NCBI GenBank assembly: GCA_035274845.1
Contig: DATENU010000024.1
Coordinates: 186,001-250,000, forward strand
DNA from: Chthoniobacterales bacterium
Lineage (GTDB): Bacteria > Verrucomicrobiota > Verrucomicrobiia > Chthoniobacterales > UBA10450
DNA: 64,000 bases
Direction: 5' to 3'
Shown: one piece after another, positions 1 through 64,000 of the stretch
How the letters are laid out: each line of letters starts with the position of its first letter
Numbering within the stretch: position 1 is the stretch's first letter
Position numbers and translations under genes: made by a program
Notes under the pieces: model-generated
Told to the model about the DNA's origin: nothing
Databases searched by the model: none
What the model saw: only the letters and a program-made list of their open reading frames with translations

Positions 1-1891
1 ACTGTTGCAGCAGCGGGACATAGAGCGCGACCCCGCCGGAAGTGTCGAGTCCGTATTGCTTCACGTCCCCGACGACGCCCACCACCGTCCTCCACGGATT
101 CTGCTGGCCTGGAGCCGAGGCATAAAACCGAACCCGTTTTCCGACCGCCTCTTCGTTCGGCCAAAATTTTCTGGCCATCGCTTCGCTCACGAGGACGGCC
201 AGCGGGGCCTCCGCCGTATCCTCCAACCGGAGCGGCCGGCCACGAACAAGCGGAATGGCCATTGTCCGCGCATAATCCGGCGTCACGAAATAATTATCGA
301 TGTCCGGCAACTCACCGGGCGGCCGTGGTTGTCCCTCGATCTCGATCGTCCGCCGATCAAAATTATCGCCAACCGGCAAAACGCTCGTCAGGCCGGCGTC
401 TTCGACGGCGGGCAGAGCGCGCAATCGCTGAATAAGTCGATCAAAGAATCCATTCCACTGCTCGGCCTTGGGATACTTCGCACGGGGCAGCCAGACATTC
501 ATCGTCACCAGCTGCCGGGCCTTGAAGCCTGGATTGACGTTGTTGAGCTGAACAACCGTCTTGATCAACAATCCGGCGGCGATCAACAACACCATCGCGA
601 GCGCGATCTCGGTCACGACGAGCGCGCTTCGAAGCGGGCTGCGCATGGAACCGGCACCGGGCGTCCGGCCGCCATCGTTAAGAGTTTCATTGAGATTCAC
701 CCTCGACGCCCGCAAGGCCGGGGCTGAGCCGAACGCCACGCCGGTCAACAACGACATCACAAAAGCGAACCCCAGCACGCCGCCGTCGATCTCCACTGTG
801 GCGAGCATCGGGACGAGGCGCGAACCCAGCGCCTCGATCGCGCTCGTGCACCACATCGCCGTCACCACCCCAAGCGCGCCGCCCGCCGTTGCGAGCAGGA
901 TGCTTTCCGTCATGAACTGCCGGATCAAACGCGATCGGCTCGCGCCAACCGCCGCGCGAATCGCCACTTCGCGATAGCGGCCGATCGACCGGGCGAGCAA
1001 AAGATTGCCGACATTCGCGCAGGCAATCAGCAATAGGAACACAACCGCTCCCAACAACATGACGAGCGCAGGCCGCGCCGGACTCACCAAATCTTCGCGG
1101 AGATTGACCAGATGAATGCCGGCGTTGGAATCGCTTTCCGGGTGCTCAGCCTGAAGCTGCTTCGCAATCAGAGCCATCTCCGCCTGCGCCCGCGCGAGAC
1201 TAACCCCAGGCTTGAGCCGCGCGATGGCACGCAGATGCCGGCTGCCGCGGTCCTTTTCAGCAGGCTGTTCCGCCACCGGTCGATAAAATTCTGCCGGCGC
1301 CGGGAGCAGGCCAGTGGGCAAAGAATGGAAACTCGCCGGCAAAACGCCGATAACCGTGTACGGCCGGGCGCTGAGGGTGATGGTCTTGCCAACGATGTTC
1401 GGGTCACCGGCAAACCGTTTTTGCCAAAGAGCGTAACCCAGGACCGCGACGTAATCTTTCCCGTCCACCTGTTCTTCGGGCGTGAAGAATCGGCCCAGCA
1501 ACGGCTTCGCCTGCATCACGTCGAAGAAGCCGTCGCCGACCTGGGCACCGAAAATTCGTTCGGGTTCGCCCGCACCGGTTAACACGGGACGAAAGTCCGT
1601 ATACGTACTGATCTCTTCAAAGACGTGATTCCGAGCGCGGTAATCGGCGATGTCGGTCGCGGAAACCTGGCCGCGCAAGCTCCCCGCGGCTTTGTCTTCG
1701 CCCCAGACGAGAACAAGCGACTCGGGATTCTGATACGGAAGCGTCTTGAGAAGGGCAGCGTTTACGACGCTAAAGACCGCGGTGTTTGCGCCAATGCCGA
1801 GCGCTAGTGAGATGATCGCGACCGCCGTGAATCCCGGACTCTTGAAAAGCATGCGGGCGCCAAAACGAATGTCCTGGAGAAGGGTGTCCAT
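1..1891 (-). CDS. MacB/FtsX-type ABC permease, 3' end cut by window edge
   Basis: An open frame of about 630 codons runs from ATG at 1891 to the window edge without a stop, so its C-terminus lies outside. The N-terminus ([20 protein letters not shown]) is the start seen in the orphan-permease type of MacB proteins. A membrane helix follows, then a periplasmic MacB core region and an FtsX membrane block near residues 280-400 containing [16 protein letters not shown] second periplasmic domain runs to the edge. Only the final FtsX block is missing. It starts one base after the stop of the upstream permease, so the two are co-transcribed. The substrate cannot be read from sequence. These proteins work with a separate ATPase, and one is encoded upstream at 11.1-11.8 kb. 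Confidence 0.9.
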
Positions 1892-1892
1892 G

Positions 1893-4307
1893 TCAGGGTT
1901 CCCTCAAGGCGGTGATGGGGTTGACTTTCATGGCGCGGCGCGCCGGGATGTAGGTGGCAATTGTCGCAACCGCGAGGAGCAACAGCGGGATGATCGCAAA
2001 GACGAACGGATCGGTTACGCTCACCTGGTAGAGCAGGCTGCGGAGAAGCCGGGTTAACGCGAAGGCTGCGGCCAGCCCAATGACAATGCCGGCGATTGTC
2101 GTCATCATCGAATTGGTGAAGACGAGCTTCAGGATATCCGCGCCCCGCGCGCCCAGCGCGATTCGGATCCCCATCTCGTGAGTGCGCTGGGTGACGGTGT
2201 AGGCGATCACGCCGTAAATCCCCACGGCGGCCAGCACAAGTGCGAGCCCAGCAAAGACGCCGAGCAACCACATGTTAAAGCGGCGCTGCGCCATCGAATC
2301 GGCCAGATACAATTGCATGGTCTTGATCTCGGAAACCGGCTGGTCCTTATCGAGCGCCTGGACTTGTTCGCGGAGCGTTTGGCCGAGCGCGGTCGGGTCG
2401 ATCGACGAGCGCACAATGATCGTCAGCGCGGAGGTTACGCTGGAGAGATAGCCGGGAGCGCTTTGGAACAACGGCACGTAAGCCTCCGGCTTCACCTCGG
2501 CATCGACGCCGTAATTCCGCACATCGGCGACCACTCCGACGATCTCGCGCAAATCTTTCGGAGCGCCGCTCATGTCCACCCGTTTACCGATCGGGTCTTC
2601 GCCGGCGAAAAAGCGTGCCGCCATCGTTTCGTTGATGATGACGACGCCCGGCGCGGGCTCCTTGTCGGAAGGCCCAAAGGCGCGGCCTTTCAGCAGGCGC
2701 ATACCCATCGCGGCAAAGTAATCCGGACTGATAACCCGATAATCGGTCATCGCCCGTTGCCCCGGCGGTGCTGGCGTTCGTCCCTCGACGTCAAACCCAG
2801 TCGAGCTGCCGCCGTTCAACGGAATGTCGGTCACGACGCCTGCGGCGCTGACTCCGGGGACGTTGCGGAGCCGCTCGAGCAGCCGATCGAAAAACGCGGT
2901 CTGTTCTTCGTGCTTCGAATACTTAGCGACCGGAAGCGAAACGAACGCAGTCAGGACATGGTCGGCCTTGAATCCGGGATCGACGGCGAGTAAACGGGCG
3001 AAGCTTCGGATCATCAACCCCGCGCCGATCAGCAGCACGAGGGAGAGCGCCACTTCCGAGATGACGAGCAACGAGCGCATCCGATGCCGCCTCGGCGCAT
3101 CGCTTCCGCCGCGGCCGCTTTCTTTGAGGCCTTCGTTTAGATCGGACTTCGAGACCTGCCAGGCCGGCGCGAGGCCGAAGAGAACGCCGGTCAATACCGA
3201 CACCGCAGCGGTGAAGAGAAACACGGTGCGGTTGACGCCAATCTCGGCGAGACGCGGCAGGTTCGCCGGCTTCAATGAGACGAGCAGGTCGAGGCTCCAG
3301 ATGGCGAGAAGCAAGCCGACAGCGCCACCGATGATGGCGAGGAGAACGCTTTCGGTGAGAAGCAGCCTAGCGACCCGGGACCGGCTCGCGCCGAGCGCAC
3401 CACGAATGGCCATTTCGCGATGGCGCGCCGCAGCCCGGGCGAGAAGCAGGTTCGCGACGTTGGCGCAGGCGATGAGGAGAACGAACGCGACCGCGCCGAG
3501 GAGCACGACGAGCATCGGTCGGACGTTGCCCACCATGTGCTCCTGGAGCGAGACGACCTTCACGCCGACACCAGTATTCGTTTGCGGATAACGTTCGGCC
3601 TGAGACTGCGCGACCGCGGTCATGTTCGCCTGGGCTTGCTTGAGCGAAACGCCCGGCTTCAAGCGCGCGACGACGTCGATGAAATTCGTATCGCGAGTGG
3701 CGCGCTCAGCAGCATTGAACGCGACCGGCGTCCAGATTTGGGCGCGCGGACTGGGAAACGCGAACCCGCGCGGCATGACGCCGATGATGGTGTAGGTCTG
3801 GTCGCTCAACGTGATCGTCTGCCGAATCGCGTTCGGATCGCCGGCGAAACGGCGTTGCCAGAATTCGTAGCTCAGGATGACGACCCGATCGCCGCCGTCA
3901 CGGTCTTCCTCCGCGGTGAAATCTCGGCCGAGGACCGGTTGCACGCCGAGCAATTGAAACATGTCGCCGGAAACGCGCGCGCCGATGACACGCTCCGGTT
4001 TATCTGTGCCGGTAAGATTGAAACCCTGGCCGTTCCAGGTGGCAATGCGTTCGAAGACCTGGTTCTCGGTTCGCCATTCGAGAAAATTCGCGGGGGAGGT
4101 CGGCGCCTCGTCGAGCGTCGGTTGCGTACCGAAAACTCGGACCAGTTGTTCCGCATGGGGATAAGGCAATGGCTGAAGCAGAACCGCATTGACCACGCTG
4201 AAGATGGCGGTGTTCGCGCCAATGGCGAGGCCGATGGTGAGAATGGCAATGAAGGTAAAGGCCGGCGATTTCACCAGCATCCGAATCGCGTATCGAATGT
4301 CGTTCAT
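1893..4307 (-). CDS. MacB/FtsX-type ABC permease (804 aa)
   Basis: A duplicated FtsX permease without its own ATPase domain. It has an N-terminal membrane helix (about residues 15-40), a MacB periplasmic core domain, an FtsX block near 270-390 with the [13 protein letters not shown] motif, a second periplasmic domain, and a C-terminal FtsX block over the last 125 residues. The frame is open 28 codons further upstream, but ATG at 4307 ([17 protein letters not shown]) matches the paralogous starts in this cluster. It lies 16 bases downstream of the S33 peptidase gene and one base before the next permease gene, which indicates an operon. Export of lipids, peptides or drugs is possible; the substrate is not readable from the sequence. 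Confidence 0.92.
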
Positions 4308-4323
4308 AATTGCTTCGTTCGCA

Positions 4324-5889
4324 TCATGGGACCAAGCGTAACCGTCGTGTTTCGGCACAGCGCGTATCCAGCTTTCGTCGCGGATCGGCAAAGAATTGGC
4401 GGGCCAGCCCCTCGGCGCACTGCCGGTAGTCGTTGTAGTCTCTCGCGGGCGTTGGATCCTCTATTGTAACCTGAATGTGCGCGGCATCCCTGAAGACGAC
4501 GTTGGTCGCATTATCATAGAGCTTCTCGATCTCATAGCCCGCCAGTCCCGACAGGGATGCATCCAATTCCCCGGTAAAAACGAGCTGCGGCCCATCATAA
4601 TCTACGTGGGAATTTTCAATCGGCTCGGCGCGCCCCGAGGGCCACAACGCGCAGGTCTTGAAATTTCCCAGCCCTACTTCCTTGCCGAGAAGAGCGCGGA
4701 CGATTTCGGATTTGGCCGCCGCTTGCGCATATTCATCCATGGACTCGAACGACTTCTCCTCGTTACAGTCAATGGAGAGTTGCTGTCCCTGGTGATACTT
4801 GCCCTGAACGGGAAACGGAACCGGGAAGGGCGCGCCCTCGCTCAGGGCTTCTTGCATTCCCTTCTTGCGCTCCATCTCTTCTTGCTTTGTCATCCTTTCC
4901 TGAATCTGGACCAGGAGCTCGCCGTCACTGCGAGCCGCGGCGTCCATGTAAGTCAACAGGTTTTGGATGCGGCGTTCGAAAGTCATAAAGAAGCCGCCAA
5001 ACAACCAGTCGCGGACGAAGCTGAGCACCTTGCCATCGTCCAGTCGTGTGTCCCCGATCGATAGTGGCTGCTGTCGGAGCCGGGGAATCGCGGCAAGAAA
5101 GCGGCTCCGTAACTGGGGAAACTTGGACGAGCAGGCGGCGTCGGCCGCACATTTGGAGAAGAGCTTGTTCAGCACAACCTCGGTGCCCCGAAGATCGTCG
5201 ACTACTTCTTGATCTTCCGGAAGGTCGGCGCCGTCATGCACGATGGAACGAACGCTCGAGGGATAATAGCGCGCCATCGTAAGTGCCAACCTCGTGCCGT
5301 AGGAAGCTCCCCAGAGATTCCACTGCTTCGCCCCCAGGGCCTTCCTCAGCGCTTCCATGTCATTGGAACTCTGGACGCTGTTATATTGCGAAAGATCTAC
5401 GCCCTGCTTAATGAACTGATCTCGGCAGGTCTTCAGCCCCTTAAACCAATCGTCTTCCGGGGGGCAGTAAAGCGCCGGATTTGATCGGCCAGCGCCCCTT
5501 TGATCGAAAAACACCCAATCCCTATCAACAACCGTGTCACGGATGCTTGCAGTTGTGACCAATCTCTCTGCAAAAACCAGGCTTGTTCCTCCAGGCCCTC
5601 CGTTCAGAAAAAGGACTGGGTTTTCCGAATCTATGTTTTTCGCCGCCTTAACGACCATGAAAGCGAGCTCGATGGATCGGCCTTGTGGATCATCGTAGTT
5701 CTCAGGCACCTTCAGCCGGCCACACGTGACAGGAAGCAGCGCCTTACTCGAATCGAATGGGCAGTCGATCTTCTCCAATGAACCTTCGACTTGGGCAGCA
5801 GGGACCGCTTTCAAAGCAATGCCGCCTAACGCCGCCGCACCGAAAATCGCGACGATAGAGTTCAGCCGGAGCGGGTGTGGTTTCATCAA
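4324..5889 (-). CDS. Exported alpha/beta hydrolase, tripeptidyl/prolyl aminopeptidase-like (S33)
   Basis: 521 residues. A hydrophobic N-terminal segment (about 9-32) ending in alanines looks like a signal peptide, so the enzyme probably acts in the periplasm. The oxyanion-type motif FLNGGPGG (about 93-100) and the nucleophile elbow GASYGT (about 194-199, serine as nucleophile) are those of the S33 peptidase/TAP family. DQRGAGRS is the other family hallmark. A TAP-like C-terminal segment follows, with a late ..DAAH.. region likely to supply the catalytic histidine. Known members remove N-terminal residues or short peptides. It is embedded between permease genes with gaps of 15-16 bases, so peptide processing linked to the exporter is a reasonable inference. 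The specificity is not known. Confidence 0.88.
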   Translation of the reverse strand: MMKPHPLRLNSIVAIFGAAALGGIALKAVPAAQVEGSLEKIDCPFDSSKALLPVTCGRLKVPENYDDPQGRSIELAFMVVKAAKNIDSENPVLFLNGGPGGTSLVFAERLVTTASIRDTVVDRDWVFFDQRGAGRSNPALYCPPEDDWFKGLKTCRDQFIKQGVDLSQYNSVQSSNDMEALRKALGAKQWNLWGASYGTRLALTMARYYPSSVRSIVHDGADLPEDQEVVDDLRGTEVVLNKLFSKCAADAACSSKFPQLRSRFLAAIPRLRQQPLSIGDTRLDDGKVLSFVRDWLFGGFFMTFERRIQNLLTYMDAAARSDGELLVQIQERMTKQEEMERKKGMQEALSEGAPFPVPFPVQGKYHQGQQLSIDCNEEKSFESMDEYAQAAAKSEIVRALLGKEVGLGNFKTCALWPSGRAEPIENSHVDYDGPQLVFTGELDASLSGLAGYEIEKLYDNATNVVFRDAAHIQVTIEDPTPARDYNDYRQCAEGLARQFFADPRRKLDTRCAETRRLRLVP

Positions 5890-5904
5890 AGTGGCGTTAA
5901 CCGG

Positions 5905-8361
5905 TCATGCTCCGTGGCCGAGCGCGATCATCGGGTCGGCTTTTGTTGCGCGTAGCGCAGGGATGTAACTGGCCAGAAGTGACACTGCGATGAGCGCGAG
6001 AGTCACTCCGGCGAACGTCATCGCGTCGAAGGCGCCGACGTTGAAGAGCATTGCCTGCAAGGCGCGGCTGCTCATGACTCCGAGGACCAGTCCGGCCGCG
6101 ATGCCGATCAGGACCAGCCTGGCGGCGCGGCCGATGACGAGCCGCAAGACGTCGCCGCGTTGCGCGCCGAGGGCCATTCGCACTCCCATCTCATGGGTGC
6201 GTTGGACGACGAGGAACGACATCACGCCGTAGATCCCAACGGACGCCAGAACCAGCGCGACGGCGGCAAAGACGCCGATCAACACGACCGAAAGCCGCCG
6301 CGGAGCGATCGAGTCGGCGGCCACCTGCTCGAGCGTCCGGACATTCGCGGCCGGGAGATCGGGATCCAGCCGGGTGATCTCGCGGCGAATCGCCGACGTC
6401 AGCGAACGCGGATCCTGCGAACTGCGCACGGACAGGATCATGCCGCGATAGGGCACCTGGTTGTGTGGCTGGTAATCCTCGGGCTTTGGTTCCAGGTCGA
6501 GACCCCGATGCCGCATGTCGCCCACAACGCCGACGATGGTGATCCATTTTACGTCCGGCTTGCGCGGATCGCTAAAGGTGATGCGTTTGCCGACGGCCTC
6601 CTGGTTTGGAAACCATTTTTTTGCGAACGTGCTGTTAACGATCGTCACGCCCGGGCCATCGAACTGATCGCCCTCATTAAAGAATCGGCCCTGCAAAAGC
6701 GGGACCTTCAGGACGGAGAAATATTCCGGGGTAATGTTCCGAATCTCTTCGTCGGGGAAAACTTTCTCGGCCATGTGGTCGCGGCCTTCGATCGCGAACG
6801 AGCTATCGCTGTTTGTTCCGCTCAGAGGCAAAATGCTGGTGAACGCCGCCGCTTCGACGCCCGGCAACGCTTTGATCCGCCGGGTCGCTTCCGCATAGAA
6901 ATCGGCGACCGGTTTACCACGTGGATATTTCAGGAGCGGCAGCGAGACCTCCATGGTGAGCACGTTTTTGGTCTCGAAACCGGGATGCACATTTTGGAGG
7001 CGCACGAAGCTTTTCAGCAACAGGCCGGCGCCGACGAGGAGGACGAGCGCGAGCGCTACTTCGGCAATGACGAGCGCGTTGCGGAGGCGGTTCCCGCGGA
7101 TGCCGGTGGTCGAGCCGCGTCCGCCTTCCTTGAGTGCTTCGGTCAATTCCGGTTTGCCGCTCGCGAGGGCCGGAATAAGCCCGATCACAATTCCAGTCCC
7201 GACAGCAGTGGCGAGGGTGACAAAGAGGACGCGCAGATCGAGACCGACCTCCGCCAGGCGCGGCACGGTTTGCGAACCGATCGAGCGGAGCAGATCAAGC
7301 CCCCAGAAAGCGAGGAGAACGCCCGTGGCTCCGCCCACCAGCGCCAGCAAAATGCTTTCCGAAAGCATCTGTCGCACGAGCTGAGTCCGGCCCGCGCCCA
7401 GGGCGAGACGGATCGCAAACTCGCGTTCCCGCGCCCCCGCCCGCGCGAGGAGCATGGTAGTGAGATTCGCGCAGGCAATCAACAGAACCATCACCACCGC
7501 TCCGAGCAGAATCATCAGGGCCGGCCGCATCCCGCCGATGACCAGATCGTGCATCGGATAAATTGTGGCGCCGAACTTCGTGGACGGTTCGTAATTGTCC
7601 GGGTAGAGCGGGTGCCAGTTGGCTACGATGGTGTTCGCCTCGGCCTGCGCCTGCGCGAGGGTCCTTCCCGGTTTCAGGCGACCGACCACGCCGTAGCTGC
7701 GCGAACCGCGCGATTCGAGCTCGTTTTTCGTAAATGCGATCGGCTTCCAGATATCCGCCCGCTCGGAAAAGGTTCCGCCCTGTACGCCGAAAAGAGGCAA
7801 CGGGAATTCGAACTTCGCCGGCATGATGCCGACGACCGCATAGCTCTTGCCGTTAATCAGCACCTGCGAGCCGATGAGCTGCGGATCGGAATTGAAGCGC
7901 CGCCGCCAGAGCCGCTCGCTGACCATGACGACGTTGTCGTTGCCTTCGCCGAACTCGCTGTCGCTGAAGACGCGCCCTTTGATCGGCGTAACCCCAAGGA
8001 GCGGAAACAGGCTCGGCGTCACCACCGCGCCCGAGATCCTTTCCGGCATGTCGCCGCCCGTCAGATTGAAATCCGCGAAGTTGAAGGCAGCGATTCGTTC
8101 ATAACTTTGCGTCTGCTTTTCCCAATCGAGATATTCCGGAGCCGAGACCGGAATTTGATCGAGCCCCTGCCCGCTGAATTTTTCGAAAAGCAAAACGAGA
8201 TTCCCCGGCGCCTTGAACGGCAGCGGACGGATCAGGAGCGCGTTAACCAGGCTGAACACCGCTGTGTTCGCCGCGATCGCAAGCGCGATGGTGACGACAG
8301 CCACGAGGGCGAACCCCGGGGTTTTGGCAAGACTGCGAAAGGCGAGACGGAGTTGATTCAT
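5905..8361 (-). CDS. MacB/FtsX-type ABC permease (818 aa)
   Basis: The third duplicated-FtsX permease of the cluster. It starts MNQLRLAFRSLAKTPGFA, followed by a membrane helix, a MacB periplasmic core domain, an FtsX block containing LLIACANLTTMLLAR, a second periplasmic domain and a terminal FtsX block (RTHEMGVRMALGAQ). The length is usual for this family of unattached permeases. It ends 15 bases before the peptidase gene. Upstream, a 91-bp double-hairpin repeat separates it from the next permease, so read-through could be reduced there. It has diverged from its neighbours throughout, which suggests old rather than recent duplication. Confidence 0.92.
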   Translation of the reverse strand: MNQLRLAFRSLAKTPGFALVAVVTIALAIAANTAVFSLVNALLIRPLPFKAPGNLVLLFEKFSGQGLDQIPVSAPEYLDWEKQTQSYERIAAFNFADFNLTGGDMPERISGAVVTPSLFPLLGVTPIKGRVFSDSEFGEGNDNVVMVSERLWRRRFNSDPQLIGSQVLINGKSYAVVGIMPAKFEFPLPLFGVQGGTFSERADIWKPIAFTKNELESRGSRSYGVVGRLKPGRTLAQAQAEANTIVANWHPLYPDNYEPSTKFGATIYPMHDLVIGGMRPALMILLGAVVMVLLIACANLTTMLLARAGAREREFAIRLALGAGRTQLVRQMLSESILLALVGGATGVLLAFWGLDLLRSIGSQTVPRLAEVGLDLRVLFVTLATAVGTGIVIGLIPALASGKPELTEALKEGGRGSTTGIRGNRLRNALVIAEVALALVLLVGAGLLLKSFVRLQNVHPGFETKNVLTMEVSLPLLKYPRGKPVADFYAEATRRIKALPGVEAAAFTSILPLSGTNSDSSFAIEGRDHMAEKVFPDEEIRNITPEYFSVLKVPLLQGRFFNEGDQFDGPGVTIVNSTFAKKWFPNQEAVGKRITFSDPRKPDVKWITIVGVVGDMRHRGLDLEPKPEDYQPHNQVPYRGMILSVRSSQDPRSLTSAIRREITRLDPDLPAANVRTLEQVAADSIAPRRLSVVLIGVFAAVALVLASVGIYGVMSFLVVQRTHEMGVRMALGAQRGDVLRLVIGRAARLVLIGIAAGLVLGVMSSRALQAMLFNVGAFDAMTFAGVTLALIAVSLLASYIPALRATKADPMIALGHGA

Positions 8362-8363
8362 AT

Positions 8364-8454
8364 GGTAGGGACGCCGCGCCGCGGCGTCCGCGAGGTGGAG
8401 TTAATCGTTTGAGTTGAATTCGAGCGACGGACGGCGCAGCGCGCCGTCCCTACC
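8364..8454. repeat. Double-hairpin dispersed repeat, copy 1
   Basis: The outer ends are inverted (GGTAGGGAC ... GTCCCTACC). Inside are two perfect hairpins: GGACGCCGC/GCGGCGTCC at 8369-8389 and GGACGGCGC/GCGCCGTCC at 8429-8449. A second copy with the same design is at 62270-62347. It has no coding capacity and looks like a REP- or MITE-like element placed between genes. Confidence 0.85.
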
Positions 8455-8463
8455 ACGGGCGCG

Positions 8464-10881
8464 TTATTCATAGCGCAGCGCCTCCATCGGATCCAAGCGC
8501 ATGGCCGCGCGCGCCGGCAGGTAACACGCCGCGAGTCCGACTAAGAACAGGATCACCGGCACGAGGGTGAAGCTCGGCGGATCGTGCGCAGAAATTCCGT
8601 TCAGGCTTCCGGACAAAAGCTGGGCGAGAAAAAACGCGCTGATGAAGCCAATGACGAGGCCGGTCAGAATCAGCCGCAAACCCTGGCCGGTGACGAGCCG
8701 CAACACATCACCGGTCTGGGCGCCGAGCGCCATCCGCACCCCGATTTCCTGGGTTCGTTGCCGAACGGAATAGGCCATTACGCCGTAAAGTCCGAGCGAC
8801 GCGAGAAAGAGCGCAAGCCCCGCGAAAATGGTAAAGAGCGTTCCGAAAAAGCGCCGATCCCAGAACGATTGCGCGACCACTTCGTCCATGGTGAGGACGC
8901 GATAGATGGGAAGGTCCTTGTTTACCGACAGCACCGTATTGCGCGCCAGGTTCGAGAACTTGGCCGGATCGGTTTTCGTCCGCACCATCACGGACATGAA
9001 ACGGCTCGGCACCTGGTCCTGCGGAAAATAAACCGACGGTATTTTGGCCCTCTTGGTCAGTTTGTCGTAAACGACGGGTCGGACGATTCCGACAATGGTC
9101 GACCATTTCGGCGGTTCGCCCGCTTTGTCGAGGAACCGGAGCTGATGGCCGATTGGATCGTCGTTGGGAAACCAGGCACGGGCGCCATCTTCGTCGATCA
9201 ACACCACCCGCGGCGCGTCCTTGGTGTCGGCGACCGTGAAATCGCGACCGCGGAGAAGCGGGACGTGAGCGGTTTGCAAATAGCCCGGCGTGATACTCAA
9301 CTGCCGCATCTTTCTTGCGTCCTGGAGTTGTTTCGGCTCCGGCTCGCCGTCCAGGATAAATAGGCTCACGCCGATGTTGCCCGAGGCGGGAAGCGAAGTG
9401 GTGGCGCCCGAGGCTTCCACGCCGGGCAGGGCCGCAAGTTTCGGAATCAGCTGGGCGAAGAAACGCGGCGCGGCTTCGCTTTCCGGGAACTGCGCCTCCG
9501 GCAAACCGACGCGGAACGTGAGCGTGCGCGACGGGTCGGCGCCAATGTCGGTCTTCTGCAAAAACAGGAAGCTGCGCATCATCAGGCCCGCGCCGATAAG
9601 AAGAACGAGCGCAAGCGCGACCTCAGCGACGACGAGCGAGTTGCGCATCCGCTGGCCTTTGGCGCCCCCGGCCCCGGTGCGCCCACCTTCCTTAAGCGCA
9701 TCGACGAGCTGCGGGTTCGAAGCCTGGAAGGCGGGAACCACTCCGAAAAGGAAGCTGGAGAGAGCGCCGATGCCGAGCGCAAACGAAAACACGCGCCAAT
9801 CGAAATCGAATCGGATCCAGTACGGAACTTCGTTCGGCAACGCCGTCAGCATCAAGTCCACGCCCCAGACGGCAAAGAGCAATCCGAGAGCGCTGCCGAT
9901 CATTCCGAGGACAAGACTTTCGGAGAGCAATTGGCGAACGATCTGGCGACGAGAAGCGCCAAGCGCCAGGCGGATCCCGATTTCCTTGGCGCGGGTTGCG
10001 CCGCGAGCGAGAAGAAGATTCGCGACGTTCGCGCACGCGATCAGGTGGACGAAGAGGACCGCGCCCATAACGAGCAACGTCAGCGTTTTGAAATTGTGCA
10101 CGCTCTCTTCCCGGAACGAATTGACGTGCACGCTAACGCCGGTGTTCGTGTCGGGATGTTGCGCCGCGATCCGGGCCGTGATCGCTTCGAGTTCCGCACG
10201 CGCCTGCTCGATCGAAACGCCCTTCTTCACCTTGCCCATGCAATCGAGGAAGAAATTGCCGCGCGGATTAGCTTTCTCGTCCAACTGGAGCGGCATCCAG
10301 ATGTCGCAGATTTCGGGGAACCGCCAGCCTTTCGGCATGACGCCGATGACGGTCACCTGCTTGCCGTTGATCGGAATGGTCTTGCCGACGACTCCTTTGT
10401 CGCCGGCGAAATGTTCCTGCCAGACCTGATAGCCGATCAGCGCGACTGGCGGCGCGTTCAGTTCGTCTTCTTCGGGCCGGAACAGCCGGCCGAGAATCGG
10501 TTGCACGCCCATGAACGAAAAGGCGTCCGCGGAAATCTGTCCGCCGAGATAACGTTCCGGCTTATCGCCCCCCGTAATGATAAAGGTCGCTTCCTGGACC
10601 GCCGCGATCCCATCGAGGGTGGTCGCGTTTTTCTTCCACTCCAGGTAATCGGGGAACGCCGTGCCGTTGTCATGGCCGGGGTCTTTGGTGAAAAACTCCG
10701 AGACGGCGACCAGGCGGTCCTGGTCCTGGAGGTACGGCATCGGCCGGAGGAGGAGCGCGTTGATCGCCGAGAACATCGTGGTCGACGCGCCGATTCCGAG
10801 CGCGATCGCCAGGACCGCAATCATCGTAAACCCCGGGGTCTTCACGAGCATCCGACACGCGTATCTAAGATCTCGTACCAT
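8464..10881 (-). CDS. MacB/FtsX-type ABC permease (805 aa)
   Basis: The first permease of the series in transcription order. It starts MVRDLRYACRMLVKTPGF, then has a membrane helix, a MacB periplasmic core, an FtsX block with [15 protein letters not shown], a second periplasmic domain, and the terminal FtsX block with RTQEIGVRMALGAQ. There is no nucleotide-binding domain. It lies downstream of the ATPase and adaptor genes; the 185-bp gap to the ATPase gene carries another hairpin repeat. The four permeases presumably share the single ATPase encoded at 11067-11810. That sharing is inference from the cluster layout. Confidence 0.92.
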   Translation of the reverse strand: MVRDLRYACRMLVKTPGFTMIAVLAIALGIGASTTMFSAINALLLRPMPYLQDQDRLVAVSEFFTKDPGHDNGTAFPDYLEWKKNATTLDGIAAVQEATFIITGGDKPERYLGGQISADAFSFMGVQPILGRLFRPEEDELNAPPVALIGYQVWQEHFAGDKGVVGKTIPINGKQVTVIGVMPKGWRFPEICDIWMPLQLDEKANPRGNFFLDCMGKVKKGVSIEQARAELEAITARIAAQHPDTNTGVSVHVNSFREESVHNFKTLTLLVMGAVLFVHLIACANVANLLLARGATRAKEIGIRLALGASRRQIVRQLLSESLVLGMIGSALGLLFAVWGVDLMLTALPNEVPYWIRFDFDWRVFSFALGIGALSSFLFGVVPAFQASNPQLVDALKEGGRTGAGGAKGQRMRNSLVVAEVALALVLLIGAGLMMRSFLFLQKTDIGADPSRTLTFRVGLPEAQFPESEAAPRFFAQLIPKLAALPGVEASGATTSLPASGNIGVSLFILDGEPEPKQLQDARKMRQLSITPGYLQTAHVPLLRGRDFTVADTKDAPRVVLIDEDGARAWFPNDDPIGHQLRFLDKAGEPPKWSTIVGIVRPVVYDKLTKRAKIPSVYFPQDQVPSRFMSVMVRTKTDPAKFSNLARNTVLSVNKDLPIYRVLTMDEVVAQSFWDRRFFGTLFTIFAGLALFLASLGLYGVMAYSVRQRTQEIGVRMALGAQTGDVLRLVTGQGLRLILTGLVIGFISAFFLAQLLSGSLNGISAHDPPSFTLVPVILFLVGLAACYLPARAAMRLDPMEALRYE

Positions 10882-10942
10882 CAGACCGGACCCCAGGGTT
10901 GCTTACATGGAGATCGAGAGCCTCCAGCTTCCGTAGCCGCCT

Positions 10943-11000
10943 AATGTGGGAGGGGCCGGCTGGCCCCGACGAATCGCCGCACCAAGGCGGCTCCCACATT
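10943..11000. repeat. Inverted repeat with AATGTGGGAG ends
   Basis: The ends AATGTGGGAG (10943-10952) and CTCCCACATT (10991-11000) are perfect inverted copies. The interior holds a GGGGCC/GGCCCC hairpin at 10952-10967. The same end sequence frames another element at 13671-13810, so this is a dispersed family rather than a simple terminator. Confidence 0.75.
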
Positions 11001-11066
11001 GGGCAGGCGCTCCGCAGATCAGCGAAGCGGCTACAGAAGACATAACTGATTAACTAACCAGACTTG

Positions 11067-11810
11067 TTAGGCGGCCATCCGGTCTTCGACCACGCGGCCG
11101 TCGAACAGATGAATGGTGCGGTCCGCATGCTCCGCAAAACGGGTGTCGTGCGTGACCATGCAAATCGTCGCCCCACCGTCGTGCAGTTCCTTGAGCAGCG
11201 CCATCACCGCCTCGCCGTTGCGCGAATCGAGGTTACCCGTCGGTTCGTCCGCGAGGAGAATCGCCGGCTTGCCCGCGAGGGCGCGAGCGACTGCGACGCG
11301 CTGTTGCTGACCGCCCGAAAGCTGGCTGGGCAAATGCTTGGCGCGATGCCCCATGCCGACGCGCTCGAGAGCTTCGAGCACGAAACCCTTGCGGTCGCTG
11401 GAACCCATCCCGCGATAGGTCAGCGGCAATTCCACGTTCTCATAAACGGTGAGATCGCCGATCAGGTTGAAGCTTTGGAAAATGAATCCGATCTCGCGAT
11501 TCCGGATCCGGGCGCGGTCGGGAAACGAAAGGTTCGCCACCTCGGTCCCCTTGAGCGAGTAGCTGCCGCCGGACGGCGTGTCCAGCAATCCAAGAATGGA
11601 GAGCAGCGTTGATTTGCCGCAGCCCGACGGCCCGGCAATGGAGACATATTCGCCGGTCCGGATATCCAGGTGGATGCCCGAAAGCGCGTGGGTTTCCACT
11701 TCATCCGTCAGGAAGACTTTGGTGACGCCGTCGAGATGGATGAGTGTGTTGTTGCCGTTCCCGCCGGTGCTGCGGGCCGGTTGTTCGTTGATGGTTTCAG
11801 TTGAGGCCAT
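11067..11810 (-). CDS. ABC transporter ATP-binding protein (LolD/MacB type)
   Basis: A 247-residue nucleotide-binding subunit. It has Walker [10 protein letters not shown], the Q-loop region [10 protein letters not shown], signature [15 protein letters not shown], Walker [13 protein letters not shown] and the H-loop MVTHD. The combination of a short N-terminal extension and the PTGNLDS motif is that of the LolD/MacB/FtsE class, which drives mechanotransmission by FtsX-type permeases rather than substrate passage through the membrane domain. It lies 42 bases downstream of the adaptor gene and upstream of the permeases. It is the only ATPase of this type in the cluster. Confidence 0.95.
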
Positions 11811-11852
11811 GATGTTGGTTTGGGTCGTTAGCTGCGTTGTCGTGGTTAGTTA

Positions 11853-13181
11853 TCAGTTAAGGCGGATGCGCTCGTGAGCGTCCATTGAACTGGTGTCGGA
11901 AAGAATTACCTGATCGCCGGGCTCGAGCCCGTTGATGATCTCGATCGTGTTGACGGAGCTGCGGCCAAGCTTGACCGGCGTCCGAACCGCTTCGGAAGTG
12001 CCGGCGACGAGTTTGAAAATGCCAACCGTGTTGTTTTCCTGGCCGAAAGCCGGCCGGCCGACGTAGATCACATTATCTAGACGTTCCAGTTCGATCGTTC
12101 CGTCTACACTAAGATCGGGACGCGCCCCTTTTGGCAGCTCGCCGTCAATCGCCACGTCCACCGTTACCGTCCCCTGCTCTACCGCGGGGTCGACCCGGAT
12201 CACGTGTCCGGCTACGACGCCGTTGCGGGTGTCGATCGAGGCGACCTGGGCGTTCTGGATATCCTTCGCCTGTGTTTCGGCGATCTTGACCTGCGCCTTG
12301 AGTTTCGTCGGGTCTGCCACCCGGGCCAGGTTATCGCCCGGCTTGATCCGCTGGCCGACCTGCACCGGCAATTGCTGGAGAACGCCAGTCATGCCGGCTT
12401 TCACATGTAACTGCTGCACCTGGTCCATCTTCAGTTTCGCAAATTCCTTCGCCTGATCGACGGCCGCCTGTTTCGACGCGATCTGGGGCTCGATCGAGCT
12501 GCGCGAGAATTCGAGACGCTTGGTTTCGATCTTATCGCGGTTCTCGAGCTCCGCTTCCTTTACCTTCGAGGTCTTGTAAACGAGCTCGGAGACCAGGCCG
12601 TTTTTCGCGAGCTGATCGTTGGTTTGGCGCTCCATCTTCGCCTGTTCGTATTCGGAATGAACGCGCGCCGTGATCGATTCCTGGTCGAGCAGCTCCCGCT
12701 GCAGTGTTGCCCGCAACGTGGTCAACTCGGCCTCCACCGCTTTCGCTTTCGACTCGGCGTCGCCGGCCGCCTGTTCAAGCTCAGGACTCGTCAGTTCCAA
12801 AATCACGCTGTCCGGCGTGACGTCCGTGCCGGGCCAGATCACGATTTTCTCGACCCGGCCGTCGGTGTTCGCCGCGATCCAGCGAATATCGACCGGCACG
12901 AGCGTGCCGAGACCGCGGACCTGCCGGACCATCGGCCCGCGCTTCACCGTATCGATCCAGACGGTCGAGCGATCGATGCTCGGCACCGCCGGTTTCAGGC
13001 GGGAGAGAAGAAAAGTAACGACGATCAGTCCGAGGACGGAAGCCGCGATATAGATGATGCGTTTCTGCCGTTTCTTTTTCGCTACCCCGGCGCGTGGCAC
13101 ATCCATGGAATTGCTAGGCTGGGTGAAACCGGATGGCCGCACAATGGTGTTTTCGGCTTTGGCTCCTGAGGCTTGGGTCAT
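11853..13181 (-). CDS. HlyD/MacA-type membrane-fusion (adaptor) protein
   Basis: 442 residues. It has a cytoplasmic N-terminus rich in basic residues, one membrane helix (about 43-60), a split biotinyl-lipoyl domain, a long coiled-coil hairpin (about 130-260, rich in E, K and A), then beta-barrel and membrane-proximal domains. This is the architecture of periplasmic adaptors of tripartite exporters. It starts 14 bases after the small membrane-protein gene and precedes the ATPase gene, matching the macA-macB order of known systems. No outer-membrane TolC partner is encoded in the window. Confidence 0.92.
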   Translation of the reverse strand: MTQASGAKAENTIVRPSGFTQPSNSMDVPRAGVAKKKRQKRIIYIAASVLGLIVVTFLLSRLKPAVPSIDRSTVWIDTVKRGPMVRQVRGLGTLVPVDIRWIAANTDGRVEKIVIWPGTDVTPDSVILELTSPELEQAAGDAESKAKAVEAELTTLRATLQRELLDQESITARVHSEYEQAKMERQTNDQLAKNGLVSELVYKTSKVKEAELENRDKIETKRLEFSRSSIEPQIASKQAAVDQAKEFAKLKMDQVQQLHVKAGMTGVLQQLPVQVGQRIKPGDNLARVADPTKLKAQVKIAETQAKDIQNAQVASIDTRNGVVAGHVIRVDPAVEQGTVTVDVAIDGELPKGARPDLSVDGTIELERLDNVIYVGRPAFGQENNTVGIFKLVAGTSEAVRTPVKLGRSSVNTIEIINGLEPGDQVILSDTSSMDAHERIRLN

Positions 13182-13195
13182 GGTAATCTCCGCGG

Positions 13196-13474
13196 TTAGA
13201 GGGCCGCGACCGAACGAACGAGATGAACCAGCGCCATGGCGGTGTAAATCAGCGGCACGGCGACCGTCATCACGATTACGCCGAAGAACGCGGCCTCGGT
13301 GGCAAATATCGAGCGTGCTTCGTTCATAAAGTATTCGCGGCTGATGGCGCGAATGGAGGCACGGCGCGAATCGTAGCCGCGTCCGCGGCTCGGCATCGAG
13401 GAAACCTGATAACCGAAGTCAGTCTTCGGCATGCGGAGGCCATTGCGTTCGTTGAAATGATTTGTGGGTTTCAT
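13196..13474 (-). CDS. Small membrane protein of unknown function, first gene of the exporter operon
   Basis: 92 residues. The N-terminal half is basic and polar; the C-terminal half has one strong hydrophobic segment (about 61-82) containing FFGVIVMTVAVPLIYTAMAL. I do not recognise a family. It is the first gene after a consensus sigma-54 promoter (13550-13565) and lies 14 bases before the adaptor gene, so it is very likely real and co-expressed. An internal ATG would give a 43-residue form consisting mostly of the membrane helix. Confidence 0.7.
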   Translation of the reverse strand: MKPTNHFNERNGLRMPKTDFGYQVSSMPSRGRGYDSRRASIRAISREYFMNEARSIFATEAAFFGVIVMTVAVPLIYTAMALVHLVRSVAAL

Positions 13475-13549
13475 ATTCGTCCTGCTCTAGTGGGATGCGT
13501 CGTTGGGGCGACTTGGATTCAAGTTTTTGTGTGGTCGCCGCCCCCCTAT

Positions 13550-13565
13550 TGCAATGCCCGTGCCA
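13550..13565 (-). promoter_or_regulatory. Sigma-54 (-24/-12) promoter
   Basis: Read on the minus strand, TGGCACGGGCATTGCA matches the sigma-54 consensus exactly, with TGGCAC and TTGCA elements 5 bases apart. It lies 76 bases upstream of the ATG at 13474. The adjacent locus encodes an NtrC-type activator, the class of protein required to open such promoters. Regulation of the exporter operon by that activator is a strong inference. Confidence 0.9.
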
Positions 13566-13670
13566 CGAGGAAAAACAAAGTTATAAATGCCTTTTCCTAA
13601 AGTGGTTATGCAGACACACCAAAAACCGCTCTCCCCGGAAAAGCTTCGGTTGTGGGATTCCACTGTCCCG

Positions 13671-13810
13671 AATGTGGGACGGCGAAATCCTCATTTTCCT
13701 CGTGATCGTGCTCGTGCTCGTGATCGTGCTCGATCCCTCTCGATTTCGATCACGAGCAGGAGCACGAGCACGATTACGAAATGTCGCGGCGCACAGGCCG
13801 CTCCCACATT
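13671..13810. repeat. Inverted repeat element with GTGCTCGT-rich arms
   Basis: The outer ends AATGTGGGA and TCCCACATT are inverted. Inside, about 33-bp imperfect inverted arms built from GTGATCGTGCTC units (13700-13736 and 13747-13779) can fold into a long hairpin. It lies between the kinase stop and the sigma-54 promoter region. It could also touch the enhancer region of the promoter, but its resemblance to the element at 10943 favours a dispersed repeat. Confidence 0.7.
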
Positions 13811-15145
13811 CTATTTCGGCAGCCGAAGTAAGGCTTCACATCCCGGCCCTGCGCGATTAGCCAGCGTCAACGATCCCCCATGCGCTTCCGCGATCTGCCG
13901 GCTCAGCGCCAAACCGATTCCCGAGCCGCCCGGTTTCGTGGTGAAAAACGGCACGAACAAATTCGTCGGATTCATAATGCCCGGTCCGGTGTCGCGGACG
14001 AAAACTTCCACGCACTCCGCCAGGTCGCGCCATCCCGCCGTGACTGTGCCGGCGGTTTCGAGCGCAGCTTCCGCGGCGTTATGCAGCAGGTTGATGAGCA
14101 ATTGTTCCAATTGCGCCGCGTCAGCCTCGACCATCACTTCTGCCCCCTCCACGACACGAACGGCGATCCGCGTTTCCAGGCTGGCCACCCGCTTCACCAG
14201 CTCCCCGAGATTGACCGGCTCCTTCAACGGAGAGGGCAGTCGCGCCAGCCGCGCATACGCTTGCATGAATCGGCTGAGCGATTCGGCGCGAGTCGCGATA
14301 ATGTTCAAACCGCTGCGCGCATCGTCGCGCCAGTCCGCTGGCGGCGGGTCGCGGCGAATGAGGGTCTCGAGGCTGCCGGCGATCGATTTGATCGGCGCCA
14401 GCGAATTGTTCATTTCGTGGCCGATCACGCGGACGAGGCGCTGCCACGCGTTGCGTTCTTCCTCGCGCAGGGTCCGGCTCAGGTCGGTCAGCACCAGTAG
14501 TTCGTGCGGCAAACCACGTTCGCGAAAGGAGCTGCGCTTGACGCCCCAGCGCCCGGCGCCGCCGGGAAAGGTCAGGGTAAGCGGCGCGTCCTGGTCGGCA
14601 TCCAGGCAGACTTCCAACCCTAGATCTTTCGATCGGCGGCCGAGCAGCTTGTCCATCGGATGGCCTAACAAATCTTCGCCCGCCCGGTTTACCAGGCGGA
14701 GCCGGCGATCGGGATCGAAAGTGAAAACCGCCACGTCGATCTCCGCCATGATGGTGCGAAGCAGCGCGGTCGCCTCGAACGCGCCCAGCCGCTGTAAACG
14801 CAGGGTCTCGCCAAGCGCGTTGATTTCCATGAGCGCTTCGCCGAGCGCGTCATCGGCCCGGGCACCGCGGGCCCGGATGGAATAGTCACCCTCACGGAGC
14901 GCCGCCAGGAGATTGGTCATCGTCTGCAAAGGCCGAACGATGTGTTCCCGCGCATTCATGATGAAAGTCAGCGCGGCCCCGGCGATGAAAAGCGTCAGGG
15001 TCCATTGCACCTTGGCGGTGTGATCGCCGAACCAGAGAAGAATCAAGGCCACGATCGCGGCCGGAGCCGCCGCGCCAAGCGTAAGCCAGGTCAGCCGGCC
15101 CTCGTGCGTGAGGCGGTGCCGCAGCTTCTTGATCGTTTTCTTCAT
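13811..15145 (-). CDS. NtrY-like sensor histidine kinase
   Basis: 444 residues. It has two membrane helices (about 20-40 and 46-66), a HAMP-like linker, a PAS-type sensor region (about 125-225), a HisKA domain with the phospho-acceptor in IGHEMNNS (His243), and a HATPase domain with an N-box asparagine near 356, DTGPGI and GSGIGLALS. The sequence around the histidine is typical of NtrY/NtrB kinases that partner NtrC-type regulators. The gene follows the regulator gene by 36 bases on the same strand, so the two form an operon. The first 66 residues leave almost no periplasmic loop, so the signal may be intramembrane or cytoplasmic. Confidence 0.92.
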   Translation of the reverse strand: MKKTIKKLRHRLTHEGRLTWLTLGAAAPAAIVALILLWFGDHTAKVQWTLTLFIAGAALTFIMNAREHIVRPLQTMTNLLAALREGDYSIRARGARADDALGEALMEINALGETLRLQRLGAFEATALLRTIMAEIDVAVFTFDPDRRLRLVNRAGEDLLGHPMDKLLGRRSKDLGLEVCLDADQDAPLTLTFPGGAGRWGVKRSSFRERGLPHELLVLTDLSRTLREEERNAWQRLVRVIGHEMNNSLAPIKSIAGSLETLIRRDPPPADWRDDARSGLNIIATRAESLSRFMQAYARLARLPSPLKEPVNLGELVKRVASLETRIAVRVVEGAEVMVEADAAQLEQLLINLLHNAAEAALETAGTVTAGWRDLAECVEVFVRDTGPGIMNPTNLFVPFFTTKPGGSGIGLALSRQIAEAHGGSLTLANRAGPGCEALLRLPK

Positions 15146-15181
15146 CTGCGCGCGAAGCAGCCGGGGCCACTACCGCTACGC

Positions 15182-16528
15182 CTAAAGACCATACTGTTGC
15201 AAGCGCCGATAAAACGCGCTCCTGCTCAGGCCCAGCGCTTCCGCCGCTTTCCGCGCGTTGCCGTCGAAACGCGAGAGCGCTTTTTTGATCAGGAAAGATT
15301 CCACTTCCTCCAGGCTCATGTCTTCCAGACGCGGCGTGTCTGAAATTCCACTTGTTAGGCCAAGATCGTTCGCTTTCACTTGCTGGCCCTGCGTCATCAG
15401 GACGGCGCGCTCGATGACGTGATCCAGCTCCCGGACGTTGCCCGGAAAGTGGTGCTGCATCAGAACGTCGCGCGCTTTTTCTTCGAAACCGGTCAGCGTT
15501 TTCCGATATCGCTTTGCGTGTTGGCGGAGAAAATTGTTGGCCAGCGGCATGATGTCTTCCCGCCGCTCCCGCAACGGCGGCAGTGCGATTTCGATCGTAT
15601 TCAGCCGGAAGAGCAGGTCCTGGCGGAAACGTCCCTGGGCTACTTCCTCATGCGGATTCGCATTCGTTGCCGAGATGATCCGCACGTTCGCCTTCAACGT
15701 TTTCGAAGAACCCACTCGCTCGAACTCGCCGGTCTCGATCACCCGCAGCAGCTTCGCTTGCTGGTTCATCGGCACGTTCGCGATCTCATCCATGAAGAGC
15801 GTGCTCTCGTCCGCCAGCTCGAAGCGTCCCGCCCGGTCCGTCTTCGCGTCGGTAAACGCCCCTTTTACGTGCCCGAAAAGTTCGCTCTCGAAAATTCCCT
15901 CCGACAACCCGCCCATGTTCACCGTGATCATGGTGTGCGAGGCGCGGTTCGACAGGGCGTGGATCGCCCGCGCCACCAGTCCCTTGCCCGTCCCGTTTTC
16001 CCCCGTGATGAGCACGTTCGCGTCCGACGGCGCCACCCGCGAAATAATCTCCAGCACCGGCCGCATCCGGGGCGATTCCGCGATGATGTTCGGCGCGTTG
16101 CCGCGCAACAATTGATTCGCGGCCTCGAGCCGTCGTCCTTTCCGCAACGCTCCCGCCAGCTCGATTTGCGTCCGCACCACCGCCATCAGACGATCGTTGT
16201 CCCACGGTTTCGGAATGAAATCGCGCGCGCCGCGCTTCATCGCTTCCACCGCCAGATCGATTGTCGCCCACGCCGTCATCACCACGATCGGCAGCGTATT
16301 ATCGAGCGCCTGGATTTTCGGGATCACCTCCAGCCCCTCCTGCCCCGAGGTCGTGTCCCGGGTGTAATTCAGGTCCATGATCAGGAGCGCGTAATCCTTC
16401 TTCTCCAGCGCCTGAAAAATCCCCGCGAGCGACGTCACCGCCTCCGTCTGGTGCCCCTCCCCCTTGAGCAAAATGCGCAATGCCTCCAGGACATCGTTCT
16501 GGTCATCCGCAATCAGAATCCTGCTCAT
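15182..16528 (-). CDS. NtrC-family sigma-54-dependent response regulator
   Basis: 448 residues. A receiver domain (1-120) carries the phosphorylation site Asp52 in LLIMDLNY. The AAA+ domain (about 145-380) has Walker A GENGTGKG (176-183) and the sigma-54 contact loop as GAFTDA (223-228), a variant of GAFTGA that I know from many regulators of this type. A Fis-type helix-turn-helix occupies the last 25 residues (ARKAAEALGLSRSAFYRRL). It is upstream of its kinase gene. The likely target is the sigma-54 promoter at 13550-13565 that drives the exporter operon. Its first codons are duplicated in degraded form at 24121-24178. Confidence 0.95.
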   Translation of the reverse strand: MSRILIADDQNDVLEALRILLKGEGHQTEAVTSLAGIFQALEKKDYALLIMDLNYTRDTTSGQEGLEVIPKIQALDNTLPIVVMTAWATIDLAVEAMKRGARDFIPKPWDNDRLMAVVRTQIELAGALRKGRRLEAANQLLRGNAPNIIAESPRMRPVLEIISRVAPSDANVLITGENGTGKGLVARAIHALSNRASHTMITVNMGGLSEGIFESELFGHVKGAFTDAKTDRAGRFELADESTLFMDEIANVPMNQQAKLLRVIETGEFERVGSSKTLKANVRIISATNANPHEEVAQGRFRQDLLFRLNTIEIALPPLRERREDIMPLANNFLRQHAKRYRKTLTGFEEKARDVLMQHHFPGNVRELDHVIERAVLMTQGQQVKANDLGLTSGISDTPRLEDMSLEEVESFLIKKALSRFDGNARKAAEALGLSRSAFYRRLQQYGL

Positions 16529-16567
16529 CCGCTAAACGATGAACCGCGTTTCTGGTGTGCTGTCAAT
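16509..16567 (-). repeat. ntrC 5' end, left copy of an imperfect direct repeat
   Basis: These 59 bases cover the first codons of the regulator gene and its upstream leader. They recur at 24121-24178 with about seven differences. The 7.5 kb between the two copies holds toxin, nuclease and broken genes, so the pair marks the borders of an inserted or rearranged block. Confidence 0.8.
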
Positions 16568-16626
16568 TCCGGTGGCGTGAGGCGCAGCCTTTTACGCCGT
16601 TTACGCCAGGATCCGATTGTGAAATA

Positions 16627-16830
16627 ATGTCCTCTGTGAGCACGCGCGAGTTAATCGAGAAAGAGATCTCTACCTTGCCCGAGAATTTGCAGCGCAAGGT
16701 CTATGATTTCGCTGTGCGTCTCAAGAAGAGCCGAGGCGACGAATCGCTCAAAGGGGCAGAATTCAGCGAATCTGTTCTATCCCGTAATTGGAACTCCCCA
16801 GACGAGGATGCCGCGTGGGCAAACCTGTAG
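16627..16830 (+). CDS. Small antitoxin-like protein (DUF2281/VapB-type)
   Basis: 67 residues. The sequence TLPENLQRKVYDFAVRLKK resembles the DUF2281-type antitoxins, in which a short helical region built around LPE..Q.EV.DFV binds the toxin. The tail is acidic and ends WANL. ATG at 16627 was chosen over an upstream in-frame start because the family begins near the ELIEKEI helix. The stop overlaps the toxin start by 16 bases, the usual coupling of such pairs. Family assignment rests on pattern recognition. Confidence 0.75.
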   Translation: MSSVSTRELIEKEISTLPENLQRKVYDFAVRLKKSRGDESLKGAEFSESVLSRNWNSPDEDAAWANL

Positions 16831-17147
16831 CCGGAGAAGCCGTCGTATTTCCGTTTCGGCAAACGGACTTGAAAGCGGGCAAACGCACGCCTGCATTAGT
16901 GCTTGTCGATCTTCCGGGCGACGACGTGATTCTCTTTGCCAGGTCACGAAGCCGCGCCAGATCTGATGGATCGTCAGTCGCATTGGACCCTGCCGACTTC
17001 GGACGTGGAAAGCTCAATCAAACGAGCTCTATCCGTCCCCAACGGCTGTTCACCGTCGAGCAAAGCATGATTGTGTATTCAGCCGGGAAGGTGAAGGGAA
17101 CAAAGCTCGCTGAAGTTCTGGCGAACGTGCAAACGCTGTTCGCATAA
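16815..17147 (+). CDS. PemK/MazF-like toxin
   Basis: 110 residues from a GTG start at 16815, inside the end of the antitoxin gene. The order of features fits the PemK/MazF endoribonuclease fold: GEAVVFPFRQTDLKAGKRTPALVL near the start, then DDVIL, then GKLNQTSSIRPQRLFTVEQSMI. Homologues usually read ILCQITS after the DDVIL strand; here it is ILFARSRSRARSD, so this core strand may be changed. The final helix (KLAEVLANVQTLF) is typical. The role is translation inhibition by mRNA cleavage, neutralised by the upstream protein. Confidence 0.82.
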   Translation: MGKPVAGEAVVFPFRQTDLKAGKRTPALVLVDLPGDDVILFARSRSRARSDGSSVALDPADFGRGKLNQTSSIRPQRLFTVEQSMIVYSAGKVKGTKLAEVLANVQTLFA

Positions 17148-17159
17148 AACGACTCCACG

Positions 17160-20100
17160 ATGCCTGCGACCGAAAACCAGCGCCTCGCTTTCCGCGATAA
17201 GTTTAGAAGCCTTCACTACGAGGCTTTCCAGTCGTGGTTCGAAGAACTTATGCGGGCGGTCCATTCGGTGGGGGACTTTCAAGCCGTGCGAAAAACGCAG
17301 GGCGACGGTGGACTCGACGGCTTCGTCATCAGTTCACAAATGGTTTACGCCGTTTATGCTCCGGCCCGGAGAAAAGAAGACCGAGACTCTGAGACTGCGG
17401 CAAAGATACGGACAGATTTTGAGAAGGCTGCCACGACACTAGCAGGCAGACTGAAAACTTGGGTATTCGTCCACAATCATCCTGAGGGCAAACTCGGAAA
17501 GCGATCGACAACCGCGGTGGCCGAGCTCAGACGCCTGCATCCTCCTATCGGGATCAGCGTGCTCGGCATTAACGAGCTGTGGGAAAAGCTGGCAGAGCTG
17601 CCGGCCGACAGACTCAGGCAATTATTTGGCGAATTTCCTCAGTCAGAACCCCGCTGGCGTTCGCCGGATCCAGAAATCCCTGCGCGCATCAAGAAGCTAT
17701 TAGACGCGGCAAAAGCCCTTGCGGACGCGGATCGCTTTACCGAGGCGATTCCAATTCTTAAAAAGGCATTAAGTGCTGCGATTCGCTCGAAGCACGAATT
17801 GGCTGAAGCCAAAATTCGAATCCGGATTGGCCACGCCCTATTTGAAGGACGTGAGGACTACGCGGGAGCGCAAGAGCATTTCCGCAGGGTTCTCGAATTG
17901 GCCGGAGAATCACCGTCTACAATACGCCACGCCGCGCTGCACGGTCTTGCTGACATGCTGCTGTGGGCTGGAAAATTGGACGAGGCAGAGGCGGTCATTC
18001 ACAACTCGTTAGAAATCGCAAAAGTACTCGGTGACCAGGATGCTGCCGCGCGTTCACTCATTTCACTTGCCCTATTGGAACGGAGTCTTGGCCGCGCCGA
18101 AACAGCAGAGACGCATCTGGGCGATGCCATTCGGACTTTTCACCAATTCGCGCTGACGTTGAAGGGCGAGAAGCGTCAAAAAAACGCCCATGTGCTTGCG
18201 GTATGCTATCAAAACAAAGCCCAACTCAAACGCGACGATGGCAAGTTAGAGGAAGCTCTTGCGCTCTACGCCAAGGTGGAAGAACTCCACCGCGAGTCAG
18301 GTGACAGACTGAACTCCGGCAAGCTTCATCTCCTCACCGGGAGGCTTTATTGCGCAAACGCTGACGCGGAGTCTGGATTTCAGAGTTTCAAGAGGGCGAT
18401 GGAAATGTTCTTGGAACTGAACAACACACTCTGGATAGCGCGAACCACAGCATCGGTCGCACGACTGTTTGCTCAACACGAACGCTGGGAAGAAGCTGCG
18501 AAAGCTGCTCTTGCAGCGAAAAATGGGTTCGAAGAGGCGAATGCAGGAGAGGAGCTTGTGGAGAGTCTCTTGTTCGCCGCAGACGTCTTCGCTCAATTAG
18601 TCAAAGCGGGATTCCGCGAAAACGTCCGAAAGCAAATTTACGATCTCTGCAAGAGCGCGCCGGAGGCACTAAAGGCTCAAGTGGCTGCAAAAATCACAGG
18701 TCAGATGGACCGAGTTCATGCCGAGATCGATGAGAAGGTGCGAACAGATGAGGCAATCGGTGGTTTTATAAGCGACGCACGGACGCTGGCCGAAAAGGAG
18801 GGACTTCATGAGGAACTGGCCGAATGTCTTCTAGCGGAGATCCGCCTGCTGACTCGAAAAGAGGACAAGGAGCAGCGGCAACAAATTTTGGAGGCTGCAA
18901 TCGCGGTTCTGAAAAAGGCTCTCGACGCGACTAGCGTACCGAAACGTCGTGGTCACCTCATGGGAGAACTCAGTGCGCTTTTTCGCAGGCTTGGAAGCAG
19001 AAGGGAATCCATGTTATGGCTTCGGCGCGCTGGCGAAATCTTTGAGCAATCAGGTGATGTTTTCGGGTTGGCCAACTTTCACGGCTCGCTGGCCGAGCTA
19101 CATAGAGAAAATGGAAGCTTGGAAGATGAAATCGCTGCCCACAAGAGGGTCCTCGAACTGACTGAAGGCAGGTCATTTCACCACCTCGCCGCTGGGACCC
19201 GGATTAACCTTGCTGCTTCATTGCGATTTAGTGGCGACTTTGACAACGCACTGGCGCTTCTCGCGGAGGCGGAAGCGATCTGCGAGCGGCATCGAATTAA
19301 AGATTTCATCCCGGCGATTGCCAGAAACCGGAGCGATATAGAGACAGAACAGAGAGCTGGGCAAGCGGCGGCGCATACGCTCCCGCAAATGCTTTGCAGT
19401 CTTCAGCAGTTAGTGCGGTACAAACCGGAGAATACTGTCGCTTACTTGGCGTTTTGGTATTTCGCTTGGAAGACTGAACTCATGGCCGTCCTTCGTGCGG
19501 GGCCCGGGATTTCGCTCATGCTTGTCACGGATGACGTGTCGCAGTTTATGGAATTTGCGGCGAAGTTCAGCAACCTCGCTGACCATTTCTTGATGGCGAC
19601 GACTCGAAAACCCACTGTGGCGGCAGAGGAGCAGGTTCTCCCAATACCGCCAGCTTGGCGGTTTCCTGCAAGTTTTCCATTTCTAGGAATTCGGCAGGTC
19701 AAAGCACAGTCAACCGAAGAAGAACCGAACGCGCAAGCAGAGGTAGATGCCGGACCGCCAACCGTCCGATTGTCTGGCCCGGCAACGATGCTGCCGCCAT
19801 ACATGTTTGTGTCTGTTCCGTCCAAAGTACCCGGAGAAGGGCACGTGTCCGCGCTTAGCGTTCCTCGTCTGCCGCAGGAAGCAATTGACCTCATGACTCG
19901 CCGTCCAATTAGGGAGCTGGTTCGCCGCCGGGCCCTTTGGTTTCCGTCGCCGCGATTCGATTCAAAGGATGTCTTCCTGACCGATTTACGTGTCGCTCAC
20001 GAGCGCGACGTGTTCCCCGTTTATTATAATCGCCTCCCGAGTTCCGACGCAGTGACCGCGATCGCGGCGGTAGCGATTCCGATTCCTGCCTCAGTCTTGA

Positions 20101-20345
20101 AAACCGGCGGGCACAAACTGGCCGACAAATGGAAGCGTGCGCTTTTGAAAATCACACGACTCGGAAAGGACGAGGCACGGATGGCCCTTCTCGACCTTCC
20201 CGATGCGTTATCTAATGATACTGGCAGCGAGGCTGCATCACTTCTCGAGGTCCATCTCTTCGAGTTCACTGAAATTGCTCGCAAAGTGATTCGTCCGGCG
20301 ATTCTAGTCCGCGGGAGAATGGTGTCGCCCCAGCCTAAGAGTTGA
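17160..20345 (+). CDS. Large TPR protein with N-terminal nuclease-like domain
   Basis: 1061 residues. The first 150 or so contain QGDGGLDGFVISSQMVYAVYAP, which resembles the restriction-endonuclease-like domains with a G-D/G-x-D-G-(F/Y) motif found in bacterial conflict proteins. The usual lysine of the (D/E)xK motif is not obvious (AVY at about 64-66), so activity is uncertain. Residues about 180-720 are repetitive alpha-helical TPR-like units with A-x-x-x-Y/F spacing. The last 300 are not recognised. It follows the toxin gene by 12 bases on the same strand and converges with the HEPN gene. The block context suggests a defence role; that is inference. Confidence 0.75.
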   Translation: MPATENQRLAFRDKFRSLHYEAFQSWFEELMRAVHSVGDFQAVRKTQGDGGLDGFVISSQMVYAVYAPARRKEDRDSETAAKIRTDFEKAATTLAGRLKTWVFVHNHPEGKLGKRSTTAVAELRRLHPPIGISVLGINELWEKLAELPADRLRQLFGEFPQSEPRWRSPDPEIPARIKKLLDAAKALADADRFTEAIPILKKALSAAIRSKHELAEAKIRIRIGHALFEGREDYAGAQEHFRRVLELAGESPSTIRHAALHGLADMLLWAGKLDEAEAVIHNSLEIAKVLGDQDAAARSLISLALLERSLGRAETAETHLGDAIRTFHQFALTLKGEKRQKNAHVLAVCYQNKAQLKRDDGKLEEALALYAKVEELHRESGDRLNSGKLHLLTGRLYCANADAESGFQSFKRAMEMFLELNNTLWIARTTASVARLFAQHERWEEAAKAALAAKNGFEEANAGEELVESLLFAADVFAQLVKAGFRENVRKQIYDLCKSAPEALKAQVAAKITGQMDRVHAEIDEKVRTDEAIGGFISDARTLAEKEGLHEELAECLLAEIRLLTRKEDKEQRQQILEAAIAVLKKALDATSVPKRRGHLMGELSALFRRLGSRRESMLWLRRAGEIFEQSGDVFGLANFHGSLAELHRENGSLEDEIAAHKRVLELTEGRSFHHLAAGTRINLAASLRFSGDFDNALALLAEAEAICERHRIKDFIPAIARNRSDIETEQRAGQAAAHTLPQMLCSLQQLVRYKPENTVAYLAFWYFAWKTELMAVLRAGPGISLMLVTDDVSQFMEFAAKFSNLADHFLMATTRKPTVAAEEQVLPIPPAWRFPASFPFLGIRQVKAQSTEEEPNAQAEVDAGPPTVRLSGPATMLPPYMFVSVPSKVPGEGHVSALSVPRLPQEAIDLMTRRPIRELVRRRALWFPSPRFDSKDVFLTDLRVAHERDVFPVYYNRLPSSDAVTAIAAVAIPIPASVLKTGGHKLADKWKRALLKITRLGKDEARMALLDLPDALSNDTGSEAASLLEVHLFEFTEIARKVIRPAILVRGRMVSPQPKS

Positions 20346-20406
20346 AGATCACAGTTTCCAAAATCGAATGCGACTTTGTCGGGCCATGGCTGATTCAACC
20401 GCGCTC

Positions 20407-21102
20407 CTATTTCGGCAAGCAGAGATCGATTCTTTCAACTAGTCCTCGTATGAACTCCTTGCACTCCCAGGAATAATCCGGTGCGATCGCTCTCGGCTCG
20501 CCGTGCGTATCAACGTCAGCTTCGTGTGCGATTTGGTTGCGGCGTTTGTTGTAGCGATCGAGCCGCGCGGCTATGTCGTCCCGTGTCGTCTTCGGGCCTT
20601 GCCACCGTATAGCGACGTCAGACAGGATGTCTGGGATACCGAGAATCTTAAATGCGTTGACCACTTTGTCGGGGGCCTGGAATGCTTTGAATCGCGCGAT
20701 TTTTTCGCGGATTTCTTCGGCGAGTAACCGCGGCCCGTTAGCTGCACGAACAAAGCGCAGGCTGTGTTGAACATCTTCTCGTTTTCTTGTAGGCATCACC
20801 GTTCCGACCGCATCTGCGAGGAGTTCCGAGACCATAAAGTCTTCATCGGCAAGCAGCGCCGGTAGATATGCTGCAAGTACGTCGTGCACATATGCATCAA
20901 GGGCGCCCACGGCCGAAACGACCGTTGCTCTAGGCAGCCACAGCAAATAGTCATTCGCCTTTGAGAGGGCTCCTCGACGTCCCAGATTCTTGCGCTGTCT
21001 AAGCTCGTAGTACATATCGAGGTACTTCTCTGCTCCCACTAAGTTCCTCCGGAACTTCTGAAGCGGGGAAACGCGAAATCGGAGGCGAACCTTCGTCGTC
21101 AT
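20407..21102 (-). CDS. HEPN-domain protein (RiboL-PSP-HEPN-like), probable RNase
   Basis: 231 residues from ATG at 21102. The frame stays open to 21201, but that part reads through a dispersed repeat end (21172-21201), so the shorter start is preferred. The helical protein contains ..GALDAYVHDVL.. in the first HEPN helix region and the catalytic R-x4-H motif RNQIAH (Arg188, His193). HEPN proteins with this motif are metal-independent RNases, common in toxin-antitoxin and phage-defence loci. It is convergent with the large TPR protein gene, with a 61-bp gap. Confidence 0.78.
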   Translation of the reverse strand: MTTKVRLRFRVSPLQKFRRNLVGAEKYLDMYYELRQRKNLGRRGALSKANDYLLWLPRATVVSAVGALDAYVHDVLAAYLPALLADEDFMVSELLADAVGTVMPTRKREDVQHSLRFVRAANGPRLLAEEIREKIARFKAFQAPDKVVNAFKILGIPDILSDVAIRWQGPKTTRDDIAARLDRYNKRRNQIAHEADVDTHGEPRAIAPDYSWECKEFIRGLVERIDLCLPK

Positions 21103-21171
21103 TATCTTGCTATTCAATGCGATCGAGGTCGTACCCGCAACACTCAGTTCGATGCCGCATTCGGCACGGGG

Positions 21172-21201
21172 AGGGGGTCGCGTCAAAACATTAACATTCA
21201 A
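21172..21201. repeat. GGGGTCGCGTC repeat end, copy 1
   Basis: The segment GGGGTCGCGTCAAAACATT recurs as GGGGTCGCGTCTAAACATT at 22706-22735. Both lie just upstream of a minus-strand nuclease gene and about 190-260 bp before an acyl-CoA synthetase fragment. It resembles the ends of REP-type elements mobilised by IS200-like transposases; that comparison is from memory. Confidence 0.6.
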
Positions 21202-21359
21202 ATCAGCTCACTTTTCTCTGGAGCCCGTCGCCCGGATCACTTCTTTGGTTTACCTTCCTCGCCGCGGACTTCCCGGGCGCCCTTCTTTGCGTTGGTGCCA
21301 CTCAGTCTGCCCGCCACGGCGGGCGAACAAATCTGGGTGAATTACTCACTGGGGAGAGA

Positions 21360-21557
21360 TCGCGGGCCGTTGCGCTCGCAAAAACATATTTCTGGATTTT
21401 GCCGGTCGCGGTTTTGGGGAACTCGGGGACGAAGGTCACGCCGTGCGGCGCTTTGAAGTGGGCGAGGTTGGCGCGCGCAAAATCGCGGAGCTCGCCCTCA
21501 TCGGCGTGCGCGCCTTGCTTGAGAACAACAACGGCGTGCGGGGCTTCGCCCCATTTT
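21360..21557 (-). pseudogene. Acyl-CoA synthetase 3'-end fragment, copy 1
   Basis: Reading the minus strand gives a C-terminal stretch of an AMP-binding acyl-CoA synthetase: an ADEGELRDFAR-like helix, then HFKAPHGVTFVPEFPKT and TGKIQKYV, where the lysine of GKIQK is the adenylation lysine of the family. The rest of the enzyme (about 450 residues) is absent. Two more copies are at 22969-23195 and 24004-24117. It is a remnant, not a gene. Confidence 0.8.
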
Positions 21558-21668
21558 TCAGGGTCTCCAAGGGATTAGAGCTAAATATCGATACTTGGAC
21601 CCGACCCCGATGCCCCATAAGGTCAACATCGCGTCACCACACCAAGACGCGCATCGGCGCTACATCTT

Positions 21669-22625
21669 CTAATTTGGGTCGACTGGAAGAAGCCCTACTT
21701 TCTTACCCGTAACGGTGAGTTCTAATATCCCCGTATAGATCAGCTTCTGAAACGTCTCACTTGCCGCATTGCTGGTTCGAACAAACGTGCTTTTCGCTTG
21801 GATCGTAAGCGTTCGCGACTTCGGAAGGATGTCACCCGGACCAACCGACTTCATTTCTCCATCGAAGACCATCTTCCATCCTTGGACCTTGGCTTGTCCC
21901 GCAGGCTCGTCGACCAGTCCTTCAAAATGAAGACGTCCAGAACGAATGCCTCGGATTAGCTTTGCGTTGACCGATATTCCCAGTCTTACGACTTCCGGGC
22001 GCGCTGAAGTTGTGCACGCGACTTCGCACGTCCACGGCCCCTCTTTCCTTTTGGCGGGATCATTGGCGACATCCCACATTTGCCTTATCGCCTCACCAAG
22101 AGGGACAGCAGCTTGGCGTGGCGACAACCGGAAATCGTTTTCCTCGTCGGTTATTATCGGTTCTTTGGTGCCATCTGCGTGGGCAAAATAGGCTGCGATC
22201 GGCGTCAATTCCCAGATTTCTAAGAGGGCAGACGTTCTTAGGCCGATACCATCCAACCAGTCATGTTTTTGCGTATCGACATATCGATAGAGACTAACAT
22301 TTTTCTTCTTTGCGAGAGAGTGCGCCGTTTCGGAAAACCCGGCCCGGGAAACCATAATTCCGATGTGTGCGCCAACGTCCTCCATCAGGCCAGCAAAAGC
22401 CGCCACATCATTGACATCGGGCTTACTGCTCCAGTTCTTGCAATCCACGATAATCAATACTTCTTCGGTCGAGACTGTTGCACGAATGCAAATGTCCACC
22501 TGGCGCTTTCGACCGAGCTTGCCGAATATCCGCTCGTTCGTCGTCACTTTTACATCGCCACCAAAACTTCTCTGAAGCCGGGCAACAATAGCCTCAAATT
22601 CTTGCCAGCTAATCGTCTCGCTCAT
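21669..22625 (-). CDS. Mrr-type restriction endonuclease-like protein
   Basis: 318 residues. The N-terminal 130 form a PD-(D/E)XK domain of the Mrr_cat type: WQEFEAIVARL helix, RQVDICIR with Asp44, then LIIVDCKNW with Asp61 and Lys63 as the (D/E)xK pair. Known Mrr-like proteins cut DNA, often modified DNA. The remaining 190 residues are not recognised and may recognise the target. It is transcribed toward acyl-CoA synthetase fragment 1 and lies between two copies of that fragment, inside the block bounded by the ntrC repeats. Confidence 0.82.
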   Translation of the reverse strand: MSETISWQEFEAIVARLQRSFGGDVKVTTNERIFGKLGRKRQVDICIRATVSTEEVLIIVDCKNWSSKPDVNDVAAFAGLMEDVGAHIGIMVSRAGFSETAHSLAKKKNVSLYRYVDTQKHDWLDGIGLRTSALLEIWELTPIAAYFAHADGTKEPIITDEENDFRLSPRQAAVPLGEAIRQMWDVANDPAKRKEGPWTCEVACTTSARPEVVRLGISVNAKLIRGIRSGRLHFEGLVDEPAGQAKVQGWKMVFDGEMKSVGPGDILPKSRTLTIQAKSTFVRTSNAASETFQKLIYTGILELTVTGKKVGLLPVDPN

Positions 22626-22705
22626 TTTACGTCTTATCTTCTAAAGGGCCCGGTAATGTCCATTCGTCCGGCCGCTGCACAAATTGTTTGGGCGGAGGAA
22701 AACGA

Positions 22706-22735
22706 GGTAGGGGTCGCGTCTAAACATTTGACATT
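22706..22735. repeat. GGGGTCGCGTC repeat end, copy 2, in a 343-bp gene-free stretch
   Basis: Second copy of the motif at 21172. The stretch 22626-22968 has no convincing gene. A further matched segment (CTTTGGTTT flanks, 22809-22858 against 21224-21271) shows that a longer unit ending in the acyl-CoA synthetase fragment was duplicated and has decayed. Confidence 0.6.
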
Positions 22736-22968
22736 TGTTCGGCGGACTTCGGCAGAACGCCGGATTGGCGGGCGCGTATGCTTCTATCGACGCCATCCTT
22801 TTCGCTGAAGGCGGTCGCCAGATTCACTCCTTTGGTTTCGCCTTCTTAATGCGGACTCTAACGAAAGGTCGGTCATCGCAGTCGGTAACCGGGGGTCAGT
22901 CCTTTTTTCCTGCATTCTCAGTCTCTTGGAAGCCACCCGGACGGGCATTCAAACCTGGGAGAATCGCT

Positions 22969-23195
22969 TACTGCCGAGAGATTGCAGAGCGTTGCGCTCG
23001 CAACACGTATTTCTGGATTTTGCCGGGCGCGGTTTTTGGAAGCTCGGGGACGAAGGTCACCCGGTGCGGCGCTTTGAAGTGGGCAAGATTCTCGCGCGCG
23101 AAATCGCGGAGCTCGCCCTCATCCGCCTGCGCGCCGTGCTTGAGCACCACAAAGCATGCGGCGCTTCGCAACGGCATGCCTTGTTCAGCAACCAC
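22969..23195 (-). pseudogene. Acyl-CoA synthetase 3'-end fragment, copy 2
   Basis: About 70 codons are open and match the extreme C-terminus of an AMP-binding acyl-CoA synthetase (VVLKHGAQADEGEL, HFKAPHRVTFVPELPKT, GKIQKYVL). It is the best preserved of the three copies in this block and stops at the natural end of the protein. The start codon is a chance ATG. No catalytic N-terminal domain is present, so no enzyme can be made. Confidence 0.85.
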
Positions 23196-23246
23196 CGTTA
23201 TTCAGCAACCACCGCTACTTGGCAACCAGCCTTCGGAGATTGGCAG

Positions 23247-23258
23247 ACTTTGCAAAGT
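23247..23258. promoter_or_regulatory. Palindrome ACTTTGCAAAGT upstream of the HTH gene
   Basis: A perfect 12-bp palindrome 28 bases before the start of the winged-helix regulator gene at 23286. Three further copies follow the gene at 23860, 23899 and 23958. The position next to a regulator suggests an operator, but repeated copies downstream also fit a dispersed repeat. Confidence 0.6.
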
Positions 23259-23285
23259 GTGTGACGGTCACAGGAATTTGAAGCC

Positions 23286-23843
23286 GTGCCGTCTTCTCCC
23301 CAGCCGACTCTTTGGCGCACCTGTCGGGTGCTGGCCAGCCGGAAACGCCTTCAGATGCTCGCCTGCCTGATCCGCCACCCAGGCCAGACGGTCTCTGCGG
23401 TCGCGCAACAGACAAGGTTGTCGATGCCGGCCGCCAGTCAATACCTGCGCGCCTTGGAAACGCGAGGATTGCTCACTTGCCGGCGCGTCGCCAAGCGGGT
23501 GGAATACCGGCCGGCGCCAGCCACGAGCGACAGTGCCGGTGCGGAAATTGTCGACGCCCTGCGCCTGGCCTTCGGGCGAGGAGAACAGCCGGCCGACGCG
23601 ATCTTCAAACTAGCGACGGCCTTCACCCATCCGCGACGAATTGAAGTGTTTCGCGCTTTGAAGAAGGGCGCGGCATCGTTTGCCAAACTGCAAGCCGCGA
23701 CCCACATCTCGGCGCGAGCTTTGGCCCGGCATCTTTCGAAACTCAAGTCGAGAGGGTTTGTGAAGAGGGAGAAGCAAATTTGGATGCTGAACGTCCCCAG
23801 GCATCCGCTCGCCCGTGCCTTGGCCCGTCTGGCAAGAGGATAG
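23286..23843 (+). CDS. Tandem winged-helix (ArsR-like) transcriptional regulator
   Basis: 185 residues with two winged-helix units. The first (about 15-75) contains RKRLQMLACLIRHPG and SMPAASQYLRALETRGLL; the second (about 108-170) contains PRRIEVFRALKKG and SARALARHLSKLKSRGFV. Both have the ArsR-type helix-turn-helix layout. No metal-binding cysteine cluster is visible. The gene is flanked by four near-identical palindromic sites (one upstream, three downstream), which are candidate operators. A dimer-like single chain with two DNA-binding domains is unusual for ArsR. The target genes are unknown. Confidence 0.75.
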   Translation: MPSSPQPTLWRTCRVLASRKRLQMLACLIRHPGQTVSAVAQQTRLSMPAASQYLRALETRGLLTCRRVAKRVEYRPAPATSDSAGAEIVDALRLAFGRGEQPADAIFKLATAFTHPRRIEVFRALKKGAASFAKLQAATHISARALARHLSKLKSRGFVKREKQIWMLNVPRHPLARALARLARG

Positions 23844-23859
23844 GTCGATCGAGAGTCAG

Positions 23860-23969
23860 ACTTTGCAAACCACGCCGAACAGCGCCGCAGGAGAGTCAGC
23901 TTTGCAAAGTGTGCTTTACGGGACGTGTGTGCCTCACAGGGCGCGGCGCAAAGTCAGACTTTGCAAAGT
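23860..23969. repeat. Three spaced copies of the TTTGCAAA palindrome
   Basis: AGTCAGACTTTGCAAA-type sites begin at 23860 (imperfect right half), 23899 (GCTTTGCAAAGT) and 23958 (perfect ACTTTGCAAAGT). The longer shared core AGTCAG.CTTTGCAAAGTGTG shows a repeated unit at about 40-60 bp spacing. Together with 23247 they bracket the winged-helix gene. Confidence 0.75.
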
Positions 23970-24003
23970 GTGCCGCAAGCGGGCGGACGGTCCTGTCTCA
24001 CTG

Positions 24004-24117
24004 AAGAAAGATCGCAGGCCGTTGCGCTCGCAAAACGTATTTCTGGATCTTGCCGGTCGCCGTTTTGGGGAGCTCGGAGACGAAGGTCACACGGTGCGGC
24101 GCGTTGAAGTGGACGGA
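24004..24117 (-). pseudogene. Acyl-CoA synthetase 3'-end fragment, copy 3
   Basis: The last 38 or so codons of the same acyl-CoA synthetase C-terminus (VTFVSELPKTATGKIQKYVL-like). Homology breaks at about 24117, directly against a fragment of an ntrC 5' end. It is the shortest of the three copies. The junction of two unrelated gene fragments is evidence of recombination. Confidence 0.8.
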
Positions 24118-24120
24118 GCC

Positions 24121-24178
24121 GCAATCAGGATCCTGCTCATCAGTTAAACGATGAACCGCGTTTCCGACGTGCTGTCAA
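24121..24178 (-). pseudogene. ntrC 5'-end fragment, right copy of the direct repeat
   Basis: Read on the minus strand it encodes MSRILIA followed by unrelated codons, and its leader matches the leader of the ntrC gene at 16529-16567. Identity over 58 bases is about 88 percent by eye. The rest of a second regulator gene is missing. Confidence 0.78.
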
Positions 24179-24328
24179 TCAGGCGCTTGCTCAAGTTCAT
24201 TGAAATGCGCTTCAGGGTTCCGTGAAATTTTCAGCGCCAAAATTCCTTTTTTTTGCCTTGCCGCTCCATTCCCGAATTCCTAGCGTGGCGGCTGAACCTC
24301 ACCCTCACCCCTCTCCCACGAGATAACT

Positions 24329-25979
24329 ATGAAACCCACCGGAATCACGCGCAGGCGTTTTCTCGAAACCACCGCCGCGACCGCAGGCGCCGCCATGTTG
24401 CCACTCGGCGCGCTCGCGCAAACCAAGGCCAAGTTCCGGCGATACAACGTCATGAGCGCCGGCGGCAAGAAAGCGCTGGCGAGTTATGCCAGGGGCGTGA
24501 AGGCCATGCTCGCGCTGAAGGCGGACCATCCGCAGAATTGGTTCCGCAATGCCTTTATCCACCTGATGGATTGCCCCCCACGGCAATTGGTGGTTCTATG
24601 TCTGGCACCGCGGTTATCTCGGCTATTTCGAAGAGACCATTCGCAACCTGAGCGGCGACCCGACCTTCGCGATTCCCTATTGGGATTGGACGACCTTGCC
24701 CGAGATCCCCGCTGCCATGTTCGACGGCCTCCTGACGCCTCGCGACATGGGGTTCGAGCCTTACACCGGCAACCTCGGGCGCTTCACTGCTTTTGCTAAG
24801 CCCGCTCTCGAGAAATACTGGAATAGCCTTACTCCGGCCCAAAAAAACCAGCTCAACGTCCGTGGTTACACGGAATTCGAGCTCCTCTGGAACGATGTCA
24901 CAGGCTATAGCCCTAAAAACCAATTCGGGATCTCGGGCAACATGGGCTACGCCATCACCTGTGGAGCGCGGTATCTCACTCGCGACAATCCGAAGCTCGA
25001 CAAAAAAACCGCCTATGACGTGTCCCCCCGGATTGTCCACAGCGGGTTGTTACCAAAGGATTTTTACAGCTCGGACGACAAGCTGAGCTTCACCAGTTCC
25101 AAGACTCCTTCGCATAACACTCAGCCGGACAGTTCGACGGAGTTCTCCATCCTGGAAGGGTTCCCGCATAACAAGGTTCACAATTACATCGGCGGTGTCG
25201 GCCCGATCGATCCCGGACCGTACGGCAACATGACGAACTTCCTGTCGCCGGTCGATCCGATCTTCTTCCTGCACCACTCGAATATGGACCGGCTCTGGGA
25301 TGTCTGGACGCGCAAACAGCAGGCACTGAAGCTGCCCTGGCTGCCCACTGGGCAGGATCTCGAAACGCTCTCCAAAGAGCTGTTCCTGTTTTACGTCAAC
25401 GGCAAAGGTCAATACGTGGGCGAAAGCAAGGCGGGAGAATATTTGAACATGGACCGGTTTGGGTATGACTATGAGCCCGGCTTCGGCGAAGAAATTATCA
25501 AAGCGCCTGAGGAGGTGACCACCCGCGCGAATCAGCCATCGCCGGTCTCAAAAGGAACCGTGCAAGCCAATAACGCGTCCGTCCCGGTGGTCGCTGACTC
25601 CATTCAAAAGCACATTGACGCAAAGAAACCCGCACTTTTCGCGAAGATCACCCTCCCACGTCCCGATATGAGTTCGTCCCTAACCCGCGAATTTGACGTC
25701 TTCGTCGGCGCCCCGGACAACGCCGGGGAGCTGAATGAGGACAGCCCCCATTTCGCAGGGACCATCGCGTTTTTCGGCAAGATGCCCAGCATGGAGGGCA
25801 TGCCGATGGATGCAACCTTTACGGTCCCGCTGCCCAATGCGCCGCAGGCCTTTGCGGAAGCTCTTGCCGCCACCCCGGACAGGACGGCCCCGGCTAACGT
25901 TAAAGTCCGTGTCGTGCCTTCTCACGGCCCACGGGAAAAGATGCCGACGCTCAAGGCGGTCTCAATCCACTCCTTGTAG
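24329..25979 (+). pseudogene. Tat-exported tyrosinase (polyphenol oxidase), one-base frameshift
   Basis: The product begins with a twin-arginine signal (ITRRRFLETTAATAGAAMLP) and continues as a type-3 copper enzyme. After MDCP the frame is lost in a run of six C at 24574-24579. Removing one C restores the reading DCPHGNWWFYVWHRGYLGYF (CuA histidines) and joins the downstream frame, which is open to 25979. That part contains the CuB region FLHHSNMDRLWDVW and a C-terminal domain. Both halves are otherwise intact, about 550 residues in total. Tyrosinases oxidise phenols to quinones. The shift may be a real null mutation, a slippery site or a sequencing error in the homopolymer. The adjacent small exported protein gene starts 5 bases later. 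Confidence 0.85.
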
Positions 25980-25984
25980 CTGCG

Positions 25985-26371
25985 ATGTTCAGGATCGTAA
26001 CCGCGTTTGCCTTCGTTGCGCTCCTCGTCCGATTTGCAGGCGCCGCGGACTGGCGCGAGGTCGATTCGATTCTGCCCCGCGCCCTGGAAGCGGGCGAGAC
26101 CGCGTTCATCCAGGTGCAAGTAGGAACGCTCGCGCGTGGAAAAGAGATTGAAGTCACGACGACTTCGGAACACGAGCTCGGCGTCATTTCTCCTCACGGA
26201 ATCCGCACCGGACAAGAGGCCGGGATTTATACTTTGCCAGTCCCGTCAGAATTCATCGTCAACGGCCACATCATCGTCCGGCTGTCGCTGAGTTATCGTG
26301 GCGCCCATCGCGCCCCGACCAACGAGGAGGTAAAGAGCGTCCGCGTGAAGATCGCCGGCGGAGAGAAATAG
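25985..26371 (+). CDS. Small exported protein linked to the tyrosinase
   Basis: 128 residues. A clear signal peptide (FRIVTAFAFVALLVRFAGAA) is followed by a beta-rich domain with no cysteines or copper ligands in an obvious cluster. I do not recognise a named family. It starts 5 bases after the tyrosinase stop, so it is translationally linked and probably acts with it in the periplasm, for example as a stabilising or copper-loading partner. That role is inference. ATG at 25985 is the only reasonable start. Confidence 0.75.
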   Translation: MFRIVTAFAFVALLVRFAGAADWREVDSILPRALEAGETAFIQVQVGTLARGKEIEVTTTSEHELGVISPHGIRTGQEAGIYTLPVPSEFIVNGHIIVRLSLSYRGAHRAPTNEEVKSVRVKIAGGEK

Positions 26372-26433
26372 GAGCTCCCCCCGCCGACTCGCCGAGCCGT
26401 TGAAATAAAGGAAGCCGTCAGAACAGCCCCTGA

Positions 26434-27258
26434 TTATTGACTGGCCGCTTTTTCCGCCCGCTCGAGGAGTCGCGGTGCCTCCATTTTCTCTGCCCATGCG
26501 GCGAATGCCGGAGTGGGCCCGCGCCAGCGGAGGGTTTCGACATTTTTGAAGAGCGGCGCGTCGGTGCGCAGGGTCGCAAGCTTCTTGAACAGCAGCGCGA
26601 GCTTTCGCTGTTGGCCCAGAATGTTTGGCGGAAACTTTTCAATCGGGCCGTAGCGGTTCAAAAGCTCGGCGGCGCCTTTCATGCCGATTCCGGGAATGCC
26701 TGGATAGCCGTCCGCCGCATCACCCACGAGCGCGAGCAGATCGGGGATGAGCGGCGGATCGACGCCGAATTTTTCGCGGATCGCGGCGGCATCGCGAATG
26801 ATCTTGCGGCGACCATCGATCTGGACGACGCGCGTATCCCGGACGCATTGCCCCAGGTCTTTGTCCGGCGTCCAGATCGCGACTTTCTCCACCTTCTTGT
26901 TCTTCGACGCAATGTGCGCCGCCGACGCGAGCGCATCATCAGCTTCGAGCTCAATCATCGGCCAGACGACAACGCCCATCGCGGCCAGTGCTTCTTCGAG
27001 CGGATGGAACTGCGCCCAGAGCGCCGGCTCGATCCCGTCGCCAGTCTTGTATCCTGTCCAAAGCCGATTCCGAAACGACTCGATCACGTGGTCCGTGCCG
27101 ACGCCGATGTACATGTCACCCGTCTCAATCATCTGCAGGACGCCTTGGAGCACCCCAACCACGGCGCCGTAAGGCCGGTCGGCGCCTTTGGTGAAACGTC
27201 GCAACCCGTAGAAGTGCCGGAAGAGCTCGTACGTGCCGTCAATGAGATGGACCACCAT
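26434..27258 (-). CDS. 5'-3' exonuclease (PIN/H3TH, Pol I N-terminal-like)
   Basis: 274 residues, the size of a stand-alone flap-type exonuclease. Acidic metal ligands are visible in HLIDGTYELFRHFYG (start), IELEADDALAS (about 103-113) and WTPDKDLGQCV (about 127-137). The helix-three-turn-helix region GDAADGYPGIPGIGMKGAAELL (read in two parts: GDAADGYPGIPG and IGMKGAAELL) lies at about 183-204. These are the hallmarks of the 5'-3' exonuclease domain of DNA polymerase I, which removes RNA primers and flaps. No polymerase domain follows. The gene lies between unrelated genes with no sign of an operon. Confidence 0.9.
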   Translation of the reverse strand: MVVHLIDGTYELFRHFYGLRRFTKGADRPYGAVVGVLQGVLQMIETGDMYIGVGTDHVIESFRNRLWTGYKTGDGIEPALWAQFHPLEEALAAMGVVVWPMIELEADDALASAAHIASKNKKVEKVAIWTPDKDLGQCVRDTRVVQIDGRRKIIRDAAAIREKFGVDPPLIPDLLALVGDAADGYPGIPGIGMKGAAELLNRYGPIEKFPPNILGQQRKLALLFKKLATLRTDAPLFKNVETLRWRGPTPAFAAWAEKMEAPRLLERAEKAASQ

Positions 27259-27390
27259 TTCGCCACCAACTCTACCTCACGGCTCAAGCTGCCGCCGTGG
27301 CTACAGCGTTCGTCCTCGTTCGTAAACTCTGTTTGGGAACGCACTTGTCCCCGCAACTCCGTTGCTTCGTCATTCGTAATTGGTCATTCG

Positions 27391-28119
27391 TCATTTCATC
27401 AGCTTCTCCGGAAAATGCGCGTGCTGCTCCCGTCGCAGAATGAGCTGCTGACGCCAGCGTAACGTCCGCCCCGGGTTCCTCGGATCCCAGCCTTTTGGAT
27501 TTGGCAACACCGCTGCCAGCATGGCCGATTGCTCCCGCGTCAGCCCGCGCGCACTGACGCCGAAATAATGCTGCGACGCCGCTTCCACGCCGTAAACTCC
27601 GCGCCCCATCTCGATCACGTTCGCATACAGCTCCAGGATTCGCCGTTTGGGCAGCAGCATTTCCATCCAGATCGTGTAGTATGATTCCAATCCTTTCCTG
27701 ATCCAGGAGCGTCCCTGCCACAGAAAAATCGACCGCGCGCATTGATTCGTGATCGTGGACGCCCCCCGCACCGGTTTCCCGTTCCGCTCCGCCTTTTCCA
27801 TCGCGCGATCCATCTCTTCCCAATCAAACCCAAAATGCCGGAAGAACCGCTGATCTTCCGATATCCAAAGGTGCTTCAAAAACATCTCCGGAATCTGCGA
27901 CAACGGAACCCAGCGATAGCGTAACGGAGCCTTCGGCCCGCTCGACGACACCTGCTCAATCCACATCGGCAATGTCCGCGGCGGATTGACAGATCGCACC
28001 ACTGCCACCTGCAAAGCCGGGATGAGGAGCAAAACTACCAACCCGACCAGGAGCCATTTCCAACGGCGCTTACGACCGCGCGAGGCGGACTTCTTTTGGC
28101 GCTCTTTCTTTTTCGACAT
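27391..28119 (-). CDS. mtgA: Monofunctional peptidoglycan glycosyltransferase MtgA
   Basis: 242 residues from ATG at 28119 (MSKKKERQKK). The frame is open 64 codons further, but that extension is not typical and the basic start followed by a membrane helix (about 22-44) is. GT51 motifs are present: EDQRFFRHFGFDW with the catalytic glutamate, GASTITNQCARSIFLW, RKGLESYYTIWMEML and KRRILELYANVIEMG. It polymerises lipid II into glycan strands at the outer face of the inner membrane and lacks a transpeptidase domain, which defines MtgA rather than a bifunctional PBP. Confidence 0.92.
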   Translation of the reverse strand: MSKKKERQKKSASRGRKRRWKWLLVGLVVLLLIPALQVAVVRSVNPPRTLPMWIEQVSSSGPKAPLRYRWVPLSQIPEMFLKHLWISEDQRFFRHFGFDWEEMDRAMEKAERNGKPVRGASTITNQCARSIFLWQGRSWIRKGLESYYTIWMEMLLPKRRILELYANVIEMGRGVYGVEAASQHYFGVSARGLTREQSAMLAAVLPNPKGWDPRNPGRTLRWRQQLILRREQHAHFPEKLMK

Positions 28120-28279
28120 CTTCGCCAAGAGACCGCGGTGGCACCCCTCGCGCAACCAAGGGTCAGTCTGCGATCGTGCGAAGTCGCTCAACCGCGCTGA
28201 AAACGATTTCGAAAAGGGCCGCCTTAATGCATCAATGGTTTGCGGCGAATCGGCGCATACCACCTGCGCAAGTTCGCAG

Positions 28280-28507
28280 CTACGATTTGAGCAAAGCCTC
28301 CATTGCCTCAAAGGCGAGATGCCTGGGCCGCGCCCGCCCCTGTTCCCATTCCTGCAAGGTGCGCCTTGATATCCGCAGCTTCAAAGCAGCTTCGCTCTGG
28401 GAGAAGTTGTTCTTCTTGCGCCATTCGTAAAGACGCTCGCCAAACGGAACCGGCACCGACGACGCCCTCGCCTTTCGCTTCATGACCCGCCGCACCCGAC
28501 AGCTCAT
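28280..28507 (-). CDS. XRE-family transcriptional regulator (75 aa)
   Basis: A short DNA-binding protein: basic N-terminus, then FGERLYEWRKKNNFSQSEAALKLRISRRTLQEWEQG (read in halves), a classic helix-turn-helix of the XRE/Cro type with W instead of the usual Y in ..QEWEQGR. AGGAGG lies 8 bases before the ATG, a strong ribosome site. Two matching palindromic operators lie upstream (28531-28553 and 28622-28638), so autoregulation is likely. No partner toxin or divergent gene is visible within 290 bp. Confidence 0.85.
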   Translation of the reverse strand: MSCRVRRVMKRKARASSVPVPFGERLYEWRKKNNFSQSEAALKLRISRRTLQEWEQGRARPRHLAFEAMEALLKS

Positions 28508-28530
28508 TGAACACCTCCTGGCTTAGCAAT

Positions 28531-28553
28531 CATATACGTGACCCACGTATATG
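28531..28553. promoter_or_regulatory. Operator 1, perfect inverted repeat
   Basis: CATATACGTG and CACGTATATG are perfect inverted 10-bp arms with a 3-base spacer (ACC). It starts 24 bases before the XRE gene ATG, a position suited to repression of that gene's promoter. Confidence 0.85.
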
Positions 28554-28621
28554 AGCGAAGGGTGAAACCAGACATTGGTCGCTCAAGCCCACGCCGCGAC
28601 GCGGTCGCGGGCCCTGGCGAT

Positions 28622-28638
28622 ATACGTGATTCACGTAT
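28622..28638. promoter_or_regulatory. Operator 2, same consensus
   Basis: ATACGTG, 3 bases, CACGTAT: the same arms and spacer as operator 1, about 88 bp further upstream. Two sites with identical half-sites support a real, dimer-binding regulator and could allow looping. Confidence 0.8.
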
Positions 28639-28801
28639 GTCATCGCTTCGCGCTGCTGATTGCCAGTTTCGGATCAGCGACCTGATAGCGAGCGCTGATC
28701 ATTGACAAGCCGAGCGTTGTGACGCGGTCGGCGCACAATTGCCGTGTAAGCCGTCTTTCATTCGTTCCCCCGGCTCCTCTCGTGATTTCGCACTCATTGG
28801 T

Positions 28802-29271
28802 CTAGACCCAGAGCGTTCTATCGAAAGTACGATACTGAATCGCTTCGCTGACGTGCTCGGGGGTGATGGAATCCGAAGCGGCGAGGTCGGCGACGGTGCG
28901 GGAGACTTTCAGGATGCGGTCGTAGGCGCGGGCGCTGAGGTTTAGTTCGGTCATCACGACCCGGATCAACTCCTGCGATTCGTCGGTGAGCTGGCAAAGT
29001 TGTTTGATCTGACGCGGGCCCATCCGGGCGTTGCAGTTCACTTTCTTGTCGGAACGAAAACGGGCGCGCTGCCTTTCGCGGGCCAGCTGGACGCGTTCGC
29101 GAATTGCAGCAGAGGGTTCTTCGGCGCGCGTGCTCGAGATGTCCCGGTATTCGACGGCGGGCACTTCGATGTGGAGATCGATCCGGTCGAGCAGCGGACC
29201 GGATATCCGCCGGCGATAGCGCTCGACCTGGATCGGGCCGCGGCGGCATTCGCGGTTCAGATCGCAAACTT
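28802..29271 (-). pseudogene. comM: comM (yifB) 3'-end fragment, outer copy
   Basis: Encodes the last 150 or so residues of the ComM/YifB Mg-chelatase-like ATPase (RECRRGP, RYRRRISGPLLDRIDLHIEV, ... RTFDRTLWV). It differs from the second copy at 32522 by about 11 residues. Homology starts abruptly at about 29271, upstream of which the frame runs into unrelated DNA, and it ends exactly at the stop codon. The Walker motifs are not present, so it is inert. With the second copy it flanks the 3.2-kb segment that carries the giant exported protein gene. Confidence 0.88.
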
Positions 29272-29306
29272 CAACGATCGCACCTTCTGTAATTCCGGGG
29301 ATTGGC

Positions 29307-32024
29307 CTAATGCACATTATAAATCTCGACGAGGCCAAACCCCAAGGAACCGTTTTTTTCTTCCAGGATGGCGGTGAATGCGCCCGGTGCCAGCGGTGTC
29401 GGGGTAAAGATGCCTGACTCTAGCGGAAGGGGCACGAGTCCTCGGAGCGGAAATTCCACATCCGCCGAAACGTTAAGCATCCAGTTGTTGTTCAAAATCG
29501 GGGGCGTGGCGCCTTGCAGCGCGAGCGTTGGATCGGCGACCACCGGACTAAGGGGCAGCGAAGGTCCCATCCCACGCACCGCCACCCGGGTAGGGTTGCT
29601 GCTGCCGCCGAGTATAAACCCTCCGATCACGCCACTGGCACCGGCACCGGGATCGACAAAGCCGCGCGCGCTGATGTTGGCTAATTCCGAGCCAGCCGCG
29701 GGATCGAGGTCGTAGACGTCCACCACACCTACGCCGGTCCCTCCGTTCCTCCCGGCCAGGATCGCGGTGTAAGAAGCGCAGGGCGGCAGCGTGACGATCA
29801 TGGCAGACTCCAGCTCGTGTGTCGGCGCCAGACCGACGGCCATGAGTTGCGCTGCTTGGGCCGGGTCATCCCGCCAGTTGTCATTCGACAAGAGAGGGTT
29901 TCCACCGCTATCGCGCAGATTCAGGGTTGGATCGGCCAGCGGATTCGGGATGCCGAAGGCGGCCAGGGATGGTCCAATGCCACGGATCGCCACGGTTTTG
30001 GGCGCATTCCCGGTGACGATAAATCCGACAATCAGGACCTTAGGTCCGATTCCAACCAGGGCCCGGGCGGAGATATTCAGGAGCTGAGCCGGGGACAGGG
30101 TTGCGGGTAGGCACGGCCCACAGACGACTCCACTCGACAAAACCTGGATCGTGTCAACGCGCCAGCCTGGAGAGGCCATGCTGTTGTCTGATCCCATGCG
30201 GAACCGCAGCCTGATTGTTTGTCCATTGACGTTCGGTCCGAGGTTCGCCACGGTACAGACGTAGCCGCACGAAGAGCCAGACCACGCCATTCGACCCGCA
30301 ATCGGACTGTCGGTACTGGGGTCGATTTCAGCGTTATAGCCACCGGTGACAAAAGTCCCCCTCACTTCTGGAGCGAGGATGTCGGTGAATGCTCCGCCCA
30401 GGATGTTGGGTGACGAAACTTCCAGGACACCGCCATCAAAGCCGCTTTGCAGATCGAAATTACTGCGGAAGCTCACCTGTGCTGTGCTCGAGGTGATAGG
30501 AATCTCCGGACTGACGAGCAGCGCGTCGCGGATCGTCGCCGGGGCGGCGACGAAGGCGGCATTCAGCGGGGTATCAGAGTTGGTGGTCGAGGTCATCCAC
30601 CCTGGGGCGATAGGTGTCGCGTTCCAGTTCGCGGGCAAGGCGGGCGCGGTCACATTGTCGAAGCTCTCGCTGAAAATTGTCCCCGGGCATGGCGTTACCG
30701 TAATGGGAGCTGTGGGGCCGGTACTGGCCACGGAAAAGCCTCCTCCGGCCTGGCCGCCCGCCTCGTTATAGTAAACGCCAGCCATGCTTGCGACGATGAC
30801 CGCGAAGCTCAGCGAGATGGAGCCGCCCGGGAGGACGACAAACGGGCCGTTCCACGTAAGCCTCTGCCCGGAGACGGTCGGATTGCTGGTCGTTACGCCG
30901 GAAGTCAAATTCGATATGTAGCTGAATCCCGCCGGAAGCGTATCCGTAATTGAACTCAGCGTGACGGACATTGTGTTCGGATTATCGATCTTAATGGTGT
31001 AGTCGTTCCGCGACCGTGCCACTGATGTTGGGTTGAGAGCCGTTTTCGAAGTGACAAGAGGGCGCCTGCTAGCCGGGAAGGCTGTCAGATGCGAGAAGGT
31101 GGCGGAGCCGAGGGCGGGAATGCTGAAGTTCCAGCTGATCCCGGCCCCGTTATCCCGGTAGTCGATGCAGGCGCACTGATTCGGGAAAGCCGTTTGCGTG
31201 GCGATGCGGGCCCACACCAAATCGTAGCTTTCCTCATAATAGTTGCTGGGGCCCGTGAGCGGAATCCACTCCTCGATTCTGCCGGCCGGCATATTGTTCG
31301 CATTGACAGAGCAACCCACCGATCGGCGGTTGCCGAAGAGTGTGGTGAAACCGAAGCCTAAATCGGACCTTGCGAGCTTCGCGTCCCCCGCCCGATAGAG
31401 TACTCCGGTCGCCGGCCCGCCATTGTTGATGATCATGACGTCCGTTCGGTAAAAGTCATCTCCGGCGATGTAGGTATCGGTTTGCTGAATTCTGAGGGCG
31501 CTCGGGGGGAGACCCACGAGCGTAACGGCCCTGAATGGGTCAACTGCCGTCCCCGTGCCCGTCCGGACCTGGCTGATCCGCGTGAACACTACCCGCGGGC
31601 CGAGCAGGGCTGCTGCCGCCGTCCCTCCGTGTGCACTCAAATCAGGCGCGTAGAGCCTTCCGCCCGTGGCGATGAAAGTGCCGCAATCACCTGGAAATAT
31701 GCCCGAGGGATAGAACTCGAAGACCGTCCCGTCTAAGATGTGCGCGACCTGGCAGCCTAGCTCGTCGCCGATGTAGACATGGGTGAGTGGACCTGCGGGC
31801 GCCCCAATGTCCACAACCGGAACGCGGGCGGGCCCATCGGGTACCGTGATATTCTTGGACGGATTCACGATGGGCGCGGGATTGCTCATCGCGAACGGGC
31901 ACCACGCCGCGCTGGCCGACGCTGCAAGCAGCGCAATGGTCGCCCTCATCGTTAATTTCGTTGTCGTGCATTTCCCCCATCGACCAAGGTCGAAAGGGTT
32001 GTTCTTATCGTTTGGGGTTTTCAT
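29307..32024 (-). CDS. Giant exported surface protein with Verrucomicrobia-type C-terminal repeats
   Basis: 905 residues; a later ATG at 31949 (MRATIALLAASASAAW) gives a better signal peptide and may be the true start. After an N-terminal domain of about 330 residues comes a DUF11-like beta domain (SKTALNPTSVARSRNDYTI onward), then a jelly-roll-like domain that begins ESFDNVTAPALPANW. The C-terminus has two repeats beginning NISARALVGIGPKV and NISARGFVDPGAGA, with VAIRGIGPSL and VAVRGMGPSL, of a kind I know mainly from Verrucomicrobia. It is likely a secreted or surface protein; the function is unknown. It is the only gene between the two comM 3' copies. Confidence 0.82.
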   Translation of the reverse strand: MKTPNDKNNPFDLGRWGKCTTTKLTMRATIALLAASASAAWCPFAMSNPAPIVNPSKNITVPDGPARVPVVDIGAPAGPLTHVYIGDELGCQVAHILDGTVFEFYPSGIFPGDCGTFIATGGRLYAPDLSAHGGTAAAALLGPRVVFTRISQVRTGTGTAVDPFRAVTLVGLPPSALRIQQTDTYIAGDDFYRTDVMIINNGGPATGVLYRAGDAKLARSDLGFGFTTLFGNRRSVGCSVNANNMPAGRIEEWIPLTGPSNYYEESYDLVWARIATQTAFPNQCACIDYRDNGAGISWNFSIPALGSATFSHLTAFPASRRPLVTSKTALNPTSVARSRNDYTIKIDNPNTMSVTLSSITDTLPAGFSYISNLTSGVTTSNPTVSGQRLTWNGPFVVLPGGSISLSFAVIVASMAGVYYNEAGGQAGGGFSVASTGPTAPITVTPCPGTIFSESFDNVTAPALPANWNATPIAPGWMTSTTNSDTPLNAAFVAAPATIRDALLVSPEIPITSSTAQVSFRSNFDLQSGFDGGVLEVSSPNILGGAFTDILAPEVRGTFVTGGYNAEIDPSTDSPIAGRMAWSGSSCGYVCTVANLGPNVNGQTIRLRFRMGSDNSMASPGWRVDTIQVLSSGVVCGPCLPATLSPAQLLNISARALVGIGPKVLIVGFIVTGNAPKTVAIRGIGPSLAAFGIPNPLADPTLNLRDSGGNPLLSNDNWRDDPAQAAQLMAVGLAPTHELESAMIVTLPPCASYTAILAGRNGGTGVGVVDVYDLDPAAGSELANISARGFVDPGAGASGVIGGFILGGSSNPTRVAVRGMGPSLPLSPVVADPTLALQGATPPILNNNWMLNVSADVEFPLRGLVPLPLESGIFTPTPLAPGAFTAILEEKNGSLGFGLVEIYNVH

Positions 32025-32521
32025 GGGAATGGTTTTGCAACTGCCGGCGAGAGCCGGAGCGTCGAACGACGGGACTGAAGGAAGAGCCGATCGATTCGTT
32101 GTTCATTGGGCGGGGATCGCGTTAAGCGGCCTTCCAGCGAAGGATCAGCCCCACGGACTTCTGCAGCCCGGCTGAAGATACGTTGAAACGTCGGGGGACG
32201 TAATCTCGGGTTGGGTCTACGAAAAGCGTCGGAAAGTGTCAACCAATCTTTTCAAAGCGGCTTTTTCGAAATTCCCTTCGCGCGCAATGCAGGCCGGTAA
32301 GGTCGCAGCCGCCGAGTGGATCGGTGAGTCGAGAGGTTCCCATCACAGGGCGGTTGCAGGGGGAACTGCGACTGGAGACAGCCGCCGCCGCTACGAGGCC
32401 GGCAACAGGCAAAAACCGCGTCCGCAATTCTGCCCTTGCGAGCGCTCGCCGTTGATCCTACAAACGCATGCGGGAAGAATGACCCGCTTTCGCAAAAACT
32501 ACGGCGTGGCAGGGCACGAAA
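32025..32521. other. Intergenic stretch without a supported gene
   Basis: About 500 bp between the giant protein gene and the inner comM 3' copy. Short open frames on both strands lack family resemblance and ribosome sites. I see no RNA gene or repeat. It presumably holds the promoter of the giant exported protein gene. Confidence 0.6.
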
Positions 32522-33094
32522 CTAGACCCAGAGCGTCCGGTCGAAGGTGCGGTATTGGATCGCTTCGCTGACATGCTCCGGGGTGATTTCGCTTAATTCG
32601 GCGAGGTCGGCGACGGTGCGGGAGACTTTCAGGATGCGGTCGTAGGCGCGGGCACTGAGGTTTAATTCGGTCATGGCCACGCGGATCAATTCCTGCGATT
32701 CGTCGGTGAGCTGGCAATGTTGTTTGATCTGGCGCGGACCCATCCGGGCGTTGCAATTCACTTTCTTGTCGGAACGAAAACGGGTGCGCTGCCTTTCGCG
32801 GGCCAGCTGGACGCGTTCGCGAATCGCGGCGGAAGGTTCTTCGGCGCGCGTGCTGGAGATGTCGCGGTATTCGACCGCGGGCACTTCGATGTGGAGATCG
32901 ATCCGGTCGAGGAGCGGACCGGAGATCCGGCGGCGATAGCGCTGGACCTGAACCGGCCCGCAACGGCATTCGCGTTTCAGATCGCCGAAGTAGCCGCAGG
33001 GACATGGGTTCATCGCGGCGACAAGCATGAACTCGGACGGAAAAGTCACGCTGCCGGCGGCGCGGGAGACGGTGACCTTTCCATCTTCGAACGG
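32522..33094 (-). pseudogene. comM: comM (yifB) C-terminal part, separated from its N-terminal part by the island
   Basis: The frame encodes P-F-E-D-G-K-V-T-V followed by SRAAGSVTFPSEFMLVAAMN, the four-cysteine MNPCPCGYFGD..RECRCGP region and the C-terminal helices of ComM/YifB. The N-terminal part with Walker A is at 59877-60854 on the same strand, 26.8 kb away. Beyond 33094 the frame continues into island DNA and is no longer comM. ComM is a hexameric helicase that helps branch migration during natural transformation; here it is interrupted. Confidence 0.92.
33080..33094. other. Left attachment junction of the island (attL)
   Basis: Plus-strand sequence TCCATCTTCGAACGG. The right junction at 59877-59891 reads TCCGTCTTCGAGCGG. 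The uninterrupted shared core is TCTTCGA (33084-33090). Left of it is comM; right of it is island DNA. Confidence 0.8.
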
Positions 33095-33248
33095 GTAGCG
33101 ACGTATATCACCAACAGCGTGCCAGAAACAATCTCTGGTTCGATGAAGATTTTCTTTTCGCAATGGAGAAATGGAGATCGAGCGAGGAGTTCTCTTCACC
33201 AAGTACAACCAAGATTGTGGGGCTGTGCTTGTCGCATGATCGTCGATC

Positions 33249-33686
33249 ATGGATATCAATGTTGAACGACTGCCGAGAGATTTTATTGCCGCAAGCCACG
33301 TAGCTCGCGTGGCTATTCAGCTGGCCAGCATTGGACAGAGCACGCCCGAACAGGAACTAAATCGGGCGTGGCGACTGATTGAGGTCGCGAGAGGTATGGT
33401 TCGAGAACATGCGGCTTTTCGCCCGGTTTCGACAGAGCCCCCAAAGCCGGCCGAAAAGCCTGAGGCGGAATTTGTGTCATTGCCAGGACCTGGCAAGCGG
33501 TGTCCGATCAGCGGTCTTTCACGCTCGACACTCTATCAGCTTGCGGCACTCGGGAAAATCAGAATGATCTCGCTTCGCCGCGAGGGCAATTCTCGCGGGA
33601 AAAGGTTAGTCGTGGTTGAATCTGTCAGGCATTATCTCCGGATGTTGGACGTGCAACAAAACCAGCCGTTACCCGATTTTGTCTGA
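33249..33686 (+). CDS. Excisionase/AlpA-like DNA-binding protein, candidate directionality factor
   Basis: 145 residues. The C-terminal part (about 83-135) reads CPISGLSRSTLYQLAALGKIR, then VVVESVRHYLRML, the layout of MerR-like helix-turn-helix proteins of the excisionase/AlpA class. The N-terminal 80 residues are helical and not recognised. It sits 155 bp inside the left att site, the usual place of a recombination directionality factor. That role is inference from position and fold. ATG at 33249 is the first in frame. Confidence 0.65.
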   Translation: MDINVERLPRDFIAASHVARVAIQLASIGQSTPEQELNRAWRLIEVARGMVREHAAFRPVSTEPPKPAEKPEAEFVSLPGPGKRCPISGLSRSTLYQLAALGKIRMISLRREGNSRGKRLVVVESVRHYLRMLDVQQNQPLPDFV

Positions 33687-33951
33687 TTGAAGCCCCGCCT
33701 CGTGCCACCTACCGGGCGCCTAGAATTGACTAAAATTCTTGCATCTTGCGCTAAATGGTCCAAGTCGGATGGAAATTCGCACAAGCGAATCAACGTCCGC
33801 TTAGGAATTGACTGTTACGTCGAATCTTAGCACTCTCGCTTCGGTGGTATTTCCGAGGAACTTGTCACCGGCCGGCTCTCATTGCCCCCACAATGAGCGT
33901 GAGAGGCGGCACTTCCGTTTCCAATCAGTGAACCCAAGTGCGCTACACAGT

Positions 33952-34257
33952 GGAATGGCGGCAGCCGCATTCGTGGCCGTGACTCAACTGCTAACACGCG
34001 ACCACCTGAACCACGCGCACCTTGCTGCCTTAACACTGTATGCGATCTCGCTTCCGCCCCTTATCACCGCTGCAATCGATCCTCGGACAGACAAGGCTGA
34101 AACCTGGGTAAAAATGGGCCTTCTTACAACAATGGCAACGTTGCTGTTTCTCGTGGCTACAAGTGCATTGTTCTGGTCGTTTAATGCATTTATTGGGTGC
34201 TCATTTCTCCTAAGCGCTGTCGTAACGGTTTTCGTAGGGGTTCTGAAGAGCGACTAA
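33952..34257 (+). CDS. Small membrane protein, unknown function
   Basis: 101 residues from ATG at 33952; an open frame extends back to 33808 but that part is polar and shows no family. Three hydrophobic segments are visible: AAAAFVAVTQLL, LAALTLYAISLPPLITAAI and MGLLTTMATLLFLVATSALF followed by a last one ending VVTVFVGVL. No conserved motif is recognised. It lies between the excisionase-like gene and a hairpin repeat. Whether it is expressed is uncertain. Confidence 0.5.
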   Translation, partial: GMAAAAFVAVTQLLTRDHLNHAHLAALTLYAISLPPLITAAIDPRTDKAETWVKMGLLTTMATLLFLVATSALFWSFNAFIGCSFLLSAVVTVFVGVLKSD

Positions 34258-34290
34258 CCCAAGCGAGCCGGCCGCGCCGCGGTCGTTCAC

Positions 34291-34325
34291 GCGACATCCG
34301 TTTTCGAGCGGATGACGATGTCGCC
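34291..34325. repeat. Hairpin repeat (CATCCG/CGGATG), copy 1
   Basis: GCGACATCCG, loop TTTTCGAG, then CGGATGACGATGTCGC can fold as an imperfect hairpin. A related longer hairpin is at 35995-36036. The two copies bracket the pair of exported-protein genes at 34418-35929. Confidence 0.7.
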
Positions 34326-34417
34326 ACTTATTCAAATACTTCTGGATCGAGAGCACACGCTGCGAAGATATTGCTTGCGCATCCCGAAACTTCCTTGCTA
34401 AAACAAAACCCATCGCC

Positions 34418-35116
34418 ATGAGGTCCCCCTGCCTGGTTCTCCTTATTACCTTTCTCGCCGTAACGGCGGTGACCGGCCAAGATGTTTATGTCTGGAAAAC
34501 TGCGCCTTTCACGCGGTGTCCGTTGATCGGAAACGCCAGCCCGGGCACATCGAAGGCAAACAGTAACCAGAACAAAAATCGTTGGCACATACCCACGACC
34601 GCGCAATTTGACGCCCGCGTTACTTTGGCTGCCCTGTTGCAACCGGGCCGCGATGAAAGGCGATGGAATTCGCGCAAAGCAGGGCGAATTGTCGGGTACG
34701 TTGCGAAGGTCACGCCAGGAGGGATCAGCCACGGAGAGTCGTGCAACTGCGGGGCGAGGGCGGAGATCGACGCGGACACGCATATCGATCTTTTTCCTAA
34801 CTCCGATCGGGCCACTCTGAACGATCCGTCGAAAAAGATCATCGTAGAGGTAACGCCACGAATTCGCGAAATCATGGCGGCACGAGGGATTGACTGGAAA
34901 ACTAGAAAACTGAAGCGGACCCTTGAGGGACACTGGGTCGAATTTGAAGGCTGGCTATTCTTTGACCCCGATCACAAGACTGGTGCAGTGCACAGTGATC
35001 CAAATGAAGCCGTCGTCCCAGAGGAAAACTGGCGGGCTTCCGGTTGGGAGATCCATCCGGTGACACGGATTCGCGTTCTCAACGGCCGCCCGAATGCGAT
35101 ACGTCCGCGACGGTAG
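34418..35116 (+). CDS. Exported protein with an OB-fold-like domain, copy A
   Basis: 232 residues with a signal peptide (RSPCLVLLITFLAVTAVTG). From about residue 90 it reads GRIVGYVAKVTPGG, ARAEIDADTHIDLF, IIVEVTP, VEFEGWLFFDPDH and finally GWEIHPVTRIRV. That order matches a secreted domain family I know from soil bacteria ending in (E/W)xHPVxxI, thought to be OB-fold-like. The gene at 35234-35929 encodes a second member in convergent orientation. The ligand is unknown. Confidence 0.7.
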   Translation: MRSPCLVLLITFLAVTAVTGQDVYVWKTAPFTRCPLIGNASPGTSKANSNQNKNRWHIPTTAQFDARVTLAALLQPGRDERRWNSRKAGRIVGYVAKVTPGGISHGESCNCGARAEIDADTHIDLFPNSDRATLNDPSKKIIVEVTPRIREIMAARGIDWKTRKLKRTLEGHWVEFEGWLFFDPDHKTGAVHSDPNEAVVPEENWRASGWEIHPVTRIRVLNGRPNAIRPRR

Positions 35117-35233
35117 TGCAACGAGCCCAACTGATGAGTCGACTTCATTCGACCGACCGAATCGCATCAAGCAAACGTCTACGGTCTACCTAACTGGCCG
35201 TGGCGGGCTAATCGACGATCCCCGAGCCCAAAT

Positions 35234-35929
35234 CTATTGCTGCGGCGCCGTGATCCCCGCGACCGGGTGTATTTCCCACGCTGCGAGCATTCCCGTGTCG
35301 TCGATGTTACTTCGATTTAAGAGCGGCCTCTTTTTGGCGTGATGGGTGTCGAAAAAGCCCTTGCCCAAAACCGTCACCACGGGATGGGAGTTTAGCGGCA
35401 GCGGTCTGCTTGAGGCTCGGAAGCGTGCGAAGGCTTGCCCTTTCTTCGTCCATCCGAACACGACCTTGCGAAGCGCGCACCATCGAGTTCCGAGAGGCAC
35501 TTCAGCCAGGATGCGTCCGCGCTTTCGTCCGGTGGCGTCGGCGAGTTCGAAATGGATGTCGCCGTCCGCCTCCGCCTTTACCTCGACGACCTTTCCCGTG
35601 ACTTTGTACCACTGCTGCTCGACGGGCGCGCGGGGTGATTTCCCGGTCAGACCGGGCACGGGCGCAAGCGCATACATACCCGACGGCGTGATGGTTCGGA
35701 AGCTGGATGCCTGCGCTGGTTGGCGGGCAGGGTCCAGCTTCGCAACCTTCCGGTCGTCGCTGTGAGCGCCGACACACTTGCAGGGCGAGGTGAAATACGT
35801 AGGCGGCCGCTCCTTCGCGTTGGCGCAGGGGTTTGCCGCAAGAATCACGAGACTGGTGGCGAAGACCAGCCCCAGGGAGTGCCGGGGATTCACGAAGGCA
35901 GCAAATCCTAAATCGCGCTCGCTAGGCAA
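35234..35929 (-). CDS. Exported protein with an OB-fold-like domain, copy B
   Basis: 231 residues with a signal peptide ending near ANPCANA. The domain starts at about 108: VTGKVVEVKAEADGDIHFEL, then GRILAEVPLGTRWC, VVTVLGKGFFDTHH and AAWEIHPVAGI. It clearly shares its order of motifs with the protein at 34418-35116, but the sequences are very different, so they are old paralogues or separately acquired. It is convergent with copy A, with a 117-bp gap. Function unknown; a periplasmic or secreted nucleic-acid or ligand-binding role is speculative. Confidence 0.7.
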   Translation of the reverse strand: MPSERDLGFAAFVNPRHSLGLVFATSLVILAANPCANAKERPPTYFTSPCKCVGAHSDDRKVAKLDPARQPAQASSFRTITPSGMYALAPVPGLTGKSPRAPVEQQWYKVTGKVVEVKAEADGDIHFELADATGRKRGRILAEVPLGTRWCALRKVVFGWTKKGQAFARFRASSRPLPLNSHPVVTVLGKGFFDTHHAKKRPLLNRSNIDDTGMLAAWEIHPVAGITAPQQ

Positions 35930-35994
35930 GCCCTTTCTGATTTTTCCGCCAAAGTAAGAAGCCCTATTCGGTACTCAGCCAAAAGCCGCACGTT

Positions 35995-36036
35995 GGTGGT
36001 ACCGTCATCCGTTATCGAGCGGATGACGGTGTCACC
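35995..36036. repeat. Hairpin repeat (CATCCG/CGGATG), copy 2
   Basis: Arms of 17 bases with two mismatches (left arm ends CCGTCATCCG, right arm begins CGGATGACGG) and an 8-base loop TTATCGAG. It resembles the hairpin at 34291-34325. It lies upstream of the GTPase gene and of the start of copy B. Confidence 0.75.
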
Positions 36037-36162
36037 ACTCGCATTTCAACGCGTGATCAGGCTACTGGGCGCAGCTTGTTACTTCGTCGGAGGCAGATTA
36101 TTGATCAGCCTGAAACAAATCTCTTGCTTTGTGAATGCTTTCAGCAAACACTCAATTTCTAT

Positions 36163-38382
36163 ATGACAGCATCCACAGCGACAATGATAAGCGACGAATC
36201 CTACGCAGCTCCAACGACGGGCCGATATCTGGCCACGGTACGAGAGGCCGCTGGATTAACACAATCTCAGCTCGCGCAGGCAGTTACGTTCAGCACCGCG
36301 ACGCTTTCCAGGATTGAGTCCGGCGACAAACTGGCAAGCTATGAGGATATCTCAGCTCTTTTAAAGGCGATCGGAACGCCCAAGGCCGCGGAGCTAACTG
36401 AGTTCCTAAACCAAGAATGGGACGAAGTCACCCGCCCCGAGTTTGACCACCCAAATCGCGGCGCTCTCTGGGAAGCAAATCTCGCTCTCAGGAAGGTAGC
36501 CGCGCTCCGCCGTGATCCGAATTTAAAGGCCGTATTTCTCCGTCAGATTGACCTTTACGAGGGAGAACTGCGTCGCGTTATCAAACTATTGGTCACCCGC
36601 GATCATCAGATCGCCGTTATCGGAAGCATCGGTGTCGGAAAGTCGACTGCAATCTGCAAATTGACCGGACTCCTCCGGATCGACGAGCCGAAACTTGATC
36701 GCCAGATTGTTTTAGAAACGGGAGCTGGAGGAATCACACTTTGTGAAGTCCACATTGCGCAAGGGCCGCGATACGGCATCAGAATAGTACCACGAAGTGA
36801 GGAGTCAATTCGACGGGATGTAGAAGACTTGTCGGATTACATTGTGACGCAGGCAAAGCCAGTTTCGCCTAGCGTGGAGCAAGAAGAAGAGGGTGACACG
36901 CTGGGTCTCTCTAAAGAGGTCGTCAGAGCTATCCGCAACATGGCCGGCATGACGGAACGGCGGCGGGAGCTAAATGGGCGTCGTGTTCGCTTTGATCCAG
37001 CGAAGGACTTAGCAATACAATTGGGCAGCGCCCAGGAACTATGCGTGCACATTTTAACGAAAATGGACCTGCTCCGCCGCAATCGCCGGGACGCATGGTA
37101 TCCCGAAAATCACCCCCACCCCCCCAGCGCCTGGCTGCAGGAAATCTTTGCGGCCATCAATAATGGTCGTCATCCAGAATTCACCTTACCGCACAAAATC
37201 GAGATCATCGTGCCCGAGCCAGTCCTGAATACTCAGGAGCTAGCGATTCGAATCGTTGACACGAAAGGCATTGATCAAACCGCCGAACGTCAAGACCTCG
37301 AATGCCACTTTGACGACTCGAAGACGTTGGTCGTTCTCTGTAGTCGCTTCAACGATGCGCCTGAAATTGCTCTCCAGACTCTTCTTCGCCGCGCAAAGGA
37401 TTCAGGTGCCCGTGATATTGCACCGAAAACAATTCTCCTTGTTCTTGCCCGCCCCGAGGAGGCACTCGCTGTGAAACACGATGACGGCGTTCGCGTTGAA
37501 GACGAGCAAGAAGGCTGCGAGCTAAAGCGCGACCAAATCCGGTTAAGGCTGAGTCAACAAGGATTGGCCGACATCGCCGTCGAGTTCTTCAATGCGCGGG
37601 AGGAACGACCAGACGAACTGCGGGAACTGCTAATACGGAAGATCGAGGAGCATAGGACATACTTTGCGAATCAGATCACACACCTGGTGGAGGCCGTCGA
37701 TAACCTGAGCGATAACAGGCAAGACGAGCAGATCCGAATGGTTTTCGAACATGTAATGAGTGATCTGCGTTCGTGGATCAGGGGCAATCGCCAAATTGAA
37801 TTATCTCAAGAAGGCGTGCAACAACCACTGGTGGCCGCGATTGATGGAACTCGATACGCGAGCACAATCCGCGCTGCGGTTCGCCGTTATGGCGACTGGT
37901 ACAATCTTGATTACTACCACCACTTGGCATTTGGAGTTCGTCGATTGGCAGTAGAGCAGATCGGGGCACGAATCGAAAAGTTCAAAGTCATCGCCAATAA
38001 CCTTAGAAACAACGATGACCTTTCACCCGCAAAGGAATTCCTCGAAGGAGTGAATCGGCGGCTAGACGCTTTGATCGACGAAAGCTATCGGCGAATTCAA
38101 TCTGCGGGCAGGGAAGCCTTCAAACAAACTCTCGCCAAACACAGCGCGTTTTGGGATCAGTGCGAAGAACGATGGGGGCAAGGGACAGGCTACAGAGTAG
38201 CGATTCGCGATATGACGGACCAGGAGCTCCAAAAAGACGCGACGGAACTTGAGAAACTGCTCGTAAGCCTGCTGACTGCGGAGTGGGAAGCCATGGTCCT
38301 TACGGTCGAATCGATGTTGGAAAACACGGAGGTTCCTCCATTACCCAGTCAGCCAATAGCGCACCTGCAGGGCACACCGTGA
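36163..38382 (+). CDS. XRE helix-turn-helix fused to a GTPase/dynamin-like P-loop NTPase
   Basis: 739 residues from ATG at 36163; a further 29 upstream codons are open but look non-coding, and ATG at 36184 is an alternative. Residues about 20-82 are an XRE domain (RYLATVREAAGLTQSQLAQ ... SRIESGDKLAS). A P-loop domain follows with Walker A GSIGVGKST (154-162) and a later DTKGID that fits the G3 motif of GTPases. The remaining 300 residues are helical, with long charged segments like the stalk of dynamin-type proteins. A regulator-like head on a large GTPase is unusual. It is 320 bp upstream of the ABC-three-component operon, on the same strand, and may sense or regulate within the same defence locus; that is inference. 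Confidence 0.72.
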   Translation: MTASTATMISDESYAAPTTGRYLATVREAAGLTQSQLAQAVTFSTATLSRIESGDKLASYEDISALLKAIGTPKAAELTEFLNQEWDEVTRPEFDHPNRGALWEANLALRKVAALRRDPNLKAVFLRQIDLYEGELRRVIKLLVTRDHQIAVIGSIGVGKSTAICKLTGLLRIDEPKLDRQIVLETGAGGITLCEVHIAQGPRYGIRIVPRSEESIRRDVEDLSDYIVTQAKPVSPSVEQEEEGDTLGLSKEVVRAIRNMAGMTERRRELNGRRVRFDPAKDLAIQLGSAQELCVHILTKMDLLRRNRRDAWYPENHPHPPSAWLQEIFAAINNGRHPEFTLPHKIEIIVPEPVLNTQELAIRIVDTKGIDQTAERQDLECHFDDSKTLVVLCSRFNDAPEIALQTLLRRAKDSGARDIAPKTILLVLARPEEALAVKHDDGVRVEDEQEGCELKRDQIRLRLSQQGLADIAVEFFNAREERPDELRELLIRKIEEHRTYFANQITHLVEAVDNLSDNRQDEQIRMVFEHVMSDLRSWIRGNRQIELSQEGVQQPLVAAIDGTRYASTIRAAVRRYGDWYNLDYYHHLAFGVRRLAVEQIGARIEKFKVIANNLRNNDDLSPAKEFLEGVNRRLDALIDESYRRIQSAGREAFKQTLAKHSAFWDQCEERWGQGTGYRVAIRDMTDQELQKDATELEKLLVSLLTAEWEAMVLTVESMLENTEVPPLPSQPIAHLQGTP

Positions 38383-38701
38383 GCTACGATGCTCTGAGCA
38401 CAAATGCCGTCTCTCTCGCTCATTGTGGGGCAATGAGAGACGGCTGGCGGCAATTCCTCACAGAATACCGCCGGAGCCGAGAATGCCAAGATTCGGCTGC
38501 GCGCTTAAACAACCAAAAGTGCGTCGGATTTCCGGACGCGCTTAAAGAACGGGCCAAGATTGAAAATGTTCAGTTGTGATTTCCTTGCCCTGGGGCTGCT
38601 CGATCGACTAGAATCACGCCAGTTGACCCCAGAATGATTGCAAAAGCCGTGTCACCGCCCCCAATAATCGTTCAACGCGCTCCGGCGCTGAGAGTTTACC
38701 A

Positions 38702-39841
38702 ATGACTCGTATCGCAGTCTCGATATACGATTTGCCACCAATCGAGACTGGCGGGTCAACCGCCCGACAGGGATTTGCATTCCAAGATCACGTAGCCATT
38801 GATTTTTGCTTGGAGTTGTTAACCAACGGTCAACTTCAAGAAGTATGGTTGGAAACACAAGATGATATAACTCTGCTGTGGAAGTCAGATTCCGCTTTGC
38901 TAGTGGAATTTATCCAGGTCAAAAGCACCCAACTCGACCAGTTATGGTCACTGTCGAAGCTCTATACGGCAGATAATGCAGGTCTTTCAGTGATGGAGAG
39001 GTCACTTGAATATGACCGGTGTTCGGAACCGACACTGTTTAGGCTAGTCACTGCGATTCCGTTTAATTCCGAGCTTTCGGTGCTCACGCTTGATCGCGAT
39101 TGCTCGGCACGACGAGCTCAGCAAAACCAGATTAATGAGCTGATTGGTCGACTGCCGCGAAGATTAGAAAAGATTCGTTCTGCAAATGGTGCCACCTGTA
39201 AGGACTGGCTAAATCGCTCGCTCCTTAATTGCCATGATTCCGAGAGCGCCGTTCGCGACCACAACCTGTTAAAGCTAACAAAGGTACTTGAGACAAATGG
39301 GACACCCCCGCTCCAGGGGCAACTTCAAGAACTGTACGCACACATTCTGGGCAAAGTCTCTGACATGAGTAAACTTAGCGCCACGACTCACCGTGAGAGC
39401 AAGCGGTTTACGGCGGCGACATTTGGCGATTTCCTTGGGGCAAGTGTCAACACTCTGTTCGGTATACCTTCGCCCACGGGCGGCAGGAAACTTCGGGAGA
39501 AGATGGAAAAGGCCAATTTGCCAATCGACACGATTTTACAGGCCCAAGAACAACGCCGGTTTTACCGCTCCCGCTCGTTGACGCCCCGATATTTGGAAAT
39601 TGGTGACGAACCGACCTTGAGCGAGGAGGTTCTAGCGTTGCTAAATCAAGTACGCTCACAGCTAGATGCGGGCGCACTAACCGACGACGGGCCGTCATTC
39701 CACGCCCGGTGTCTACAAGAACTCTCCAATTATCGGAATACACATCCTCCTCGGCAGAGACCCTCGCTGGCCGACTTGCAAGGCTGCATGTACAACATCA
39801 CCGATCGCTGCCTGCATCGTTTTCAACGCGTAACGGCATGA
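38702..39841 (+). CDS. DUF4297/Cap4-type dsDNA nuclease, effector of an ABC-3C/Lamassu-like system
   Basis: 379 residues. The N-terminus carries TGGSTARQGFAFQDHVAI (about 16-33), then WLETQDDITL (Glu51, Asp54/55) and FIQVKS (Gln72-x-Lys74). This is the PD-(D/E)XK pattern of the DUF4297 family, the nuclease of Cap4 effectors and of one Lamassu subtype. The C-terminal 250 residues are not recognised and should contact the partner proteins. Its stop overlaps the next start by four bases (ATGA). GAGAG lies 7 bases before the ATG. A 319-bp stretch (38383-38701) separates it from the GTPase gene and contains no convincing gene. Confidence 0.82.
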   Translation: MTRIAVSIYDLPPIETGGSTARQGFAFQDHVAIDFCLELLTNGQLQEVWLETQDDITLLWKSDSALLVEFIQVKSTQLDQLWSLSKLYTADNAGLSVMERSLEYDRCSEPTLFRLVTAIPFNSELSVLTLDRDCSARRAQQNQINELIGRLPRRLEKIRSANGATCKDWLNRSLLNCHDSESAVRDHNLLKLTKVLETNGTPPLQGQLQELYAHILGKVSDMSKLSATTHRESKRFTAATFGDFLGASVNTLFGIPSPTGGRKLREKMEKANLPIDTILQAQEQRRFYRSRSLTPRYLEIGDEPTLSEEVLALLNQVRSQLDAGALTDDGPSFHARCLQELSNYRNTHPPRQRPSLADLQGCMYNITDRCLHRFQRVTA

Positions 39842-40395
39842 GATCGACGCGAGGCTTGGCTGCAACACCCGCGGGAGTACCCTTACGTGCTGATGATATC
39901 TTAGAGTTCCACGCTGCTCGGATTCTTCTGCTGTTTGCCATTTGTGGCACGGGCGGCCGTATCGATAGCCTGACAAAACTCGCGAAACTCGACTTCTTCG
40001 TCCGTTATCCTGATTTTTTTCGAAGAGCTTGTCAAACCTTGGGACTGGACGTAGAGGACATTGAAACGACCGTTGAGTCCGCGATGGTTCGGCACCATTA
40101 CGGCCCCTGGGACAAGCGATACTACCAAGTCCTCGGATATCTTGAGGCCAGAGGTTTGATTCAGACGACGCGGGTGGGACGAGCGTTCAATTTAACTCTA
40201 ACGCCAAAAGGCAAAGGCATCGCGTCACAATTACGCATGGACCCAAACTTCGCTGTCGTGTGCGGTCAAATGAAACGCGTGAAAAAAGTTTTCGGTCAAA
40301 AAAGCGGAGCTTCAATAAAAAATCTTATTTACAGGGTCTTCGAAAAGGAAGTCGCCCTCCTTCGACATGGAGAAAGCATAACGAAAAGTGAATAG
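39838..40395 (+). CDS. Small middle component of the ABC-3C/Lamassu-like system
   Basis: 185 residues from an ATG that overlaps the nuclease stop. It is mostly helical with a winged-helix look (LTKLAKLDFFVRYPDFF, YYQVLGYLEARGLIQTT, FNLTLTPKGKGIASQL). Small proteins of this size and position, between the effector and the ATPase, are called middle components in ABC-three-component systems and correspond by position to LmuC-type subunits. Its end overlaps the ATPase start by 8 bases. The family assignment rests on context and the winged-helix pattern. Confidence 0.72.
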   Translation: MRSTRGLAATPAGVPLRADDILEFHAARILLLFAICGTGGRIDSLTKLAKLDFFVRYPDFFRRACQTLGLDVEDIETTVESAMVRHHYGPWDKRYYQVLGYLEARGLIQTTRVGRAFNLTLTPKGKGIASQLRMDPNFAVVCGQMKRVKKVFGQKSGASIKNLIYRVFEKEVALLRHGESITKSE

Positions 40396-42301
40396 CTTAC
40401 TCATTCGCGGAATTACTCGACGCCATCTCGCGGGAGATGTTGAAGAACTATTATTCGACGAAGGCGTTAATGTCATAGTCGGTCGACCGAACACAGGGAA
40501 AACCAAGTGGCTCCAAATGCTTGATTATGCATTAGGCAGTCGGAAGCCGCCGGAGGAGGTATTCGGAAACGATCTGGCCGAGAAATTTGTTTCGATATCC
40601 GTAAGCGCTGAAATAAGCGGCGTACCCGCGACGATAGAGCGTCGCTGGAATGAACCAGGGTCGCGTTCAAAGGTCTTTTTGGACGGCGCAGAGATGCTCG
40701 CGCCGGACTTCTGCACAATATTAAATAAACGTCTCGGAATTCCTGTCCTTCATTATCCTCAAGGCGACGCCTACGGCAAGCGACCGTGGCCAGAGCTAAG
40801 CTGGCGAAGCCTGAGTCGTCACATTTACCGCCGGCAACATTTCTGGGCCGATCTCGCTGAAATGCAACCCACCAGTGAACAACACGCGTGCATTCTCCAA
40901 TTTTTGGGGCTGGCGGAACATGTATTTTCGAATGAATTCGGCGATTTGGTCAAACAACAGAAGCAGATCTTCGAGCTACAGGCCGCCAAGGATCAGTTTC
41001 TCACCATGTTACACGAAGTTTCGCGTGACTTGCTCGACGAAGCCGACCGATCAGTAGCTCTCACGCCCGAATCGATTGCGTCAGCTATGTCTACAGTGAG
41101 GGAGCACATTAACGCTACGCGTCAGCAACGAACTCGCATTTTGGAAGAACTTGCCACGTCAGCGGAGAATGGAACACGCGATCAGGATGAAAGCAGTGTA
41201 ACCTTTTTTCAACAGACCAGCAATGAACTCAGTAGATTTCGGGAAAAGGCGGAAAGCGTTCGTTCCGCGAGACTTCAACTCGAACAACGTGCAAAGGACA
41301 TTGAGCTCTTCGGCTCGCACGTAACCCAAGAAATTGATCGCCTAGCCAGAGCACGCTCTGCGGGAGCCACTTTGGCGGACTTAAAAGTTACCCATTGTCC
41401 CGCTTGCGACCGTTCGCTTGATCCCCCACATACCGAACAGTCTATCTGCTATGTTTGTCGGCATGAGGTTCCCTCCAATACTTCGCCGTCGGATCAGCGA
41501 ATTGATTTTGAATTGGCACAACTGAAGGCGGAGCAAGCTGAATCTATGGAACTGCTCGCTACATTGCGAGCCGACCTTGAAGCGCACGTAGTTCTCGAGC
41601 GTGATTTGAGCGGTAAGCAAAGAAGGACGGAAGCAATGCTCCAGCCGATCCGCCGCAAAGCCGCCGCGATTCTACCGCCCGAGCTCGCAGCGTTGGATGT
41701 TCGCACAGGTCAATTAGATGAACGTTTGGCACAGCTCCAACGGATACAAATAACATTCGCGAAGCGTGAGCAACTAACGGCTGAGATTCGACGGATCGAA
41801 GCAGCCGTTGCCGAACTTGAGACCAAGGTGCAGGAACAATCGAGGGCGGTCAATTTTGAAGAGGCCGCCGAGTGGCTCGAAGATGGGATTAATGATTATT
41901 TGAACGCCATAAACCGTCGCCAGCCCGGCGCGTGGCCCCACGACAACAGGATTAAGGTCTCCCTGCGGGAGAGGCAGTTTCGAATCACGATCGGCGGCAG
42001 CAAATGGGACACAAAACTCGGGGGCACTCTCACACTCTACTTTCTACTCGCATATAATTATGGCCTACTGCGCCTAACGAGTCGCGCGCAGTGTCATTAT
42101 CCGGGTTTGGTGATACTCGACTTTCCTCCCGAACTTGAGGAAACGTCGATCAGAGACAAAGAGAATTTTGTAATCGAACCATTTGTCGATCTGGTACGAC
42201 GAGCCGGGTTCGAGAAAACTCAGGTGATTGCGGCGGGGGCCGTCTTCGAAAACCTGCAAGATGCAAATCGCATCGAACTAAACCAAGTCTGGACTGTTTG
42301 A
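40388..42301 (+). CDS. Rad50/DUF3732-like ABC ATPase of the ABC-3C/Lamassu-like system
   Basis: 637 residues from a GTG inside the previous gene. Walker A is GRPNTGKT (32-39), followed by LDYALGS, a segment typical of DUF3732-type ATPases. Long coiled-coil arms (about 200-330 and 375-500) frame a four-cysteine hook, CPAC at 337-340 and CYVC at 354-357. The C-terminal half-site holds a signature-like KLGGTLTLYFLLAY and Walker B LVILDFPPE near 573-581, with F-P-P where the catalytic glutamate usually follows the aspartate. SMC-like ATPases of such systems sense foreign DNA and release the nuclease. The system as a whole is probably anti-phage or anti-plasmid. Confidence 0.85.
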   Translation: MNSLLIRGITRRHLAGDVEELLFDEGVNVIVGRPNTGKTKWLQMLDYALGSRKPPEEVFGNDLAEKFVSISVSAEISGVPATIERRWNEPGSRSKVFLDGAEMLAPDFCTILNKRLGIPVLHYPQGDAYGKRPWPELSWRSLSRHIYRRQHFWADLAEMQPTSEQHACILQFLGLAEHVFSNEFGDLVKQQKQIFELQAAKDQFLTMLHEVSRDLLDEADRSVALTPESIASAMSTVREHINATRQQRTRILEELATSAENGTRDQDESSVTFFQQTSNELSRFREKAESVRSARLQLEQRAKDIELFGSHVTQEIDRLARARSAGATLADLKVTHCPACDRSLDPPHTEQSICYVCRHEVPSNTSPSDQRIDFELAQLKAEQAESMELLATLRADLEAHVVLERDLSGKQRRTEAMLQPIRRKAAAILPPELAALDVRTGQLDERLAQLQRIQITFAKREQLTAEIRRIEAAVAELETKVQEQSRAVNFEEAAEWLEDGINDYLNAINRRQPGAWPHDNRIKVSLRERQFRITIGGSKWDTKLGGTLTLYFLLAYNYGLLRLTSRAQCHYPGLVILDFPPELEETSIRDKENFVIEPFVDLVRRAGFEKTQVIAAGAVFENLQDANRIELNQVWTV

Positions 42302-42350
42302 ACCGATCGAGGAATATGGCACGGTTAATTACCGCTCCGCCTCACCACTC

Positions 42351-43220
42351 CTAGCCAAGAAGCTCAACGCGTTCTTGGATGAATTGCGCGATCTGCGCCG
42401 GCGTGAACTGTCGGGCGTCGATGTACCCATCGGTATTGAATACGCCCTCGACCACGCCGTCGTCTAACCGAACAAACATGATCCTTTTGTGGTCCCGTTT
42501 CATGATGATTTCTCGGATGGCCCGGAATTCGATACCGCACCAGTCTTTTCCTTGGTATTCCTCGCAGAGAAACACTACAACTAGCTTAGCTCGACTGCGG
42601 TAAATGTCTTGGAGCAAGATGTCGAGCGACGGACGTGCCAGTTGGGACACGTAATTGTTGTCGTAAAAGTATGAATTTGGCCCTATCCGACGTTCGAGTT
42701 CCAGTGCGATTGCCTCCACGGTTACCCGAGCCTCCCCTGGAAAAGAAAGTGCAACATCAAACGCGTGAGTCGTGATATCAACGGCCTTTGAAATATCACG
42801 AACCCACTCAGGAAGAGTGATCCCCTTTGCTCGTAGCTCCTTCGCGAGGTTGATGTCCTTAACGGCCCAGTGCGTGCGATTCATTTCCCACTTCCCAATG
42901 TCGAGTTCGAATGCGAGGGCAACGAGGTCCCTTGCCGACAAGAAAGGATGGACCTCTTGCAGTTCGTATTCGATTCGCACCTGACCCTGACGCTTGGTGA
43001 GGTCTCTCAGTACGCCAAATTGGGGAGCAACCTTGCTTGGCGTTTCATACGCGAAGATGCTCGGAAGCTTTCTGAGTTCGTTTACAGCATTTGCATCGAG
43101 CTCAGCAAAACGCTTGGTGATTGCCGTATCGGTGTACTCCCTCACGCACCGACCGACCTCCAAAAGCCAGGGGCTTCCATTCCACGTTTCTTCGACCGAG
43201 GAGACGAGCAAGTTGTACAT
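42351..43220 (-). CDS. TIR-domain protein with a novel N-terminal domain
   Basis: 289 residues. The C-terminal 135 form a TIR domain: FDVALSFPGEAR (about 154-165), SYFYDNN, ..LDILLQDIYRSRAKLVVVFL (read in two parts) and DWCGIEFRAI with the probable catalytic glutamate Glu231. Bacterial TIR domains of this type usually cleave NAD+ or make cyclic ADP-ribose signals. The N-terminal 150 residues are not recognised; a winged-helix-like stretch (SARDLVALAFELDIGKW) is present. It converges on the ABC ATPase gene with a 49-bp gap and is divergent from the small recombinase gene. Whether it acts alone or with neighbours is unknown. Confidence 0.82.
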   Translation of the reverse strand: MYNLLVSSVEETWNGSPWLLEVGRCVREYTDTAITKRFAELDANAVNELRKLPSIFAYETPSKVAPQFGVLRDLTKRQGQVRIEYELQEVHPFLSARDLVALAFELDIGKWEMNRTHWAVKDINLAKELRAKGITLPEWVRDISKAVDITTHAFDVALSFPGEARVTVEAIALELERRIGPNSYFYDNNYVSQLARPSLDILLQDIYRSRAKLVVVFLCEEYQGKDWCGIEFRAIREIIMKRDHKRIMFVRLDDGVVEGVFNTDGYIDARQFTPAQIAQFIQERVELLG

Positions 43221-43380
43221 GTTGTTTGTCTTTAGCAGCGATTAGTCGGAGCGAAGGCCTAATCTATCGGGATGTTTTCATGATGTTATAAAGCCTTAAA
43301 GCTAGCCGGAACTGGCGTGCGGTAAAAGGAAGTTTCCACCTCGGATTCGGACCTTGTGCGGCATGTTTTAATGGTGGTCT

Positions 43381-44070
43381 ATGAATGAACCACCATTCGT
43401 TAATAAACGGAACCCCGCACAGAAGTGGGTTTGCTATTTCCGCGTCAGCACCAACAAGCAAGGCCACAGCGGCCTTGGATTGGACGCACAACGCGACTCG
43501 GTCACTCGCTACATCACGGAGAAAGGCGGCGCGATAATCGCGGTGTTCACTGAAATCGAGTCGGGCAAGAAAGCTTCGAATCGACCAGCCCTGAACGAGG
43601 CTATTGCGATGTGCCGTGCCAAACGCGCGACCCTCTGCATCGCGAAGCTGGATCGACTGGCGCGGAACGTTCATTTCATTTCAGGCCTCTTGGAAACGGG
43701 GGTCAATTTTCTGGCGGTCGATCAACCAACGAAAGATCGGTTCATGCTGCATCTCCACGCGGCCTTCGCGGAGGAGGAGGCCCGACGAATTTCGATTCGA
43801 ACCAAGGAGGCGCTGGCGGCCGCGAAGCGACGGGGGGTCGATATCGGTGCGACCGGACGCACACTCGCCGCACGCCACAAGGCCGAAGCCTTGGCCCGGG
43901 CCAAGGCTTACGTTCCAATCATCGCCGAGCTACGACGCGCTGGAATCACGCAAGTGCGACAGACCCGAGATGAATTGAACAGGCGTGGAGTGCCTTCGCC
44001 TGGCGGCGCGCATTGGCATTTGCTCAATACGCACAAAATGCTCAATCGCATTGCCGCGTTGAGCGGCTAA
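43381..44070 (+). CDS. Small serine recombinase (resolvase/invertase family)
   Basis: 229 residues. Catalytic serine in YFRVSTNKQG (Ser23), then LDAQRDSVTRY, and IAKLDRLARNVHFI with the conserved arginines. The catalytic domain ends near 160 (FAEEEARRISIRTKEAL). The C-terminal 70 residues hold a short helix-turn-helix (ELRRAGITQVRQTRDELNRRG). It is far shorter than the large serine recombinase at 54.9 kb. It may be the remnant or integrase of a smaller element nested in the island, or a resolvase. Stop codons of this gene and the next abut tail to tail. Confidence 0.9.
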   Translation: MNEPPFVNKRNPAQKWVCYFRVSTNKQGHSGLGLDAQRDSVTRYITEKGGAIIAVFTEIESGKKASNRPALNEAIAMCRAKRATLCIAKLDRLARNVHFISGLLETGVNFLAVDQPTKDRFMLHLHAAFAEEEARRISIRTKEALAAAKRRGVDIGATGRTLAARHKAEALARAKAYVPIIAELRRAGITQVRQTRDELNRRGVPSPGGAHWHLLNTHKMLNRIAALSG

Positions 44071-44742
44071 TCATCGAAGCTGTGCGGCCAAGTTGGCCAC
44101 GTAACTTGGCTTTAGCTTAACACTCTTCATGAGAATCGCGGATGGACTGACCGGCGGGGGCGCGACGGGTTGCGTCAAAGCCGCTCCGGTCAAGACGACG
44201 ACGCGACCGGTGCTCGTGGGAATGAGAATACGGTCAAAACACCGCAAATGAGGCACAAACCCTACAGCCTCCGCGCTGGTGTTGTGTTTCACCCCCCACC
44301 CCAACACGATGAACTTCCCACTTCCGCTCGGAACCGGGAAATAGAGATTTTTCCCACCCGAAAGCCGCCATGCGGTCAACGCACCCGCGCTTTTCGGGTT
44401 TCGAAAATAATAAGTGTTGAGGATTTCAATGTAGTCGTCGGGCGCCGGTGCGATGAGCCGCAGTGTTGCCGCTTCCTGCCAGACTCTGAACAAAAGACGT
44501 AACGTAGGGTCGCCGGGGATTTGCTGGTGTTCGAGGGGGGAATATCCCGAAAATTGGAGGCCAAAGACGGACTGAGCCCCACCAGGGTTCTCGCCGATGA
44601 AGGTGCCAGCACACTTGCCAACCGTCCCACTAATCTGCGGTTGCCAATACAGTCGCGTGTCCCGGCGCATAATATTTGGCGCAATCGAGAGGTCCCAATC
44701 AGCCCAATAGTGAGAATGTGTGATATCCCGTTGTGTTTTCAT
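44071..44742 (-). CDS. Protein of unknown function, DUF1643-like pattern
   Basis: 223 residues. The run FIGENPGGAQS, a following PLEHQQIPGDPTLRLLFRVW and IEILNTYYFRNPKS recall DUF1643 proteins (N-P-S/G then T, then Y-x-R near N-L), and KFIVLGWGV fits their central strand. This is weak similarity from pattern only. No catalytic motif or membrane segment is visible. It directly abuts the recombinase gene end (no gap) and is divergent from the endonuclease gene, so it may be part of the same small module. Confidence 0.55.
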   Translation of the reverse strand: MKTQRDITHSHYWADWDLSIAPNIMRRDTRLYWQPQISGTVGKCAGTFIGENPGGAQSVFGLQFSGYSPLEHQQIPGDPTLRLLFRVWQEAATLRLIAPAPDDYIEILNTYYFRNPKSAGALTAWRLSGGKNLYFPVPSGSGKFIVLGWGVKHNTSAEAVGFVPHLRCFDRILIPTSTGRVVVLTGAALTQPVAPPPVSPSAILMKSVKLKPSYVANLAAQLR

Positions 44743-44816
44743 GACGGCTTAAACGCCGTTCGTGCTCCCAGACAACTCCTTTACGATCCGCAATCCGCCA
44801 CTAGTGTGATTATCCG

Positions 44817-45623
44817 GTGATTGCCAAGCTAGTGAAAGACAGAAAGAACGCGGGACTACTTGCGCCCGAACAGTTTGCGAAATGGATGAGTTCCAATCGT
44901 GCCAATGACAAAAAGCATGGCCGGAAGGTTTACCGCTATCACCCGAGGTCGGACGAACACTCGAAACGCTTGTGTGCACTCGTTTTGGATGACTTGAAGG
45001 CCGTCTGTCCCCCGTTGGCTGAGCAGATTAATACGGGCGAAGTTCTCGCCCGAATTAACGCTGTTGTCGTTTTCGACAATGGCAAAACCAAGGCGTTGGA
45101 TCTCGCGATTGGCGAGCCCACCAGACCGCGGCCAGGAGAGCTAACATTACAAGGCCTTCCGGCGGGAACGATCGGCAAAGTGCGACTCTCTTGTGAAGCA
45201 AAACAGTGTATGACGGAGCACTCGAAGACAAAGCCACGTATTTTTGATGAACTCTCCTCCTCGCATGAAATTGTTCACCAAGGAGAATCTTCTGCGATCG
45301 CGACCGGGATTGTGGTTGTCAATGCGGCTCCGCGTTTCGCCTCTCCTCTTCGGCAGTCGCCGACCCCAGCTGAGATAATGTTTTCAAAACACTCGCAGCC
45401 CAAAGTAACTGCGGACATGGTGCGCCACCTTCGCGGTTTGAAACGTCGAGACGGCGCGACGGGCGTAGGATTCGACGCTTTCGCTACGATTGTCGTTGAT
45501 TGTGACAACACCAGCGATTGCAGTTTGGTCACCTCTCCGCCAGCGCCACAATTGGCAGAAAGTGACAATTACGAGGCGTTCTTGCTCAAGGTCGCCTCCA
45601 GCTATGCGGAGCGTTACGGGTGA
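44817..45623 (+). CDS. Restriction endonuclease-like protein of an R-M pair
   Basis: 268 residues from GTG at 44817. A PD-(D/E)XK-like core is visible: KALDLAIGEPTR with Asp95 and RLSCEAKQCM with Glu127 and Lys129, then ..PRIFDELSSSHEI... The gene overlaps the end of a DNA methyltransferase gene by 10 bases in convergent orientation, the standard layout of a type II restriction-modification pair. The recognition site cannot be deduced. I do not recognise a specific REase family, so the call rests on the core motif and the partner. Confidence 0.72.
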   Translation: MIAKLVKDRKNAGLLAPEQFAKWMSSNRANDKKHGRKVYRYHPRSDEHSKRLCALVLDDLKAVCPPLAEQINTGEVLARINAVVVFDNGKTKALDLAIGEPTRPRPGELTLQGLPAGTIGKVRLSCEAKQCMTEHSKTKPRIFDELSSSHEIVHQGESSAIATGIVVVNAAPRFASPLRQSPTPAEIMFSKHSQPKVTADMVRHLRGLKRRDGATGVGFDAFATIVVDCDNTSDCSLVTSPPAPQLAESDNYEAFLLKVASSYAERYG

Positions 45624-46573
45624 ACCGTGATTTGCGGAGTCTGCCGAAACAAGTGCTGTTGCGCGGCTGCATTCACGATCTTTGTTCGCGCGAGTTGAAA
45701 GTATTCTGCATCCAGCTCGTTCATGATGCTGTTTCTGTTCGCCTTCATCGCAGCCAACGTCGTTGAGCCCGTGCCTCCAAATGGGTCGAGGACAGTGTCG
45801 CCAGTAAACGAAAACATCCTTACCAAACGATAAGCAAGTTCGACGGGGAATGGTGCGGGATGATGTTTGGTTGATTCCCCACGGAGGTCAGTCCAAATGG
45901 GGCGAAACCACTGGGCCTGTTCTTCCTTTGTGAGTCGAGACGACGATCTCTGATCTGATGTGGGTTGTCGGTAAGCGCCATGCTTTCGCAGCATCAGAAT
46001 ATACTCGATATCATTCTTGATTATCCCGTTGGGCTCGTAAGGCTTTCCGAGAAATCCGCCACCGTTTCCTTCGGCTTCGAACGCCGCGTTGGCTATTTTG
46101 TTCCAGAGGATTGGAGTCAGATAGTCAAAACCGAGGCGCTCCGCGCGGACGGAGTAATGCGCATGCAGAGGAATTACGAGGTGTCGTCCGTTGTTTCGAC
46201 GGCGGGCAAGACAAACATCGCCGGTGTTACAGACGAGTCGTCCTCCGGGTATCAATACGCGATAGCAATGACGCCAGACTTTGTCGATCTCGTCTAGGAA
46301 ACTGTCCAAATCGGCGAGGTTGCCAAGCTGCGACTCGTGGGCGTTGTAGCGTTTGAGATTAAAATACGGCGGAGACGTTACAACAAGGTGCACGCTCGCA
46401 TCTGGAATCCACTCCATCGCTCGGGCGTCGCCGCAATGGAGTGTATGCTGAGTGGCGGCACCCGCATATTCGGTTTGCGGCGGGATGGCGGTCGCCGTGA
46501 TAGAACGCTCCGACCGCGACGCTACGACACTAGGACCGTCCAGCTCTGAGACGGTCGATTTAGGGCGCAGCAT
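45614..46573 (-). CDS. DNA methyltransferase (beta class, N4-cytosine or N6-adenine)
   Basis: 319 residues. Motif IV is TSPPYFNLK (66-74) near the N-terminus and motif I is DPFGGTGST (263-271) near the C-terminus, the beta-class order. SPPY rather than DPPY favours N4-cytosine methylation, but N6-adenine enzymes with this motif exist. The target recognition region lies between (about 130-240). It should protect host DNA from the convergent endonuclease. The 71-residue cysteine-rich protein gene lies 44 bases upstream on the same strand. Confidence 0.9.
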   Translation of the reverse strand: MLRPKSTVSELDGPSVVASRSERSITATAIPPQTEYAGAATQHTLHCGDARAMEWIPDASVHLVVTSPPYFNLKRYNAHESQLGNLADLDSFLDEIDKVWRHCYRVLIPGGRLVCNTGDVCLARRRNNGRHLVIPLHAHYSVRAERLGFDYLTPILWNKIANAAFEAEGNGGGFLGKPYEPNGIIKNDIEYILMLRKHGAYRQPTSDQRSSSRLTKEEQAQWFRPIWTDLRGESTKHHPAPFPVELAYRLVRMFSFTGDTVLDPFGGTGSTTLAAMKANRNSIMNELDAEYFQLARTKIVNAAAQQHLFRQTPQITVHP

Positions 46574-46617
46574 TACCGAAGTTTACGACGGCGGAAAGCC
46601 CGGTGCAATTCTTCCGT

Positions 46618-46833
46618 TCATAATCGAGACATCAATTCAGATTTCGGACGCAAGAATTTTGACCACCCAAGTTTCTCCAGCTTGTTGTGCGCCCGCTTTT
46701 TCCCTGCACGGGCGTCGGCGACCAACGCCTTTTTCAGTTTTGCGTCATGGCCAGGCAGAAACCGGCCGCCTTTCGTTCGACCACCGCAACCGCACAGACA
46801 TTCGGGGAGTTTGAGTTTTCTTTTCGTGTTCAT
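46618..46833 (-). CDS. Small cysteine-rich basic protein (CxCGCG-type)
   Basis: 71 residues, strongly basic. Core pattern CLCGCGGRTKGGRFLPGHDA with a K/R-rich tail. I know the CGCG...GGRFLPGHDAKL pattern from small proteins on phages and integrative elements, where it is thought to be a zinc- or nucleic-acid-binding piece. It ends 44 bases before the methyltransferase start on the same strand. A role as regulator of the R-M pair is possible but unproven. Confidence 0.65.
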   Translation of the reverse strand: MNTKRKLKLPECLCGCGGRTKGGRFLPGHDAKLKKALVADARAGKKRAHNKLEKLGWSKFLRPKSELMSRL

Positions 46834-47117
46834 CCCAAAATTAAAACACGCCCGGGAATTCCCCCTTTCGACAAGAGTTTCGGTCGCTTTTAGGGGATAG
46901 TTCGTCGCCTAAATATCTCCGCGAATTGACGTGCGACACGTCCGCGCCGTCCGCAAGGCCGCGCGCGTCGCGCGCGCACGCGCGAGAGTCTCGGAAGTTG
47001 GTTTCTCGATTGGAAGCGGCGCACCCCTACCTATCCGCGTGAGGACGCGACGATTTCGAACTCGACCTTACGCCAAGCGCTGGCTGCGCAGGAACAAGAG
47101 AATCCGGCGCAGCCTAT

Positions 47118-48065
47118 TTACAGCGGTGCTGTATGCTCTGGCTGGTTGCCATTCCCCGTAGCGGGATTGCCGAATTCCTGCAGGGGCGATTGCCACGACA
47201 CGATTTCTGCGCGGTCGAGGCAATTACTATAGTTTTCGCCAAGAATTCCTGTAAACGTGATCGAGTCGCCCTCGGACAACAGGAGGGCTCGATCACGTTC
47301 TGAATCGGGGAGCCACAACCAAACATCCGAATCCCACCAAGGTGAAGAACGCGGGTCCATCTGTACATCAACCTTCACCACGTATTCGCCGCTCACAGAA
47401 TGAACTTTGCCAGTCCATTTTATCTTCTTCCCCTGAATTTGCTTCCAGCTTTCATCTCTTTGAATCTCCGTCTGCGGAGATTCTCGACGTAGGAGCGACG
47501 CGACCGTCGGCCAGTCGATGTTGGAAATCGAAATCTCGGGATGGAGCGCTGCCTTCCGCTCCTCCCAAAGAGCACTCAACGATTGCAAGTTCGTGTCAAC
47601 ATACCACCGCCCTACACATACGAGAGACAGGCCGAAATACCAAACCCACACTCTCGAATCCAATGGCTCTGCTGAAAACCACCACCCAGCGATCAAGAGA
47701 GCGAACGCACACTGCGCGATGACTATGATACTGCCAAGTGGCGCACCCTTATCTTTTCGTGGCCGTTCGATCCCATAGTAAGAGATCGCCACACCGACGA
47801 CGAACGCCACCGCTGCGGCTGGAATCGTCTGGGCGCGTGTATAAGAGCTCGGCATTGACGCGGCGACGGCGGCAAACGTGAGGCCATATTCGAGGCCGAA
47901 CATCACCAGCTCGCGACCAATGGCGTAACCAAGGGCGGTCTCTTGCCGACCCTCTTCCGCGAGAAATAGGCAGAAGCGGTACAGCTTCGTTATCAGGCAG
48001 CCTACGGCAGCGAGAATTGCGGCAAGCGCCACGAGCCCCAAAAAGATTGCGACGAGCTGTGCCAA
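47118..48065 (-). CDS. Membrane protein with a C-terminal OB-like domain, unknown function
   Basis: 315 residues. Four to five membrane helices lie in the first 160 residues (AIFLGLVALAAILAAVGCL, a stretch near 60-70, IPAAAVAFVVGVAISYYG, GSIIVIAQCAFALLIAGWW, WVWYFGLSLVCVG). The cytosolic or periplasmic C-terminus (about 205-300) has KIKWTGKVHSVSGEYVVKVD and GDSITFTGILGENYSN, a pattern of OB-type beta barrels. No family is recognised. It is divergent from the XRE gene, and their shared 100-bp region holds two palindromes, so that regulator may control it. Confidence 0.65.
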   Translation of the reverse strand: MAQLVAIFLGLVALAAILAAVGCLITKLYRFCLFLAEEGRQETALGYAIGRELVMFGLEYGLTFAAVAASMPSSYTRAQTIPAAAVAFVVGVAISYYGIERPRKDKGAPLGSIIVIAQCAFALLIAGWWFSAEPLDSRVWVWYFGLSLVCVGRWYVDTNLQSLSALWEERKAALHPEISISNIDWPTVASLLRRESPQTEIQRDESWKQIQGKKIKWTGKVHSVSGEYVVKVDVQMDPRSSPWWDSDVWLWLPDSERDRALLLSEGDSITFTGILGENYSNCLDRAEIVSWQSPLQEFGNPATGNGNQPEHTAPL

Positions 48066-48107
48066 AGAGTCTCCCTCTAGAACCCGGCTGCAGGTATTAA
48101 CAAACCC

Positions 48108-48123
48108 GTGCGGAATTCGGCAC
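48108..48123. promoter_or_regulatory. Palindromic site GTGCGGAATTCGGCAC
   Basis: A near-palindrome (one mismatched base pair) in the divergent gap between the membrane-protein gene and the XRE gene. It shares GTGC...TTCGGCAC with the site at 48155, 47 bp away. Confidence 0.65.
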
Positions 48124-48154
48124 GATTACAGCACGGCAGATTTACTAGCGTCAA

Positions 48155-48170
48155 GTGCCGGATTCGGCAC
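48155..48170. promoter_or_regulatory. Palindromic site GTGCCGGATTCGGCAC
   Basis: Perfect 6-bp inverted arms GTGCCG/CGGCAC with spacer GATT, ending two bases before the XRE start codon at 48173. Its overlap with the translation start region suggests autorepression. Confidence 0.7.
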
Positions 48171-48172
48171 GG

Positions 48173-48454
48173 ATGGAGAACCCTCGCAACATGATCGGCC
48201 CGCAGTTGAGGCAAATTCGTAATAATCGTGGGCTATCTCAGCCGAAGCTGGCAGAACTGCTCCAGCGGAAGGGCTGGGATATTTCGCGCGATACCGTTGC
48301 CAAGATTGAAGATCAGCGGCGGTGGGTGTCCGATTTCGAGACCGCGTTTCTCGCGGAAGTGTTGCAGGTACCGCTGGAGGTGTTATTCGTAGCGCCCGGG
48401 CGCTCTCCAAAAGCGCGCGATTACATTTCGCGACTCGAGCGACCGCTAGGTTGA
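48173..48454 (+). CDS. XRE-family regulator (93 aa)
   Basis: ATG at 48173 preferred; a GTG at 48155 is in frame but sits inside a palindrome. The helix-turn-helix is IGPQLRQIRNNRGLSQPKLAELLQ (read in parts) with DISRDTVAKIEDQRRWV as recognition helix and following turn, then ..ETAFLAEVLQVPLEVLF.., a standard XRE end. The tail RDYISRLERP is short. It probably controls itself and the divergent membrane-protein gene through the two palindromic sites. Confidence 0.85.
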   Translation: MENPRNMIGPQLRQIRNNRGLSQPKLAELLQRKGWDISRDTVAKIEDQRRWVSDFETAFLAEVLQVPLEVLFVAPGRSPKARDYISRLERPLG

Positions 48455-48507
48455 GCAGTCGCTAAAGGGATTGAGCCTGCCGAAGGGAGGTCGTGGAACG
48501 CGCACTT

Positions 48508-49782
48508 TCAGCCCCCGGCATAGGCCGCGTCTTTGTCGCCAGCCTCGGCGATTAAATTATCCCACGGCCAGTGAACGGTACTAAACCGTCGATACAAAAG
48601 TAATTGCTTGTCAACAATGTACACTCGCTCTGTCGACTGATTATAGGATAGCACCATCCCGCGACCATCCTCATCAACTTGCAACTCCTCGATTTTTTCC
48701 AGCACCGTTTTCAAGTTCCCGCTTTGAATACGGTGCTGTCGTGCATGAGCAACCTTGAAGATATCCTGAAGGGATAAACCGTTAAGAAGATCCGAATCGG
48801 AGGCATCCATTATCACGGCAATGGCATGGGCATAAATGCCCGTCGAGTTCTTTCGCGTTCTGATCCCGCCAGACACGTTTGCCGCGAACTGTTGGTAGAG
48901 TGGATTAAGCAGCTCCGCGTATTCGAGCGCCGCTTGTTCGAGGGAGGCAGCATCGTCGAATTCCTTTGTGATGAAAAATCCGTCGGTAATTCCTGCTGCA
49001 TCCAGAGTCTTCAAAGTGAGCTGCTGCAAGATCCCGGCATTAGCGAATGAAAGGGACGCCAGCTGTTCTTGAATGCGGGGAGAGAAATTTATTCCAAGAG
49101 CCCTTCCACCTTTATCCAGAATGCGACGCAGGTCCGGTCTGTTCCATTCGACCGCGATCTCGTGGACACGACCAGAAAGGTCCGGATTGAGATGCAGGAG
49201 CATGTTCGATTGACTCCAGACACCGACGATCACGACGAACAATCTGTAATCCCACAACGCCTTCAGATCGAATGCGAATTCCCGGCGCGCCGCGATTGTC
49301 ATATAGTGAAAATCTTCAATAACCAAGCGCCGCCCCGATTCCCGAATCAAGTCCGCGACGAAGCGAAGATCGTTTATATCATGACCCACCTGTTGCGATG
49401 TCGTCGCTTCATTTGAAGCCCCACCAAGTTCTGCGCCGAGACCGACTTTGGCCAGCAACTTCACTCCAAATTCTCCCTTGGCCGTAAGTTTACCTTTAAT
49501 GGCACTGCTGGATTCTGCTGACACAACAAGTTGGATATCAAGCTGCGACAGAGCGTCGATGTAGACATCGCGCACGCTTTTCGACAATCGACATTGCACA
49601 ACCAGCGCGTCAGGAATCGCATTTTGCCGAAGCCAGGACTTTCCGCACTTCGACTCGCCCCTCAGCGCGATATGTGAATCACGGTTCAGATAAGTTCCGA
49701 ATTCTGCGTCCAATTCGCCGCGATCAATATACGAAACGGGACGGACCGTAGCGGCAATCCCAAACACCTCATGCGTTTTCAT
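48508..49782 (-). CDS. STAND/AAA-type ATPase, possible defence or regulatory NTPase
   Basis: 424 residues. Walker A is GESKCGKSW (42-50) and Walker B is RLVIEDFHY (152-160), with a sensor-like VVIVGVW strand following. The region after residue 240 is helical and includes a winged-helix-like segment near 340-390. The organisation is that of STAND/ORC-like P-loop ATPases. No effector domain is fused to either end. It is convergent with the XRE gene and has two small genes upstream on the same strand. Its partner is not clear. Confidence 0.72.
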   Translation of the reverse strand: MKTHEVFGIAATVRPVSYIDRGELDAEFGTYLNRDSHIALRGESKCGKSWLRQNAIPDALVVQCRLSKSVRDVYIDALSQLDIQLVVSAESSSAIKGKLTAKGEFGVKLLAKVGLGAELGGASNEATTSQQVGHDINDLRFVADLIRESGRRLVIEDFHYMTIAARREFAFDLKALWDYRLFVVIVGVWSQSNMLLHLNPDLSGRVHEIAVEWNRPDLRRILDKGGRALGINFSPRIQEQLASLSFANAGILQQLTLKTLDAAGITDGFFITKEFDDAASLEQAALEYAELLNPLYQQFAANVSGGIRTRKNSTGIYAHAIAVIMDASDSDLLNGLSLQDIFKVAHARQHRIQSGNLKTVLEKIEELQVDEDGRGMVLSYNQSTERVYIVDKQLLLYRRFSTVHWPWDNLIAEAGDKDAAYAGG

Positions 49783-49793
49783 TTGGCCGAGTG

Positions 49794-50045
49794 TTACCGC
49801 CGAATGATCCGAAATCCAGCATCATCGAGCTTAATTCCGGCTCCCGCCGTAGCACGGCGCAGGCGAACTCGTGGAACGGGCTGGGAACGGCTGGGTCGCT
49901 CGATGCCGCGCAGCGACATCCTGAAAAGCCCCGCAAGGAACGCGAGATACTGCGGATCGGCCAACCGCTTCCAATACAGATCGTTTAGGCGAGCGTGCTC
50001 CTCTGGAGGCAGGCGGAGATATTGATCAAAGGAGGGTGAGGTCAT
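49794..50045 (-). CDS. Small protein, possible partner of the STAND ATPase
   Basis: 83 residues from ATG at 50045; the open frame extends further but without support. It has a helical start (FDQYLRLPPEEHARLNDLYWKRL) and a basic tail (RLRRATAGAGIK). It ends 11 bases before the ATPase start, consistent with co-transcription. No family is recognised and no strong ribosome site is seen, so it may not be expressed. Confidence 0.45.
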   Translation of the reverse strand: MTSPSFDQYLRLPPEEHARLNDLYWKRLADPQYLAFLAGLFRMSLRGIERPSRSQPVPRVRLRRATAGAGIKLDDAGFRIIRR

Positions 50046-50340
50046 GTGGGGGGATCGAAAGGCGAGCGAGATCGCTAGCTGTTCGATTTTTTGGTGGAGG
50101 GTTTCTGGGGGATCATGGGCAAAGTGTGGCAAGTCTCGCGTTCGGGTAGAAGGAAAAAAAGCATCCCTCGGAGCCCAGCCAGAGGGACGTGTCGCGCCAC
50201 CACGAAAACTTTCCGGAGGCATCGCCGTGGGCTTCGGAGATGCCTCCGTCGCGCTTGGCGGTTGCGTCCGCTACTCCGAGACTGCCCCAATGGCGATCGG
50301 GCACCGCGTCGAATGCATTTTTATCAAACTCACGAGACCC

Positions 50341-51297
50341 TTACGGCAGGTACTCCATCGGTGGAAACACCTGTATCCCGTGCCATTCATAGCCAAGCCC
50401 ATCTGCGGTTTTGCCAATTCGCAACGCGTGCTTGAGGGCTGCACACTGCGCGGACGGCGATTCGACAACACTCTGAACGAATGTGTATGCAGCATCCTCA
50501 AGTTGCGACGCGACAATATGCGGTAAGAGGTAGGGACCGATCCGGCGGATCGAGTTGAGCTGTTTGAGAACTCGACGAATGCGTTGGAAGTGCAGTTCGC
50601 GCTCGGCTTGCGAATCGGCGGCATCTGGCTTGAGGAACGATGCCATTGTCGCAATCGCAGTTTCCGCGTCCCGCACCCACGCCACCGATGGAATAGAGAT
50701 AAACAGCAACCGGGCGAGGGCGATCCAATCCGGATCGCCGTAGGATTCGCGTGCCTTGCGCTCCAGCGCGAGGGCGCTTGCTAGAAAGTCGCCCGCAAGA
50801 CGCTTCGGCATTTCGCGGCGGAACTGTGCGGCGCGTAACTTCGCATCCAAGATGATCTCCGCGTTCTCTTCGGAAAAAGTCCTCGCTCCATCGGGAGCGA
50901 GACAAGCGCCAATAAGGGCAATCGCTTTGTCCAGGGAGAGAGCTGCATCCACTACCGCAGAAATTCGACGAACTTTCTCTCCGAACTCCATCCAACCGGT
51001 GTCACCTCGGTGGCGGATGATCGGGGTCGCGAGTTTTCCGCAGCTGCGCGCAAACCGTTTTTGGACGCCGCGAGGAATTGATTCCTCGCGGTCCCCGCAC
51101 AATTGTACGGCCTTTCCAAGGCAAATCAGATCGTCTCCGGACCAGCCCGGCTCCTTCCTCTTGCGGAAAGTGGCCTCGATCTTGGTAATCACCCATTCCA
51201 CGAGCGCTGTGTTCGGCGGGTGCGGCATCTCGTCGTAATCATCAACCGTCGCGACATCAGCTCGGTTCGGGTTCGGGGTTTGGTCGATTTTGTTCAT
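50341..51297 (-). CDS. Hypothetical protein, helical (318 aa)
   Basis: 318 residues, mostly amphipathic helices, no membrane segment and no cysteine cluster. I recognise no family. Its ATG overlaps the stop of the upstream gene by four bases (ATGA), so the two are a translationally coupled pair. It points away from the replication/integration operon that begins at 51731. It could be an accessory protein of the island, for example in maintenance; there is no direct evidence. Confidence 0.65.
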   Translation of the reverse strand: MNKIDQTPNPNRADVATVDDYDEMPHPPNTALVEWVITKIEATFRKRKEPGWSGDDLICLGKAVQLCGDREESIPRGVQKRFARSCGKLATPIIRHRGDTGWMEFGEKVRRISAVVDAALSLDKAIALIGACLAPDGARTFSEENAEIILDAKLRAAQFRREMPKRLAGDFLASALALERKARESYGDPDWIALARLLFISIPSVAWVRDAETAIATMASFLKPDAADSQAERELHFQRIRRVLKQLNSIRRIGPYLLPHIVASQLEDAAYTFVQSVVESPSAQCAALKHALRIGKTADGLGYEWHGIQVFPPMEYLP

Positions 51298-51644
51298 CGG
51301 TTGGCGGTTTCAAGGTTTGCGTCGCCCACCAGTTCCGGACGAATCCAATATTTTTCGGAATTAGCTCTGCCTGAACGGCCGTACCGAAACTTGCGGTTCC
51401 AGCGACGGTTTAGTTGCCACATCCAGCTTCGCATTGGGGTCTTAAAACCAGCGTGATCGTGAATTAGTTGCTCGCCCGATTTCAACGCAAGCAGCAGTTT
51501 AGTTTCCTTTCTAGGACCGGGACCAAGCGGCTTGCTCAGGTCGAAGTAACGCGGTTTCACTCCCCCTTTTCTCTCCCGATTTTGTCGGTGATGCGAGCCG
51601 GAACGCTGCTTCAAAGCGGAATTGTACGCGCCAACCCCGTTCAC
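51294..51644 (-). CDS. Small basic hypothetical protein, coupled to the next gene
   Basis: 116 residues, rich in R, K and aromatic residues (SWMWQLNRRWNRKFRYG). It has no recognised domain; the charge suggests nucleic-acid binding. The stop overlaps the start of the 318-residue gene (ATGA), the best evidence that this frame is used. It is divergent from the polymerase operon across an 86-bp gap that must hold both promoters. Confidence 0.55.
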   Translation of the reverse strand: MNGVGAYNSALKQRSGSHHRQNRERKGGVKPRYFDLSKPLGPGPRKETKLLLALKSGEQLIHDHAGFKTPMRSWMWQLNRRWNRKFRYGRSGRANSEKYWIRPELVGDANLETANR

Positions 51645-51730
51645 CTGTCAAGCGATTCAGAATTCCGTTCGCATGCTCGCAAAGGAGGCCTTCATTCGAG
51701 CCCCACAACAACAAACGAAAGGGAAACTCA

Positions 51731-52351
51731 ATGGAAAACACGATGGAAGAAAACGCCGAACGTCATCTCACGAAGGATCAAGATCAACCCTTACCCATCG
51801 GAGAGTTCGGGAAGATAGACCTCGCGAAATTCCGGATCCCCCAAGAAGGACTCGGCGAGGGTCAAACCGAGAGAATCATGACAACCGTGCGCGTAGGGAA
51901 ACCGACGAAGACCGCGTTTTTCCGCGTCAACCCGGCGCAGAATTACCGAATGCTGGCCGGCATTGTCGAGGTCGGCGCAATGGAACCTGAAGCGTATCTT
52001 GTTGTCGGGGCTCTTTGCGAGGCGCTGCTCGAGGAAGCGACGTTTTCGACGCGCATGCTGGTGACGGCGGTGACACTCGGCAGCACGCCGTTTATCTGGC
52101 CACTGAAAATGTCGACCGATAATTCGTGGACGCGTAGCGCTCACGACGCGGCGGAAATCGCAGAAAAGCGTTGGATTCGCCTTAAGGCGAACTCGGAACT
52201 CCGAGCGTACGAACTCATCGCCGCCGTTAACCAGAATCGGGAGCCGGTCTGGCCAGCGTTGTCGTTCGAGGAACTGGTCGATCTCGCGTTTCGCGGTCGC
52301 GTGATCGACACGGCTGATCATCCCGTGCTTCGCCAGCTGCGCGGCGAATAA
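51731..52351 (+). CDS. First gene of the polymerase-integrase operon, unknown function
   Basis: 206 residues. Internal patterns such as KTAFFRVNP, STPFIWPLKMST and SAHDAAEIAEKRWIRLKAN are ones I associate with small proteins next to family A polymerases on integrative elements, but the role is not known to me. No catalytic motif is visible. It is one base upstream of the polymerase start, so the two are tightly coupled. ATG at 51731 follows AAAGGGAAA, a fair ribosome site. Confidence 0.72.
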   Translation: MENTMEENAERHLTKDQDQPLPIGEFGKIDLAKFRIPQEGLGEGQTERIMTTVRVGKPTKTAFFRVNPAQNYRMLAGIVEVGAMEPEAYLVVGALCEALLEEATFSTRMLVTAVTLGSTPFIWPLKMSTDNSWTRSAHDAAEIAEKRWIRLKANSELRAYELIAAVNQNREPVWPALSFEELVDLAFRGRVIDTADHPVLRQLRGE

Positions 52352-52352
52352 G

Positions 52353-54152
52353 GTGGATTCGGTGTTCGCGGCTTTCCCTGAAATCTGGGTCGAGGACAGT
52401 GAGTTCGCGCAGGCTCCGGGCTGCCGTCCTATACCGCACTGTATCGTCGCCCGTGAGCTTCGCAGCAATCGTGTAATCCACCAGTGGGTCGCCGGCTCGG
52501 CGTGGTCGACCGAGCCAGCGAGCCCACATTTTTTATCTAGCGATCAGGCCCTGACAGTCACGTTTTTTGGCTCTGCCGAGGCTGGATGCCGTTTGGCCTT
52601 GGGAATGCCGCTACCCGCCAACCACATCGACCTTTACGCGGAATTCCGACTCCTGACGTGCGGGTCGCACTGGGACGGCGGTTATGCGTTGGTCGATGCC
52701 CTGCGGTATTTCGGAATCGACGCAGTGGACGCAGCGGGAAAAACCGAGATGCGCAAACTGGCGGTCCGCGGCGGCCCGTTCACCGCAGAGGAGAAACGCG
52801 ACCTCCTCCGATATTGCGAGCGGGATGTCGAGGCGACCTTGCGGCTTTTTGGCGTAATGCGGGATAAGATTGACCTTCCGCGCGCCTTGATCCGCGGTCG
52901 CTACGTGAACGTGGTCGCTATGATGGAGCATCACGGAATTCCGGTCGACGCGGACCTGGTCGGCCAACTCCGGGAAAATTGGGCGGAAATCCGCGGCTTG
53001 CTGATTTCGAGCGTTGACCGCGACTACGGCGTCTTCGACCGGGGCTCATTCAGGACTCGTAGGTGGGAGGAATGGCTGCGTACGCGTGGAATTGAGTGGC
53101 CTCGGCTTGCTAGCGGCGCGATGGCGCTAGACTTCGACACGTTTCGGGATGTTGCCCGGTCGTATCCAGAAGTCGCGCCGATGAAGGAGCTGCGCGCGAC
53201 TCTCAGTAAATTGCGGATTGATAGCTTGCCCGTCGGCCCAGACGGCAGGAACCGCACGTTACTCTCTCCCTTTCGCGCGAAAACCGGGCGCAATCAGCCG
53301 AAGTCGAGTCAATTCATTTTCGGTCCGGCGAAGTGGGTACGCGGCCTGATTCGCCCACCTGCAGGGAAGGCCCTCGCCTACTGTGATTTTTCAAATCAGG
53401 AATTTGGAATTTCGGCTGCGCTCTCCGGAGACATCGGCATGCAAGCGGCATACTGCACGGGCGATCCGTACCTTGCGTTTGCGAAGAGTGCCGGCGCTGC
53501 TCCCGAAGACGCGACCGCCAAAAGCCACAGGGCGGCTCGCACGCTGTTCAAGACCTGCGTGCTCGGGATGCAGTACGCCATGGGAGCGGAGACCCTCGCG
53601 CGTCGGACCAAGCTTTCTATCGCGCACGCGCGTGCGTTGATCGACACGCACCGCACGACGTATCCCGCGTACTGGAGATGGACTCAGAGCGTGCAGGATC
53701 AAGCGACCCTTAACGGGCAGTTGCAGGCCTCTTTCGGATGGCGCGTGCGTGTCAACGACGACACGAATCCGCGGTCGACTGGCAATTTTTTGGCGCAGGC
53801 GAACGGCGCGGAGATGCTCCGCGTTGCCTGCATCCTGGCGTCTGAAGCCCGGGTCGCAATCTGCGCTCCCCTGCACGATGCGCTCTTGATCGAAGCCGAC
53901 GCGGACGACATTGATGTTCACGTCGAGCTTTGCCGGTCGGCAATGCGCCGGGCGAGCGAACTCGTGCTGGCAGGGTTTCCTCTGCGGATCGAGGCCAAAA
54001 TCACCCGCTATCCTGATCGCTTTCCGACCAGCGCGGCAGCGATGTGGGAAAAAGTCCTGGGCATTCTGGATCAGGTCGCGCCCGATGCCGCGGTGGGTCG
54101 CAACGGGACACCGAGTGTGTCGCCGGGAAACACCCGGCTCCTCTTTTCATAA
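52353..54152 (+). CDS. Family A DNA polymerase with 3'-5' exonuclease domain
   Basis: 599 residues from GTG at 52353. The N-terminal part is DnaQ-like: WVEDSEF (motif I type), HIDLYAEFR and YCERDVEAT (motif III). The polymerase part has motif A AYCDFSNQEFGI, motif B around RAARTLFKTCVLGMQYAMG, and motif C as LHDALLIEA, where the usual HDE reads HDA. The metal-binding aspartate is kept but the glutamate is not. It has no 5'-3' exonuclease domain. It is in an operon with a large serine recombinase, so it probably copies or repairs the element during excision or transfer. Confidence 0.88.
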   Translation: MDSVFAAFPEIWVEDSEFAQAPGCRPIPHCIVARELRSNRVIHQWVAGSAWSTEPASPHFLSSDQALTVTFFGSAEAGCRLALGMPLPANHIDLYAEFRLLTCGSHWDGGYALVDALRYFGIDAVDAAGKTEMRKLAVRGGPFTAEEKRDLLRYCERDVEATLRLFGVMRDKIDLPRALIRGRYVNVVAMMEHHGIPVDADLVGQLRENWAEIRGLLISSVDRDYGVFDRGSFRTRRWEEWLRTRGIEWPRLASGAMALDFDTFRDVARSYPEVAPMKELRATLSKLRIDSLPVGPDGRNRTLLSPFRAKTGRNQPKSSQFIFGPAKWVRGLIRPPAGKALAYCDFSNQEFGISAALSGDIGMQAAYCTGDPYLAFAKSAGAAPEDATAKSHRAARTLFKTCVLGMQYAMGAETLARRTKLSIAHARALIDTHRTTYPAYWRWTQSVQDQATLNGQLQASFGWRVRVNDDTNPRSTGNFLAQANGAEMLRVACILASEARVAICAPLHDALLIEADADDIDVHVELCRSAMRRASELVLAGFPLRIEAKITRYPDRFPTSAAAMWEKVLGILDQVAPDAAVGRNGTPSVSPGNTRLLFS

Positions 54153-54160
54153 CTCTTCTT

Positions 54161-54601
54161 ATGGATCGAAAAGTTTTTGACCTTTCCCACTACCGTGGCC
54201 GAGACGAATCACCGATCTCCACCCGGCGGAGTTCGACCGCTTTGGGTGCCCGCAGGCAGGGCGAATTCTTGAAAGGCCCTATTCCGCTGTCGTGGCTCAG
54301 CGTTGCCGCCTGTTTACCGGGCAAAGCCCTCCATGTTGGTGTCGCCATCTGGTTTGAGCACGGCCGGAGAAAGCACGCACAGTTCAAATTGACCGCCGCC
54401 ATCGTCAAACGGTTCGGCGTGGCTCGCAAGGCAGGATATCGCGCTCTGGGCACGTTGGAGCGTGCCGGTTTGATCAAAACAGATCGCCGACACGGCAAGA
54501 ACCCTATCATCACACTCACTACCGAGCCCAAACCCTTGGACCGGGGCGGCTCGCGCCCCTCCAACGACGTGCAAACGCGGGAAAGACCGGAGCAGCCGTG
54601 A
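54161..54601 (+). CDS. Winged-helix DNA-binding protein of the operon
   Basis: 146 residues from ATG at 54161, 8 bases after the polymerase stop. The middle reads LHVGVAIWFEHGRRKHAQFKLT, then VKRFGVARKAGYRALGTLERAGLI and KTDRRHGKNPIITL, the recognition helix and wing of a small winged-helix fold. The N-terminus (DLSHYRGRDESPIS) is not recognised. It may regulate the operon or act in replication initiation. Its stop overlaps the next GTG start. Confidence 0.7.
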   Translation: MDRKVFDLSHYRGRDESPISTRRSSTALGARRQGEFLKGPIPLSWLSVAACLPGKALHVGVAIWFEHGRRKHAQFKLTAAIVKRFGVARKAGYRALGTLERAGLIKTDRRHGKNPIITLTTEPKPLDRGGSRPSNDVQTRERPEQP

Positions 54602-54876
54602 GCGGTAAGATTAGAGCTACGCCCTCTTCGCGAATCGCCGAACCTCTCCCGGCTGTCGTGGAACGGCTACTCGCCGTCGCCCATGCGGAGGAACTGCAAG
54701 TGAAAGGGCTGCACGAATCGGTTCGTCGGCTGTGCGACGCGATCTCGCGTCAGGATTGGGAAACGGCGGCGGCGATGGCGATAGTCGTTTCGAGCGCGCT
54801 ACCATCTGCGAACGCCGTGACCCCGTTGGCAGAAAATTGCGGCGATTTGGCTGCGCCTGCTTTTTTAGAATCATGA
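54598..54876 (+). CDS. Small protein between winged-helix protein and integrase
   Basis: 92 residues from GTG at 54598 (GTGA overlap with the previous gene). One long helix (PAVVERLLAVAHAEELQVKGL) is the main feature. The end overlaps the recombinase start (ATGA). No family is known to me. The double overlap argues that it is translated and needed in step with the integrase. Confidence 0.65.
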   Translation: MSGKIRATPSSRIAEPLPAVVERLLAVAHAEELQVKGLHESVRRLCDAISRQDWETAAAMAIVVSSALPSANAVTPLAENCGDLAAPAFLES

Positions 54877-56684
54877 TCACCCAGCGTGCAACAGCCAACC
54901 CAATCGCACTGACACCTGCTCCGCCGTTGCGTGTCGCACGCTGGGTGAGGGTGAGTACGGATGAGCAAGCAAAGGACGGGCATGCCGGTCTGCAGAGGCA
55001 ATACGCTCAAACGGATCGCATCATTGCGACACGTGGCTACGAATTAGTGGCCTCTTTCGAAGTCATCGCGGTAAGCGGCGCTAGTGTGGTTGCGCACGCT
55101 CCGGAGTTCCAAGCGCTCATGAACTTGGTTAGGACCGGCGCCATTCAGGCGATTATTGTGAGCGAGGCAAGTCGGCTGATGCGTGTTGACTCTTGGGAGA
55201 GTCTCGGTTGCCTGGATTGCCTCGGAAAATATCGTGTCCCGATCATCGCGGACGGCACGGAGATCGATTTTTCGAGTTTTGCTACTGCGATCCCTCTCCT
55301 GTTTGCCGCGGACGAACGTCTCGATAACGTGCAGAAGATTTCCGACAGCAAGGCAGCCTTGAGGCTCGAAGGGAAATTGGCATCAGGGGGAAAAACGCTC
55401 CCATTCGCAGTGCGCTACAGCAGACGGAAGCACAAATTCCGTTACGACGTGAAGGATATCTGGCGCGTCCAGAAGGCTTTTGAACTGGTAGATTTGGGAA
55501 ACACCAACCTCTCGTCCGTTGCCCGCGCCACGGGCTTTCAGCGCACCGGCATACGCTATATTCTCACTAACCCAATCTACATCGGCATCCGCCGGTATGA
55601 CACCAAGCGCGATCCGAACGTGAAACGCGTTGGCCGTGATGGCCGCAAAACCTATCGACCCAAAATTCGGTTACTTCCCGAAGAGATTCTCGAAATACGC
55701 GTCATCGCACAGCCAGCGGTCCCGCCCGATCGCTTTCAACGCGTGCAGCGAATATTGGAAGAGTTGCGACTCAACCACGTCGCAACTCTGCCGAAGGAAA
55801 AGCGCGTTCACCTCTGCACGACCTACGGGAGATGCGGTTGCTGCGGCCAGGCGCTCTATATTAGTGGAAACGGCAAGAAGGATAAGGTTACAGGGATGCC
55901 GCTGCTATGGTACTGCTGCCGCAGCCAGCATCCCGGCAAAAAGGGAACCCTGCCGCGTTGCACCAATTCGTGGACGAATTCCAAAAAACTCAACGCACTG
56001 CTCGTCGCGTTTGCGACCAGCGTTCTCACCGATCCGGAGTTGTTGACGGGACTCATCAGAAGATCGATCAAGCTCTCGTCAGATGTAATCCGTCCGTTCC
56101 CAAAACGCGGAGGAGTGCAAGAATTGATCGCGAAGCTCGAAAAACAAGAGCACAAACTCATCCGAATGTGCTCTTCGGACGCGATCTCCATCGCGGAATT
56201 GAAACGTGAACGAATGAAGGTTCGCGACGAGATGGACCGGCTTCGCGCCGCCAGCTCGCCGCCGGAATGCCGGCCGATGACCCTTGAAGGATTTGCACGG
56301 CTGGTAATCAAAGGCGCGCTCGGCTTCCAGCGCCTTCAGAATGCCCGCGAGCAAAAGACGGTGCTGGAGCAAATCTTTTCCGAGGTGTTCTTCCGCCACG
56401 ACACAATAACGGCGTTTCGCTTCACTCCGAGCCTCGTCGGAAGCACGGACGAGCACGCAAAAGAAATGGGACGGATCATCAATCTGGAAAAACCGTTCCG
56501 CATCACACCCGAAATCCCAGAGAGTCACAAGCAGTGCTCCAAGTGCCTTGCGATCTTGCCAAACGATTCATTTCGCAAGGGTCGGTTGCTCTGCCCCGAT
56601 TGCTTTCGGGTCTACAACACCCAACGATCCCGACACTATCGCCAGCGTCGCACCCTTAACATCGGGCCGCAGGCTTCGGCCTAA
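54873..56684 (+). CDS. Large serine recombinase, probable island integrase
   Basis: 603 residues from ATG at 54873; an upstream open frame is overlap with the previous gene. The catalytic serine is in ARWVRVSTDEQA (Ser28). The recombinase domain with the DNA-recognition loop covers about 170-280 (NPIYIGIRRY), then a zinc ribbon with CGCCG and WYCC, a coiled-coil region (LIAKLEKQEHKLIRM) and a second zinc ribbon at the end (CSKCLAILP ... CPDC). This is the large serine integrase layout used by phages and integrative elements. It is the only protein in the island suited to insert a 27-kb element at a short core such as TCTTCGA. Confidence 0.93.
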   Translation: MITQRATANPIALTPAPPLRVARWVRVSTDEQAKDGHAGLQRQYAQTDRIIATRGYELVASFEVIAVSGASVVAHAPEFQALMNLVRTGAIQAIIVSEASRLMRVDSWESLGCLDCLGKYRVPIIADGTEIDFSSFATAIPLLFAADERLDNVQKISDSKAALRLEGKLASGGKTLPFAVRYSRRKHKFRYDVKDIWRVQKAFELVDLGNTNLSSVARATGFQRTGIRYILTNPIYIGIRRYDTKRDPNVKRVGRDGRKTYRPKIRLLPEEILEIRVIAQPAVPPDRFQRVQRILEELRLNHVATLPKEKRVHLCTTYGRCGCCGQALYISGNGKKDKVTGMPLLWYCCRSQHPGKKGTLPRCTNSWTNSKKLNALLVAFATSVLTDPELLTGLIRRSIKLSSDVIRPFPKRGGVQELIAKLEKQEHKLIRMCSSDAISIAELKRERMKVRDEMDRLRAASSPPECRPMTLEGFARLVIKGALGFQRLQNAREQKTVLEQIFSEVFFRHDTITAFRFTPSLVGSTDEHAKEMGRIINLEKPFRITPEIPESHKQCSKCLAILPNDSFRKGRLLCPDCFRVYNTQRSRHYRQRRTLNIGPQASA

Positions 56685-56794
56685 GCAAAGGCCTTTTCGG
56701 GAGGCCACATCCACGTCTTTGGGATGATTTCTAGGACTTTTTTGACATTGCGTAAGCACTGCTAATGAATTATGATACAGGCTGGTCATTTCAC

Positions 56795-57568
56795 ATGCCC
56801 AAAGTACGCAATAAACAAACTCGCAAGCGCTCAGCTTTCGCGGAGATGCTCGTCAGCAAGCGTACCGAAGCTGACCTGACGCAGCGAGACCTGGCAAACC
56901 CAGACAAGGGCCTAAGCCACAGTTTCATCGCGCTCTTGGAGACTGACCGTCGAGGGAAGGCAGAGCCAACGCTAACTCGCGGCCAAGTGTGGTACCTAAT
57001 TCAAAAACTGGAAATATGGCCGCCTGATTCGGATCGGTTTTTGGAAGCCGCCGGTCACGAGGCCGATCGGTCGGCCAAAGAGGAATTGGATATTCAGGAA
57101 CGTTTCGAATTCGACGAGCTTTGGGTCTATGCCCGTTACATTTTGGACCCCGACGATGCTTGGTTCGAGGTCGTCTACAACAATATCGTTGGGAGCCGAG
57201 CGATAGCCTATCGGTACTTTACGGAAGACAAGACACCGTTCTTAAACTTGGTTTATCGGTTATCCGAAGCGGGAGTTGATGAAACGCTCCTCAAGAGCCG
57301 ACTCGAGTGCACTATCGTGCCTCCGGATTTTTTCATCTCAAGCTTTGCGTTATATCTTAAGGACAAACGCCCGCGGTACGGTTGTGGGACAAAGCTCCAC
57401 GAAGGTCGGGCCGAGAAGTTTTATGCCATGCATGCTTCTGAGGCCTCACGTTTGTTCGAAATGCTCCGCAGGTGGAGGGATTCGCTTCGCCGCGAACATG
57501 ATATCTCCCTGAGTCCGTTGCGACGAATATATCCGGAACCAAAACAGTCTAAGTTTGTCGCCGAATGA
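56795..57568 (+). CDS. XRE-domain regulator with unknown C-terminal domain
   Basis: 257 residues from ATG at 56795 (MPKVRNKQTRK); an ATG ten codons upstream is possible. The first 70 residues form an XRE helix-turn-helix (FAEMLVSKRTEADLTQRDLA ... SFIALLETDRRGKAEPT). The remaining 180 residues (FDELWVYARYILDPDDAWFE onward) are not recognised and resemble the ligand-binding halves of some XRE regulators. It is 21 bases upstream of the transporter gene, so it may control the transporter and methyltransferase pair. Confidence 0.75.
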   Translation: MPKVRNKQTRKRSAFAEMLVSKRTEADLTQRDLANPDKGLSHSFIALLETDRRGKAEPTLTRGQVWYLIQKLEIWPPDSDRFLEAAGHEADRSAKEELDIQERFEFDELWVYARYILDPDDAWFEVVYNNIVGSRAIAYRYFTEDKTPFLNLVYRLSEAGVDETLLKSRLECTIVPPDFFISSFALYLKDKRPRYGCGTKLHEGRAEKFYAMHASEASRLFEMLRRWRDSLRREHDISLSPLRRIYPEPKQSKFVAE

Positions 57569-57589
57569 TCTAACCGAGGTCCGAAAACA

Positions 57590-58285
57590 ATGGAACGCGC
57601 CAACGCCCCTACTCTGAAGGACAAAACGTTTAAGCTTTACGACGTAGTGTCGATGTTATTTGTGGCGGTATATCTCATTTCACAGGTGGCTAGCGCGAAA
57701 TTGTTTTCGTTCGGACCGTTCCAGTTTCCTGGGGCGATCATAATATTTCCATTCAGTTACATCTTCGGTGACATCTTGACCGAGGTTTACGGTTATGCCC
57801 GAACCCGCCGAACCATTTGGATTGGGTTTTTTTCCGCCGTCTTGATGGCCGTCACGTTTTGGGTTGTTGAGAAACTGCCGCCAGCGGCAGGGTGGCTGAA
57901 TCAAGAGGCTTACGAGAAGATCCTTGGAATAGTACCGCGGGTCGTCCTCGGCAGCATCGTGGGCTACTGGGTGGGAGAGTTCGTGAACTCCTTTGTAATG
58001 GCGAAACTAAAGATATTCACCGAAGGCAAGCATCTATGGACACGAACAATAGGCTCGACCCTGGCGGGGCAAGCGTTCGATACCGCCGCCTTTGTTCTCA
58101 TTGCTTTCTCAAGCATGATGCCCTTCCCGGTGCTCCTTAAGCTTTCCCTCAGCGTTTACGTCTTCAAAGTTGTCTACGAAACCGTGGCAACTCCACTTAC
58201 CTACGCAATTGTCGGGTACCTGAAGCGTATTGAGGGTATAGACATCTACGACCGCGGGACCAATTTTTCTCCTTTTAGATTTTGA
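57590..58285 (+). CDS. yhhQ: Queuosine precursor transporter (YhhQ/VUT family)
   Basis: 231 residues with six membrane helices. Family landmarks are VAVYLISQVASAKLFSFGPF near the start and FPFSYIFGDILTEVYGY, where the D-I-L-T-E-V-Y-G signature is typical, then the terminal VYETVATPLTYAIVGYLK. YhhQ-type proteins import queuine or preQ0/preQ1. Its stop overlaps the TTG start of a methyltransferase gene. On a mobile island it may supply a 7-deazaguanine base for tRNA or DNA modification; no DpdA-like or QueD-like gene is seen here. Confidence 0.9.
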   Translation: MERANAPTLKDKTFKLYDVVSMLFVAVYLISQVASAKLFSFGPFQFPGAIIIFPFSYIFGDILTEVYGYARTRRTIWIGFFSAVLMAVTFWVVEKLPPAAGWLNQEAYEKILGIVPRVVLGSIVGYWVGEFVNSFVMAKLKIFTEGKHLWTRTIGSTLAGQAFDTAAFVLIAFSSMMPFPVLLKLSLSVYVFKVVYETVATPLTYAIVGYLKRIEGIDIYDRGTNFSPFRF

Positions 58286-59097
58286 AGGCAACTCCTACAA
58301 ACATTAGCATCACTGCGACAGAGAAACGGATACGAACTTCTTCCGAGGAAGTGGATCTCCATCGCCTGTACGACGACGCGGCCAAAGATTGGTCGCGAGA
58401 TACTCCCGAAGTCAGAGACGATCTCATCACATGGCCCTTTCTCGTCAGGAAGATACGGGATTTCGCTTCCAACGGCATTGTCGTCGATATCGGCTGCGGC
58501 ACTGGCAACATTTGCCGTCTTGCAAGCCCGCATGTGAAAACGGCCATCGGACTAGACATCTCACAAGAAATGATATCTGAAGCCGAGCGATGTTCGGCCG
58601 GAGTTCGCAACGTTCTGTATGTCAGAGCCGACATGAGGCACCTTGCAGGCGCGATCGCCCCTACCTCGGCAGATTTGGTTTTGTCAATTTTCGGATATTG
58701 CTGCCTTGAATCCCGTGAAGAATTGAACCTCACGTTGCGCGAGACTGCTCATATATTGAAACCTGGCGGACGGCTACTCTTACAGATACCGCACCCCTGC
58801 GAACCACTATTTGAAAGCAAGTCGCAATGGGCTCGCGAACTCGACCCCTTGGGAAACTATTTCAACAATGGCGCGACGGTGCGACGACGATTGCGCATGG
58901 TAAATGGCAAATGGGTTACCGTAGGTCGCCATCATTTTACCCTCAGTTGTTATTTCGACGAGATATTAAACGTAGGTCTGGCGATTCGGCAGGTCATCGA
59001 ACCTCAAGCGCCGGCGCAATTGATCGAGAAGCATCCGGATCTTGCTCCCGAAGCGGCACGACCATCGTCCATATTCATCGTGGCGCAGAGGTTGTAG
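58282..59097 (+). CDS. Class I SAM-dependent methyltransferase
   Basis: 271 residues from a TTG start that overlaps the transporter stop (TTGA). SAM-binding motif I is VVDIGCGTGNICR (about 68-80), followed by GLDISQEMI (motif II-like) and ADLVLSIFGYCCLE. The C-terminal half (GRLLLQIPHPCEPL, HHFTLSCYFDEIL) fits the small-molecule methyltransferase type. No DNA-methylase D/S-PPY motif is present. Its tight coupling to a queuosine transporter suggests a linked metabolic or modification step; the substrate is unknown. Confidence 0.85.
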   Translation: MKATPTNISITATEKRIRTSSEEVDLHRLYDDAAKDWSRDTPEVRDDLITWPFLVRKIRDFASNGIVVDIGCGTGNICRLASPHVKTAIGLDISQEMISEAERCSAGVRNVLYVRADMRHLAGAIAPTSADLVLSIFGYCCLESREELNLTLRETAHILKPGGRLLLQIPHPCEPLFESKSQWARELDPLGNYFNNGATVRRRLRMVNGKWVTVGRHHFTLSCYFDEILNVGLAIRQVIEPQAPAQLIEKHPDLAPEAARPSSIFIVAQRL

Positions 59098-59876
59098 AAG
59101 CTGAGGTTGGTGTGGTCGAGGCGGCACGGTTATCACTCAAACCGTCTGGAGCGATCATTCTCTTGAGCGTCACGTGCTTACCCGGCCTATGGCAATCGCG
59201 CCACCGCCGGTGACGTGTTGCGAGGCAACGCGATCCGTGCCGCGAGGGTAATCAGTCAGTCATCCCCATCCCGGACCAATCGTTGCCCCGTTCTAACGTC
59301 GGGGAGGGCCGCGTCTCGGCGTTTACGGAGTCAGCTGGCAATAGGACCAAAATTATCAGGGCCTCGTCTTGCCAGGTCGGGAGTGCGATTGGAACGACGG
59401 TGACGCGGGTTGCGGTATCAATCGTCATTTCTTTCTTTCTATGGTGTGTGCAATTTGCGGCACTTGATTTTGGCCGCGCGGTTTCGATAAAGTTTTTCGC
59501 AAGCGATACGGGCTGAGTGCTCATCTGACGGGTTTCCATAAATCTCGATCGCGAAGTACTTTCCCCGTCGCTCGGCGATTCCGAAACGAATCGGCACGTC
59601 TAAAAATTCCAGGGATCGGAAAATATGAACATTCACGATAATAGAAAGCACTATAGTTGAATTGTAAGCAAGACTTTAATTATGACATTTTTGACACATT
59701 CTCGCACCCGCCTCTTGTCGGCCAATCGCGATCGGCGTGGGAAAACGCTCTACCAGATCGCTATCCTTTGGAGACAAAGCGAAACGAGAGCGCTCCAAGA
59801 AGACGGGGAAGAGCCTTGGCGGCGGCTAAGCACGCTGGCGGGTAATGCGCGGCGCTAAGAGTGATGGTCGTTGGCG
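59098..59876. other. Right end of the island, no supported gene
   Basis: About 780 bp. A 70-residue minus-strand frame at 59439-59651 (VPIRFGIAERRGKYFAIEIY) has a protein-like composition but no family resemblance and no clear ribosome site. The rest is composed of short frames. The AT-rich patch near 59650-59700 could be a promoter or an accessory binding site near the att junction. Confidence 0.55.
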
Positions 59877-60854
59877 TCCGTCTTCGAGCGGCTGGCGCAT
59901 CACTTCGAGGGTCGAGCGTTTGAACTCCGGCAGCTCGTCGAGAAAGAGCACGCCGTGGTGGGCGAGGCTGACTTCGCCAGGCGCGGGAATGGCGGAGCCG
60001 CCGAGAAGACCCACATCCGAGATGGTGTGATGCGGCGAGCGAAAGGGCCGGGTGGAAACAAATGCCTGCTCGCCGTTCAGCATTCCCGCGATGCTGTGGA
60101 TCTTCGTGCTTTCGATCGCTTCCTCGAGCGACATCGGCGGCATGATGGTGGCGATTCGTTTCGATAACATCGATTTGCCGGAGCCAGGCGGGCCGATCAT
60201 CAACAGGTTATGACCGCCGGAAACGGCCACTTCGATGGCGCGCTTCACGTGCCCCTGCCCTTTCACGTCGGCGAAATCGACCTCGTAGTTTTTGTGGGTG
60301 GCGAAAAAGGAACTGAGATCTCCGTAAGTCGGCGCGATCAGCGATTCGCCCCGGATGAACTGGAAGGTTTCGCGCAGATTATGGACGCCGTACACCGTGA
60401 TACCCTCCACCATCGCGGCTTCGTGCGCGTTGGCTGCGGGGACGAAGATCGCTTCCTTTTTTTGCCGCCGCGCCTCGAGCGCCACCGGCAACACGCCTTT
60501 CACGGCCCGGACGCCGCCATCGAGCGCCAGCTCGCCAACGAAGCTGAATTTCTCGAATGGATTGCCGGTGATTTCCTCAGCCACTGCGATCATGCCCAGT
60601 GCAATCGGCAGGTCGAAACTCGGCCCTTCTTTCTTAATGTCGGCCGGGGCGAGGTTGATCGTGGTCCGGCCGCGCGGCCAATAATAGCCGCTGTTTTGGA
60701 TCGCAGTCGTCACCCGATCCCGACTTTCCTTCACCGCCGTGTCAGGCAGGCCGACGATGATGATTTTTATTTCGCCGCGTCCGCCGTTAACCTCAATTTC
60801 AACTTCGTAGGCATCAACGCCATAGACCGCGGCAGAATAAATCTTGGCCAGCAT
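59826..60854 (-). pseudogene. comM: comM (yifB) N-terminal part, truncated by the island
   Basis: The first 326 codons are normal ComM/YifB: the start [20 protein letters not shown], the S5-like N-terminal domain, Walker A GPPGSGKS (221-228), [20 protein letters not shown] and [10 protein letters not shown] (Walker B). After L-E-D-G (59877) the frame continues for 17 island-encoded residues and stops. The missing C-terminal part is at 32522-33094. ComM works as a hexameric helicase in transformation and recombination. Separation of the P-loop core from the C-terminal region very probably abolishes function. Confidence 0.93.
59877..59891. other. Right attachment junction of the island (attR)
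   Basis: Plus-strand TCCGTCTTCGAGCGG against TCCATCTTCGAACGG on the left. The core TCTTCGA at 59881-59887 is shared. Sequence to the right is comM; to the left is island. Confidence 0.8.
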
Positions 60855-61342
60855 GGGGGGAGCCGAAAAGTGGCAGAAACCCTGCCCCGAGAAAAGGTCA
60901 ATCGACGCCTGCGCGGACCAGCGTCGCCCCGGCGCTTACGACGATCGGCGGCGCTTGCCGTCTTGAATTGCCCGCAGCAGCAGACAACGACAGAACCCGG
61001 GGCATGTTGCGTCATCGGGACAGGGGCGGGCGCGGTAACGCCCAAACGCCTCAATTCTCACGCCGATCCGCCCTGGTTTTTCGCATCTTAAAAAGGACAA
61101 TCGCGGGGGATTCTTGCGGTCGCGATTCCGCTTTTGTAAAAAATTCGTAAAAGCTATCAAACAAGCTCGTTACAGAGGGGTTTCACTATTATTGAACAAG
61201 ACGCATCCAAAGGCTGTCAGTAATGCGATATTTAATATTTAACGTTGTTAACTACTTTGGAAAATGCTAAAACGAGAAATCGACACGCCTTCCCCAAGTG
61301 GAACAACGGGAATTCGGCTCGCGTGTCCCCTTTACCCTGTTC
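60855..61342. other. Divergent regulatory region between comM and the sigma factor gene
   Basis: No gene is supported. The right half (about 61130-61260) is AT-rich compared with its surroundings, with TTGAACAAG and TTTAATATTTAACG stretches that could form the sigma-factor promoter. An AATCGCG/CGCGATT inverted pair lies near 61090-61125. Confidence 0.5.
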
Positions 61343-62209
61343 ATGAAAAGTTATATGGCTGCTGAAGATAGCGATACTGGAATAAAGATTTACCTGCGTG
61401 AGATCGGGCAAATCCCCCTCCTCACTCCCGACCAGGAGATCGAGCTCGCCGCGAAGATCAAGAAGGGCGACCGCGAAGCGCGCGCCCTCATGATTCGCTC
61501 CAATTTGCGTTTGGTCGTCAAGATCGCCCACGATTACGCAAACCTTGGCCTGCCGCTTCTCGACCTGATTTCCGAAGGCAACATCGGCCTGATGAAGGCG
61601 GTCGAGCGTTTCGATCCCGCCAAGGGCGGAAAACTGAGCACCTACGCCGCCTGGTGGATCAAGCAGTCGATCAAGCGCGCCCTGGCAAACCAGAGCAAGA
61701 CGATCCGGTTGCCGGTCCATTTGGTGGACAAGATTTCCAAGATGCGCCGGGTTTCGCTCCAGATGAGCGAGGAGCTTGGCCGCGAACCGACCGACGACGA
61801 GCTCGGCGAAGAAATCGGCATCGCGAGCGGGAAAGTTTCCCAGCTCAAGACAGTCTCGATCCGGCCCGCGTCCCTCGACGCGCCGATCAGCGATGACGAT
61901 TCGACCGAGTTCGGCGAAATCGTGGGCGACGAAGAGGCCCAGACGCCGTTCGAGTTGCTCCGCGACAAGAACCTTCGCAACGAGGTCGGCGGTTTGCTGG
62001 ACGTGCTCGACGATCGTGAACGGAAAATCATTTTCTCGCGCTTCGGGCTCGATGGCGGCAAGCCGAAGACGCTCGAGGAAGTCGGCAAGAAGTTTGGGGT
62101 CACCCGCGAACGGATTCGCCAGCTCCAGAACATCGCGCTCTCAAAGCTTCGCCGCGCGCTCAGCAAGAAAGAGCGCCCGGTCGACGTGGAGCTGCCGGTC
62201 GAAGCGTAA
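61343..62209 (+). CDS. RpoD/RpoS-type sigma-70 factor
   Basis: 288 residues from an ATG at 61343 (MKSYMAAEDSDTG); an upstream in-frame ATG at 61298 is less likely. Regions 1.2 (IKIYLREIGQIPLLTPDQE), 2 (NLRLVVKIAHDYANLGLPLLDLISEGN as two parts, then STYAAWWIKQSIKRA), 3 and 4 (GVTRERIRQLQNIALSKLR) are complete. Region 1.1 is absent and region 1.2 is next to region 2, as in short primary-type or RpoS-like factors. It directs RNA polymerase to promoters of the -10/-35 class. A strong terminator follows. Confidence 0.92.
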   Translation: MKSYMAAEDSDTGIKIYLREIGQIPLLTPDQEIELAAKIKKGDREARALMIRSNLRLVVKIAHDYANLGLPLLDLISEGNIGLMKAVERFDPAKGGKLSTYAAWWIKQSIKRALANQSKTIRLPVHLVDKISKMRRVSLQMSEELGREPTDDELGEEIGIASGKVSQLKTVSIRPASLDAPISDDDSTEFGEIVGDEEAQTPFELLRDKNLRNEVGGLLDVLDDRERKIIFSRFGLDGGKPKTLEEVGKKFGVTRERIRQLQNIALSKLRRALSKKERPVDVELPVEA

Positions 62210-62230
62210 CAACAGTTTAGAAGGAGTCTC

Positions 62231-62264
62231 AAAAACGCGCGGGAGCAATCTTCCGCGCGTTTTT
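62231..62264 (+). terminator. Rho-independent terminator after the sigma factor gene
   Basis: A perfect 12-bp stem (AAAAACGCGCGG with CCGCGCGTTTTT), 10-base loop and a following T-rich tract, 21 bases after the stop codon. The poly-A/poly-T flanks allow bidirectional use. Confidence 0.92.
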
Positions 62265-62269
62265 GTTTT

Positions 62270-62347
62270 GGTAGGGACACCGCGCTGCGGTGTCCGCGGC
62301 GTGTGGTTGCAGAATCATTTCGGACGGCGCAGCGCGCCGTCCCTACC
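62270..62347. repeat. Double-hairpin dispersed repeat, copy 2
   Basis: Same design as 8364-8454: ends GGTAGGGAC and GTCCCTACC, hairpins GGACACCGC/GCGGTGTCC (62275-62295) and GGACGGCGC/GCGCCGTCC (62322-62342). The right-hand hairpin is identical in both copies; the middle differs. It lies between the terminator and the pyruvate kinase stop. Confidence 0.85.
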
Positions 62348-62349
62348 AA

Positions 62350-63753
62350 TTATTCGACCGTCCGCAGCTGCACTGAATCCACTTTGTCGCGCCCGCCGAG
62401 CATGTCGCTCAGGACAATGAGATGGTCGCCGGGCTCGGTGAGCTTCTGTTTTCGCAGGTAGGCGATCGCCGCCTCAATCGTGTCGTTCGGGTTTTCGGCA
62501 AAGTCGAGCATGACGGGGTGTGTTCCCCAAAGAATCACGATCTGGCGAAAAACGGTTTCGCTGCAGGTGAAGGCAAAGATCGGCGCCGTGGCCGGCCGCA
62601 AATTCGAAGCGTAACGCGCCATGGTTCCGTGGTGGGTGAACACGACAATTTTGGATCGGCTCAGCGAATTGGCCAGCACGACGGCGGACGCCACCGTTTT
62701 CTGCCGGTTGTCCTCCAACATCGCGTCCTGGCCGTAGCCCGCTCCGCCGCTGCGCTCGATCCGGCGCGCCACGCGGTCGAACACCTTCACACACTCGATC
62801 GGGTAACGGCCCGTGGAAGTTTCTCCGCTCAACATGATGGCGTCGGCCTGTTCGAAGACGGCGTTGGCCACATCCGTAATCTCGGCCCGCGTCGGCATTG
62901 GATTCTCGATCATCGACTCCAGCATGTGCGTCGCCACGATCACCGGCTTGCCGATCCGCAGGCAGCGCTTCACGATTTTACGCTGGATGATCGGGAGCTC
63001 TTCCATCGGACATTCGATCCCCAGATCGCCCCGCGCGATCATGACGACGTCGGCCGCTTCGATCATTTGGGTTATGTGGCGAACGGCGGACTGGTCTTCG
63101 ATTTTCGCCACAATTTGGGCGGAACTCTTCGCCTTCTTCAGCACCCGGCGCAGCTCCTGGAGATCACTTTTCTTCCGGGCAAAGCTGAGCGCGACGAAAT
63201 CGACCTTCAGCTCCACACCCAGCGCGATGTCGGCGCGGTCCTTATCAGTCAAGGGCGGCAGGTTCACGTGGACTCCAGGCAGATTGATATGCCGGCGTGA
63301 GCCGAGCACGCCCTGCGTTAGCACCTTGCAGCGAATCCGGTTCCGCTTTTTTCCCAGAACCAGGAGCCGCATGACGCCGTTGTCGACCAAAACGATGTCG
63401 CCGACGGAGATGTCGTTGACGAGCCCTTCGTAGTTCACGTCGACCGAATATTTTTCCTCGCTCCGCGCGCCGCGGACGGTGAATTCGAGAATATCGCCCG
63501 GTTTCAAATTGAGCTCTGTCTTCAGGTCGCCCGTCCGAATCGCCGGTCCCTGGGTATCGAGAAGGATTGCCACCGGCCGCGAAATTTCCGCCGCGATTTT
63601 CCGGATCCGCGGAACGATCTCGCGCACCCAGGGATGCTTCGCATGGCTCATGTTCAGGCGAAAAACATCCGCGCCCTCCTGGAGCAATTGCCGCAGCGTC
63701 TCGGTCTTCTCCGTGGCCGGACCGATCGTGCAGATGATTTTCGTCTTCCGCAT
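62350..63753 (-). CDS. pyk: Pyruvate kinase
   Basis: 467 residues. It converts phosphoenolpyruvate and ADP to pyruvate and ATP in glycolysis. Visible landmarks are KIICTIGPAT, FRLNMSHAKH, ILLDTQGPAIRTG, the catalytic lysine region FVALSFARKKSD, MIARGDLGIECPMEELPIIQ, and the signature ..IVATHMLESMIENPMPTRAE.. (in parts), then IMLSGETSTGRYP. The usual ATQMLESM reads ATHMLESM. A full C-terminal domain is present. The double-hairpin repeat ends three bases beyond its stop. Confidence 0.95.
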   Translation of the reverse strand: MRKTKIICTIGPATEKTETLRQLLQEGADVFRLNMSHAKHPWVREIVPRIRKIAAEISRPVAILLDTQGPAIRTGDLKTELNLKPGDILEFTVRGARSEEKYSVDVNYEGLVNDISVGDIVLVDNGVMRLLVLGKKRNRIRCKVLTQGVLGSRRHINLPGVHVNLPPLTDKDRADIALGVELKVDFVALSFARKKSDLQELRRVLKKAKSSAQIVAKIEDQSAVRHITQMIEAADVVMIARGDLGIECPMEELPIIQRKIVKRCLRIGKPVIVATHMLESMIENPMPTRAEITDVANAVFEQADAIMLSGETSTGRYPIECVKVFDRVARRIERSGGAGYGQDAMLEDNRQKTVASAVVLANSLSRSKIVVFTHHGTMARYASNLRPATAPIFAFTCSETVFRQIVILWGTHPVMLDFAENPNDTIEAAIAYLRKQKLTEPGDHLIVLSDMLGGRDKVDSVQLRTVE

Positions 63754-63771
63754 CAGGTTCAGGTTTGAAGT

Positions 63772-64000
63772 TTAATCCGAGAAAGCAAGGGTCTCCTCCT
63801 TCACGCCCGGCGGAGGCGGCATCGCAGGAACCGCGAGTCGCTCCTCGGACGAGAAATCCGGCACCCGCGGAGGAAACGCGATTTCGAACCCGGGGAGATT
63901 CAGCGAGAGATTCGGATTATAAAACGGATCGCGGATCAACCGCTTGGGCCAGACGCGCTGGACGTAGCCTGCTTCCTTGAGAAAGAGCGCCTGTTCTTCC
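63772..64000 (-). CDS. C-terminal end of a probable glycosyltransferase (cut by window edge)
   Basis: Minus-strand frame without a start in the window, ending at TAA 63772-63774, 18 bases upstream of the pyruvate kinase ATG. The pattern RDPFYNPNLSLNLPGFEI is like the D-P-(Y/F)-Y-N-P-N-L-S end of many family 2 glycosyltransferases; the tail EETLAFSD is not conserved. Only about 75 codons are visible, so the assignment is provisional. Confidence 0.6.
   Translation of the reverse strand, partial: EEQALFLKEAGYVQRVWPKRLIRDPFYNPNLSLNLPGFEIAFPPRVPDFSSEERLAVPAMPPPPGVKEETLAFSD

Follow-up and report, generated by a model that had tools for sequence, protein, structure and literature searches.

An operon of five genes inside comM

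The window, meaning the whole 64,000-nucleotide stretch of Chthoniobacterales DNA that was analyzed, carries five genes on its + strand at 51731-56684, in the order g1, polymerase, g3, g4 and integrase (Table 1). The genes are closely packed. A single base separates g1 from the polymerase gene and 8 bases separate the latter from g3; g3 and g4 share GTGA (54598-54601), and g4 and the integrase gene share ATGA (54873-54876). This is exactly the layout described in an earlier note on this DNA, and its statement that the operon couples a family A polymerase (DNA_pol_A) to a large serine integrase (Resolvase and Recombinase) was confirmed. In Pfam, PHROGs and NCBIfam, no family was matched above cut-off by g1, g3 or g4. 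The note had counted two proteins in the operon with no known role; that is right for g1 and g4 as far as family matches go, but g1 proved to be a recurring partner of the polymerase. A search for origin repeats upstream of the operon gave short two-copy repeats and no iteron-like array, and scans for promoters (1 vs. 1.7) and terminators (10 vs. 7.1) were near chance. GC3 is 0.60-0.71 in the operon and 0.52-0.61 in the defense cargo described below, ranges that differ but touch.

The operon lies within an island that we delimit at about 26.8 kb because comM is split there, yet is contiguous across the same site in 7/7 congeners. The two comM halves jointly span the TIGR00368 profile (1-323 and 309-499 of 499). 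A target gene split at one point and intact there in relatives marks an integrative element. In one of the congeners, G005, comM is intact at the window's site, and another element interrupts it about 90 bp further on. Three genes separate the integrase gene from the nearer end of the island, about 3 kb away, and this interval holds a gene for a Vut_1 transporter and one for a methyltransferase (57590-59097).

Table 1. Positions of the operon genes, the comM halves and the element boundaries in the window.
Feature	Position	Strand	Remarks
comM/yifB C-terminal half, copy A	32522..33090	-	TIGR00368 3.1e-63, profile 309-499; homology begins at core
attR-like core TCGAAGATGGA	33080..33090	-	start of comM C-terminal half
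Integrated element	33085..59882		about 26.8 kb, defense-type cargo
318 aa protein	50341..51297	-	divergent from operon; shares 28% identity with a relative in the G005 C27 element
g1	51731..52351	+	206 aa; recurring partner immediately 5′ of polymerase; possible OB-fold single-strand DNA-binding protein
Polymerase	52353..54152	+	family A, 599 aa, GTG start; 3′-5′ exonuclease-like N-terminus; 5′-3′ exonuclease not found
g3	54161..54601	+	146 aa, ATG start; winged-helix protein, third member of the trio
g4	54598..54876	+	92 aa; no relative found
Integrase (int)	54873..56684	+	large serine integrase, 603 aa
comM/yifB N-terminal half	59826..60854	-	TIGR00368 1.3e-122, profile 1-323 of 499
attL-like core TCGAAGACGGA	59877..59887	-	end of comM N-terminal half

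The cargo of the island is of the defense type. It includes genes with Lamassu-type matches (HamA/LmuA, LmuB, LmuC), genes for a TIR protein and for a DNA methyltransferase, and PDC-S59. The three Lamassu-type genes lie at 38702-42301 (HamA/LmuA with a Cap4 nuclease, LmuC, LmuB), and the PADLOC candidate defense protein PDC-S59 at 48508-49782 (E = 3e-186). Pfam and PHROGs searches of the island ORFs (those of at least 90 aa, with 59252-59539 excluded) found no terminase, portal or capsid gene that would mark a prophage, and no relaxase or type IV secretion gene that would mark a conjugative or mobilizable element. No helicase or primase was recognized among the scanned genes of the island.

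A second C-terminal copy of comM (copy B, 28802-29265) is 89% identical to copy A (32522-32985) and begins near the end point of the comM match of G005 and G116; it is perhaps the trace of another comM insertion. About 16 kb (16.5-32.5 kb) separate copy A from the response regulator gene; in the congener L053, about 2.7 kb separate comM from that gene. An inverted repeat of about 95 bp (33821-33914 and 38402-38495, 82% alike) flanks an HTH gene (36076-38382), and three related direct repeats are found at 21320-21549, 22942-23169 and 23997-24115 (84-88% alike).

The polymerase

The polymerase matches PF00476 (DNA_pol_A) with an E-value of 1.8e-20 and 73.7 bits, against a cut-off of 34.3, and has Klenow-type matches as well. 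It keeps the catalytic Asp345 and Asp509 of motifs A and C and thus belongs to family A. DNA_pol_A is its sole Pfam domain. Lacking the N-terminal 5′-3′ exonuclease domain, it is not a Pol I orthologue (PolA1). Its IMG/VR relatives, and the terminase beside one of these (locus L027, below), provide the phage homologs and prophage context that characterize PolA3. In the window itself, no virion gene was found among the ORFs scanned. PolA3 would also have an intact 3′-5′ exonuclease active site. By alignment, the ExoI D-x-E and ExoIII Y-x-x-x-D motifs of a 3′-5′ exonuclease are present, and ExoII has Glu for Asp, as in 16/18 members of its clade (L031 has Asp and L025 Val). Because of this Glu, proofreading is unsure.

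The earlier note had read HDA instead of HDE in motif C. The reading is correct, but HDA is found across the clade (18/18); it is thus a signature of the clade rather than a local loss or a defect, and a special meaning is not supported. The residue at this position (E883 in the Klenow enzyme) is not known to be strictly needed. All 18 members also carry leucine at position 762 (E. coli residue numbers were derived from the alignment) and D-x-x-x-Q-E in motif A, and the block QANGAEM is exact in 16/18. Two polymerases from phage contigs outside the 18, L036 and L070, likewise have HDA and Leu762. In the remaining outgroup rows motif C reads HDE and position 762 is Phe (Leu in L009); motif C lies beyond the coverage of L062. 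Leu762 is reported to occur primarily in temperate phages (PMC6302109; see also PMC9069017).

In the tree, the 18 rows form one group (support 86/88), which is joined by L070 (100/99), with a warning of long branches. The tree was built without L061 (the same gene as L006), L062 (partial) and the interrupted, cut or duplicate polymerases of L032, L033, L035, L067 and L069, and it contains no PolA3 reference. In L033, the polymerase frame (9968-12274) contains about 155 additional residues, with homology on both sides of them. Searches against plasmids gave 15 records at 21.8-28.4% identity. Two plasmid matches, L081 and L082, were set aside; they group together (100/100) and L082 is annotated as Pol I. 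Phages gave 407 records, all <60% identical and at 22-25% among the matches listed (20 of 407). When the polymerase of L027 was used as the query at an E-value of 1e-15, one phage record (26.9%) and no plasmid were matched.

Partners of the polymerase

Homologs of the polymerase were drawn from genomes and viral contigs. Single-protein scans of the genome and viral contigs found no relative, and relatives were found with alignment queries. They come from Verrucomicrobiota, deltaproteobacteria and a Devosia MAG, the rest being IMG/VR contigs or other genomes, and their distribution is sparse. Among 147 related genomes (own included), 10 have any polymerase match at an E-value of 0.001, and a near full-length match of >40% identity is confined to the window and G109. 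A match at 1e-20 was found in 2/387 genomes of a phylum sample, own included, and a match at 1e-60 in 2/297 genomes of the order of the Devosia MAG, that MAG included.

The earlier note had asked for the same gene order elsewhere. The order of all five genes is unique to the window among the loci examined, but its first three genes recur: g1, polymerase and g3 are found in that order in 16 of the 24 loci that carry a related polymerase, counting the window. Three loci have no room for g1 (L029, L030, L067) and L069 is cut before g3, which accounts for four; L080 has g1, with g3 undetected; and in L031, L035 and L070 the polymerase stands alone, with neither g1 nor g3. Thus, g1 precedes the polymerase in 18/21 loci with room, being missing in the last three. 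The profiles for the trio were built from part of the 24 loci. In the loci with room that are independent of these profiles, g1 is found in 6/9 (L020 in part, L066, L068, L069, L078 and L080; not L031, L035 or L070) and g3 in 4/8 (L066, L067, L068 and L078; not L080, L031, L035 or L070). The counts for the 24 loci overstate the number of independent ones: L031 and L035 share almost the same sequence across 18 kb, and so do L066 and L067 across 5 kb. Two names are duplicates, L021 being the L017 contig and L023 the L016 contig. At L018 (G130; 10091-10754), the remnant of a polymerase C-terminus is followed by a g3 relative, a decayed form of the module. No tblastn match to g4 was found in the loci examined, and the window is the only one of these loci in which the order continues into g4 and a serine integrase. 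The position of g4 beside the integrase would suit a directionality factor, at a guess.

The AlphaFold model of g1 (pLDDT 80.7, 12 sequences) has its best structural neighbors in the gp32 proteins of RB69 (Z 4.3, 137 residues) and T4 (Z 4.0, 132 residues), both at an rmsd of 4.7 and below the firm level. Against viral structures a single match fell below 0.001 (E = 3.9e-4, named oxidoreductase-like), and a phage SSB was matched at 0.016. As these structural matches are weak, a role for g1 as a single-strand DNA-binding protein is a lead only. Plasmids gave no match to the g1 query. The model of g3 (pLDDT 78.8) is a winged helix. Its numerous structural neighbors include ORC1 (Z 8.9); another bears the title 'Structure of initiator' (Z 7.5). 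A Foldseek search of the PDB with g1 and g3 gave no match at an E-value of 0.001 or better.

The settings of the trio are varied. Tyrosine integrases were identified by Pfam in L016 (= L023), L024, L025, L027, L032, L033 and L080, and L066 has a small resolvase. In L025 and L033 the integrase is found 3′ of the trio, a position that it also has in the window; a small HTH gene intervenes in L033. The window's integrase had no match in the trio loci (tblastn, 1e-3), so these lack a closely similar serine integrase. In L027, a viral contig, the trio has a tyrosine integrase upstream and a GpA terminase (Pfam) about 1.5 kb downstream; a large serine recombinase is also present. Putative terminases were seen by eye in L028, L029, L032, L066 and L068; the terminase confirmed by Pfam is that of L027. 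The L016 element carries relatives of the beta clamp (TIGR00663 9.7e-14, below cut-off; phrog_947 4.2e-23) and of DNA ligase. Because its relatives keep such company (varied integrases, a terminase, clamp and ligase relatives), the trio is, judged by sequence comparison, a replication-type module that moves in the company of one integrase or another. The tie to element replication proposed in the earlier note is therefore supported by the presence of the trio in viral contigs and in other integrative elements.

The same comparison bears on whether the polymerase, g1 and g3 form an anti-phage system amid the other defense genes of the island. In PADLOC, the polymerase matches RTasPolA alone (2.9e-23), and its neighbors include the Lamassu-type genes and PDC-S59. 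The RTasPolA match, though, is limited to a region of family A polymerase, the scanned ORFs showed no reverse transcriptase, and a defense role would be odd for the trio of L027, placed between an integrase and a terminase on a viral contig. We consider a defense system improbable.

The integrase and its family

The integrase has Resolvase (1.4e-9) and Recombinase (9.1e-6) domains above the Pfam cut-offs; its zinc ribbon (Zn_ribbon_recom, PF13408) scores 20.8 bits, below the cut-off of 25.3. It matches phrog_95 (1.8e-42). The catalytic serine lies in VRVST, and Ser28, Arg101 and Arg104 are invariant in five aligned rows. The two domains together with the serine identify a large serine integrase.

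The family has five copies in 213 genomes of the order (E = 1e-70), and comM is broken at three of these: the window, G005 C27 and G116. The comM match ends at residue 380 (G005 C27) and 400 (G116) of 535, past the window's site, and the second comM half was not found in the stretches fetched for these two. For G019 and G005 C2, no comM was found within the 15-17 kb fetched. As a raw count, replication genes are within about 4 kb of the integrase in four of the five copies, window included. They are of different kinds: the family A polymerase in the window, a family B polymerase in G005 C2 and G019, and a primase-helicase (phrog_239) in G005 C27; a replication gene was not recognized near the integrase of G116. 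The polymerases of G005 C2 and G019 are 54% identical to each other and both match a PHROG DNA polymerase; the former matches DNA_pol_B_2 (2.6e-8) and the latter is without a Pfam match. Replication genes other than the window's thus accompany integrases of the same family in 3/4 relatives, which also supports the tie to element replication. Motif C of a family B polymerase is expected to be of the DTD type. Two family B-type polymerases near a serine integrase (L084, 10205-12703; L086, 11890-14124) read TTDG at motif C.

These copies may represent a class of serine-integrase elements in bacteria lacking Pol I, favoring comM and carrying their own replication kits with polymerases swapped between unrelated families, i.e., a counterpart of the pipolins. 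We put this forward tentatively, and rather doubt than expect that it will hold.

The host background

Apart from the island polymerase, the host genome has no PF00476 match. None of the 7 congeners has such a match or the island polymerase, and a PF00476 match was found in 5/58 genomes, own included, with assemblies that are not all complete. The island polymerase might, in such a lineage, serve repair in the host. The scarcity of PF00476 would fit this idea. The congeners, however, live without Pol I and without this polymerase, and a relative of the polymerase is found in a Devosia MAG, from a group that normally has Pol I. Service to the host is therefore very unlikely. The joining of the integrase and phage-type replication genes in one operon suggests that the island can copy itself in a bacterium seemingly without the usual enzyme of this kind. 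A significant fraction of Verrucomicrobia is reported to lack Pol I (PMC12926913).

A proposed function for the operon

Our best reading is that a phage-derived replication module has been joined to a serine integrase and copies the element after excision. That the module and the integrase act together on the excised element from comM we hold probable, at roughly 60%. The serine integrase of the operon is most likely what moves the island, and it presumably acts at comM. We infer excision, replication of a circle, and the roles of g1, g3 and g4 as follows. The integrase would have placed the island in comM and would release it again in circular form. The trio of g1, polymerase and g3 would be a replication module of the temperate-phage type, in which the polymerase with Leu762 and an HDA motif C would copy the element, g1 might bind single-stranded DNA, and the winged helix of g3 might bind at an origin of the element or regulate the operon. 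The tight packing of the genes leads us to propose that copying and excision would start together, so that the excised circle could be multiplied before moving on or re-integrating. Several observations weigh against this reading: the iteron search upstream of the operon and the search for a helicase or primase among the scanned island genes were negative; the five-gene order occurs once among the loci examined, whose integrases are not close to the window's; L031, L035 and L070 lack both partners; ExoII has Glu; the structural match of g1 is weak; the integrase is some 3 kb away from the island end; G116 showed no replication gene near its integrase; and GC3 differs between operon and cargo.

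The earlier note had suggested that element replication or gap repair is tied to excision. Element replication is favored by the comparisons above, and repair of a gap left by integration or excision is not. Serine integrases cut and re-join both DNA strands without gaps, so there would be nothing to repair, and the same trio is found elsewhere near tyrosine integrases. With nothing but the shared operon to suggest it, gap repair is extremely unlikely.

A more serious alternative is a relic: the module would stem from a prophage or phage satellite, and the island would no longer excise or replicate, its defense cargo being what is retained. The relatives in viral contigs, the ORF scans, in which no structural, relaxase or secretion gene was seen, and the absence of the polymerase from all 7 congeners each speak for such a relic. 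The five frames, on the other hand, are all open and tightly joined, the catalytic residues of both polymerase and integrase are kept, and a decayed example looks different (L018, where a C-terminal remnant of the polymerase precedes the g3 relative). We therefore regard a relic as rather unlikely and prefer an element that still copies itself after excision.

The operon links a lineage of family A polymerases with HDA and Leu762 (18/18) and two recurring partners to a site-specific integrase. Should the circle replicate, the island would count as an integrative element that copies itself by means of a family A polymerase, with the trio as its compact replication kit, and the system would offer a setting in which to study the replication of mobile elements in bacteria without Pol I.

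Comparison with known systems

Phage satellites of the PICI type have an integrase, a replication gene and cargo without virion genes, and the window's island is alike in this. The AbaR islands are inserted in comM of Acinetobacter, with a mobility system other than the window's. In the titles and abstract starts of the literature searched, no operon that combines a family A polymerase with a serine integrase was found among the matches listed, nor was the g1-polymerase-g3 trio itself.

The following comparisons draw on the available parts of the papers cited. Pipolins, too, are integrative and encode both a DNA polymerase and a recombinase, but they have piPolB and a site in a conserved tRNA gene where the window has a family A polymerase, a serine integrase and a site in comM (PMC7385651). 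A primer-independent family B polymerase defines the pipolins; the window's polymerase, being of family A, places the island outside them. The PolA3 of prophages is, like the window's polymerase, a family A enzyme without a 5′-3′ exonuclease, scattered in bacteria and with phage relatives (PMC12926913). Compared by description, the window's enzyme differs in the Glu of ExoII, and the part of the paper available does not mention the trio partners for PolA3 (PMC12926913). In phage WO, the serine recombinase sr1WO splits a host magnesium chelatase gene, much as comM is split here; phage WO differs in being a prophage, and a family A polymerase operon is unmentioned in the available text (PMC9203015). 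The phage PolA groups with Leu762 share this leucine and the link to temperate phages, but are often near SNF2, RecB and UvrD helicases, none of which was recognized in the window's island (PMC6302109). Thus, as far as these partial sources go, serine recombinases in a magnesium chelatase gene, PolA3 of the prophage type and pipolins were already known, and what seems new, judged by the literature searched, is the g1-polymerase-g3 trio and the operon that joins a family A polymerase to a serine integrase.
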